NCBI GenBank assembly: GCA_027619545.1 | Contig: JAQCFT010000005.1 | Span: 1 to 41,191 of the forward strand | Source: Verrucomicrobiota bacterium | GTDB taxonomy: Bacteria > Verrucomicrobiota > Verrucomicrobiia > Limisphaerales > AAA164-E04 | Length of the DNA: 41,191 nt | Direction: 5' to 3' | Shown here: piece by piece, positions 1 to 41,191 of the stretch | Layout of the letters: every line of letters begins with the position of its first letter | How positions within the stretch are numbered: the first letter of the stretch is position 1 | The notes under the pieces: model-generated | Databases searched by the model: none | The model's input: only the letters and a program-made list of their open reading frames with translations | Told to the model about the DNA's origin: nothing | Translations under genes and position numbers: made by a program

Positions 1-310
1 AAAGGTCGAGTGAAGGTTCATATTTCATAATTAAATCAGTGCCCGTAGATGCTGTCGGCATGCATCAGTGGTTGCCTGTGAACCCAGAGAGAATAAACCT
101 TTCAACCTTAAGAAGAAGCCAAGAACAATCTTTCCGACAGCGCTGAAGAACCCGTTGTCAGCACTTGGAAGTGGATATCGCGTTGAAACACCTGGATTAT
201 CCAGCAAGCCTGAAAAACGAAAAGAGGTCTCGCATATTCGATTGGAAAAAATGGATGACGTTACATTTTTATCGACCCAGTTTCCAACAGAGGTTATGTC
301 ATACACCACA
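1..310. other. Left-edge region, no separate gene
   Basis: I see no independent gene here. The plus-strand frame of the following SDR gene is open back to an ATG at 68, but the residues encoded before 311 do not resemble an SDR and lie upstream of the nucleotide-binding fold. The region therefore probably holds the SDR gene's promoter and leader. An AGAGG at 289-293 is too close to the ATG at 296 and too far from the ATG at 311 to be a convincing ribosome site. Confidence 0.4.
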
Positions 311-1138
311 ATGAATAACGCACCTTTTTCACATCGCGAAAACTCAACCATCCTGATCACAGGAGTCGGCTTGATGGGGCAACACATGGCAAGAACTGCC
401 ATCAAATGGCTTGAGCCAAAACAGATCATTTTGGTGGATCATGCGACAGAAATCATGGTCGGAACTGAAAAAACGGCCTTGGTCGATTTTGCTTCGACAC
501 TTCAAAGTCTCTCCGGAGGAAAAACCGAGGTCGTGGCGGAAAGTCTGAACATCGCAGATGAAGGAGAGGTGGCGGACCTTTTCAGACGGCGGCAGAGCAT
601 CGACTACCTGCAACACACGGCCGGCATCTCTCCCGGTCCGCTCACACCTCCTGAGCAACTGGACAAAGACACGGTAATGAAGGCCTGCGAAGTGAATCTT
701 TGGGGCGCGCACAACCTGCTCAAACAAGCGGTCAATGCAAAAGCCTTCACCCAAAAAGCGCGCGGTGTCCTGATCCTTTCCACATCCGCCACCGTGGGTT
801 CGGAAGGACGCGCAAGCGCGGCCTACGAGGAATCCAAGGGAGGCCTCATGAATTTATTGACCCTCCAGGCACGCCATTTTCTGGAGAAACATTCACTTAT
901 ACTCAACGGCTTGGCCCCCTCACCGCTGAGAGGTCCGATGGCGGCACAGAACCCGATCTCGGCGGGGCGTCTGCAAGCCGTCGAAGACAGCATGCCCATC
1001 GGCGGCCTCACCGCCCCCGAGCACATCACCGCCGCCACCTCTTTTTTCTGGGCGGAACAATGCTGGGCAGTGGGCGAAGTCCTGACCGTGGACGGTGGCT
1101 ACACCAAGCACCGACCGATTTACGGACCCTTGGCTTGA
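311..1138 (+). CDS. SDR family NAD(P)-dependent oxidoreductase
   Basis: Short-chain dehydrogenase/reductase of 275 aa with a Rossmann fold, expected to be cytoplasmic; the substrate cannot be read from sequence. Visible marks are the nucleotide-binding glycine motif TGVGLMGQ near residues 17-24, a degenerate NNAG-type motif (HTAGIS, about 102-107), catalytic Ser about 158 and YEESK (Tyr172, Lys176). A classic SDR tail ends in VDGGY. The TGxxxGxG motif is TGVGLMGQ, so the third glycine is replaced. The start at 311 places the fold about 16 residues from the N terminus, as is usual; ATGs at 296, 251 and 68 in the same frame are alternatives. It stands alone, with no tight neighbour. The family call is firm; function beyond oxidoreductase is unknown. 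Confidence 0.85.
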   Translation: MNNAPFSHRENSTILITGVGLMGQHMARTAIKWLEPKQIILVDHATEIMVGTEKTALVDFASTLQSLSGGKTEVVAESLNIADEGEVADLFRRRQSIDYLQHTAGISPGPLTPPEQLDKDTVMKACEVNLWGAHNLLKQAVNAKAFTQKARGVLILSTSATVGSEGRASAAYEESKGGLMNLLTLQARHFLEKHSLILNGLAPSPLRGPMAAQNPISAGRLQAVEDSMPIGGLTAPEHITAATSFFWAEQCWAVGEVLTVDGGYTKHRPIYGPLA

Positions 1139-1296
1139 TTTTCATTCGCCTATAGGGCTGACGCTGTTTCATGACAACCGTATGACCGAGTTTGTAAAAA
1201 CGCGGTCACGGATCCGCTTTCCGATAAGCCTTGTAATGTGTGGAGTTATATGAATATGCTCAGAATGTTCAACAGGAGGAACCCCCATTACCAGTC

Positions 1297-1673
1297 ATGA
1301 AACAAATTCATTATTGGACTGTTCACAACAGCAGACTTCACCATCACAAACAGGTCTTTCGTCGACTTGCAAAAACGCTGCCAGCTCTGGTGATGTTACT
1401 ATGCCTACCGATTCTAGTAACCGCACAATCGCCTGCTGAGCTCACTCTCTCCATACATCTCAGGGAAAATGTAGCCGGACCTTACCCCATCGCCTGGAAC
1501 AGTGAAATCGGCGAAGAATATGATGTTTTGGCCACGGTTTCATTGAAGAAAACGGCGAAGGTCACATCGTTCTGGAACAGGACGTGAACAATGTGTTGAG
1601 AATCCACACATGGCGTCAGGAAGCAGAGGTTGGAGTTCAGAGCATATGTAATCATCGTAAAAACCGGACTTGA
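1297..1673 (+). pseudogene. Frameshifted remnant of a small secreted protein
   Basis: The frame beginning at ATG 1297 encodes a basic N terminus and a clear signal peptide (ALVMLLCLPILVTAQS), then about 40 residues, and stops at 1585-1587. From about 1539 the +3 frame continues smoothly as FIEENGEGHIVLEQDV and onward to a stop at 1671-1673. The first frame's last 15 residues (SLKKTAKVTSFWNRT) look like out-of-frame translation. This suggests a single-base indel near 1540 in a gene that was already short. AGGAGGA at 1274-1280 lies 16 nt upstream, so the start is not certain; the frame is open back to 1240. No family is recognised. It could also be a sequencing error in an intact gene or a decayed fragment. 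Confidence 0.5.
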
Positions 1674-1831
1674 GCCAATATGGAATTTGAATCAATATCG
1701 GACCCAACCAATGTCATTGAACAGATTTGAGCCAAACCCATATGGAAACAAGCTGCCATGGAATAAATACAGACTTTGCTTCTAGCAGTAGTTCCAACAG
1801 AGGCTGGTCCTCTATCCTGAGTGCTGCAACC

Positions 1832-3748
1832 ATGCGGCATGCCATTTCTGTGAAGATAACACGGCTGCTCTTTGTGCTCCTGTGTTCCATCGCGCCAGTC
1901 CATGCAGCCGACATTCAGAACATCAGCGAAGAATCCCTCCGGGCGGACGCCAAGAAGACGTTTAAGGAGAAAGTCGGTCCATTCGTTGAACAATACTGCA
2001 AAAGATGCCACGGCGGCGGCCGCGCCAAGGCGAACGTCAACCTCGAAGTGGACTTGAAGGAACCTGGCCGAGGCGTTGCGTTTCAGCATTGGAAGAAAGC
2101 CGTTGCCAACGTCAAGGTGCATGACATGCCACCAGAGGACGCGGCCAAACAGCCCAGCGACGAAGAGCGTCTTCAATTCATCGAGTGGATCGGTTTTCTC
2201 AAATACCTGAGCCCGAAAAATCCCGGTTCATTCGTCATGAGGCGCCTGACACCTGTGGAGTATGGCAACACACTACGCGACCTTTACGGTGTGGACCCAT
2301 CCATCGCCAGACAGCTTCCGGAGGAAGTTGTCGGAGAGGGGTATCTCAACTCGATCTCTTCAATGCAATCGGAAATATTCCTTGAATTGGCCAACAAAGT
2401 GGTCGAGCAGATTGTGGCGCCGGAAGGCAAACCGCCAACAGCTGTGCAAAAAAGGTTATTCGGCGAGGCGCCCACCGAAGGAAGCGACCCTGGGGAAGTC
2501 GTGCGTCAGGTTGCGGGTTCTCTGGCCAGAGATGCCTACCGCCGCCCGCCCACCGAAGCGGAACTGGATGTCCTCGTGGACGTTTTCAACCTCGCCCGCG
2601 AGGACGGGCTGAACTACAACGCGTCGCTGGCCATGATGCTCAAAGCTGTCCTCGTCTCTCCGCAGTTCCTTTTTATCACACCTTCAACCGAGGTGCCATT
2701 GGATGAATCGATCGTTCGTTTGGACGACCACCAGCTTGCCTCGCGACTGTCTTATCTGCTTTGGGCAGCGCCGCCCGACTCCGAGTTGTCCTCTCTCGCC
2801 GACAAGGGTGAACTGCACAAACCCGAAACGCTGCGAGACCAGACGGAGCGACTCCTGCTGCATCCTCGAGCGCGGGCTCTGTTCGACGGATTCGGCGCCC
2901 AGTGGCTGCGTGTGAACGACCTGGAACGTCAGGTATTCGATCCAGACTTGTTTCCCCATATGACAACTGCCATGAGGGAAGCGATGATGAATGAAGTTCG
3001 CCTGTTTTTCGAAAGCATCGTCCGGGAGAACCAACGGATCATTCGGTTTGTGGACAGCGATTACACTTTTCTGAATGAACCGCTCGCGGAGTTGTATGGA
3101 CTTCAGTCATCGTACATCAAAGGCCCCAACATGCTGAGGGTAAAACTTGAGAACCCCAACCGTGGAGGCATCCTCGGTATGTCGGCCACGCTGGCGGCCA
3201 CCTCTTTTCCGAACCGGACAAGCCCTGTTCGTCGAGGCGTGTGGGTGCTTGAGCAAATCCTGGGCGAACGCGTCCCACCTCCCCCGCCCGACGTTCCCGA
3301 ATTGGACGAACAAGAGCAGCAGAGCATAGAAGGATTGACGCTTCGACAAAGGACCGAACTCCACGCCTCCGATCCTGTTTGTGCCAATTGCCACCGGGTG
3401 CTGGATCCGATCGGCTTTGGTTTGGAGAACTTCGACGCCATCGGACGCTGGCGTGAGAAGAACAATACCGGGGCAATAATAGACTCGGAAGGAAACCTTC
3501 CAACCGGAGAAACCTTCTCCACTCCGGCACAATTAAAACGTCTTCTTGCAAAGCGAGAGGCCGACCTGGCACGCAACCTGACCGAACGACTCATGGCCTA
3601 CGCCCTCGGTCGACAATTGGAGGGATACGATGAGGTCGTCATCGACCAACTCATGTCACGCATCGCCGAAGAAGGCTACCGTGTAAGGACGATGATCACC
3701 GAAGTCATCGCCAGCTATTTATTTACCCACCGCCAAGTCGAAGAATGA
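1832..3748 (+). CDS. Secreted c-type heme protein, DUF1587/1595/1592/1588/1585 architecture
   Basis: Sec-exported protein of about 638 aa of the planctomycete-type cytochrome family. The start at 1832 puts a signal peptide ([17 protein letters not shown]) at the N terminus; the frame is open from 1727 but that stretch is not signal-like. Order: PSCyt1-like heme site CKRCH (Cys56, Cys59, His60); DUF1587 ([17 protein letters not shown]); DUF1595 ([16 protein letters not shown]); DUF1592 ([26 protein letters not shown]); DUF1588 ([20 protein letters not shown]) containing a second heme site CANCH (Cys517, Cys520, His521); DUF1585 ([19 protein letters not shown]). The stop overlaps the DUF1552 start by 4 nt, so the two are translationally coupled. 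Biochemical role is unknown for the family; a periplasmic or surface redox role with the Tat partner is inference. Confidence 0.9.
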
Positions 3749-5151
3749 ACACCACTCACAGCAAGCAAAGCAGAGTCATGAAAACACATCATCACACATC
3801 TATGGTGGATCGTCGCAAATTCCTTAAAGGAGTGGGAGTATCCCTCGCGCTGCCTTTTATGGATTCGTTGGCCTCCGCCTCCACGCCTGCCAAACCACCC
3901 GTGCGCCTCGCGTTTATGTATATGCCGCACGGGGTCATCATGGATCAGTTCTGGCCCAAGAGTCAGGAAGAATTTCTGAACTCACCACCCCCCATTATCC
4001 AGTCACTGAAACCGATCATGGACCAGTGCCTCATGATGAAAGGTATTTCCGGGGTACCGATCACGCCCTTCAACGGTGCCCCGCACGCGCTGGAGTTATC
4101 CACTTGGCTCACCGGACGCCTGCCTGACGCCGATTCGCGTGACCGCATCAACATTTCCATTTCCGCCGACCAGATCATGGCCAACTATGTGGGAGCCCAA
4201 ACGTTGCTCCCTTCGCTTGAACTGGCCACCATGCCGCAGACATGGAAGGAGAATCAGGAAGGCCTGCATGAGGGATATTACAACTACTGCAGTTTCCGTT
4301 CACCCACGCGACCCGTGCCGGCGGAAACCGATCCCCGCAATGTGTTGAACCGTCTGTTCGGCAAACAAGGCAGGGAAGGAACGGTTTCCCAGACCAACCC
4401 ACTGGACCGCAAGATGCTCGACCGAGTGCTGGGCGGCGCTCGCGATCTACGCCGCACCCTGGCCAGAGGAGACCAGCAGAAACTCGACGAATACCTGGAC
4501 AGTGTGCGATCGGTGGAACGCCGCATCGCCGCCATCGAAACGCGCCAGCAAGAAGCAGCATTCGAGAAAAACGGAGTCAGCCCTGCCAAGCGCCACGCCA
4601 CCGATTCGGCGCCCATTGAGGTAAAGATTCCCGAGGGCGACAAGCGCAGCGAGTACATGAAGGTCATGTGCGATCTCACGATCCTCGCCTTTCAGACCGA
4701 CACCACTCGCGTCAGCACCTACATTGGCTCTCGTCCCAACGGCGCATCCTATCCCGAACTGGGCTTCTCCAATCAACACCATTCGCAAACACATTATGGC
4801 ACCGACCAGGACAAAATCAGCAAGGTGGCGGCCATCAACAAATTCAACGTTGACCAATATGCCTACATGGTTAAGAAGATGCACGCACTCAAGGAAGGCA
4901 ACGGCACGCTGCTGGACAATTGCATCATGATGTGGGGTTCCGGACTGGAAGACGGCCACAACCATCGTCGGGAAAACCTGCCATTCATCATCGCCGGAAA
5001 AGGCGGTGGTTCGATCAACACCGGACGTTTTCTTCCGGACGTAAAAGGCAATCAGGGTGATTTGCTCACCACATTGCTAACGTGTGTCGGAATACCTTTG
5101 GATCGTCCCATTGGCATTGCGACCAAACAAATCACTGAAATGAAGGCATGA
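3745..5151 (+). CDS. DUF1552 family Tat-type secreted protein
   Basis: Protein of 468 aa with a twin-arginine type leader: [10 protein letters not shown] with Arg23-Arg24, followed by a hydrophobic stretch and SLASAS. The mature part matches DUF1552: [11 protein letters not shown] after the leader, [11 protein letters not shown]-like segments ([13 protein letters not shown] near the C terminus) and HSQTHYG. It begins inside the stop of the upstream DUF1592-type gene (ATGA overlap), the usual arrangement for this pair in PVC genomes. An internal ATG at 3778 would also keep the Tat motif. DUF1552 and DUF1501 are treated as related to the sulfatase/alkaline phosphatase-like fold, but no activity is established. 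The next gene, arsA, is convergent 57 nt away with no obvious terminator hairpin between. Confidence 0.9.
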
Positions 5152-5208
5152 CCAAATACACAAAGATTCATAGGCTTCACAACCGTCATCCTGCTGGACC
5201 CCATTGAT

Positions 5209-6993
5209 TCACGGCGCCTGAATAAAAAGTTGCTGCAATGCTTCCGGACCGATGAGTTCATCCGGACACCATGAAACGAGTGCTGTGCGTTTGGACAGAT
5301 GTTCGGCAACTTCTTTGATGTATTTGATTTCGTTACGGCCACGAAGTTGTATCAGGGTATGGGTCGAGTCACATTTTGAAAAACTCTGGTTGATCACCCA
5401 TGCGAATGGGTCGATTTGGGCCCGTCTCAAGTCATCCTGCAACATGGCTGCTTCATGCACGGGAGTCGCTTCAGGTAAAGTAACCACGATGACGTGTGTA
5501 TATCGTGGGTCACGGAGGCGAGGCAGCAAATCCCTTACTTCGCCAGGCATGTCACTTGCCTTCTTGGCGACTTCCCGATGATACGATTCTGTGGCGTCGA
5601 GCAGTAGCAATGTATGACCGGTAGGTGCCGTGTCGAGGACGACAAACCCAGTTTCTCCCCGTGCGACGGTGCGGGCGAAAGCTCGAAAAACGGCAATTTC
5701 TTCCGTGCAGGGAGAACGAAGATCCTCTTGCAACAACGAAAGCGCGTTTCCGTCCAGGTTCCTTCCTGCCGTTGAGAGCACATAGTCCACATAGGATTGA
5801 GTTTCTTTCCGAGGATCAATACGACTGACAGTCAGGCCTTTGAATTCACCGGCAGCATCTTCAATATGCGCCGCCGGATCGGTGGTGCTCAAATGAACCT
5901 GATGTCCTCGCCTCGCGAGTTCGATGGCAACCGAAGCTGCAATGGTTGTTTTCCCCACCCCACCTTTCCCCATCGTCATCACGACGCCACGGCCTGATTC
6001 TTCAAGTTCGTCAACCACTTCGGTCAAGGATTGAGTCAAGGGCAAGGTCATTTCCATGTCGTTTTGAAAAGACATGCTTTCGCTTGGGCTTGCTTGAGAT
6101 AAGGCGCGCAGAGCCGCAATGCCCAGCAGGTTGTGGGGCTGAAGCGGCACTTTGGTGATTGCCATGCCGGATAAAAAGACTTTGGCTCCCTCCAAGGCAT
6201 GCTTGCCACGTTCAAGCAATGCTTTTGCCAGTGGATCGTCACCAGCTTCCTCGAATAGGCCATTCAGTACGAGGCTTTGATTCCGGATGCCGATTTGCGC
6301 AAGTTCTTTGCTTGTCCGTTCGGCTTCTGAAAGCGCTGCCTTTTGAGCCCGACTGACCAGGATAAGGGTCGTTCGTTCCCCGTCCGAGAGGGAATGCAGA
6401 GCATTTTCATAAATACTGCGCTGCTTCTCCAATCCAGCCAAAGGCCCAAGACATGAATTCCCTGTGGTCGAATCATTCAGGAATCCAGTCCATGCTCCTG
6501 GCAGGGTTAAAAGCCTCAATGTATGTCCGGTCGGAGCGGTGTCGAATACAACATGATCATATCCCTCCGTGGCCTTGGGATCTCCAAGAATGCGCGAGAA
6601 TTCATCGAAGGCGGCGATTTCCATGGTGCATGCCCCGGAAAACTGCTCTTCCATACTTTTGATGACAGACTCGGGCAGTTTGCCCCGGTAAGGGCCAACC
6701 ATGCGCTCGCGATAGGCGGCAGCCGCTGCGGCCGGATCTACATTCAAGGCATCCAATCCCGTCACTTCGGGCACAGCTGATGGACTGGATGCAAGTGTTA
6801 CACCCAGCACTTCGTCCAAATTCGAAGCAGGGTCCGTGCTGACTAACAGCACCCTTTTTCCAAGGTCGGCAAGCTGGATGGCACAAGCGCAAGCGATGGA
6901 CGTTTTTCCCACGCCACCTTTCCCTGTAAAGAACAAAAAAGGGCTCGGTTTTTGAAGTGATTGAAGGAGCGAATGATTGACTGATGCACTCAT
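5209..6993 (-). CDS. arsA: Arsenite-stimulated ATPase ArsA
   Basis: Cytoplasmic two-domain ATPase of 594 aa that normally powers an arsenite efflux pump (ArsB). Each half has a deviant Walker A, GKGGVGKT, near residues 24-31 and 342-349, followed by the family STDPA motif and a DTAPTGHTLRL signal. The three cysteines that bind As(III)/Sb(III) in the characterised enzyme are all present: SGACTMEIA (Cys122), NSCLGPLAG (Cys181) and RSPCTEEIA (Cys429). The start at 6993 overlaps the arsD stop by 4 nt; the frame is open back to 7020 without signals. It is the last gene of an arsR-arsD-arsA operon. No ArsB, Acr3 or ArsC is encoded in the window, so the partner permease must lie elsewhere or be absent. 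Confidence 0.96.
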   Translation of the reverse strand: MSASVNHSLLQSLQKPSPFLFFTGKGGVGKTSIACACAIQLADLGKRVLLVSTDPASNLDEVLGVTLASSPSAVPEVTGLDALNVDPAAAAAAYRERMVGPYRGKLPESVIKSMEEQFSGACTMEIAAFDEFSRILGDPKATEGYDHVVFDTAPTGHTLRLLTLPGAWTGFLNDSTTGNSCLGPLAGLEKQRSIYENALHSLSDGERTTLILVSRAQKAALSEAERTSKELAQIGIRNQSLVLNGLFEEAGDDPLAKALLERGKHALEGAKVFLSGMAITKVPLQPHNLLGIAALRALSQASPSESMSFQNDMEMTLPLTQSLTEVVDELEESGRGVVMTMGKGGVGKTTIAASVAIELARRGHQVHLSTTDPAAHIEDAAGEFKGLTVSRIDPRKETQSYVDYVLSTAGRNLDGNALSLLQEDLRSPCTEEIAVFRAFARTVARGETGFVVLDTAPTGHTLLLLDATESYHREVAKKASDMPGEVRDLLPRLRDPRYTHVIVVTLPEATPVHEAAMLQDDLRRAQIDPFAWVINQSFSKCDSTHTLIQLRGRNEIKYIKEVAEHLSKRTALVSWCPDELIGPEALQQLFIQAP

Positions 6994-7361
6994 GAACAAC
7001 ACGAACTCCCCCCACAGCAACTCGATTCCGATGTTGATGTGGATTCGGAAATGTTCAGTTTTAAGAGCTCCGCCAATTCAGAACGCTCGGGATAACGCGA
7101 TTGAAGCGCAACCTGCCCATTGAACAGGATGACGGGCAAGCAGGCTTCCCCATCACTCACAAGCAAATTGCTGATCGTTTCTTCTTTGACGAAGGCATCT
7201 GGATTTTGGGAAAGATTGAAGCGATGCACTGCCACACCATGGGATTTGATCCATTCAATGTCGGCTGCAAACTGAACAAGTTGAGTATCCACATCGGGAC
7301 CGCAGACTCCGGTGGAGCAGCACATGGCAGGTTCGAAGATTTGTAGGGTTTGAGTGTTCAT
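6990..7361 (-). CDS. arsD: Arsenic metallochaperone ArsD
   Basis: ArsD passes As(III) to ArsA and can act as a weak secondary repressor. The 123-aa protein has the three N-terminal cysteines needed for chaperone function in the motif EPAMCCSTGVCG (Cys14, Cys15, Cys20, matching Cys12, 13 and 18 of the studied protein), then the thioredoxin-like body. It ends with two vicinal cysteine pairs (SSCCGGSSCCS), as in the classic plasmid ArsD. The start is the ATG at 7361; a TTG at 7373 in frame is less likely. It lies 24 nt after arsR and overlaps arsA by 4 nt, so expression is expected to follow the ArsR-controlled promoter upstream. Confidence 0.95.
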   Translation of the reverse strand: MNTQTLQIFEPAMCCSTGVCGPDVDTQLVQFAADIEWIKSHGVAVHRFNLSQNPDAFVKEETISNLLVSDGEACLPVILFNGQVALQSRYPERSELAELLKLNISESTSTSESSCCGGSSCCS

Positions 7362-7385
7362 AAAAAAATTCAACAGTTTTGATGG

Positions 7386-7748
7386 TTAGCAAGCACGTTT
7401 ACACAATTCAGACGGATCCACCCGGAGTATTGTTTTGAGATTCCTTTGGTCCTCTAATATCCTGGGATGTTCCTTGAGCGATTGAATCACCCATTCAATG
7501 GCTTCGCTTACCTCCAGAGGAGCATTACTTCCTGGCAACTGGTAAAATATCCACCGACCTTCCTTCCGTGATTCCAAAAGCCCGGCTTGAAACAGGATGG
7601 AAAGGTGTTTCGAGATGGTGGATGAAGCGAGACCGAGCAACTCCGTTATCTGGCAAACACAAAGCTCACCTTGATGCAAGGCCATCAGCACCCGAACCCG
7701 GTTCTCATCCGCGAGCGCCTTGGTGATGTTCATGAAAGATCGCATCAT
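7386..7748 (-). CDS. arsR: ArsR/SmtB family arsenic-responsive repressor
   Basis: Winged-helix metalloregulator of 120 aa. The recognition helix region SSTISKHLSIL and the wing ESRKEGRWIFYQL are clear. The metal site ELCVCQ (Cys30, Cys32) corresponds to the ELCVCDL As(III)-binding motif on the DNA-binding helix, and a further cysteine pair sits at the C terminus (ELCKRAC). It is the first gene of arsRDA and probably autoregulates through the palindrome immediately upstream. The start is taken at 7748; ATGs at 7745 and 7733 are also possible, and none has a strong Shine-Dalgarno sequence. Confidence 0.95.
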   Translation of the reverse strand: MMRSFMNITKALADENRVRVLMALHQGELCVCQITELLGLASSTISKHLSILFQAGLLESRKEGRWIFYQLPGSNAPLEVSEAIEWVIQSLKEHPRILEDQRNLKTILRVDPSELCKRAC

Positions 7749-7760
7749 TACAGAATCTAT

Positions 7761-7780
7761 ATTTCGCTAAACAACGAAAT
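7761..7780 (-). promoter_or_regulatory. Probable ArsR operator
   Basis: A perfect 6-bp inverted repeat, ATTTCG and CGAAAT, is separated by 8 nt, with its inner edge 12 nt upstream of the arsR ATG. The half-sites and spacing resemble ArsR operators in other bacteria. It sits just after the predicted -10 box, over the expected transcription start, where a bound repressor would block initiation. Confidence 0.75.
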
Positions 7781-7781
7781 G

Positions 7782-7810
7782 ACCATACTTTGTCCCGGGG
7801 CTATCGTCAA
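7782..7810 (-). promoter_or_regulatory. Predicted sigma-70 promoter of arsRDA
   Basis: On the minus strand, TTGACG (7810-7805) and TATGGT (7787-7782) are spaced by exactly 17 nt, a near-consensus housekeeping promoter. It directs transcription into arsR, and the predicted start near 7775 falls inside the ATTTCG palindrome. This is a prediction from sequence only. Confidence 0.65.
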
Positions 7811-7956
7811 TAAGGTGTCTCCAAAAAGTGATTCCACAACAGAACTCCTGTCCCTGTCATCATCCTTCAAGTGAGGAACTGTCTCAGCATTAAATTGGGA
7901 ATGGATCGACATTTACTTTCACCGTCGGCAATGGCAGGATTGTTCTCATTGTTATT

Positions 7957-10900
7957 ATGAGTTTCAGAAGGAAAAACCGAATACGGACATTCATCATCAT
8001 GGGTGTCAGTGTTGCTTTTCATGTCTCGTTTTTATCGGGAGGTCTAGGCGCTGTGGAATTCGGACGGGATGTGTTGCCGATATTTTCAGAAAAATGTTTC
8101 CAGTGCCACGGTCCGGATGAAAAGAATCGTAAGGCCGATCTGCGTCTGGACACCATGGAAGGAGCAACCAGGGATCTGGGGGGGTATGCTGCGGTGGTCC
8201 CTGGTAATCCCGGGCAAAGCACGCTGATCGATCGTATCGAGCATGTTGATCCCGACGAAATCATGCCGCCGCCGGATTCGGAGCTTGTTTTGAATGCGAA
8301 GGAAAAGCTCCTCCTTCGCGAATGGATCGAAATGGGGGCTCCATTTGAAGATCACTGGGCCTTTCTCCCTCCACAAAAGTTGACTCTGCCGAATTCAGGA
8401 CATCCGATGGATGCTATCGTCGCAGCTCGATTGGATCGTGAGGGTTTATCTTTTTCCCCTCCGGCAAGCGCCGGGATACTATGCCGACGTCTCTATCTGG
8501 ATATCATCGGAATTCCTCCAACTCCCACGGAAGTCGATGCATTTGTGGCGGCAGAGAAGGTAAATCGTGACCAGGCAGTCAAGGACCTCAGCAACCGCTT
8601 GCAGAACAGCGCTCAATTTGGCGAACGTTGGGCGCGTCCCTGGTTGGATGTTGCCCGGTATGCGGACAGCAATGGTTTCGAAAAAGATCTGGCCCGCGAA
8701 CAGTGGGCATGGCGCGATTGGGTGATTCAGGCCATCAATAATGACAAACCTTACAATGCATTCCTGATTGAACAAATCGCCGGCGATCTCTTGCCGGACG
8801 CCACACAGGATCAAATCATCGCAACCGGTTTCTTGCGCAACGGGATGGTCAATGAAGAAGGCGCGATTGTGCCGGAGCAATTCCGCATTGAAGGCCTTTT
8901 CGATCGCATGGATTGCGTGGGCAAAGCGGTGCTGGGACTTTCATTGCAGTGCGCCCAATGTCATTCCCATAAATTCGACCCCATCACCCAGGACGAATAT
9001 TATGGCATGTTCGCTTTTCTGAACAATACGCATGAAGCTCAATCCTGGGTTTATTCGAAGAAGCAATTGGACCAGATCCAACACATCCAATCAAAGGTCG
9101 AAGATCTGGAGAACAAAATCCGATCGGTGCACCCGGATTGGAAAACAGAAATCACCCATTGGGAAGCATCGCTACAGGCAAATCACCCCAAGTGGCAGAC
9201 TCTCGATTTTCACGAACACGTCTGGGAAGGCGGTTTGAATCATCCGACCCAACTCCCCGATCACAGCGTATTGGTATTGGGCCACCCCACAGTGGGCGGA
9301 AGCATGTATTTGGTTGCCCGTCCTGGTGAAACCACAGTGACAGAGTTAAGACTGGAAGCGTTGCAACATGGCGACCATCCCTTTGGAGGTCCCGGCCGCG
9401 GTAGGAAGGGATTGTTCTCGATTGGTGAATTGGAAATCTATCAACGGGCCTCCGCCGAGGCCGATTGGGAAAAAGTGGCATTGAAGGGAGCCCGAGCTGA
9501 CTTCGCCACCGAAGAACGTGCGATCAGCCATGAAGCGGAAAAGGAAAAACGGTCCCTCATCGGCCCTGCCGCTTTCATGATAGACGGGAATACCAAGACA
9601 GGCTGGATGCCCGACAGAGGTCCCGTCTTGCGACATACTGATTCTGTGGCCGTGGTAACCTTGTCGTCCCCACTGAAGCTCACCGCTGAAAGTGAATTGA
9701 AGATTCGGTTACAATTACACCAAGGCGAATCAGCAGACGGTCGGGACAATCTGCAATTGGGGCGGGTGCGCTGTTCCATAACGGACACCCCTCCATCCGA
9801 TGCACCTCTGCCAGATCATGCCGCCTGGCTGGCCATGGAAAAACCAATCGCAGAACGCACCCAAGCTGACTTCCGGGTAATTTTCAGGGCCTGGCGCAAT
9901 AGTCTGGAGGATTGCTCTGAAATCAATACCGAAATCGTTGCACTGGAACAAAACTATCCCGAAGCGGAAACCAGCGTACTGAGTCTAGCCGAACCTCCGA
10001 CTGACCTGCAGCGTGTCACCTATTTTCTGGATCGAGGAGGCTGGAACCGCCCACGTCATGTGGTGGAGCCTCATGTTCCGACTGCTTTGCATGCGACCCA
10101 CAACACGCCAAAAACACGCCTCGACTTCGCCCGTTGGCTCGCCAGCGATGCGTCCCCTCTGACTGCGAGAGTGCAGGTCAACCGAGTTTGGCAATCCATC
10201 TTTGGCGTCGGACTGGTGGAAACCGCCGAAGATTTTGGCACCCGAGCGCCACGCCCGGAACATCAGGCGCTGCTCGATTGGCTGGCTGTGGATTTCATGG
10301 AAAAGGGATGGAGTCTCAAATCACTGATTCGCACCATCGTTTCAAGTCAGGTTTATCAACAGGATTCCAAATGCCCCCCCGAGCTCGCCGAGCGGGATCC
10401 ACAGAATCGTTTACTGGCGCGTGGCCCACGCTTTCGAATGGATGCCGAATCCATCCGGGACACGGCACTCTCGATCTCGGGATTGCTGCATGAACGCATC
10501 GGTGGAGCGAGCTTTCATCCTCCGGTGCCTCAAAGCATGCTGGACTACAATTATTTCAAAGTGGACTGGCATGAAGCCCAAGCCCCGGAGCGATATCGAC
10601 GTTCTCTTTACATGTTTCGGAAGCGATCCATGCCCGATCCGGTCTTAACCACTTTTGACGCCCCTAACGGCGATTTCGCCTGCGCAAGACGCATGCGGTC
10701 GAACACCCCGTTGGCAGCCTTGACACCGCTCAACGAACCGGTCTTTGTGGAAGCATCGCGCGCATTGTCACTCAGAATTTTGAAAGAAGGCGGAACAACG
10801 GATGCATCGCGCGCCGATTACGGATTCCGGCTTTGCACCGGACGTTCGAGCACAGCTTCGGAAAGGGACGCCTTGTTGTCCCTGATTGAGAAGCAACGCT

Positions 10901-11061
10901 CCCGGCTGGCGGACGGTTGGTTGTCAATAGACCAGATCGGATTCGGCGGTGACGACAAGAGAACTGAACTCCCCGAAGGAACGACACCGCAAGACGCAGC
11001 AGCCTGGACCATCGCCGCCCGGGTACTTCTGAACATGGATGCCACTCTCACCAAATTTTGA
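7957..11061 (+). CDS. Secreted PSD1 heme protein (PSCyt1-DUF1549-DUF1553) with galactose-binding-like insert
   Basis: Protein of 1034 aa with a Sec-type signal peptide in the first 32 residues. The PSCyt1 domain carries CFQCHGPDE (Cys47, Cys50, His51). DUF1549 follows (about 130-350), ending in a second heme-type motif CAQCH (Cys332, Cys335, His336) and the segment HKFDPITQDEYYGMFAFLNNT. A short helical, possibly coiled-coil stretch (about 365-400) leads to a beta-rich insert at about 428-611 with MIDGNTKTGW and ELEIYQ patterns, resembling discoidin/galactose-binding-like modules. DUF1553 fills the C terminus from about 687 (RGGWNRPRHVVEP, VGLVETAEDFG, FDAPNG). A Tat-type DUF1501 gene follows directly. 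The role is unestablished; extracellular redox work on a polymer is inference. Confidence 0.92.
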   Translation: MSFRRKNRIRTFIIMGVSVAFHVSFLSGGLGAVEFGRDVLPIFSEKCFQCHGPDEKNRKADLRLDTMEGATRDLGGYAAVVPGNPGQSTLIDRIEHVDPDEIMPPPDSELVLNAKEKLLLREWIEMGAPFEDHWAFLPPQKLTLPNSGHPMDAIVAARLDREGLSFSPPASAGILCRRLYLDIIGIPPTPTEVDAFVAAEKVNRDQAVKDLSNRLQNSAQFGERWARPWLDVARYADSNGFEKDLAREQWAWRDWVIQAINNDKPYNAFLIEQIAGDLLPDATQDQIIATGFLRNGMVNEEGAIVPEQFRIEGLFDRMDCVGKAVLGLSLQCAQCHSHKFDPITQDEYYGMFAFLNNTHEAQSWVYSKKQLDQIQHIQSKVEDLENKIRSVHPDWKTEITHWEASLQANHPKWQTLDFHEHVWEGGLNHPTQLPDHSVLVLGHPTVGGSMYLVARPGETTVTELRLEALQHGDHPFGGPGRGRKGLFSIGELEIYQRASAEADWEKVALKGARADFATEERAISHEAEKEKRSLIGPAAFMIDGNTKTGWMPDRGPVLRHTDSVAVVTLSSPLKLTAESELKIRLQLHQGESADGRDNLQLGRVRCSITDTPPSDAPLPDHAAWLAMEKPIAERTQADFRVIFRAWRNSLEDCSEINTEIVALEQNYPEAETSVLSLAEPPTDLQRVTYFLDRGGWNRPRHVVEPHVPTALHATHNTPKTRLDFARWLASDASPLTARVQVNRVWQSIFGVGLVETAEDFGTRAPRPEHQALLDWLAVDFMEKGWSLKSLIRTIVSSQVYQQDSKCPPELAERDPQNRLLARGPRFRMDAESIRDTALSISGLLHERIGGASFHPPVPQSMLDYNYFKVDWHEAQAPERYRRSLYMFRKRSMPDPVLTTFDAPNGDFACARRMRSNTPLAALTPLNEPVFVEASRALSLRILKEGGTTDASRADYGFRLCTGRSSTASERDALLSLIEKQRSRLADGWLSIDQIGFGGDDKRTELPEGTTPQDAAAWTIAARVLLNMDATLTKF

Positions 11062-11072
11062 AAGCAACTGAC

Positions 11073-12479
11073 ATGACTTCTAAGGACATGATACGAAACG
11101 AATTCGCAAAAGGTGTGACCCGTCGGTGGTTTTTAAGGGATTGCGGCGTCGGCATCGGAGCCACCGCCTTCACTTCGTTGCTCGCTCAGGACCAACTTCT
11201 CAAGGGTGGAAGAACGCACTTCCCGCCCAAGATCAAGCGCGTGGTTTATCTGTTTCACGCGGGCGCCCCAAGTCATCTGGAACTCTTCGACCCCAAACCG
11301 GAATTGACCAAACGGGACGGACAACTGCCACCCTCGGAATTGTTGAAAGATTACCGAGCCGCGTTCATCAATCCGAACTCAAAACTACTGGGGCCCAAAT
11401 TCACCTTCAGCCCCCACGGCCAAAGCGGCATCGAATTGAGCGACATGTTGCCGCATACATCGCAATTGACGGATGACATGTGCCTGATTCGATCCATGCA
11501 CACCGAAGCCGTGAACCATGCCCCGGCTCAGATCATGCTCAACACAGGGTCCCAGCAATTCGGACGCCCCAGCCTGGGAGCATGGATGTTATATGGACTC
11601 GGAAGCCAAAGCCGTAACCTGCCGGGCTACGTCGTCCTGACCAGCGCCAAAGGCACCAGCGGCGGAGCGAGCAACTACGGCAGCGGGTTTCTTCCCACCG
11701 AGTATGGCGGCATTCCATTTCGCGGCACGGGGGATCCGGTGCTTTACCTTTCCAACCCCAAAGGATATGACTCCAAGGCCCAAAGAGATTCCCTGGATAC
11801 CTTGAACGAGCTGAACCAAATTGGTTTTGAACAATCTCCGGATCCGGAAATCACCGCGCGTATCCAGGCCTACGAGACGGCTTACCGCCTGCAGACAAGC
11901 GCCCCCGAACTGATGGATCTGAAACAGGAATCACAGGAAACTTTCGACCTCTATGGCATCAAAAACCCACAACAATCAAACTACGCACGCAACTGCCTGT
12001 TGGCTCGACGGCTGCTCGAACGGGGTGTCAGTTTCGTGCAACTGTTCCATGAAGCATGGGATCAACACGGCAATCTGACCAAGGACATCCAGAAGAACTG
12101 TCAGGAAACGGATCAAGGCACCGCAGCCCTGCTCATCGATCTCAAGCGTCGAGGCATGCTCGATGACACGTTGGTGATCTGGGGTGGTGAATTCGGTCGC
12201 ACTCCCATGGTCCAAGGCGGCAACGACGGTCGCGACCATCACAATCGATGTTTCTCCATGTGGCTTGCCGGCGGTGGAGTGAAAAAAGGATTCGTTTACG
12301 GAGAAACCGACGAACTTGGATTCAACATCGCCCGAGACCCGGTACACGTCCACGACCTCAATGCCACCCTGCTCCACCTGCTCGGATTCAACCACGAACG
12401 ACTGACCTACCGCTACCAGGGACGGGACTTCAGACTGACCGATGTGCACGGGAAAGTGCTGAATCAAATTCTCGTTTAG
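11073..12479 (+). CDS. DUF1501 family Tat-type secreted protein
   Basis: Protein of 468 aa with a twin-arginine leader, TRRWFLRDCGVGIGATAF (Arg17-Arg18). The mature part shows the DUF1501 hallmarks: VYLFHAGAPSHLELFDPKP, DMLPHTSQLTDDMCLIRSM, FHEAWDQHGN and WGGEFGRTPM, then RDHHNRCFSMWLAGGG and a C-terminal HDLNATLLHLLG. The histidines and aspartates in these motifs suggest a metal site of the alkaline phosphatase/sulfatase type, but no activity is known. It starts 11 nt after the PSD1 gene's stop, so the two form a unit. A TTG at 11058 and ATG at 11088 are alternative starts. Confidence 0.9.
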   Translation: MTSKDMIRNEFAKGVTRRWFLRDCGVGIGATAFTSLLAQDQLLKGGRTHFPPKIKRVVYLFHAGAPSHLELFDPKPELTKRDGQLPPSELLKDYRAAFINPNSKLLGPKFTFSPHGQSGIELSDMLPHTSQLTDDMCLIRSMHTEAVNHAPAQIMLNTGSQQFGRPSLGAWMLYGLGSQSRNLPGYVVLTSAKGTSGGASNYGSGFLPTEYGGIPFRGTGDPVLYLSNPKGYDSKAQRDSLDTLNELNQIGFEQSPDPEITARIQAYETAYRLQTSAPELMDLKQESQETFDLYGIKNPQQSNYARNCLLARRLLERGVSFVQLFHEAWDQHGNLTKDIQKNCQETDQGTAALLIDLKRRGMLDDTLVIWGGEFGRTPMVQGGNDGRDHHNRCFSMWLAGGGVKKGFVYGETDELGFNIARDPVHVHDLNATLLHLLGFNHERLTYRYQGRDFRLTDVHGKVLNQILV

Positions 12480-13002
12480 TTCCCTTAAAAAGTGTGCTCA
12501 ACGGCCTACATGGTACCTTCTGGCGAAGGCACCCACACTGGTAGGTCGTGACGTCCCGGCGCGCCCTTTTGGCTTCCATCCTATTTTTTCAGCCTCATTT
12601 TGGAAAGCCTTGGATTATGCGATTCCCTACCTCCCTTTCGCACGCACGAGCAAGCACCTTCTGGCGAAGGCGCCCACACAGGTAGGTCGTGACGTCCCGG
12701 CGCGCCCTTATGGCTTCCATCCTTTTTTTTCAGCCTCATTTTGGAAAGCCTTGGATTATTCGATTCCCTACCTCCCTTTCGCACGCACGAGCAAGCACCT
12801 TCTGGCGAAGGCACCCACATAGATAGATTGTGACGTCACGCCGGGCCCCGGTGGCTTCTTTCCCTTTCTTTAGTCGTCATTATGGAAAGCCATGATTGTT
12901 GAATCACCCAAAACCATTTACCATGATGCCATCGAATGAGAAGAAGGGACGCATGCAAACAAAAAGCTCCCCTCCCCTCAACCCCAAAGGGATAAAGCGA
13001 AC
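12480..13002. other. Intergenic region occupied by repeats
   Basis: This 523-nt gap between the DUF1501 gene and the PhyH-type gene holds no convincing gene. Most of it is the tandem 141-bp repeat listed separately. The short open frames on both strands exist because 141 is a multiple of three, so each extra unit preserves any open frame. AAAGGG at 12986-12991 is a plausible ribosome site for the next gene. Confidence 0.7.
12515..12897. repeat. Tandem 141-bp GC-rich intergenic repeat, two near-identical copies plus a diverged third
   Basis: Copy 1 spans 12515-12655 and copy 2 spans 12656-12796. By eye they differ at five positions. A third copy starts at 12797 and decays towards about 12897. 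Each unit begins with a perfect hairpin (CCTTC, loop TGGC, GAAGG), contains GTGACGTCCCGGCGCGCC, and ends in the CACGCACGAGCAAGC segment. A related single copy lies at 35966-36052. The organisation suggests a dispersed REP/MITE-like family with a recent local duplication. Confidence 0.85.
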
Positions 13003-13764
13003 ATGACACCATCCGATTCAGAACTGTTGGAAGCAATGGAAACCGAAGGTTTCGTATTCTTGCCTAATTTTTTAAATGGCGAAGCATTGACAGAGTTGAC
13101 CGCGCACGTGGATAGATTCATCCGTGACGTCGTTCCTACATTGCGGCCTGAGCAGGTTTTCTATGAGGATAAGTCGAATCCAGAAACGCTGAAGCAAATC
13201 CAACACATGAACACCCACGATCTCTGGTTTCATGATTTGTTCACGAACAGTCGTTTTCAAGAGCTGGCCGAAGTCCTTCTTAAAGGACCTGTAGTGCCCA
13301 AAAACATGCAGTATTTCAACAAACCACCAGGAGTGGGCCAGCCCACACCGCCGCATCAGGACGGTTATTACTTCATGCTCAATCCATGTGAAGCGATCAC
13401 CATGTGGTTTGCGCTCGATGTTGTGGATGAGGAAAACGGCTGTGTGCGTTATGTTCCGGGTTCACATCGTCATGGTATGCGTGAGCATTCCCGCACGCAG
13501 ACGCTTGGGTTCAGTCAAGGTATCACGGACTACCCAACAGATCAGGACCGCAAGGGCGAAGTAACCTGCCCAGCCCAACCCGGCGACTTGCTCGTTCATG
13601 ATGCTTTGACCATTCATCGCGCCGACGCAAACCGTTCATGCACACGATCCCGTCGGGCCTTGGGTTTCATCTATTACAGTGAACGCGCCCGGGAAGACAG
13701 GGAAGCTCACACCAGGTATCAACGGAGACTCGCTGAAGACTTGAAATCTCAGGGAAAAATCTGA
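13003..13764 (+). CDS. Phytanoyl-CoA dioxygenase (PhyH) family protein
   Basis: Predicted Fe(II)/2-oxoglutarate-dependent oxygenase of 253 aa, expected to be cytoplasmic. The iron ligands are visible as PPHQDGYYF (His118, Asp120) and LTIHRADAN (His205); an arginine in the RSCTRSRR stretch (about 211-218) would hold 2-oxoglutarate. PGSHRHGMREHS after the first iron site is characteristic of the PhyH family. The substrate is not deducible: bacterial members hydroxylate very different small molecules. The gene follows the 141-bp repeat array and precedes a sialidase-like gene by 40 nt on the same strand, so the two may be cotranscribed. Confidence 0.88.
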   Translation: MTPSDSELLEAMETEGFVFLPNFLNGEALTELTAHVDRFIRDVVPTLRPEQVFYEDKSNPETLKQIQHMNTHDLWFHDLFTNSRFQELAEVLLKGPVVPKNMQYFNKPPGVGQPTPPHQDGYYFMLNPCEAITMWFALDVVDEENGCVRYVPGSHRHGMREHSRTQTLGFSQGITDYPTDQDRKGEVTCPAQPGDLLVHDALTIHRADANRSCTRSRRALGFIYYSERAREDREAHTRYQRRLAEDLKSQGKI

Positions 13765-13804
13765 AACTGGAGCAAACGCCAATCATTCACTGAAAAAATT
13801 GATC

Positions 13805-14962
13805 ATGAGACTTCGCCCAATGAACATAGCCGCTCTGTTACTGACATTAACCTGCCTTTCTAAGCCACTTGCTGCAGCAGAGATTCCCATCGAAGGCAAC
13901 CAGGCTCCTTTCCTTGGCGAACCCGAATTGAGCATCCTGCCGGTGTTCGAAGAGGGCCGGTTTCCCAATATCGTCATCACGACAAGGGGAACGGTTCTGG
14001 CCACCTGGGGAAATGATCACATCCGTGCACGGCGCAGCGAGGATGGCGGCCGCACATGGGGTAAGGAAATCACTATCGCCCAATCAGGCATCCATGGTGG
14101 CGGCACGACCGTCGATGAAACAACGGGAGACATCCTTGCCTTCGTTGAAGCAACGCACCCGCCTGCACCATTGACGCTCTATCGTAGTAAAGACGACGGC
14201 AAAAGTTGGCAGGCAGAAGAAATCACGATCCATCCTGACAACAATGGCAATATGCCATCCATGCACATGAATGAACATGGCATCACGCTTCTTCACGGGG
14301 AGCACAAAGGCCGTTTACTGAGAGCCTCACGCAACTATGGTAAAGGAAACCGCCCCGCGAGCCTTTTTCCTACGCACTATACCAATGCCATCTACAGCGA
14401 TGATGGCGGCAAGACCTGGAACACCAGCCATCCTTTTTCCGAATACGGAACCGGCGAAGCAACCATCGCCGAACTATCCGACGGCCGCGTGTATTACAAC
14501 TCACGTCGTCACTGGGCGCCCGAAGGAAAAAGTCCGCTCCGGCGATGGACCGCCTGGAGTAAGGACGGTGGAGCGACATGGAGTAAGGCGAGCATTTGCG
14601 AAGTCCTGCCGGACGGACCACAAGACACGAGCTACGGTTGCATGGGCGGACTGGTCCGGCTTCCGATCAAGGGCAAGGACATCCTGATCTACAGCAATTG
14701 TGACAGCCCCAAAGGACGAACGCATGGAACGGTCTGGGCGAGCTTTGACGGCGGAAATTCCTGGCCGGTGAAGCGTCTCGTTCACGAAGGCAGCTTCGCC
14801 TATTCGTCCATCACTGCAGGCCGGCCTGAAACTCCGAGCGAAGGGAACATCTATTTGCATTTCGAAAGCGGCGGGTCAAAGGTGGCACGATTCAATCTCA
14901 GTTGGATTCTGGGAGGCACGAAAACAAAAGACGGCCAAGTACCTCATGATCTGAATCGATAA
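13805..14962 (+). CDS. Secreted sialidase-like BNR/Asp-box protein
   Basis: Exported protein of 385 aa with a signal peptide ending near LAAAE. It has a six-bladed-propeller signature: Asp boxes SEDGGRTW (78-85), SKDDGKSW (128-135), SDDGGKTW (198-205), SKDGGATW (252-259) and a degenerate FDGGNSW (314-320). RFPN (about 52-55) is in the position of the sialidase RIP/FRIP motif, whose arginine binds the carboxylate. This supports exo-alpha-sialidase or a related glycoside hydrolase, but PVC genomes hold many such propellers of unknown specificity. The start is ATG 13805; TTG 13799 is an alternative. Confidence 0.85.
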   Translation: MRLRPMNIAALLLTLTCLSKPLAAAEIPIEGNQAPFLGEPELSILPVFEEGRFPNIVITTRGTVLATWGNDHIRARRSEDGGRTWGKEITIAQSGIHGGGTTVDETTGDILAFVEATHPPAPLTLYRSKDDGKSWQAEEITIHPDNNGNMPSMHMNEHGITLLHGEHKGRLLRASRNYGKGNRPASLFPTHYTNAIYSDDGGKTWNTSHPFSEYGTGEATIAELSDGRVYYNSRRHWAPEGKSPLRRWTAWSKDGGATWSKASICEVLPDGPQDTSYGCMGGLVRLPIKGKDILIYSNCDSPKGRTHGTVWASFDGGNSWPVKRLVHEGSFAYSSITAGRPETPSEGNIYLHFESGGSKVARFNLSWILGGTKTKDGQVPHDLNR

Positions 14963-15088
14963 GAAAAGGAAGGCACACAAGGTAAGTTCATTTTCAAAAC
15001 AAAATCACGCACCTTCAATGCGTTTCATTGGGCCAATGGCCTTTCATCTCTCCCAAGACTTTTTGATCAGCGTCAGGCATGCATCTGG

Positions 15089-16141
15089 TCAAGTCGGGCG
15101 TTTCCTTAGAATGACGCGGTGAAGTTGATCATTGATGGATATGATGAAGGCGGCGGAATGAAGCGGACTGCGTGGATCTTTTCTGTCCTCCTCAAACATC
15201 AAGGCCATAAAGTCCACCAGATGATCCAGCTGGTCAAAATCAATACGAACAATCGGGTTCATGGTGCCGTTTTTCTCCAGATATATCCAACCCGACTCCT
15301 TCGGCACCAACAGTCCAATGTGATCAACACCGATATATTTACCGCGAAGATCCACAAAATGGCACAAGACCACTTTCAACTTCTCCGAGAACACCAGTCC
15401 ATCTCTCTTCCACCATTCCTTTTTTCTCTCAAACAATTGAGTCAAGGACATTTCAGTATTCGCGTAATGGGCCGGTATGGCACGTGTGACTCGTAGACTA
15501 AGCGCCAGATTCAATTCATACGTCGAACGGGACTCCAGTCCTGTCATCATTGAATAATTCGCGTGAGGCGACAAAAAATTTTCCCCAGATGCCATGCCTG
15601 GTAATTCCAGAGTTAAAGATTTAAAATACTTCACTCCTCCTTTTGAAAAAAGTTCCAGGCGACGAAAATGCTTCGTGGCAAAATGTTCCATCGTCTGATC
15701 AGCGAAAACCGGTCCTTCCCTGAGCAATAAAAGAGCCTGATCAAAACAAGTCAGCGCATGGTGATTGGGACGGGTTTGCCAATGGACCAAATCGGAATAA
15801 CCGGGAGCCCCCTTGGCATACAACTGAGCAGGAACATCAAATGCGAACACATCCGCCCCATCGGGACGAGCCTCGACATCAGGATGGATCTGCAATCGGA
15901 GTTGCTGCCTTTTGATCAGATTATGAAATCCCTTGAGAGCAATATCACCACAACCGGCGGCCTTCAGGTGCTCCAGGGTGTCCTGCACCATGTCGGGTTG
16001 ATTCAGAAAGCTGAGCCGGATAGGTGATTCCGCATGCACAACACACGACAAGAAAGACCATTGCAGCAACAAGACACACAAACCAAGCCTGTTGCGACAT
16101 CCAAATCCCATCCAGTTCCTTTGCATCAAATAGGGCTTCAA
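15089..16141 (-). CDS. Secreted protein, possibly DUF4300-like
   Basis: Protein of up to 350 aa with a signal peptide (LGLCVLLLQWSFLSCVVHAES). I do not recognise it firmly. The C-terminal half has VDHIGLLVPKESGWIYLEKNG, followed by a region that resembles my memory of DUF4300 proteins, where a conserved His precedes a hydrophobic strand and an EK pair. The middle contains a Tyr/His/Asn-rich segment (HANYSMMTGLESRSTYELN). ATGs at 16126 and 16111 are alternative starts that shorten the n-region without losing the signal. It is divergent from the phosphotriesterase-family gene and convergent with the sialidase-like gene, so it appears to be its own transcription unit. Confidence 0.7.
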   Translation of the reverse strand: MKPYLMQRNWMGFGCRNRLGLCVLLLQWSFLSCVVHAESPIRLSFLNQPDMVQDTLEHLKAAGCGDIALKGFHNLIKRQQLRLQIHPDVEARPDGADVFAFDVPAQLYAKGAPGYSDLVHWQTRPNHHALTCFDQALLLLREGPVFADQTMEHFATKHFRRLELFSKGGVKYFKSLTLELPGMASGENFLSPHANYSMMTGLESRSTYELNLALSLRVTRAIPAHYANTEMSLTQLFERKKEWWKRDGLVFSEKLKVVLCHFVDLRGKYIGVDHIGLLVPKESGWIYLEKNGTMNPIVRIDFDQLDHLVDFMALMFEEDRKDPRSPLHSAAFIISINDQLHRVILRKRPT

Positions 16142-16268
16142 AATAAGTCAATAAGTTCCCTGACATGACGGTTTGAAAAGGAGATGAGTTACAGAGAACC
16201 TGAATCATTCTGCCATCGCGATAAAAAAGAGACATTTACAATGGAATCCCAACTGACAGAATGTCTCT

Positions 16269-17303
16269 ATGCAACAGATGACGCTGAATAGACGTTCCAT
16301 GCTTCTCGGCAGTTTGGGCATCGGGTTGTCTCATGCTTTGACCAGGGTTCCTGGTCAGGCTCAAGCCACCCCGAAAATGGTTCAAACGGTGATGGGGCCT
16401 ATCGAAGCGAAAGAACACGGTGTGGCCCTGCCGCATGAACATATCTTGTGCGATTTCATCGGGGCAGCATCCACCGGCCCCCATCGATGGGATCAGGAGG
16501 AAGTCTTTCAACGCATGCTTCCTTACCTGCAGGAACTTAAGGAAGCGGGCGCTTCCACATTTTACGACTGTACCCCAGCCTACATTGGCCGCGACCCTGT
16601 TCTTTTAAAACGGCTTTCCTCAATCACCGGCTTGCACGTGATCACCAACACCGGATTTTACGGCGGCGCCATGGACAAGTATGTCCCAGATTTCGCATAC
16701 AAATTGAACATGAATGACATGGCTGACTTGTGGATCAAGGAGTTTGAGCATGGCATCGGAGATACCGGTATTCGTCCTGGGTTCATCAAAATTGGAGTCG
16801 ATTCCATCGAAACCGAATCGTCACCATTGTCCAAGATCGATTCGATCATCGTTCAAGCAGCCGCCCGGGTTTCTGTAAAAACAAATTTAAGCGTCACCTG
16901 CCATACAGGAGGAGGTTTTGCGGGACTGGCGGCGCTACGCTTGTTCATGGATCATGGTGGCGCCGCTTCCAGGTTTATCGTGGCACATGCAGACAGCCAC
17001 GGATTACCTATCAATCGCAAAGTTGCCGATCTGGACGGATGGGTTTCTTACGACGCCATCGGTCGGCGCCCTCTCAAACAACACCTCGAGACGGTGCCTC
17101 AAATGCTGTCCCACCGGGCGGATCGACTTTTGTTGTCTCAAGATAACGGCTGGTATTCGGCAGGAGAGGACCAGGGCGGAGACGTCCGTGGCTATATTGA
17201 TCTTTTAAAAACCTTTTTGCCTGCCCTGGAAAAATCAGGTGTTCCCTCAGAGCAAATCCAGCAATTGATTCGCCACAACACCTGGAATGCCTTCGCAAGT
17301 TGA
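16269..17303 (+). CDS. Phosphotriesterase-family metal-dependent hydrolase, Tat-type leader
   Basis: Amidohydrolase-superfamily TIM-barrel enzyme of 344 aa with a binuclear metal site. Ligands are readable: PHEHI (His56, His58), the bridging Lys174 in GFIKIGVD, His212 in TCHTGG, His240 in VAHADSHG and Asp292 in SQDNGW. The N terminus LNRRSMLLGSLGIG has a twin-arginine type leader, so the enzyme is probably periplasmic and folded before export, which is less usual for this family. Members hydrolyse phosphotriesters or lactones; the specificity here is unknown. AlkB follows after 15 nt on the same strand. ATG 16278 is an alternative start. Confidence 0.9.
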   Translation: MQQMTLNRRSMLLGSLGIGLSHALTRVPGQAQATPKMVQTVMGPIEAKEHGVALPHEHILCDFIGAASTGPHRWDQEEVFQRMLPYLQELKEAGASTFYDCTPAYIGRDPVLLKRLSSITGLHVITNTGFYGGAMDKYVPDFAYKLNMNDMADLWIKEFEHGIGDTGIRPGFIKIGVDSIETESSPLSKIDSIIVQAAARVSVKTNLSVTCHTGGGFAGLAALRLFMDHGGAASRFIVAHADSHGLPINRKVADLDGWVSYDAIGRRPLKQHLETVPQMLSHRADRLLLSQDNGWYSAGEDQGGDVRGYIDLLKTFLPALEKSGVPSEQIQQLIRHNTWNAFAS

Positions 17304-17318
17304 ACGAATTCCTCAGCA

Positions 17319-17930
17319 ATGGATCTTTTTCGTCGATCATTTGAACAACCCGAAAACCTTCTCCCCAAGGATGGGATCGTCAAATATTATGGCGCCATTT
17401 TATCGTGGGAATCTGCGGATGAATATTTCAAACGGTTGTTGAAATCCATCGATTGGAATCATGACGAAGTCAGAATCGCAGGAAAACGTCTGACCACAAA
17501 AAGAAAAGTCGCCTGGCATGGAGATCATCCATTTGCATACAGCTATTCAGGGACCAGCAAGACGGCGCAAGCATGGACCACGGAACTCCTGGAGCTCAAA
17601 TCCCTGGTGGAAGAAAAGTCTGGTGAAACGTTCAACTCATGCCTTCTGAACCTGTACCACGACGGGAGCGAAGGCATGTCCTGGCACAGCGATGCGGAAA
17701 AGGCCCTAAAAAAGAATGGGGCCATCGGCTCGTTGAGTCTTGGAGCTGAACGAAAGTTTTCCTTCAAACACAAGACCACCAAAGAGACCACGTCCATGAT
17801 GTTGGAACATGGCAGCTTTCTGATCATGCAGGGCACCACCCAAACCTTCTGGCAACACTGCCTCCCCCCCACCAAAAAAGTGAACGCCCCCAGAATCAAC
17901 TTAACGTTCCGATCCTTCGTTGGCCTTTGA
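17319..17930 (+). CDS. alkB: Alpha-ketoglutarate-dependent dioxygenase AlkB family
   Basis: DNA/RNA repair dioxygenase of 203 aa that removes alkyl groups from bases by oxidative demethylation. The iron site is SWHSD (His123, Asp125) and His180 (WQHCLPP). The 2-oxoglutarate arginines are in PRINLTFR (Arg192, Arg198). NLYHDGSEGMSWHSD and the substrate-lid segment WHGDHPFAYSYSG resemble the ALKBH2/3-type bacterial branch rather than the E. coli AlkB type. Cytoplasmic. It sits 15 nt after the phosphotriesterase-family gene, so it may share a transcript, although no functional link is obvious. Confidence 0.93.
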   Translation: MDLFRRSFEQPENLLPKDGIVKYYGAILSWESADEYFKRLLKSIDWNHDEVRIAGKRLTTKRKVAWHGDHPFAYSYSGTSKTAQAWTTELLELKSLVEEKSGETFNSCLLNLYHDGSEGMSWHSDAEKALKKNGAIGSLSLGAERKFSFKHKTTKETTSMMLEHGSFLIMQGTTQTFWQHCLPPTKKVNAPRINLTFRSFVGL

Positions 17931-18052
17931 TTCCCTCATCCTCTCCGTCCCAAATTCTTCTCGACAGCTTTCCGCTGATCTTTAAAAAATGAGGCGTGAC
18001 CATTTTCAAGCATATTCAAAGGCTGACGATAGCATGGAGGAAAGGATCAGGC

Positions 18053-20656
18053 ATGCATTCCTGCCGCACGCATGTTACCAGGTTGTTTATTTTCCTTTTT
18101 GGATCATCTCAGATCATGGGACAAGACTCCTTTCCTCAGATCGTCACTCCCAACCCTCCTTACCCGGATGTCACCGAGATGATTGGCGAGTCCTTTGAGG
18201 ACTTCGAAACGGGAACGATGGCCGGGGGATGGGATGCACTGCGCCACCGGATGCGAGGCAATATTTATCTAAGCAACCCAGGGCGGCTTGATCGTCCGCG
18301 CCTGACTCAATTTGAAAGGCTGACTCTCGGGGATCCGGAAGAGGTGGCTGCGGTAAATCGTGAAATCATCGAATACTGTCGAATCAAACAAAGCGCCATC
18401 GAAGAAGCCTGGGCTGATCCCAAACGCAGACATCCGGCCAAGGAGGTATGCGCTTATCAGACAGAACTGATTCCCCTGGCTATTCTGACTCTCCGTATTG
18501 GTGAACGCCTCATACCGGAGGCACACCAGGCCATCAAAAATCTCATCATAGCGTTTCGTCCCGAAGCGGCCGATATCGAACCCACTCTCTGGATGCATGC
18601 CCCCGGTTACAACGGATCGAACGCTCATGACTACCTGAGTTTTCTGGCCTTAAGTTGGGAGGTTACAGGCAATCCGGATCTGCGGGATGCGGCTTACTGG
18701 GGACTTCGAGGCGAGCTGGATCATATCAACCTGAGCGGTGACATATCTGAATTCAATGTATTGGAAGGACATTGGTGCAGTTCCAATGGATACGATGCCA
18801 TCAAAGCATTCGTGCGGGATCCGGAACTGGCACGTATGGCTCGAATGATTGCCGAACGCCTGTGGTTGAATCGTTTTCTCACCTGGTCCCCGGTGGTGGA
18901 ACGGATCACCGGCCCAGGAAGCCGCATGGCGCCGGGAGCATGGCTCGGAACGAGTGGTGACCGCCTTCAATTCGCCACCGGAGTCGAGAAACCCATTTGG
19001 CTCAATGAATTCTTCGATTGGGGTGTTTGGAAACAACCGGTCAACGGCGGTCGCTGGCCACTGGACGATGTTCAGGGCATGGTACCCGAACTTCCTGGCT
19101 ACCTTCAGGACGTGGCCTGGCGCAAGAAATATCCGAACACACTGCGGAGTTCCGTATACCTTGTTCCCTGGATGCACCGTTACCCCAAACTACCAGGCAT
19201 CTCCAACACGACACCCGATCCGGTCTATGGGGAAATGGTCAACCATCAGACATCAAACTATACATTGGGCTCCATCAATCATCCCTACGAAGCCACCGAG
19301 TGCATGGTCTACGCCTCGGCCTGGTGGAATCATGAACAAGCAATACCCGAAGCTCCATTGGGCAGCCCAAAACGGTTCAGCGTTTTGTATCCACATTATG
19401 TCTTCAATGGTGCCGCCTTCATGGATCGCACGGAAATCCATTTCCAGAATCATCCAGATCACCCCAAAACAGACGAATGGACACGCGAACCCGGCCCGTG
19501 GATGCGTGAGTTTGTCGAACAGGGGCGCGCCGGACTGCTGCAGCATAAGAACACCATGATTTTCACTTACTCCGGACGCAATCGGGGGCATAACGATGTC
19601 CCTGTGGTTTCCGAAAAGCTGAAACGGGTGTCGGCCGGAATGTTTCTCTTCCGTTGGGAACCGGGCCTTGATGGACTATTCGTCAACGACAAACCCGTCA
19701 CAAGCCTGCCGGTGGAACTCGAACCCGGCGACTGGTGGTTCATTCACGACGGCGACACGTTCGCCGGCATTCGCCCTCTTTCATCCACGCATCTGGGAGG
19801 CGACTGCAAAACCACGCTGGAACAACGTACCCGCCAGATTGCATTGTATCAGGACAATTTCAACGGGAACTCGATCGAAGGTATCCCGGACGAAGCCTGG
19901 GTCAAAGCCCGAAGCGGGTTCATCGTGGAACTGGGCGATGTCGAGGAATACGGGTCGTTCGAAAAATTCCGCGACCTGATGCTCATGAGCAAAGTGGAAG
20001 AAGAGGCTGAAGGATTCATCCGCCATGTCCAATATCAACGCCCCGGTCGCAAACTTGAATTAATGTGGCATTGCTATAACGAAACGTATCTGACACGAAA
20101 AGTAAATGGTGTGGACCAAAGGGATACCAGATACCTGCAGTCACCCGAATTCGCTGTCGGACAGGGCACTTTGGAAACCCACGACGCACGCCTTCAATCC
20201 GACGAGGATAAAACCGTGTGGCTTCTTTCAGCCGAGCCTTCACAAACCTACGTGGCCTATCAACCGAACCCGCACGAACAACTACCCATTCAACTGAAAA
20301 CACCCATTGCGAATATCCAAGCCGATCGCTTTCCGTTTGGAAAACTGGTGGTCAGCAAAGTATCCGATGAGGAAATTCATCTCGAAATAGATGCAGGATT
20401 CCGTCCTTTCTGGAGCAATGTCCGCTGGCGCGCCCAGGTCTGGCAGGATCTCGGAACACACCCAAGCGATATCTGGATTGAAAGTGATATCCGGAAAGTA
20501 ACCGCCAACATCAATGGGGATGATATGCCTGTGGTTCGAGCGGAAAACCCTGACAAAACGACCTGGTTGCTTGATCCATATGCGAAACTACCCCGTGTAA
20601 AAGACCGCCTGGCACCTCCTGGTTCGCAGCGCATTGAAACCCCATCGAACAAGTAA
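18053..20656 (+). CDS. Large secreted protein of unknown function, possible alpha-toroid plus beta-rich C terminus
   Basis: Exported protein of about 867 aa. GGAGG at 18036-18040 lies 12 nt before ATG 18053, which gives a signal peptide (VTRLFIFLFGSSQIMG, then QDSFP); the frame is open to a GTG at 17996. I do not recognise a named family. The first part is helix-rich with repeated segments such as DYLSFLALSWEVTGNPDLRD and AAYWGLRGELDH, reminiscent of alpha/alpha-toroid carbohydrate-active enzymes. The second half is Trp- and beta-rich (ELEPGDWWFIHDGDTFAGI, KLELMWHCYNETYL), like the sandwich domains of heparinase-type lyases. A sodium:solute symporter follows 355 nt downstream. A polysaccharide lyase or hydrolase role is a guess. 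Confidence 0.6.
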   Translation: MHSCRTHVTRLFIFLFGSSQIMGQDSFPQIVTPNPPYPDVTEMIGESFEDFETGTMAGGWDALRHRMRGNIYLSNPGRLDRPRLTQFERLTLGDPEEVAAVNREIIEYCRIKQSAIEEAWADPKRRHPAKEVCAYQTELIPLAILTLRIGERLIPEAHQAIKNLIIAFRPEAADIEPTLWMHAPGYNGSNAHDYLSFLALSWEVTGNPDLRDAAYWGLRGELDHINLSGDISEFNVLEGHWCSSNGYDAIKAFVRDPELARMARMIAERLWLNRFLTWSPVVERITGPGSRMAPGAWLGTSGDRLQFATGVEKPIWLNEFFDWGVWKQPVNGGRWPLDDVQGMVPELPGYLQDVAWRKKYPNTLRSSVYLVPWMHRYPKLPGISNTTPDPVYGEMVNHQTSNYTLGSINHPYEATECMVYASAWWNHEQAIPEAPLGSPKRFSVLYPHYVFNGAAFMDRTEIHFQNHPDHPKTDEWTREPGPWMREFVEQGRAGLLQHKNTMIFTYSGRNRGHNDVPVVSEKLKRVSAGMFLFRWEPGLDGLFVNDKPVTSLPVELEPGDWWFIHDGDTFAGIRPLSSTHLGGDCKTTLEQRTRQIALYQDNFNGNSIEGIPDEAWVKARSGFIVELGDVEEYGSFEKFRDLMLMSKVEEEAEGFIRHVQYQRPGRKLELMWHCYNETYLTRKVNGVDQRDTRYLQSPEFAVGQGTLETHDARLQSDEDKTVWLLSAEPSQTYVAYQPNPHEQLPIQLKTPIANIQADRFPFGKLVVSKVSDEEIHLEIDAGFRPFWSNVRWRAQVWQDLGTHPSDIWIESDIRKVTANINGDDMPVVRAENPDKTTWLLDPYAKLPRVKDRLAPPGSQRIETPSNK

Positions 20657-21011
20657 TTTGCAGTCATACTACCAAGGATTCCAATCTGGAAGGTCATGCT
20701 TGCATGAACCATCGGAATGCATCCGTTTGTTTTACCCAGGCTAACCTGGCTCAAAGCCTGACGCCCCCCTGGCTTTTGTATCGGTCATCGCATGTCTTAT
20801 GGAATTTCTTGCGGCGGCCATGTTCCCCTTCCTTCGATTACCGAATCCAGGCCCAGGAAAGAATCGCCCTGTTTGGAAAAGGGAATCACCATGACAGACC
20901 AAATCAACATGAAAGCAGAAAGCAGGTGTATGAGATTTCTCAATTTCTCTTCAGAAACTTTTTCTTCCTCACACAAGCCGGATCGAGTATGACAAGAGCA
21001 CTTCCCTGCTC
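20657..21011. other. Intergenic region, no convincing gene
   Basis: This 355-nt gap has only a short stem-loop (CCAGG, CTAA, CCTGG) and a 33-codon frame from ATG 20891 with an AAAGGGA sequence upstream. That peptide has no recognisable composition or family. The longer frame 20704-21030 overlaps the symporter start and is probably not coding. Confidence 0.4.
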
Positions 21012-22562
21012 ATGGAAACGCTACGTCTAGGTACTTTGGACATTTCGCTGATCGTGATTTACCTCATCGTGATCGGTGGGCTCGGGCTTTGGTTCAGTCG
21101 AGGCATCAAGACTGGCAAGGATTTTTTCCTGGCTGGAAAGTCCCTTCCCTGGTGGGCTGCTGGTTTGTCGCTGGTCGTTTCCGATATCGGGGCAAAGGAC
21201 ATGATCGGTCTGGCCGGGGATGGCTATCGGTTTGGGGTGGTCATGATGAATTTTGATTTTCTGGGATGCATCCTGCCGGTGATCGTGGCGGCATTTCTGT
21301 TCATGCCCTACCTGTGGCTGGCCAATGTTTACACGGTTCCCGAATACCTAGGCAAACGTTACAACCAAACCGTCCGCACTTTCTTCGCCATCCTTTGGGT
21401 CCTGTTCATGGTAGGAACCCTGGCCACCATCTTTGTCAGTGCAGCTTCCATGTTTGAAGGGATTCTGGGCTGGAGTTTCTGGCTGTCCGTCGGGGTCACC
21501 GCCGTGCTGGTGGGAATGTACACAACCGTTGGCGGACTGAAAGCGGTGGTTGTAACGGACGCTCTGTCATGCGTCATCCTGATCATCGGAGCGGGCATCA
21601 TCTGTATCACCGGTCTGTCGGAAGTGGGCGGCATTTCGGCTCTGAAAGAGCAGATTCAAAGTCACGATTGGACCAAACACCATCTGGAGCTGCTGCCACC
21701 AGCCGATCATCCGGCATATCCCTGGCCTGCGGTGCTTTTGGGACTGGGATTTGTTTTGGGGCCTGCCTACTGGATCGGTAACCAGGCCATCGTGCAGCGA
21801 ACCCTGGGCACGCGATCAGCAGCCGAAGCAAGGGCTTCCTACATTTTCTGCGCCGCCATCAAGCTGGTCTTCCCGTTACTGCTCGTGATTCCTGGATTGA
21901 TCGGTATTGCGCTTCTCAGCAAGGAGCTTGGAGCGCCGGGTGATGATTGGAACGGCAACCAAGTGCTCCCCATGCTGCTCGTCAAATTATTACCCCCTGG
22001 TGTTCTTGGAGTGGTCATCGGGGCTTTTCTCGCGGGCGTGCTTTCCAATCTGGATTCCTATGTCAATTCGGCAAGCACCATGCTTGTGCACGACTTCTAC
22101 AAGGCATGGGTCCGCCCGGACGCAAGCGACCGCCAATGTCTGGTTCTGGGACGCTGGCTGATTCCCGTTCTCCTTCTGGCCGGGGTGGGAGTGAGTTATC
22201 CCGTTCAGCAGGGCTTTGGATCCGTGTTCGAAGCCTTTCAAACATTCCTGTCCTTCATCCAGGGTCCACTGCTTGCCCTACTACTGTTTGGGATGCTGAC
22301 CCGCCGGGCCAATGCCACGGGCGGATTGATCGGCATGACCGGGGGGGTGACAACGGCCGCGTTGATGACTTTTTCCGAGGCTTTGTTCGGATTGGAAGGT
22401 GGCATTTCATTTCTGTGGGTTGCCTGGTGGAGCTTCGTCGTCTCGATGGCTGGAGTTGGATTAGGCAGTTTGTTGAAACCGCCCTACCCGGAAGACCGTC
22501 TCAAAGGGCTCATTGTGGGTAGTGTTTCCCCACCACCTGACACGGAGGGCGGTCAAGCATGA
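21012..22562 (+). CDS. Sodium:solute symporter family transporter (SSS)
   Basis: Inner-membrane Na+-coupled symporter of 516 aa, with roughly 13 hydrophobic segments. Family marks include DFFLAGKSLPWW, GLSLVVSDIGAKDMIGLAGD in helix 1 to 2, VYTVPEYLGKRYN and MYTTVGGLKAVVVTD. The substrate is not predictable, but PVC members of this type often flank glycan-degradation genes. Its stop overlaps the start of a 70-aa membrane protein by 4 nt, so the two are coupled. The large secreted protein upstream is on the same strand but 355 nt away. Confidence 0.92.
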   Translation: METLRLGTLDISLIVIYLIVIGGLGLWFSRGIKTGKDFFLAGKSLPWWAAGLSLVVSDIGAKDMIGLAGDGYRFGVVMMNFDFLGCILPVIVAAFLFMPYLWLANVYTVPEYLGKRYNQTVRTFFAILWVLFMVGTLATIFVSAASMFEGILGWSFWLSVGVTAVLVGMYTTVGGLKAVVVTDALSCVILIIGAGIICITGLSEVGGISALKEQIQSHDWTKHHLELLPPADHPAYPWPAVLLGLGFVLGPAYWIGNQAIVQRTLGTRSAAEARASYIFCAAIKLVFPLLLVIPGLIGIALLSKELGAPGDDWNGNQVLPMLLVKLLPPGVLGVVIGAFLAGVLSNLDSYVNSASTMLVHDFYKAWVRPDASDRQCLVLGRWLIPVLLLAGVGVSYPVQQGFGSVFEAFQTFLSFIQGPLLALLLFGMLTRRANATGGLIGMTGGVTTAALMTFSEALFGLEGGISFLWVAWWSFVVSMAGVGLGSLLKPPYPEDRLKGLIVGSVSPPPDTEGGQA

Positions 22563-22771
22563 GCACAACCACATCCATTCTCCTGGGAACCATGGCGGGC
22601 AAATTGGCTGTGGCGGCGGTTTTTTCGCTACTCATCCTGCTCTTGATCCTTCTTCCCAACTCCGTGCGTAACATGCTCAAGGAAGAACAACTTCCATGGT
22701 GGAAGCGTACGCGTCTATGGGCCATGGTGATCGCTGCCATTCAGGTGCTTGTCTACCTGACTTTCGGCTGA
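22559..22771 (+). CDS. Small two-helix membrane protein coupled to the symporter
   Basis: A 70-aa protein overlapping the symporter stop by 4 nt (ATGA). It has two hydrophobic segments, KLAVAAVFSLLILLLILLP and LWAMVIAAIQVLVYLTFG, joined by a charged loop (KEEQLPWWKRTR). It does not resemble the small partner proteins I know (DUF997/YhdT or DUF4212). The tight coupling suggests an accessory or stabilising subunit of the SSS transporter. Confidence 0.75.
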   Translation: MSTTTSILLGTMAGKLAVAAVFSLLILLLILLPNSVRNMLKEEQLPWWKRTRLWAMVIAAIQVLVYLTFG

Positions 22772-22813
22772 TGCAGCAAGATTTGTCCTGCTTGTTGCAA
22801 GAAACGTTATGCC

Positions 22814-22847
22814 ATCCACATCCGGCGATTCTAAGCTGGATGTGGAT
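22814..22847 (+). terminator. Stem-loop after the symporter unit, possible terminator
   Basis: A perfect 10-bp inverted repeat, ATCCACATCC and GGATGTGGAT, is separated by 14 nt. A second, weaker hairpin (GCAGCAAG with CTTGTTGC, one G-U pair) lies at about 22775-22798 directly after the small membrane gene. Neither is followed by a T tract, so intrinsic termination is uncertain; an mRNA-stabilising role is also possible. Confidence 0.35.
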
Positions 22848-22874
22848 CATTTGATGGTTCCCCGTCAGCACATG

Positions 22875-22902
22875 TTGAAAACATGATAACAAATGCTAAT
22901 GT
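22875..22902 (+). promoter_or_regulatory. Possible promoter of the EF-G-like gene
   Basis: TTGAAA (22875-22880) and TAATGT (22897-22902) are spaced by 16 nt, about 130 nt upstream of the EF-G-like start. This is a reasonable but not consensus sigma-70 promoter, and no other strong candidate is evident in the gap. Confidence 0.35.
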
Positions 22903-23032
22903 GAATCAACTCACGAACATTCAGGCTGCGGATCAATCCATCATTGAATTTTCAAACTCATCAAAGAACCGCACATTCAACAGAAAATGAAGCACGAAGA
23001 TCATCTAAAGTCTCAACCATTGGAATCCCATC

Positions 23033-25099
23033 ATGAAAACTTTTAAAGCGAACGACATCAGGAATGTGGCCGTCGTGGGCCACGCAGGCTCCGGAAAAAC
23101 CATGCTCTGCGAATCGATGCTGGTCTGTGGCGGAAACATCAACCGCTTGGGCAGCATTGAAGCCGGAACTACCACTTCGGATTTCCACGAAGACGAACAG
23201 GCTCACGGCATGTCTCTTCATGAAACTGTCCTGAATGTGGAATGGCTGGACAAAAAACTCAATATTCTGGACTGCCCCGGATACCTGGATTTCATTGGTG
23301 AAACGCTGAGCGCTTATCGAGTGAGCGATTTCGCCCTGATCGTGATCAATGCCGCCCATGGCATCGAGGTCGGAACGGACCTGGTCTGGGATTTTGCCAA
23401 CCAGCTCAACATACCGAAAATGGTCGTCGTCAATGACCTGGACAAAGAGCACGCTCAATTCGACGAAGTAATGGCAAAGCTGCGCGATCATTTCACTCCC
23501 AAGCTGTTCCCCCTGACTCTTCCCATCAACCCGGGGCCGGGTTTCAACAAGCTCCTCGACGTGATGCGAAGCGAAGTCGTGACGTATGCTGATGACGACA
23601 GTGGCAAATATGAAGAAACCGCCGCAGAAGGAGATTTGAAGGACAAGGTCAAGGCATACCATGCTGAATTGATCGAACTCGTGGCGGGAGCGGATGATCA
23701 GCTCATGGAAAAATTTTTCGAACAGGAAAGCTTGTCCGAAGAAGAAATGCGCGCCGGACTTCACAAAGCACTGCTGGCCGAATCATTCATTCCCGTTTTC
23801 TGTGTTTCCGCCAAACACGATATCGGCGTTGCCCGACTGATGGACTTTATCGCCAAATACGGTTTTTCCCCTTCGGACCATCCCGGCACGGCAGGTAAAA
23901 ATTCGGACGGAGATGAAGTGGAAATCAAATCCGACAATCAGGATCCTGTTGCATTCGTTTTCAAGACTGCGGATGAAGCGCATGCAGGACAGTTTTCTTT
24001 CTTCAGGGTTTACTCCGGTGAACTGAACGCCGGATCGGAAATATACAACGCGACAAGGGGTTGTCATGAAAAGCTTGGACAATTGTTTGTCATGAACGGC
24101 AAGCAACGTGAATCCGTCAACAAACTGTGCGCAGGTGACATCGGAGCGACCATCAAACTGAAGGACACCCATACAGGCAACACCCTGTGCGATGCGAAAT
24201 CCATCGTCCATCTCCCCCTCATCAACTATCCGTCACCCAACACGGTCGTCGCAGTCACCATCGAAAACAAAGGCGACGAAGAACGTTTGGCAAACGGACT
24301 GGCGACATTGAAGGAAGAAGATCCCTCTCTGGAGTATCTGGTCCACCCCGAAACACACCAGACACTCCTCAGCGGCCAGGGAGAACTCCATATCCGCATT
24401 ATCAAAGAAACACTTGAAAAACGATTCCGTGTGGTCGTCGAGATGGAAGCCCCCAAAATCCCATTCCGTGAAACCATTCGATCCAAAGCTGACACGACCT
24501 ACCGCCACAAAAAACAATCCGGTGGCGCAGGACAATTTGCAGAAGTCTGGCTAAGGGTCGCCCCCAATGATCGTGGCAGCGGCATTGAATTCAAACACAG
24601 CCTGACCGGACAAAATGTCGACCGTGGTTTCGTCCCATCAGTTGAAAAAGGAGTCAACGCCGCGTGTAACGAAGGCATTCTGGCAGGTTGCCGAATTGTG
24701 GATGTCAAAGTGGATTTTTATGACGGAAAAATGCACAGTGTTGATTCCAGCGACATCGCTTTTCAGATTGCAGGCAAGCACGCGTTCCAGGAAGCATTGA
24801 AGAAAGCGCAGCCTTACATCCTGGAACCCATCTATGACCTTAAAATCAAGGTCCCGGAAACGTTGACAGGAGACGTCATGAGCGACCTTTCCGGACGTCG
24901 AGGTGTGATTGAAGGTTTGGATACCGAAGGGCACTTTCAGGTCATTCGTGCCAAGGCGCCCCAATTAGAACTCTACAATTACACTTCCACCCTGAGAGCA
25001 CTCACCGGCGGTCGTGGAATGTTCAGCCAGTCATTCAGCCACTATCAGGAGCTTCCTTCGCACCTTCAGCAAAAGGCGGTCAAGCAAAGGGAGGATTGA
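23033..25099 (+). CDS. Elongation factor G-like GTPase (EF-G2 type)
   Basis: Translational GTPase of 688 aa with the five-domain EF-G layout: a GTPase domain (G1 GHAGSGKT at 16-23; G3 DCPG at 80-83), domain II, domain III (LSGQGELHIRIIKETL), domain IV (YRHKKQSGGAGQFAEVWLRV, DRGFVPSVEKG) and domain V ending in the RGMFSQSFSHYQELP segment. The DFHEDEQAHGMS switch and G1 sequence indicate the EF-G-like paralogue rather than the main fusA. The G4 motif reads NDLD (134-137) instead of NKxD, so the usual lysine is Asp. It is monocistronic with a strong terminator. The role of EF-G2 proteins is not settled. Confidence 0.9.
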   Translation: MKTFKANDIRNVAVVGHAGSGKTMLCESMLVCGGNINRLGSIEAGTTTSDFHEDEQAHGMSLHETVLNVEWLDKKLNILDCPGYLDFIGETLSAYRVSDFALIVINAAHGIEVGTDLVWDFANQLNIPKMVVVNDLDKEHAQFDEVMAKLRDHFTPKLFPLTLPINPGPGFNKLLDVMRSEVVTYADDDSGKYEETAAEGDLKDKVKAYHAELIELVAGADDQLMEKFFEQESLSEEEMRAGLHKALLAESFIPVFCVSAKHDIGVARLMDFIAKYGFSPSDHPGTAGKNSDGDEVEIKSDNQDPVAFVFKTADEAHAGQFSFFRVYSGELNAGSEIYNATRGCHEKLGQLFVMNGKQRESVNKLCAGDIGATIKLKDTHTGNTLCDAKSIVHLPLINYPSPNTVVAVTIENKGDEERLANGLATLKEEDPSLEYLVHPETHQTLLSGQGELHIRIIKETLEKRFRVVVEMEAPKIPFRETIRSKADTTYRHKKQSGGAGQFAEVWLRVAPNDRGSGIEFKHSLTGQNVDRGFVPSVEKGVNAACNEGILAGCRIVDVKVDFYDGKMHSVDSSDIAFQIAGKHAFQEALKKAQPYILEPIYDLKIKVPETLTGDVMSDLSGRRGVIEGLDTEGHFQVIRAKAPQLELYNYTSTLRALTGGRGMFSQSFSHYQELPSHLQQKAVKQRED

Positions 25100-25124
25100 A
25101 CTCACACCTGAACGCATTGCATTC

Positions 25125-25157
25125 AACGCCCCGCCTTCTTGGCCGGGGCGTTTTTTC
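25125..25157 (+). terminator. Rho-independent terminator of the EF-G-like gene
   Basis: GC-rich hairpin with arms AACGCCCC and GGGGCGTT, extended by GCC/GGC with a single bulge, and followed by a run of six T. It begins 25 nt after the EF-G-like stop. Confidence 0.9.
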
Positions 25158-25207
25158 TTTAGCTGTAGGGGATTTTCAGGCAGTCTCTGCCAACGGTTTA
25201 GTTGCGC

Positions 25208-26188
25208 ATGACTTTGAAAGATTCCACAGTTTTGATTACGGGAGGAACCGGCTCATTTGGAAGCCGGGTGGCTCGGCATTTGCTCGAGAAATCTCCCGCA
25301 CAGATCCGTATCTTTAGTCGGGACGAAAAAAAGCAGTGGGAAATGAAGCGGACGTTTCCGGACTTCCGCTACATGCTGGGTGATGTCCGCGACCCCATCC
25401 GACTGGCATCCGCCATGGAGGGGGTCGATTTTGTGTTTCACGCTGCGGCGCTCAAACAGGTCGGTTCCTGCGAACAATACCCATTCGAAGCGGTCCAGAC
25501 CAACATCATCGGCTCCAACCAGGCCTGCGCCGCCGCCAAGGCGGCGGGTGTGAAAACGTTTGTTGCGTTGAGCACGGACAAATCGGTGAAGCCCGTCAAT
25601 GCCATGGGAGTGAGCAAGGCCATGATGGAAAAGATTGTCTGCAGTCAAAACCAGTTCGGCGGAGAAACGGTCTTTTGCTGCGTGCGATATGGTAACGTGA
25701 TGGGCAGCAGGGGCTCGGTGATTCCGTTGTTCCAGGATCAACTGGACCGCGACTTGCCCCTGACTGTGACGGTTCCCGAAATGACGCGCTTCCTGATGAC
25801 ATTGGACCAGTCTGTCGACCTTGTTTTCCATGCCATGACCCAGGCTCAGGGCGGTGAAATATTCGTCCGAAAGGCACCTGCCTCCACAGTGAAAGATCTG
25901 GCGGAAACCATGCGAACCCGGGCAGGCAAACCCGATCACCCCATTCAAATCACCGGCATTCGGCCGGGCGAAAAGTTGCATGAAATCCTCGTGAACGAAT
26001 ACGAAATGCAACGCATTGTGGAGGAAACCGATTACTACACCATCCATCCCGACTATCGCATCCCTTCCGAACTGACCCCCAAGCAACTTGGTGAAGAATT
26101 CACCAGCCAGAACACACAGCAGTTGTCGGCGGGTGAAGCTATCAACACCATGCTCGACGCGATGGGATCCCAGGAACTCTTTCACTAA
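25208..26188 (+). CDS. UDP-sugar 4,6-dehydratase/epimerase, CapE/FnlA-like
   Basis: Extended SDR enzyme of 326 aa of the polysaccharide-biosynthesis CapD/FlaA1 family. It has TGGTGSFG (11-18), HAAALKQVGSCE (about 78-89) and STDKSVKPVNAMGVSK (122-137). The usual catalytic Tyr is Met133, giving the S-M-K arrangement known from CapE and WbpM-type dehydratases. A C-terminal RPGEKLHEIL motif is typical. It probably converts a UDP-HexNAc into a 4-keto-6-deoxy intermediate. It is the first gene of a three-gene operon, with a C-methyltransferase 4 nt downstream. The start is ATG 25208; TTG 25202 is an in-frame alternative. Confidence 0.88.
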   Translation: MTLKDSTVLITGGTGSFGSRVARHLLEKSPAQIRIFSRDEKKQWEMKRTFPDFRYMLGDVRDPIRLASAMEGVDFVFHAAALKQVGSCEQYPFEAVQTNIIGSNQACAAAKAAGVKTFVALSTDKSVKPVNAMGVSKAMMEKIVCSQNQFGGETVFCCVRYGNVMGSRGSVIPLFQDQLDRDLPLTVTVPEMTRFLMTLDQSVDLVFHAMTQAQGGEIFVRKAPASTVKDLAETMRTRAGKPDHPIQITGIRPGEKLHEILVNEYEMQRIVEETDYYTIHPDYRIPSELTPKQLGEEFTSQNTQQLSAGEAINTMLDAMGSQELFH

Positions 26189-26192
26189 TCGG

Positions 26193-27404
26193 ATGTTGGA
26201 AACCGTCCCATACACCATCATCGACCGTTGCAGAGCTTGCCACGCGCCTTCCTCATTGCTGATTCCTGCCTTGGAAATGGATCCCATGCCCTTGGCTGGA
26301 CAATTCTGTATCAGCCGGAAAGAGGCTTACGATGCCGTCTCAATGCCCTTGAGCTGGATCATCTGCGAACGGTGTGGCCTCGTTCAAGTCCTGGAAGATG
26401 TCAACGACCGGGCTTTGTTCAAGCACTACAATTACGCCTCATCCACTGTCGGAGGACTGGTCAGGCATTTTGAACAATTTGCATGCATCCTTGCCGAGTC
26501 ATACGAAAACTCCGAACCTGCTTTTCTGGAAATTGGCTGTAACGACGGAGTCCTGCTGAACAAACTCCCGGCCACTTGGACCAAGTGCGGAGTGGATCCA
26601 AGCGATGTGGCCAGAACAACGCATGAAAGCGCTTCAGATGCAGCGTATGAGCTGGTCAACAAACCGTTCACATCCACTCTAGTGGACCGGAAGCAATGGA
26701 CCGGAAAATGGGACGTGATCAGCGGTTCCAACTGCCTGGCACATATTTCAGACCTGCGGGACGTCTTCGAAGGGGTGGCTTCTGCCCTGCGTCCTAACGG
26801 CGAATTCTGGATCGAAGTCCACGATCTGGACGCTCTTCTGGATGGTTCACAATGGGACACCATCTATCACGAACACAAGGCAGAGTGGAGTCTCGACGCA
26901 TTGACAAACTGTTTGGGAACATTGGGATTTGAGAGAATTTCCTTCGAACGCATCCCCATGCACGGAGGGGCGCTTCGATGTCGCTTCAAAAAAACAGGTG
27001 AAAAGAAGTATTTGCAGGGGACGACCGACACCTACCTTCCCAAACTGGAAAAACTCTCATTGGCCTATCACCGGAGAAACGAGCATCCGACTGTTCGAAC
27101 ACTTCGTTCCGCCGTGAAAAACGGACAACGTATCGCGGCTTTTGGCGCGGCAGGCAGAGCCAATGTTTACCTGAATCAAATGGTCGACCTGACCTTCACC
27201 TGGATTGTGGACGAATCTCCCCTGCGCATCGGGAAATTCATTCCGTGCGTCGGAACTCCGATTGTAGATCCCTCCTCTCTCGATCAGGAGGCTCCAAAAA
27301 AATGCCTGATCACAGCTTGGAATTACAAGGATGACATCATCCGGAAAAACCCGAATTACCCGGGAGACTGGCTGACCGCTTTCCCGATTCACCAAGAATC
27401 ATGA
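26193..27404 (+). CDS. Sugar C-methyltransferase, class I SAM-dependent
   Basis: Protein of 403 aa with the architecture of nucleotide-sugar C-methyltransferases such as TcaB9 and NovU. The N-terminal zinc module has Cys13/Cys16 (CRAC) and Cys58/Cys61 (CERC). The SAM fold has FLEIGCNDGVLL (111-122). The catalytic segment IYHEHKAEW (Tyr225, His226, Glu227, His228) matches the family YHEH motif, and Tyr81 follows the NYASS stretch. The C-terminal PF08484-type domain has IAAFGAAGRANVYLN. This supports transfer of a methyl group to carbon 3 of a 4-keto sugar. It starts 4 nt after the dehydratase and overlaps the reductase by 4 nt. Confidence 0.9.
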   Translation: MLETVPYTIIDRCRACHAPSSLLIPALEMDPMPLAGQFCISRKEAYDAVSMPLSWIICERCGLVQVLEDVNDRALFKHYNYASSTVGGLVRHFEQFACILAESYENSEPAFLEIGCNDGVLLNKLPATWTKCGVDPSDVARTTHESASDAAYELVNKPFTSTLVDRKQWTGKWDVISGSNCLAHISDLRDVFEGVASALRPNGEFWIEVHDLDALLDGSQWDTIYHEHKAEWSLDALTNCLGTLGFERISFERIPMHGGALRCRFKKTGEKKYLQGTTDTYLPKLEKLSLAYHRRNEHPTVRTLRSAVKNGQRIAAFGAAGRANVYLNQMVDLTFTWIVDESPLRIGKFIPCVGTPIVDPSSLDQEAPKKCLITAWNYKDDIIRKNPNYPGDWLTAFPIHQES

Positions 27405-28186
27405 AACGTGTCATCATACTGGGATCCAACGGCATGCTTGGCCACATGGTTCACCGTTATCTGTTGAAACATGGTTTGGATGTCATTGCGTTTGATGATC
27501 GATGGTCTTCCTCGAATCACCACGAACTTTCAAAAAAGCTCGAAAAACTGGAACCGGACGCATGCATCAATGCCATCGGCGTTCGCGAACGTAGTCCCGG
27601 GGGAACAGAGCACCTTATGTGGACCAATGGCGCATTACCCGGGCTGATTTCACAAGCCTTACCCGCAGACACCTTGTTCATTCACGCCAGTTCGGACGCT
27701 GTGTTTGCATCGGACCGCAATGAATGCGCGTGGGACCTTCCTCATGATCCGGACACTGAGTACGGACACTCAAAAAGCCTGGGGGAACTGGGGCTCAAAA
27801 GAGCCAATGACTGGATCATCCGCAGTTCCATCATCGGTCCCGAAGTTTCCACACAAAAATCCCTCATGAGTTGGTATCTTCACCAACGCCAACCGGTGAA
27901 AGGATTCACAAACCAGATCTGGAACGGCATCACCACTCTCGAATGGGCCCGACTTGGTCTAAACATCATCAACGGGAAAATCATTGATTGCGAGAAGGTC
28001 CTGCAACCCGGCATTCTGCCTCCGGTCAGCAAACATGCATTGCTCAAAATGATCAGCCGGGTTTTGAACCATCCGACCGACGTCCTCCCTCAGGCATCAG
28101 ATTTCCCGGTTCAACGATCCCTTGTACCCAACTTGGATGGACCCTCACTGGAAGAACAACTCATGCAGTTGGCCTCCTTCGACTGA
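27401..28186 (+). CDS. RmlD-like NAD(P)-dependent sugar reductase
   Basis: Extended SDR protein of 261 aa of the dTDP-4-dehydrorhamnose reductase/sugar-nucleotide-binding type. The nucleotide-binding motif is LGSNGMLGHMV (7-17), the catalytic pair is in TEYGHSKSLGE (Tyr121, Lys125), and HASSDAVF (95-102) carries the family Ser. It should reduce the 4-keto group of the sugar made by the two preceding genes, finishing the nucleotide-activated deoxysugar. It overlaps the methyltransferase stop by 4 nt and is the last gene of the operon. The specific sugar cannot be read from sequence. Confidence 0.88.
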   Translation: MKRVIILGSNGMLGHMVHRYLLKHGLDVIAFDDRWSSSNHHELSKKLEKLEPDACINAIGVRERSPGGTEHLMWTNGALPGLISQALPADTLFIHASSDAVFASDRNECAWDLPHDPDTEYGHSKSLGELGLKRANDWIIRSSIIGPEVSTQKSLMSWYLHQRQPVKGFTNQIWNGITTLEWARLGLNIINGKIIDCEKVLQPGILPPVSKHALLKMISRVLNHPTDVLPQASDFPVQRSLVPNLDGPSLEEQLMQLASFD

Positions 28187-28323
28187 AAATTGACAAATAT
28201 TGTTCTTTTTTCAAACCCCACCTGAAACTACCCAGAAATTGACTTTCAACCTCACTTTAATGGGCGTAGTGTGACGTCTGTTGAAGTCCAATAGAATTTC
28301 TTTGAATGAGAAGGTTGCAATCA

Positions 28324-31300
28324 ATGATGTGGAATAACAAAAAAGGCGCCGACATGATCAAACGAATGGTGACTGGCATCGTAGCCCTCGCTGCTCTCCC
28401 CCAACTCACCGAGGCCCAGCCTTCGATTGATTTCAATCGCGATATCAAACCCATCCTCTCAGACAGATGTTTTGCCTGTCATGGGCCGGATGAACAAGGC
28501 CGGAAAGCGAACCTTCGCTTTGACATCAAAACCGACCTCAGCCACGCGTCGGACCAGGGAACACCCATTTTGCAACCAGGGGATCCCGATGCCAGCGAAT
28601 TGTATCTTCGCATCATCACGGATGATCCAGATGACATCATGCCGCCTCCCGAAGCTCTGTTGACACTTTCACCAGCAGAAAAACAGTTGATCAGACGTTG
28701 GATCAAAGAAGGCGCCGAGTGGTCGGGACATTGGTCTTTCCAAAGTGTCGGAAAAATCGAAGTTCCTGAAGTATCCAGAGAAGCCGTGCTCAGAAATCCC
28801 ATTGATCATTTTGTCGAACAAAGATTAATCCAGGAAGATCTGCCATCCACTGAAGAAGCCTCGCTGGAAAGACTGCTGCGACGTGTTTCAATCGATTTGA
28901 CGGGACTCCCCCCCAGCGAGGAGATGCGCAACCGATTCCTTCAGGACAAGAAACCAGGCGCATACGAACGACTGGTGGACCGGTTGCTGGCATCAGAACA
29001 TTTTGGCGAGCGCATGGCAATGGACTGGTTGGACGTGGCCCGTTTTGCCGATACCTACGGGTACCAGGCTGATCGTTTCAACCATTTGTGGCCCTGGAGA
29101 GACTGGGTGATCCAAGCCTTTAATCAAAACCTTCCTTACGACGAATTCATCACGCATCAAATGGCGGGTGACCTGATGGAAGACCGGACGCAGGACACAG
29201 TGTTGGCGACCGCATTCCATCGGAACCACCGTCAGACCAATGAAGGCGGCAGCACCAATGAAGAATTCCGGGTGGAATACAATGCCGACCGGCTCAAAAC
29301 CACCGCACTGGCATTTTTGGGGTTAACCATTGAGTGCGCCCGTTGCCATGATCATAAATATGACCCGATATCACAGCGCGATTACTATCGATTGTTCGCC
29401 TTTTTCAACAACACCGACGAATCGGGGCTATACTCGCACTTTACCGACGCCATCCCCACTCCGACACACTTCCTTTACAAAGAGGGTGAGCACCCAAAAC
29501 ATGAGGCGGCAAAATCCAGGTTACGGGCATTGGAAGCAAAGGAAGCATCCATCCGAGAAGTTGCCAAACCGGCCTTCGAAACCTGGTGGAAGGAAATCAA
29601 AGTTGCGAGCGCTTCTCCAGATGCAGATCAGGTGGGGTATTTCAATTTTGAAACAAAAGAGGAAAAAGGTTACCCGAATCTGGCAAAGGAAGATCACTTC
29701 GCTAAGATCAACGACAACCCTCAGCCGGTCGAAGGCAACAAGGGACAGTCGCTCGTGTTTGATGGTGAGAATTCCATCAACATCGACCAGGTGGCGGACT
29801 TCAATCGAAACCAACCCTTCTCGATGTCCGTCTGGATGGAAATCCCTGAAGTGCTGAACAAAATCATCGTTCTCCATCACTCCAAAGCAGGGTCGGATGC
29901 CGGCAGCAGGGGGTATGAGTTGCTGTTGGAAGATGGCCATGCCGCTTTTGCCCTGGTTCATTTTTGGCCGGGGAATGCCATCAAGGTCCGCACCCAGTCA
30001 ACACTGCCCATCCATCAATGGCTGCATCTCGGGTGGACCTACGATGGTTCCAGCAAAGCGGAAGGCATAAGGCTTTATGTCAACGGCAAACCCGAGCCGG
30101 TGGAAATCGTCCGGGACACACTCTACAGAGACATTACTTACGGTGGAGGGGTGCCCTTGCAACTTGCCGCACGTTTCAGAGGCCGGGGATTCAAGGATGG
30201 CAAACTGGATGAAATCCGCATCTTCAACACGGAACTCACCCCGCTGGAAATGCAGGCCGTTTTTCTGGAAACCCCCATCCAAAAACCCGAAACGAACGAG
30301 CCGGACACGGAAGCATGGTTCGACTATTGGCTGAATCGCCATCACAAACCTTATCAAACCTGGGTTTCAGATTTGCAGGAAGCCCGGCAGGAAGAAAGCC
30401 GCATCGTCGAAAGCCTGCGTGAAATCATGGCCATGGGTGACATCAAGGGGGGACGTAAAACCTACATCCTTCGAAGAGGACAATACGATCTCCCCGCCGA
30501 AGAAGTTTCCGCCGGAACACCCGATCGCATTTTGCCTTTTGACCCCTCCTGGCCGGCAAATCGACTCGGCCTGGCAAAGTGGTTGATCGATCGCAAGCAT
30601 CCGCTCACTTCCCGCGTGGTGGTGAATCGATTCTGGCAAATGTTTTTCGGAAAAGGACTTGTCGAAACTTCCGAGGACTTCGGCAGTCAGGGCGCCCAAC
30701 CCTCCCATCGCGAGTTGCTGGACTGGTTGGCCGGCTGGTATATGGACAACGGATGGAACACAAAGGCTTTGTTGAAACTGATCGTCACCTCCCACACCTA
30801 TCGCAAAGACTCTGTCCCAACACACGAAATGATGCAGAAGGATCCGGAAAACAGACTCCTGGCGCGTGGCCCCAAACAACGGCTGATGGCGGAAATCTTG
30901 CGGGATCAAGCCCTCAGCGCGGCAGGCATATTATCCCCCAAACTCGGAGGTCCCAGCGTCAAGCCGTACCAACCTGCAGGCGTCTGGAAAGAAGTCTCCG
31001 GGGCCACCTACACACCTGATAAAGGCGAAGGTCTGCATCGTCGCAGTCTTTACACATATTGGAAGCGCACCGCTCCCCCCCCTGCCATGCTGACCTTCGA
31101 TGCCACATCACGCGAGGATTGCATTGCTCGACGCGTCCCAACCAACACACCCCTGCAAGCGTTGGTTCTGCTGAACGATCCCCAGTTCATCGAAGCAGCC
31201 CGCATGCTGGCACAACGCATGGTGCAGGAAGGCGGCGAATCCCTGATCGACCAGATTGTATACGGATTTCGTCAAGTCATCACACGCCCCCCCAACGCGC

Positions 31301-31500
31301 CCGAACTGGAATTATTGAAAACCATTTACAGCGAACGCTTCGACTCCCTCGCAGGTGTCGATTTCTCCAAAGAGGACGCCTCGATCGAGCAAATGGGAGA
31401 ATTGAAATGGGAAAAAGATCTGGACCTCCGAAACCTCAGTGCTCTCACAGCGGTGTCACTGGCCATATTAAATTTCGACGAAGCCATCGTGAGAAGATAA
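28324..31500 (+). CDS. Secreted PSD1 heme protein (PSCyt1-DUF1549-LamG-DUF1553)
   Basis: Protein of about 1058 aa. TGAGAAGG at 28307-28314 lies 9 nt before ATG 28324; ATGs at 28306 and 28354 are alternatives. A signal peptide (MVTGIVALAALPQLTEA) leads to a PSCyt1 domain with CFACHGPDE (Cys49, Cys52, His53). DUF1549 follows with a second heme-type motif CARCH (about Cys338) and the HKYDPISQRDYYRLFAFFNNT segment. A LamG/concanavalin-like module occupies about 438-648 (SLVFDGENSINI, PFSMSVWMEIP, RLYVNGKPEPVEI). DUF1553 then starts near 712 (RGQYDLPAEEV, KGLVETSEDFG). A DUF1501 gene follows after 25 nt. LamG suggests glycan or surface binding. Confidence 0.92.
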   Translation: MMWNNKKGADMIKRMVTGIVALAALPQLTEAQPSIDFNRDIKPILSDRCFACHGPDEQGRKANLRFDIKTDLSHASDQGTPILQPGDPDASELYLRIITDDPDDIMPPPEALLTLSPAEKQLIRRWIKEGAEWSGHWSFQSVGKIEVPEVSREAVLRNPIDHFVEQRLIQEDLPSTEEASLERLLRRVSIDLTGLPPSEEMRNRFLQDKKPGAYERLVDRLLASEHFGERMAMDWLDVARFADTYGYQADRFNHLWPWRDWVIQAFNQNLPYDEFITHQMAGDLMEDRTQDTVLATAFHRNHRQTNEGGSTNEEFRVEYNADRLKTTALAFLGLTIECARCHDHKYDPISQRDYYRLFAFFNNTDESGLYSHFTDAIPTPTHFLYKEGEHPKHEAAKSRLRALEAKEASIREVAKPAFETWWKEIKVASASPDADQVGYFNFETKEEKGYPNLAKEDHFAKINDNPQPVEGNKGQSLVFDGENSINIDQVADFNRNQPFSMSVWMEIPEVLNKIIVLHHSKAGSDAGSRGYELLLEDGHAAFALVHFWPGNAIKVRTQSTLPIHQWLHLGWTYDGSSKAEGIRLYVNGKPEPVEIVRDTLYRDITYGGGVPLQLAARFRGRGFKDGKLDEIRIFNTELTPLEMQAVFLETPIQKPETNEPDTEAWFDYWLNRHHKPYQTWVSDLQEARQEESRIVESLREIMAMGDIKGGRKTYILRRGQYDLPAEEVSAGTPDRILPFDPSWPANRLGLAKWLIDRKHPLTSRVVVNRFWQMFFGKGLVETSEDFGSQGAQPSHRELLDWLAGWYMDNGWNTKALLKLIVTSHTYRKDSVPTHEMMQKDPENRLLARGPKQRLMAEILRDQALSAAGILSPKLGGPSVKPYQPAGVWKEVSGATYTPDKGEGLHRRSLYTYWKRTAPPPAMLTFDATSREDCIARRVPTNTPLQALVLLNDPQFIEAARMLAQRMVQEGGESLIDQIVYGFRQVITRPPNAPELELLKTIYSERFDSLAGVDFSKEDASIEQMGELKWEKDLDLRNLSALTAVSLAILNFDEAIVRR

Positions 31501-31525
31501 GCAACCTCAAACGCCACATACGTCC

Positions 31526-32977
31526 ATGAAACATTTGAAAGAAGCACATTGCCAATCCTTCGAGCACCACCCCTCGCGTCGAGCATTCCTGGCCAAATCC
31601 GGAATGGGCCTGGGAGCCCTGGCATTGAATCAACTCATTTCCGCAGAATCGCCGCGTTCTTCTCTGAGAGGCATCCTCGATCATCCCCACCACGCCCCGA
31701 AGGCGAAGCGGGTCATCTACCTCTTCATGAGCGGAGGGCCCTCTCAATTGGATTTGTTCGACTACAAACCGATACTGAACAAAATGAACGGCGAGGATCT
31801 GCCGGAATCTGTGCGCATGGGACAACGCCTGACGGGAATGTCCGCCAACCAGGCCAAACTTCCCATGGCGGGATCCATTTTCAAATTCGATCGCCACGGC
31901 CAATCCGGAGCGCAAATCAGCGAAATACTTCCCCACACTGCCAGGATTGCCGATGATCTCTGCATCATCCGATCCCTGCACACGGATGCCATCAATCATG
32001 ACCCTGCCATTACCTTCTTCCAGACAGGTTCCCAACTGGCTGGTCGTCCGTCGATGGGATCATGGCTCAGCTATGGATTGGGTTCTGAAAACGACAATTT
32101 ACCCGCATTCTGCGTCCTGATCACCCGCAACAAAGGCGGCCAACCACTCTATTCAAGACTCTGGGGAAACGGTTTTCTTCCATCCATCCACCAGGGAGTC
32201 CAGTTCCGGGCAGGGAAAGACCCGGTGTTGTATCTGGAAAATCCAACCGGAGTCACCCAGCAACAACGCCGACAAATGCTGGACCGCCTTCGGGCCTTGA
32301 ACGAAATTCAGATGGAAAAGGAAAAAGATCCGGAAATTGCCACCCGCATCGCCCAATACGAAATGGCCTACCGCATGCAGACTTCCGTTCCGGACGTCAT
32401 GGACCTGAGCGACGAACCCGAGTCCACGTATGAACTCTACGGTGAAGACGCACGAAAACCCGGCACCTTCGCAGCCAACTGCCTGCTCGCACGTCGACTG
32501 GCCGAACGCGATGTCCGGTTTATTGAACTGTTTCACCAAGGATGGGATCAACATGGCGGCCTGCCTGCAGGTCTTCGACGACAATGCGAGGAAACGGACC
32601 AGGCATCGGCCGCTTTGGTCACCGATTTGAAGCGTCGCGGTTTGCTGGACGATACCCTCGTCATCTGGGGCGGTGAATTTGGTCGAACGAATTATTCCCA
32701 GGGCAAGCTGACGGCCACCGACTACGGAAGAGACCATCACCCGCGCTGCTTCACCCAATGGGTGGCGGGAGGAGGATTCCAACCAGGCCTGACCTATGGC
32801 GAAACCGACGAATTCGGCTACAACGTTGTCAAGGATGGTGTGGATGTGCACGATCTGCACGCCACCATGCTCAACCAACTCGGAATTGAGCATGAAAAGC
32901 TAACCTTCAAGTACCAGGGCCGACGTTACCGCCTGACCGATATCAAAGGCAACGTCGTCAAACCACTCATTGTTTGA
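31526..32977 (+). CDS. DUF1501 family Tat-type secreted protein
   Basis: Protein of 483 aa with a twin-arginine leader PSRRAFLAKSGMGLGALAL (Arg18-Arg19). DUF1501 signatures are VIYLFMSGGPSQLDLFDYKP, EILPHTARIADDLCIIRSL, FHQGWDQHGGL, WGGEFGRTNY, RDHHPRCFTQWVAGGG and HDLHATMLNQLG, closely parallel to the DUF1501 protein at 11073-12479. The conserved His/Asp positions suggest a metal-binding site of the sulfatase/alkaline phosphatase fold, though no activity is established. It follows the LamG-containing heme protein by 25 nt and precedes a NUDIX gene by 44 nt, all on the plus strand. Confidence 0.92.
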   Translation: MKHLKEAHCQSFEHHPSRRAFLAKSGMGLGALALNQLISAESPRSSLRGILDHPHHAPKAKRVIYLFMSGGPSQLDLFDYKPILNKMNGEDLPESVRMGQRLTGMSANQAKLPMAGSIFKFDRHGQSGAQISEILPHTARIADDLCIIRSLHTDAINHDPAITFFQTGSQLAGRPSMGSWLSYGLGSENDNLPAFCVLITRNKGGQPLYSRLWGNGFLPSIHQGVQFRAGKDPVLYLENPTGVTQQQRRQMLDRLRALNEIQMEKEKDPEIATRIAQYEMAYRMQTSVPDVMDLSDEPESTYELYGEDARKPGTFAANCLLARRLAERDVRFIELFHQGWDQHGGLPAGLRRQCEETDQASAALVTDLKRRGLLDDTLVIWGGEFGRTNYSQGKLTATDYGRDHHPRCFTQWVAGGGFQPGLTYGETDEFGYNVVKDGVDVHDLHATMLNQLGIEHEKLTFKYQGRRYRLTDIKGNVVKPLIV

Positions 32978-33021
32978 AACAAACAACCCCTCACACCGAT
33001 CCAAAAGTAGCCCCCTCAATC

Positions 33022-33546
33022 ATGGCCGAAGAAATCTTTGATGTCGTCAATGACCGCGATGAAGTCGTTGACCAACGCCCCAGGAGCGAAGTGCACGCCA
33101 GAAACATGCTCCATCGCGCTGTACATGTGCTGGTTTTTCACTCGGACGGCAAACTGTTCCTCCAGAAGCGATCCATGCTCAAGGACTGCTTTCCCGGTAC
33201 TTGGGATTCCTCCGCATCCGGACACCTCGACACCGGTGAATCCTATGATGACTGCGCGGTACGCGAAGTCAGTGAGGAACTGGGATGGCAACCTGATCGT
33301 CCTCTTGAAAAACTCTTCAAACTACCGGCAAGCGAGGAAACGGGCTGGGAATTTGTCTGGATTTACCGGGTGCAGTACGACGGCCCCTTCACGTTGCATC
33401 CTGATGAGATTGAGCGAGGCGATTGGTTTTCCCGCGATCATATTCAAGGATGGCTTGACCAAAATCCGGAAGAATTTGCAAGCGCTTTCCGTTTGTTGTG
33501 GAAAGCCTTTTTGGCATGGGAAACCGCTTCAACAAATCCTGCATAA
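33022..33546 (+). CDS. NUDIX hydrolase
   Basis: Cytoplasmic pyrophosphohydrolase of 174 aa. The NUDIX box is complete: GHLDTGE, seven residues, then REVSEELGW. The N-terminal EEIFDVVNDRDEVVDQRPR and FLQKRS pattern resembles YfcD/isopentenyl-diphosphate isomerase-like members, which act on nucleoside diphosphate derivatives. The start is ATG 33022; the frame is open to a TTG at 32974 inside the DUF1501 stop, which is unlikely to be used. It is one nucleotide upstream of the ROK kinase gene, so the two are cotranscribed. Confidence 0.92.
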   Translation: MAEEIFDVVNDRDEVVDQRPRSEVHARNMLHRAVHVLVFHSDGKLFLQKRSMLKDCFPGTWDSSASGHLDTGESYDDCAVREVSEELGWQPDRPLEKLFKLPASEETGWEFVWIYRVQYDGPFTLHPDEIERGDWFSRDHIQGWLDQNPEEFASAFRLLWKAFLAWETASTNPA

Positions 33547-33547
33547 G

Positions 33548-34453
33548 ATGGAAAAATTCGCCCTGGGAATTGATCTGGGTGGCACAAGAGTCAAACACGT
33601 CCTTGTCTCGGAGTCCGGACAGACCGTCGACCAGGGGGCGCATGATTTCAAACAGCACGAGACCATGGATTGGAAAAGTTCCATTCAATACATGGTCAGA
33701 CAGATACAAGACCGATTTCCGGATCACCCATTATCCATCGGACTATCCGCACCTGGGCTCGTGGCGCTGGACGGCCTGTCCATCCGACACATGCCCGGAA
33801 GGTTGCAGGGACTTGAAGGCCTGGTCTGGACCGAGGCATTGAATCATCCAGCCCCCATCCCCGTGCTTAACGACGCTCATTCCGCCTTGCTGGGCGAAGT
33901 CTGGAGAGGAGTAGCCAGAGGCATGCAAAACGTCGTCATGATCACTCTGGGGACCGGTGTTGGAGGAGCGGCCATGGTTGACGGCCATTTGCTTAAAGGT
34001 CATATTGGAAGGGCCGGGCATTTGGGGCACATCAGCCAACAAGTGTATGGCCCCCCCGACATTTGCCGGACACCTGGCAGTCTCGAATGGAATATTGGAA
34101 ACTGCACCATCAAAGACCGCACAAACGGACGTTTTACATCCACTCACGATTTGGTTCAGGCAAGCATTGAAGGAGATCCGTTCGCAAAGGGAGTTTGGGA
34201 GCGGTCCGTCCGATATCTCGCGGCAGGTCTGACGTCTTTTATCAACATCCTCGACCCCGAAGCCATTGTCATCGGAGGAGGCATCGCCGAATCCGGCAGA
34301 ACATTATTTGAGCCGCTACAAAAGGCCTTGAACGAAATGGAATGGCATGTTCAGGATCATCGCGTCAGCATCTTGAAAGCAAGTCTGGGCGAATATGCCG
34401 GGGCTTATGGCGCTGCCTTCCAATCCTTGGAAAATCAGCAAATTGGTACATGA
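33548..34453 (+). CDS. ROK family sugar kinase-like protein
   Basis: Protein of 301 aa of the ROK superfamily, with phosphate-binding motifs GIDLGGTRVKHVLV (7-20) and MITLGTGVGGAAM, and the GRAGHLGHI segment. The ROK zinc motif with CxCGxxGCxE is not present; the corresponding stretch reads PPDICRTPGSLEWNIG, a variant common in PVC members. It could phosphorylate a hexose or N-acetylhexosamine in the cytoplasm, but lack of the canonical zinc site makes the substrate and even activity uncertain. It follows NUDIX by one nucleotide and is convergent with rpmB. Confidence 0.88.
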   Translation: MEKFALGIDLGGTRVKHVLVSESGQTVDQGAHDFKQHETMDWKSSIQYMVRQIQDRFPDHPLSIGLSAPGLVALDGLSIRHMPGRLQGLEGLVWTEALNHPAPIPVLNDAHSALLGEVWRGVARGMQNVVMITLGTGVGGAAMVDGHLLKGHIGRAGHLGHISQQVYGPPDICRTPGSLEWNIGNCTIKDRTNGRFTSTHDLVQASIEGDPFAKGVWERSVRYLAAGLTSFINILDPEAIVIGGGIAESGRTLFEPLQKALNEMEWHVQDHRVSILKASLGEYAGAYGAAFQSLENQQIGT

Positions 34454-34486
34454 AAAATCGGCGAAACCCATGCGGGAATCGCCGAT
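34453..34486 (-). terminator. Rho-independent terminator of rpmB
   Basis: Hairpin with 8-bp arms ATCGGCGA and TCGCCGAT, extended by CCC/GGG around an ATGC loop. On the minus strand it is followed by TTTTT, so it ends rpmB transcription. It lies between the convergent ROK and rpmB genes and may also block plus-strand readthrough, although no T run follows on that side. Confidence 0.85.
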
Positions 34487-34505
34487 CGTGAAATGTAATG
34501 CCAAA

Positions 34506-34760
34506 TCAGGCGGGTTTCTTCCAAGTGCGCTTGGGCGCTTTGGTCACCAAACCTTTCTTGATTGCCTTGGCTGTGACGCGGATGTATTTCACCTCACCGT
34601 CAATGATCACCTTGACACGCTGAAGGTTAGGCAAGAACCGACGTTTGGTGATACCGGTTACATGTGTACCGATACCGCCTTTTTTCTTGGCTTTACCACT
34701 GCGCCAAATGTGACTTCCCTTGATGGGCCGTTTTCCTGTTAACTGACAAATCCTGGACAT
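34506..34760 (-). CDS. rpmB: 50S ribosomal protein L28
   Basis: Ribosomal large-subunit protein of 84 aa: MSRICQLTGKRPIKGSHI, GTHVTGITKRRFLPNLQ and KYIRVTAKAIKKG are diagnostic of bacterial L28, and the basic tail PKRTWKKPA is close to the usual end. The start at 34760 gives the normal N terminus; the frame remains open to 34820 without coding signals. It is a single-gene unit with its own predicted promoter and terminator. It lacks rpmG as a neighbour. Confidence 0.97.
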   Translation of the reverse strand: MSRICQLTGKRPIKGSHIWRSGKAKKKGGIGTHVTGITKRRFLPNLQRVKVIIDGEVKYIRVTAKAIKKGLVTKAPKRTWKKPA

Positions 34761-34801
34761 AATGCCGTGCGTTGATTGTTTTTCTAAAAAACAAGGGCGG
34801 G

Positions 34802-34830
34802 ATATTACGAACCGCTCCAAAGCATATCAA
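34802..34830 (-). promoter_or_regulatory. Predicted promoter of rpmB
   Basis: On the minus strand TTGATA (34830-34825) and TAATAT (34807-34802) are separated by exactly 17 nt, near the sigma-70 consensus and suited to a highly expressed ribosomal gene. Confidence 0.65.
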
Positions 34831-35068
34831 GTGTTAAAAATAAGAAACCTTCATTTTTTTGCTTTTGCCCCCCCCCGCCTGAACGATGCCGTTTTGTAAA
34901 ACATGCCATCGACCAATCGGAAAAAACGTAACTCCATATGTAATGGAATGAATGATGACCGTTATCAATAGCAAATGGTTACTTTTTTATTAATTTTTTG
35001 CTTTCATCAGGTCTGAATTTCACCAAAACTCACCCAACCCCCAGAATATAAAACACACAGGTAGACGA

Positions 35069-35923
35069 ATGAAGATCCGTACCAACAACACGCGTTCCGG
35101 TTTCACTTTGATTGAACTGCTCGTTGTCATTGCCATCATAGCCATCCTCGCAGGCATGTTGCTGCCAGCGCTTTCCAAAGCAAAATCCAAAGCCAAGGCG
35201 ATCCATTGCGTGTCCAATCTCAAGCAGTGGGGAATCATCTGGCAGATGTATGTCGATGATAATGAGGGCAAATTCAGCGATGGCGACATCGGCTGGGCTC
35301 GAGGCGAATGGGTGGTGGCGCTGGCCGAACATTATCAGGAAAAACCCATGCTCCTCCTATGCCCAACGGCTGTCAATCGACGTGGCAATAGCTCCGGCAC
35401 CACCGAAATCAAAAAACCGGTCGGCACCCCCGAAAGTCAATTATCAGACTGGGGCGGCGCATTCACGGCCTACAATTTCCCCAACTTCGCAAATGACTTC
35501 GAAGCAGGATCCAAGTTTCTCATAAGCAGCTATGGTGGAAACAACTGGATTTACAATGCCAAAACAGATATCCAGGGCCGCGCCAAGAAAGATCACTGGG
35601 GATCGCTGGATGTCACCGACAGTGTTTCTGACATTCCACTGTTCCTGGATGCCATGTGGCGTGGCGGTGGTCCTGACCACAGCAACAGCACCAAGGATCA
35701 AGCTCCCCAATACAACGGTCAATGGGCGGGTTTCGGTCAGGAATCCATGCATTTCGCCATGGCCCGACATGGGCAGGGTGTGAATGTCGCTTATTTTGAC
35801 CACTCCGTACGTTCCACTCGCTCACCACGCCAAATCTGGCAGATGAAGTGGCACCGGAGCTACCAACGCCACGGTTTCGAACGCACTAAGAACTTCCCGG
35901 CCTGGATCGGCAACGGAAGATAG
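35069..35923 (+). CDS. Type II secretion/pilin-like protein with prepilin leader (H-X9-DG family)
   Basis: Protein of 284 aa with a textbook type IV prepilin leader: [20 protein letters not shown], with cleavage expected after Gly11 and Glu at +5. The body carries conserved Cys in [10 protein letters not shown] and LLCPTAV, as in the PVC pseudopilin expansion. Near the C terminus, [14 protein letters not shown] matches the H-X9-DG motif except that the last residue is His rather than Gly. These proteins are exported and anchored by the leader helix; their role is unproven and PVC genomes often have dozens. It stands alone, followed by repeats. Confidence 0.93.
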
Positions 35924-35929
35924 TTAAAT

Positions 35930-35957
35930 GGTGAATAGTGAATGTTGAATGGTGAAT
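35930..35957. repeat. Four tandem heptamers of the form NNTGAAT
   Basis: Seven-base units GGTGAAT, AGTGAAT, GTTGAAT and GGTGAAT run in direct tandem from 35930, seven bases after the pseudopilin stop. They look like a short simple-sequence repeat rather than a hairpin. Confidence 0.85.
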
Positions 35958-35965
35958 TGTTCAGC

Positions 35966-36052
35966 AAGGTAGAGCGTGCCGTCCCTGGCGCGCCCCTTGT
36001 GGTGTTCGAGCTGCCACCAATCTCCGCTTTGGGAAGCCTTCGGTTTTCATCG
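35966..36052. repeat. Dispersed copy related to the 141-bp repeat
   Basis: This stretch shares GGTAG-CGTG-CGTCCC-GGCGCGCCC and the later TTTGG-AAGCCTT segment with the units at 12515-12796, in the same order and orientation, but is clearly diverged. It indicates a repeat family with members outside the tandem array. Confidence 0.6.
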
Positions 36053-36161
36053 GCCTATATCCTTTTTCAGAACACAACATAAGGGTTTGGGCAATCAATT
36101 ACGCCAGGGTTCCCTTTGAGCGGCATCCCTGAACACTTATGCCATAAGGTGCGTACCGGGA

Positions 36162-36177
36162 TCCCGACGAGTCGGGA
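36162..36177 (-). terminator. Hairpin at the end of the ABC exporter gene
   Basis: TCCCGA and TCGGGA flank a CGAG loop, two nt beyond the exporter stop codon. No T run follows, so it may be a weak terminator or a member of a palindromic repeat family. Confidence 0.35.
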
Positions 36178-36179
36178 AT

Positions 36180-38006
36180 CTACCTGCTGTCAGAGATTTT
36201 CTCGAAACCTTCTTCGATGAAGGTGGTATTCTGAATGCGGGTAAGCCGGGCATAGACGCCGTCTTGCTTGATCAGGTCGTCATGCGCACCCCGTTCGATG
36301 ATGTTGCCTTCTTTGAGGACAAGAATCTGGTCAGCCTTGCGGATCGTGCTCAGGCGGTGGGCAATCACAAAGCTGGTCCGGCCTTTCAACAACCGCTCCA
36401 GGGCCTCCTGAATCAGTCGCTCCGTGGCTGTGTCCACACTGGCCGTGGCCTCGTCCAGTATCAGGATTGGAGCGTCCTTGAGCAAAGCTCTGGCAATGCT
36501 GATGCGTTGCTTCTCCCCGACGCTGAGTTTCACCCCGCGCTCGCCAACATGGGAATCGTACCCCTCAGGCAAGCGCTCGATGAAGTCGTGACAGTTCGCA
36601 GCCTGTGCTGCCCGGATCAAATCTTCCTCTCCTGCATCCAGATTGCCATACGCAATGTTCTCCCGCACTGTGCCATTGAACAAAAACGGTTCCTGCGAAA
36701 CCACACTGATCTCACGGCGCAATGAAGCCAGATCCAACTGGCTTACATCCTGTCCATCGATGGTAATGGTCCCACTGGTCAATTCGTAAAACGCGGGCAG
36801 CAGATTCACAATGGATGATTTTCCGGCGCCCGTGGGCCCCACCAATGCAATCATCTCACCGGATCGGGCATGCAGGTCAATGTCGTGGAGAACGGTTCGG
36901 TCCTCTCCATATTGGAAAACCACCTTTTTGTAGACCACGTCCCCTTTGACAGGAGTTTTCAGGATTTGTGTCCGATCCGGCCTTTCGGGATCAGCATCCA
37001 AAATATCGAACACCCTCTCACCTGCGGCACGCGCTCCCTGCATCATCTGGTTCAAACTGTGCAAGCGTCCGATAGGCTCATAAAACAGTCCGAGAAACAG
37101 GACAAAACCAACCAAATCACCAACAGACATGACATCCTGAATCACCATCCGTCCACCGATCCAAAGCACCAACCCCGTTCCAAGCGAAGTGGCAAACGCC
37201 ATGGTCGGTGAATAAATCGCCCAGGCCTTCATGATGCCCAAGGATCCCAGACGAAGCGCATGGGATCGATCGGCAAAACGGCGATCTTCATGTTTCTGAC
37301 GACAGAAAGCCTTGATTTGGCGGATTCCCTGAAGGTTATCCATCAACAACGCGTTCATGGCGCTGGCAGCCTCCCGCTGACGACGATAACGACGGTGTGC
37401 GGTCAGGGTATAGGCCAATGCGCCTCCAATCAGCACCGGCATGGGAATCAGCGCCACCCAGGCGAGTGTGGGGTTCATCGCAAACAAGAAAAACAACACC
37501 CCAACCACGCTCAACACAGCCACCGTCCCCTGCTCTGTCCCGTCGATCAAAACGCGTTCGACATTGTTCACGTCCTCAATCACGCGGGTCATCAAATCGC
37601 CTGAAGCACGTTGATCGAAATATCCGACCGGCAAATGCTGCAGTTTGTCGTAAACCTGCTGGCGCATGTCATAGATGACATTTTGTTCGAAGTGATTGTT
37701 AATGATGATCCGCAAGCTGTTGAACAATTCACGCAGCAGAAAAGCGCCGATCAAGCTGCCCATCACCCAGGGTAATTCATCGAGCCGCTTGTTGGAGATG
37801 ACCTCATCGATGACATAGGAAGTCAATTTCGGATAGACAAACGCAAAGGCAAGCGAAACAACCGCACACCCTACCGTCCCCAGAGCCATCCATTTATAAG
37901 GCATGAGAAACACCGACACCCGCCGGACGATCTCCCACGTACTTCGCTTCCGAGCCCCATAATCACGGCTACGCCCCTTCCCCGAACTGATACCACGACG
38001 ACTCAC
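36180..38006 (-). CDS. ABC exporter, ATP-binding and permease in one protein (MsbA-like)
   Basis: Half-transporter of 608 aa with an N-terminal six-helix permease (about 30-310) and a C-terminal ATPase. Visible motifs: Walker A GPTGAGKS (390-397), Q-loop Gln438 (VVSQEP), signature LSVGEKQ (about 494-500) in place of LSGGQ, Walker B ILILDE (514-519) and H-loop His550 (VIAHRLS). It acts as a homodimer or heterodimer in the inner membrane, exporting lipid or another hydrophobic substrate; MsbA/BmrA-like members are the closest type. It is downstream of SDR and ileS on the minus strand but separated by 140 nt. Confidence 0.92.
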   Translation of the reverse strand: MSRRGISSGKGRSRDYGARKRSTWEIVRRVSVFLMPYKWMALGTVGCAVVSLAFAFVYPKLTSYVIDEVISNKRLDELPWVMGSLIGAFLLRELFNSLRIIINNHFEQNVIYDMRQQVYDKLQHLPVGYFDQRASGDLMTRVIEDVNNVERVLIDGTEQGTVAVLSVVGVLFFLFAMNPTLAWVALIPMPVLIGGALAYTLTAHRRYRRQREAASAMNALLMDNLQGIRQIKAFCRQKHEDRRFADRSHALRLGSLGIMKAWAIYSPTMAFATSLGTGLVLWIGGRMVIQDVMSVGDLVGFVLFLGLFYEPIGRLHSLNQMMQGARAAGERVFDILDADPERPDRTQILKTPVKGDVVYKKVVFQYGEDRTVLHDIDLHARSGEMIALVGPTGAGKSSIVNLLPAFYELTSGTITIDGQDVSQLDLASLRREISVVSQEPFLFNGTVRENIAYGNLDAGEEDLIRAAQAANCHDFIERLPEGYDSHVGERGVKLSVGEKQRISIARALLKDAPILILDEATASVDTATERLIQEALERLLKGRTSFVIAHRLSTIRKADQILVLKEGNIIERGAHDDLIKQDGVYARLTRIQNTTFIEEGFEKISDSR

Positions 38007-38107
38007 GATACAAAAGGAAAGTCGAATGAAGGGAAAGAATACTCATCATCCCCAAGTGAACTGCCCAAAAAGCAAGGCTGCTGTAAAAAAACCATCACCA
38101 TTAAAAC

Positions 38108-38133
38108 ATCTGCGTTAATCTGCGAAATCTGCG
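38108..38133. repeat. Three-fold ATCTGCG repeat
   Basis: ATCTGCG occurs three times with 10- and 9-nt periods at 38108, 38118 and 38127 in the gap between the SDR and the ABC exporter. The element resembles the short ATCTGCGTTA-type intergenic repeat I recall from many PVC genomes. It is not a coding feature. Confidence 0.6.
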
Positions 38134-38146
38134 GTTAAAGCCAAAA

Positions 38147-38899
38147 TCAATAAGTAGCACGCCCCCCGGAAATATCAAACACCCCACCGGTTGAAAACGA
38201 ACAATCCTCCGAAGCCAACCAGGACACCAAAGCCGCCACTTCATGCGGTTGACCCACGCGCTTCATAGGGATCTTGGACACCATGTAATCAATATGTTCC
38301 TGACTCACCTGCCTGAGGATATCCGTTTGAATCACCGCAGGCGTCACACAATTGACATGTACCCCGGTTTCAGCGAGTTCCTTCCCGAGCGATTTGGTTA
38401 AACCAATCACACCCGATTTTGCAGCACTGTAATGAGATGCATTGGGGTTTCCTTCTTTCCCGGCAATTGAAGCAATATTGATGATCCGACCGTAACCATG
38501 GCTCATCATATGAGGCACCACCGCGTGACACACATAAAAGACTGCCATCAGGTCCAGCTCAATCACATCACGCCATTCCTGCCAACTGCATTCCCAGAGC
38601 TTTTTGCTCACACCTGCGATGCCCGCATTATTGACGGCAATGTCGATTTTCCCCATGGAAGCCGCCGTATTGTTGGCGGCTTCGGCAACAGATTCCGTAG
38701 AAGTAAGATCCACTGGTTGAACCTGCACCGAAGATGGATCATCCAGTTTCGATACAAACTCCCGGGCTGCGGCTTCGTCTTTATCCCAAATGGAGCAACG
38801 CGCCCCGGAATCCAGAAACCGTTGCACGATGGCCTTTCCTATTCCCCTGGCTCCTCCGGTCACAACAGCAACACGATCTTTTAAATCAATGGCATTCAT
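38147..38899 (-). CDS. SDR family oxidoreductase, FabG-like
   Basis: Classical short-chain dehydrogenase of 250 aa: cofactor motif TGGARGIG (14-21), NNAG (90-93), catalytic Ser144, Tyr157 and Lys161 in HYSAAKSG, and the NCVTPAVIQTD segment. The ending GVFDISGGRATY is typical of a group of sugar- or hydroxy-acid dehydrogenases such as keto-deoxy-fuconate dehydrogenase-like enzymes, so carbohydrate substrates are plausible but not proven. The start is 15 nt downstream of the ileS stop on the same strand, consistent with cotranscription. Confidence 0.88.
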   Translation of the reverse strand: MNAIDLKDRVAVVTGGARGIGKAIVQRFLDSGARCSIWDKDEAAAREFVSKLDDPSSVQVQPVDLTSTESVAEAANNTAASMGKIDIAVNNAGIAGVSKKLWECSWQEWRDVIELDLMAVFYVCHAVVPHMMSHGYGRIINIASIAGKEGNPNASHYSAAKSGVIGLTKSLGKELAETGVHVNCVTPAVIQTDILRQVSQEHIDYMVSKIPMKRVGQPHEVAALVSWLASEDCSFSTGGVFDISGGRATY

Positions 38900-38914
38900 G
38901 GGAGCAAAATCAAA

Positions 38915-41191
38915 TCAAGCGGTTTGAGTTGTCGACGCGGACACGGCTTCGATGCAGCGAGGGCAGATTTCCGGATGCTCCGTGTGGCTGCCGACTTCGG
39001 TTTCCCAATGCCAGCACCGTTTACACTTGGAACCATCCGCTTTTTCAACACGCACAACGACGTCCGAACCGCTCTCAAAGACCAGTTGCGAGACATTCAT
39101 GATCTCGCGCAGCACGGCTTGGTGTGCGTTTGCCGCTTCCAATTCGGCCTCAGGCAACTGTATCACGAGCCGGGCTTCCAACGCTTTGCCAATGAGTTTT
39201 TCACGTCGGGCGTCTTCCAGTTTGGACAAAGCCTGATCCCGCCACCCCAACCAGCGGCCCCATTGTTCACGCTCGGCATCACTCAGGTTGAACACCTGCG
39301 GTTGCCATTCCTGCAAGTGCACCGTGTCCGTCTCTTGATTGCCAGGGATGTATCCCCAAGCTTCATCCGATGTGAACACCAGTATCGGAGACAGGGCCTG
39401 ACTCAATCGACGCACAATATGATGCAACACGGTCTGGGTTGACCGACGTGCATGTGAATGGGCGGCATCGGAATACAGCCTGTCTTTCACCAAATCGTGG
39501 TAAATGGATGAAATCTGAACAGCGGTAAATTGACTGATCTTCTGGTAAACGATGTGGAACTCATACTTCTCGTAGCATTCGAATACCTGTGCTTCGACCG
39601 CAGACCAAGCATCCAGCATCCAACGATCAAGTGGCGTCAACTGATCATGCGGCACCGCATGCTTCTCCGGATCGTAGTCGTAAAGATTGGACAACTGAAA
39701 TCTCAGGGAATTTCGCAGCAACCGATACGTTTCTGCAACGGTCTTGATACGCTCTTCACTGACCACGATGTCGTTTCGGAAATCCTGGGATGCCACCCAG
39801 AGACGCACAATGTCCGCTCCATAAGTACCAATGTAAGCTTCCGCGGTTTGCGGTTTTTCATATCCGCCCTGCCCTTGTTTGCTCTTTGAAATTTTCTCCT
39901 TGTCCGCATCCACCATGAACCCATGGGTCAACACCTCCTTGTAAGGAGCCGTTCCATGGGCTGCGAGTGAGAGCAATAACGACGATTGAAACCAACCGCG
40001 ATGCTGATCACTGCCTTCGAGATACAGGTCAGCTTGCCAGGGTTTGGGCTCGCAATCGGTCTGCCCTTCCTTGGAACGACGCTGCAATTCCTCACGCGCC
40101 ATGATGACACTGCGTGATGAACTCCCGGAATCAATCCAGACATCCAGAGTGTCCGTGGACTTGGCCACCGCTTCGGCTCCGTCCCAACCTTCAGGGCGAA
40201 CTTTTTGCCAGAGACTCTCCGCCGTTTCAGAAAACCAGATATTGGAACCATGTTCCTCGATCAGCCCGGCAACGTTCTTGACGATGCGTCCATCCAGCAA
40301 GGGATTGCCGTCGGCATCATAAAAGGCGGGGATGGGCACACCCCAGGTGCGTTGACGTGAGATACACCAGTCGGGTCTGGATTGAACCGCGCCTTCGATC
40401 CGGTTGCGTCCCCATTCGGGCACCCATTGGACTTGGGCAATTTCATTCAAAGCCTTTTCCCGGAATCCATCGTGATCCACATTGATGAACCATTGATCCA
40501 TGGCCCGGAAAATGACGGGCGTTTTACTGCGCCAGCAATGCGGGTAACTGTGTGTGTAATCCTGGTGAAGCAAGAGCGCGTTCTTACCTTTCAAGACTTC
40601 CAGCACTGCTTCATTGGCTTCGCTCTTGCCCTGCTTTTCTAGAATGGATTTGCCGATCAAATCCTCCGGCATTTGTTGTTCCGCCGGAAGGTCGGTGGTG
40701 TGCGCCAGGCAACCTCGATCATCCACAGGAGAATAAATTGGCAAACCTGCCTGCATTCCCAAACCATAATCCTCCAGACCATGACCGGGCGCAATGTGAA
40801 CGAAACCGGTACCGGTGCTGTCATCCACAAAATCAGCATCGTGCAATTTGCCTGTCCGATCGCAAAATGGATGTTCATATTCGATCTGCGCCAACTGTGT
40901 GGCATCCAGACTTCGAACAATCTGGTAGTCCTCCCACCCCATTTTCTCCACCAGACCATCCAGCAAGCCTACGGAAAGGATATAAGATTCATCCCCAACC
41001 TGGATCTGGGTGTATTGGAATTTGGAACTGAACGCCACGGCCAGGTTGGCGGGCAAGGTCCAGGGCGTGGTGGTCCAGATCAGGACAAAGAGGTTGGGTT
41101 CGCCTTTGACCTTGAATTTGACATAGATACTGGGGCTGACGTGGTCGGCGTATTCTACCTCGGCTTCCGCCAGGCCAGTTTGACAGGGAAT
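38915..41191 (-). CDS. ileS: Isoleucyl-tRNA synthetase, partial (N terminus beyond window)
   Basis: Class I aminoacyl-tRNA synthetase that charges tRNA-Ile and edits misactivated valine. The frame is open to the right edge, so the HIGH motif and N terminus are outside the window. Present are the CP1 editing domain (WTTTPWTLPANLAVAF, FVHIAPGHGLEDYG), the catalytic part (DWCISRQRTWGVPIPA, DVWIDSGSSS, YLEGSDQHRGWFQSSLL), the signature lysine loop KISKSKQG, the anticodon-binding helices and a C-terminal zinc finger (CKRCWHWE, CPRC). The zinc finger marks the bacterial IleS type. The stop is at 38915-38917, 15 nt from the SDR start. Confidence 0.97.
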   Translation of the reverse strand: MPCQTGLAEAEVEYADHVSPSIYVKFKVKGEPNLFVLIWTTTPWTLPANLAVAFSSKFQYTQIQVGDESYILSVGLLDGLVEKMGWEDYQIVRSLDATQLAQIEYEHPFCDRTGKLHDADFVDDSTGTGFVHIAPGHGLEDYGLGMQAGLPIYSPVDDRGCLAHTTDLPAEQQMPEDLIGKSILEKQGKSEANEAVLEVLKGKNALLLHQDYTHSYPHCWRSKTPVIFRAMDQWFINVDHDGFREKALNEIAQVQWVPEWGRNRIEGAVQSRPDWCISRQRTWGVPIPAFYDADGNPLLDGRIVKNVAGLIEEHGSNIWFSETAESLWQKVRPEGWDGAEAVAKSTDTLDVWIDSGSSSRSVIMAREELQRRSKEGQTDCEPKPWQADLYLEGSDQHRGWFQSSLLLSLAAHGTAPYKEVLTHGFMVDADKEKISKSKQGQGGYEKPQTAEAYIGTYGADIVRLWVASQDFRNDIVVSEERIKTVAETYRLLRNSLRFQLSNLYDYDPEKHAVPHDQLTPLDRWMLDAWSAVEAQVFECYEKYEFHIVYQKISQFTAVQISSIYHDLVKDRLYSDAAHSHARRSTQTVLHHIVRRLSQALSPILVFTSDEAWGYIPGNQETDTVHLQEWQPQVFNLSDAEREQWGRWLGWRDQALSKLEDARREKLIGKALEARLVIQLPEAELEAANAHQAVLREIMNVSQLVFESGSDVVVRVEKADGSKCKRCWHWETEVGSHTEHPEICPRCIEAVSASTTQTA

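Follow-up and report, generated by a model that had tools for sequence, protein, structure and literature searches.

The window analysed here, a 41,191-nucleotide stretch of DNA from a Verrucomicrobiota bacterium, carries a gene for an 867-residue protein, P0001, which we consider probably to be a secreted polysaccharide lyase-like enzyme. The protein would be composed of an N-terminal (α/α)-toroid and a C-terminal antiparallel β-sandwich. Its active site would lie in the cleft where the two domains meet, and it would act by β-elimination on an acidic polysaccharide that contains uronate. Judged by sequence, P0001 belongs to none of the named families with which it was compared, and is best described as a divergent branch, not a typical member, of a far larger superfamily that has no name. 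What stands out most is the switch, within this branch, from a tyrosine conserved in the superfamily to a neighboring histidine.

The gene, its protein and close relatives

The P0001 reading frame is uninterrupted, with 867 codons from the ATG at 18053 to the stop at 20656. GGAGG (18036–18040) and AAAGGA (18041–18046) precede the ATG by 12 and 6 nt, in agreement with the sequence-only reading of this DNA, which called a protein of about 867 residues behind a strong Shine-Dalgarno sequence. Translation from an in-frame GTG further upstream (17996) would extend the protein by 19 residues; the ATG is the better start, because the Shine-Dalgarno sequence precedes it. The N-terminus, MHSCRTHVTR-LFIFLFGSSQIMGQ, contains a hydrophobic stretch at approximately residues 8–20, which by hydropathy only bears out the signal peptide claimed earlier, and signal-like N-termini are found by hydropathy in the relatives L012, L025 and L026 as well. 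We infer that P0001 is secreted. The features of the gene and protein are:

18036–18046, + strand: Shine-Dalgarno-like GGAGG/AAAGGA upstream of the ATG, read from the sequence
18053–20656, + strand: coding sequence of the 867-residue protein P0001; intact reading frame with 64–75% identical relatives in ten loci
18053–18121, + strand: probable signal peptide, about residues 1–23 as placed by eye (core at about 8–20), from hydropathy
18230–19432, + strand: toroid-like helical domain, about residues 60–460 with an uncertain end, from AlphaFold secondary structure, PL5 matches and the superfamily profile match
18611–18628, + strand: candidate active-site motif N187-G-S-N190-A-H192, from conservation
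18749–18775, + strand: candidate active-site motif E233-F-N-V-L-E238-G-H240-W, counterpart of the superfamily motif E-[YFW]-x-S-P-x-Y
18911–18925, + strand: motif G287-P-G-S-R291, counterpart of the superfamily motif G-P-x-S-R
19520–20572, + strand: C-terminal β domain, about residues 490–840, from AlphaFold secondary structure and conservation

The secondary structure predicted by AlphaFold is helical at about residues 60–290 and β at about 490–840, and the C-terminal β domain carries the sequence blocks LQHKNT, PGDWWF and ARSGF[IV]VE. The sequence-only reading had described a helix-rich part followed by a Trp-rich β part. The order of the two parts agrees with the prediction, but the helical part is the richer in tryptophan, with 18 residues in positions 1–480 against 12 in positions 481–867. 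The absence of a recognised family, also claimed in that reading, held in searches of Pfam and NCBIfam (no family at E ≤ 0.1) and of PDB sequences (no match at E ≤ 10).

The conservation of P0001 indicates that its reading frame is more than a product of chance, because ten loci, found in one scan of genome contigs, encode 64–75% identical proteins. These loci come from metagenome-assembled genomes titled Verrucomicrobia (some of them subdivision 3, and one Pedosphaera), Planctomycetota or Phycisphaerales, plus one Kuenenia. P0001 is matched in 4 of 97 related genomes, its own genome counted, and over its full length in three. A profile of the P0001 family matches 8 of 387 sampled genomes of the phylum, five of them over most of its length; one of the five is the genome of origin, and the other four proteins are 42–45% identical to P0001. 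Six of 392 genomes from the phylum of a Phycisphaerales genome contain family matches, one of which is full length. Most distant relatives were picked up through the C-terminal β domain. In a Phycisphaerales relative (L012:9944-12292), the match ends at about residue 689, after which the frame diverges; this locus consists partly of N. Plasmid records contain no match for P0001 or for the relative L053, and one weak Streptomyces match for the relative L028 (27.7% identity, E 2e-4). Four scans of viral contigs gave a single weak, partial relative (L091). Our literature search found no paper on the family of P0001.

The unnamed superfamily and the predicted fold

The other matches from the phylum samples opened onto much larger groups of proteins, which share the signature motifs N, E-[YFW]-x-S-P-x-Y and G-P-x-S-R. 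They were aligned as A3, which contains proteins of about 1150 residues, and A6–A9, mostly of about 550–800 residues; A2 is the alignment of the target family. In profile–profile comparisons, A2 reaches 99.9% with A8 (the group-3 superfamily), 99.8% with A3 and 59.6% with A6. Among the other groups, A6 and A7 reach 99.9%, A8 and A9 98.5%, A7 and A9 46.2%, and A3 and A7 3.9%. The superfamily is defined by profile homology, and P0001 has a profile match to it over most of its length, 548 columns in the comparison of A2 with A8. The profile of A4, which was built from three members, matches 56 of the 288 genomes sampled from the phylum, with several matches in some of them. None of 34 sampled members of the superfamily, P0001 included, matches Pfam or NCBIfam at E ≤ 0.01. 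Against PDB sequences, A2 has no match at E ≤ 10, A4 and A6 have none, and A5 and A7 have unrelated matches only (E ≥ 0.56).

The superfamily is probably related to toroid polysaccharide lyases. For comparison, heparinase (PF07940), alginate lyase (PF05426) and GH127 proteins, the last serving as the toroid control, were taken from genomes of the same phylum. Enlarged toroid profiles of the superfamily give 52–58% with alginate lyases and 30–54% with heparinase II/III proteins, against 1.0–1.4% with the GH127 toroid and 0.1–1.6% with reversed decoys; the positive control pair, heparinase and alginate lyase profiles, gives 96%. The link to lyases was found only with the enlarged toroid alignment. 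From small subgroup profiles it was not significant, and the smaller subsets A3, A6, A7 and A8 give 0.1–4.6%. The best lyase link obtained before the enlargement, 26.6%, was rejected, since the alignment contained the target; without the target, after realignment and with the alginate set reduced to 23 of 26 sequences, it was 1.7%. The toroid profile of the target family itself gives 0.9% and 0.1% with the lyase profiles (0.9% for alginate lyase), and 2.5% with GH127 (PF07944). None of the 109 reading frames matched by superfamily profiles (E ≤ 1e-5) comes from the heparinase, alginate-lyase or GH127 loci.

Two AlphaFold models of P0001 were compared with known structures. The model of the full-length protein, based on 11 close sequences, has a mean pLDDT of 46.7 and pTM of 0.34, and that of residues 36–480 a mean pLDDT of 45.9 and pTM of 0.48. 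Both are poor, and they are not independent, having been built from shared sequences. The best VIA-align match of the full-length model is the PL5 alginate lyase AlgL (4ozw; Z 10.0, 225 residues, 4.8 Å), with Smlt1473 next (Z 8.4–8.7). AlgL is also the best match of the domain model (Z 11.2, 212 residues, 3.7 Å), for which Smlt1473 and PanPL reach Z 9.5–10.0, GAGase VII 9.3, chondroitinase 9.2 and Atu3025 7.8. Ranks 1–15 of the domain model are all occupied by polysaccharide lyases, the lowest two of which are tied with the unrelated MO25 at Z 8.9. The PL5 matches fall within residues 28–323 of P0001. Foldseek assigns Smlt1473 probabilities of 0.95–1.00 and 0.80–0.99 for the two models, with E-values of 0.02–0.2 that are not significant, and its top match to the full-length model is an unrelated sliding clamp. 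Among the matches listed by the two programs, no further family stood out.

The α-toroid lyase shape proposed in the sequence-only reading is thus backed by two low-confidence models in which PL5 lyases rank best, by the superfamily profiles, and by carbohydrate genes beside relatives; the Foldseek E-values and the quality of the models weigh against it. We regard the (α/α)-toroid fold of P0001 as likely rather than demonstrated, because the models are not independent and helical folds can reach Z of about 13 in VIA-align without relationship, by their arrangement alone.

The best structural matches of the modelled helical domain of P0001 are the PL5 enzymes AlgL, Smlt1473 and PanPL. P0001, however, has no Pfam match to PF05426 (E ≤ 0.1), and is much longer than PL5 lyases, with a C-terminal β domain. 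The predicted architecture of P0001 is like that of PL35 GAGases and heparinase II/III-type lyases (PL12, 15, 17, 21, 39), which combine a toroid with a β-sheet domain and use Asn/Tyr/His chemistry (PMC12088678). P0001 lacks a Pfam match to the heparinase II/III-type families PF07940 and PF16889, with which the profile link exists only at the level of the superfamily, and neither P0001 nor A2 has a sequence match (E ≤ 10) to lyase families with PDB entries, PL35 included. The PL40 ulvan lyase Uly1040 resembles P0001 in size, two-domain layout, signal peptide, and toroid Asn and Glu. According to its published description, Uly1040 has 856 residues, a signal peptide, a toroid at 27–430, a β domain at 444–856, and an active site of Asn/Glu/Tyr plus a His-Asp-His-Mn set (PMC12915356). 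The branch of P0001, in contrast, lacks the Tyr, and no His-Asp-His-Mn set was identified in it. GH127 hydrolases (PF07944) differ from P0001 in showing no profile similarity.

A new carbohydrate-active enzyme family, as suggested in the earlier reading, is plausible for P0001 on the basis of the Pfam, NCBIfam and PDB searches, with the activity putative; the claim is better stated for a branch of the larger superfamily. The family may already have a recent CAZy number.

Candidate active-site residues

Motifs were aligned in 97 reading frames of at least 480 residues, out of 101 non-redundant superfamily matches. P0001 shares a glutamate and an arginine with the superfamily: Glu233 is kept in 95 of the 97 rows (two are gapped) and Arg291 in 94 (two gaps and one Ser). 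Outside the target branch, the motif Asn is present in 80 of 82 rows, as is the Tyr (two rows gapped), and all 80 scorable members carry Asn, Glu, Tyr and Arg together. The 15 rows of the target branch have neither the Asn nor the Tyr in the superfamily columns; all 15 have an Asn (N190) and a His (H240) one column later, so that N-x-H and E-x-H variants stand where the superfamily has its Asn and Tyr motifs. We therefore file P0001 as a divergent relative. If a loop were shifted by one residue, N190 would correspond to the superfamily Asn and H240 would stand in for the Tyr. A cluster of conserved Tyr, His and Asn residues, which the sequence-only reading proposed to look for, was found in the superfamily, in the form of Asn, Glu, Tyr and Arg, but its Tyr is missing from the target branch.

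Within the branch, N190 and H192 are present in 15/15 rows, and N187, N190 and H192 are invariant in 11 of 11 aligned sequences. E238 is invariant in all 15 rows and unconserved in the remaining superfamily. H448 is invariant among the same 11 sequences; no invariant His of the target family could be matched to the β-domain catalytic His of toroid lyases.

Profile alignments with lyases place the superfamily Asn on an NNH/NH motif, and the Tyr of SP-x-Y on the Tyr of SYGY or SPMY in alginate-lyase and heparinase sequences, which we take to be the catalytic Tyr. The Asn and Tyr motifs of PF05426 proteins are in register with those of the superfamily, whereas the Asn of the target branch is one column off and H240 adjoins the column of the toroid catalytic Tyr, which is absent from 15/15 target-branch rows. 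The Asn–Tyr spacing is 50 residues in the superfamily member of L061. In toroid lyases for which both residues are listed, they are 53–63 residues apart; the Asn serves as neutraliser, and Tyr and His as acid and base (PMC12088678, Table 4 for the spacing).

We hypothesize that N190, perhaps with N187, and Arg291 neutralise the uronate carboxylate in P0001, and that H240, together with H192 and E233 of the same motifs, carries out the proton transfers, a task that would fall to the conserved Tyr elsewhere in the superfamily.

The main rival to a lyase, which we regard as unlikely, is a toroid glycoside hydrolase in which E233 and E238 would act as acid and base, with H240 and the Arg binding the substrate. 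Both glutamates are invariant in the 15 rows of the target branch, the toroid hydrolases GH76 and cellulase CelQ are in the VIA-align list (Z 6.6–7.1), and GH35, GH30 and GH127 genes lie near relatives. However, E238 is unconserved in the rest of the superfamily, toroid lyases outrank toroid hydrolases in VIA-align, and the superfamily toroid profiles have no affinity to GH127. It is less probable still, and in our view improbable, that P0001 is a secreted carbohydrate-binding or structural protein that kept the fold and lost the Tyr and catalysis. The Tyr carried by 80/80 scorable other members is indeed absent from 15/15 members of the branch, but N190, H192, E233, E238 and H240 are invariant across 42–75% identity, which resembles a retained, altered site and makes the loss of catalysis the less likely reading.

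Gene neighborhood and proposed role

The neighborhoods of relatives were sampled in 14 loci of 5–22 kb, from which 33 distinct proteins were scanned against Pfam. Seven of the 14 loci contain sugar-degrading or lyase-like genes. Right-handed β-helix, lyase-like proteins are encoded in L005, L010, L011 and L013, and are 69–87% identical to one another. GH35 is present in L006 and L011, GH30 in L013, GH127 in L025, a sulfatase with GH32 in L014, and a BT_1020-like protein in L005. Because their genes are nearly identical, L006 and L011 do not count as independent loci. Two proteins from them, L006:71-3364, which is a GH35 protein, and the 99% identical L011:6660-9953, were grouped with the target by single linkage; this grouping was spurious, caused by a read-through frame in L005, and was rejected. 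The mixture of neighbor genes hints at a pectin-like substrate. We give the neighbors little weight, because sugar-degrading genes abound in PVC genomes.

The genome of the window encodes an orthologue of the β-helix protein (72% identity) on a different contig. The β-helix protein is found at an identity of at least 67% in 9 of 97 genomes, including all three carriers of full-length P0001, one of which is the genome of the window. The one-sided Fisher p of this co-occurrence is 0.0006, in a calculation that ignores kinship and uses a 67% line set after seeing the table; in two of the three carriers the β-helix matches are short (46 and 185 residues).

We also consider it improbable that P0001 acts on something other than a carbohydrate, or that it is a toroid protein of the isomerase or epimerase type: N-acetylglucosamine and cellobiose 2-epimerases are among the VIA-align matches (Z 7.2–8.0) but rank under PL5 lyases, the neighbors of relatives are often polysaccharide genes, and such epimerases are usually cytoplasmic and are not known to have a large C-terminal β domain.

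A sodium:solute symporter gene (PF00474, E 2.7e-67) follows P0001 at 21012–22562, as the sequence-only reading stated. It adjoins a P0001-type gene only in this window and not in the 14 relative loci. None of eight genes around P0001, the symporter included, has a tblastn match (E ≤ 1e-3) in these loci, while P0001 itself matched 14/14 in the same run. The symporter and the phosphotriesterase-like, AlkB-like, sialidase-like and other neighbors were therefore rejected as conserved partners (0/14 loci). The P0001 data contain nothing specific to a marine origin, marine polysaccharides or a partnership with the symporter.

Just upstream of P0001, at 16269–17930, are genes for a phosphotriesterase-family protein and, directly after it, an AlkB-like 2OG-Fe(II) oxygenase. 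A 350-residue protein that marginally matches DUF4300 (E 1.1e-6) is encoded at 15089–16141 (− strand). The 603-residue protein encoded at 5209–7020 (− strand) matches ArsA ATPase strongly along three stretches and seems to be a tandem ArsA. Planctomycete-type PSCyt1/PSCyt2/PSD1 proteins are encoded at 7957–12479, directly followed by a DUF1501 protein, and at 28306–31500. The match of the class I tRNA synthetase at 38915–41056 (− strand) begins only at profile position 184; close to the end of the contig, the protein apparently lacks its N-terminal part.

A second family recurs beside relatives (L005:12898-14511, L008:7947-9845, L009:7851-9794, L007:2175-5231 and L011:3352-6714). Its members are about 23–29% identical, with 78–86% within the pairs L008/L009 and L007/L011, and those of L005, L008 and L009 have no significant Pfam match. 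Proteins with a hydrazine synthase alpha middle domain (PF18582) are encoded near relatives in two genomes (L012:2058-4805 and L024:9105-12317, both − strand).

Starting from the polysaccharide lyase-like reading of P0001, we tentatively propose a more specific one, which is possible though not probable. The target branch would be a toroid lyase in which the Tyr has been swapped for H240 in a rebuilt N-x-H...E-x-x-x-x-E-x-H site, and a new family within a superfamily invisible to Pfam and NCBIfam; together with the β-helix protein, it would attack a pectin-like acidic polysaccharide.

Verrucomicrobiota and Planctomycetota are generally regarded as important degraders of polysaccharides. If the lyase reading is true, a superfamily of probably polysaccharide-cutting enzymes, matched in 56 of 288 genomes, is missing from general family libraries, and new lyase families of the two phyla could be drawn directly from it. 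The split between a Tyr-containing majority and a Tyr-less branch is clean, and a comparison of the two could be used to test what the conserved Tyr does in lyases of the toroid type.
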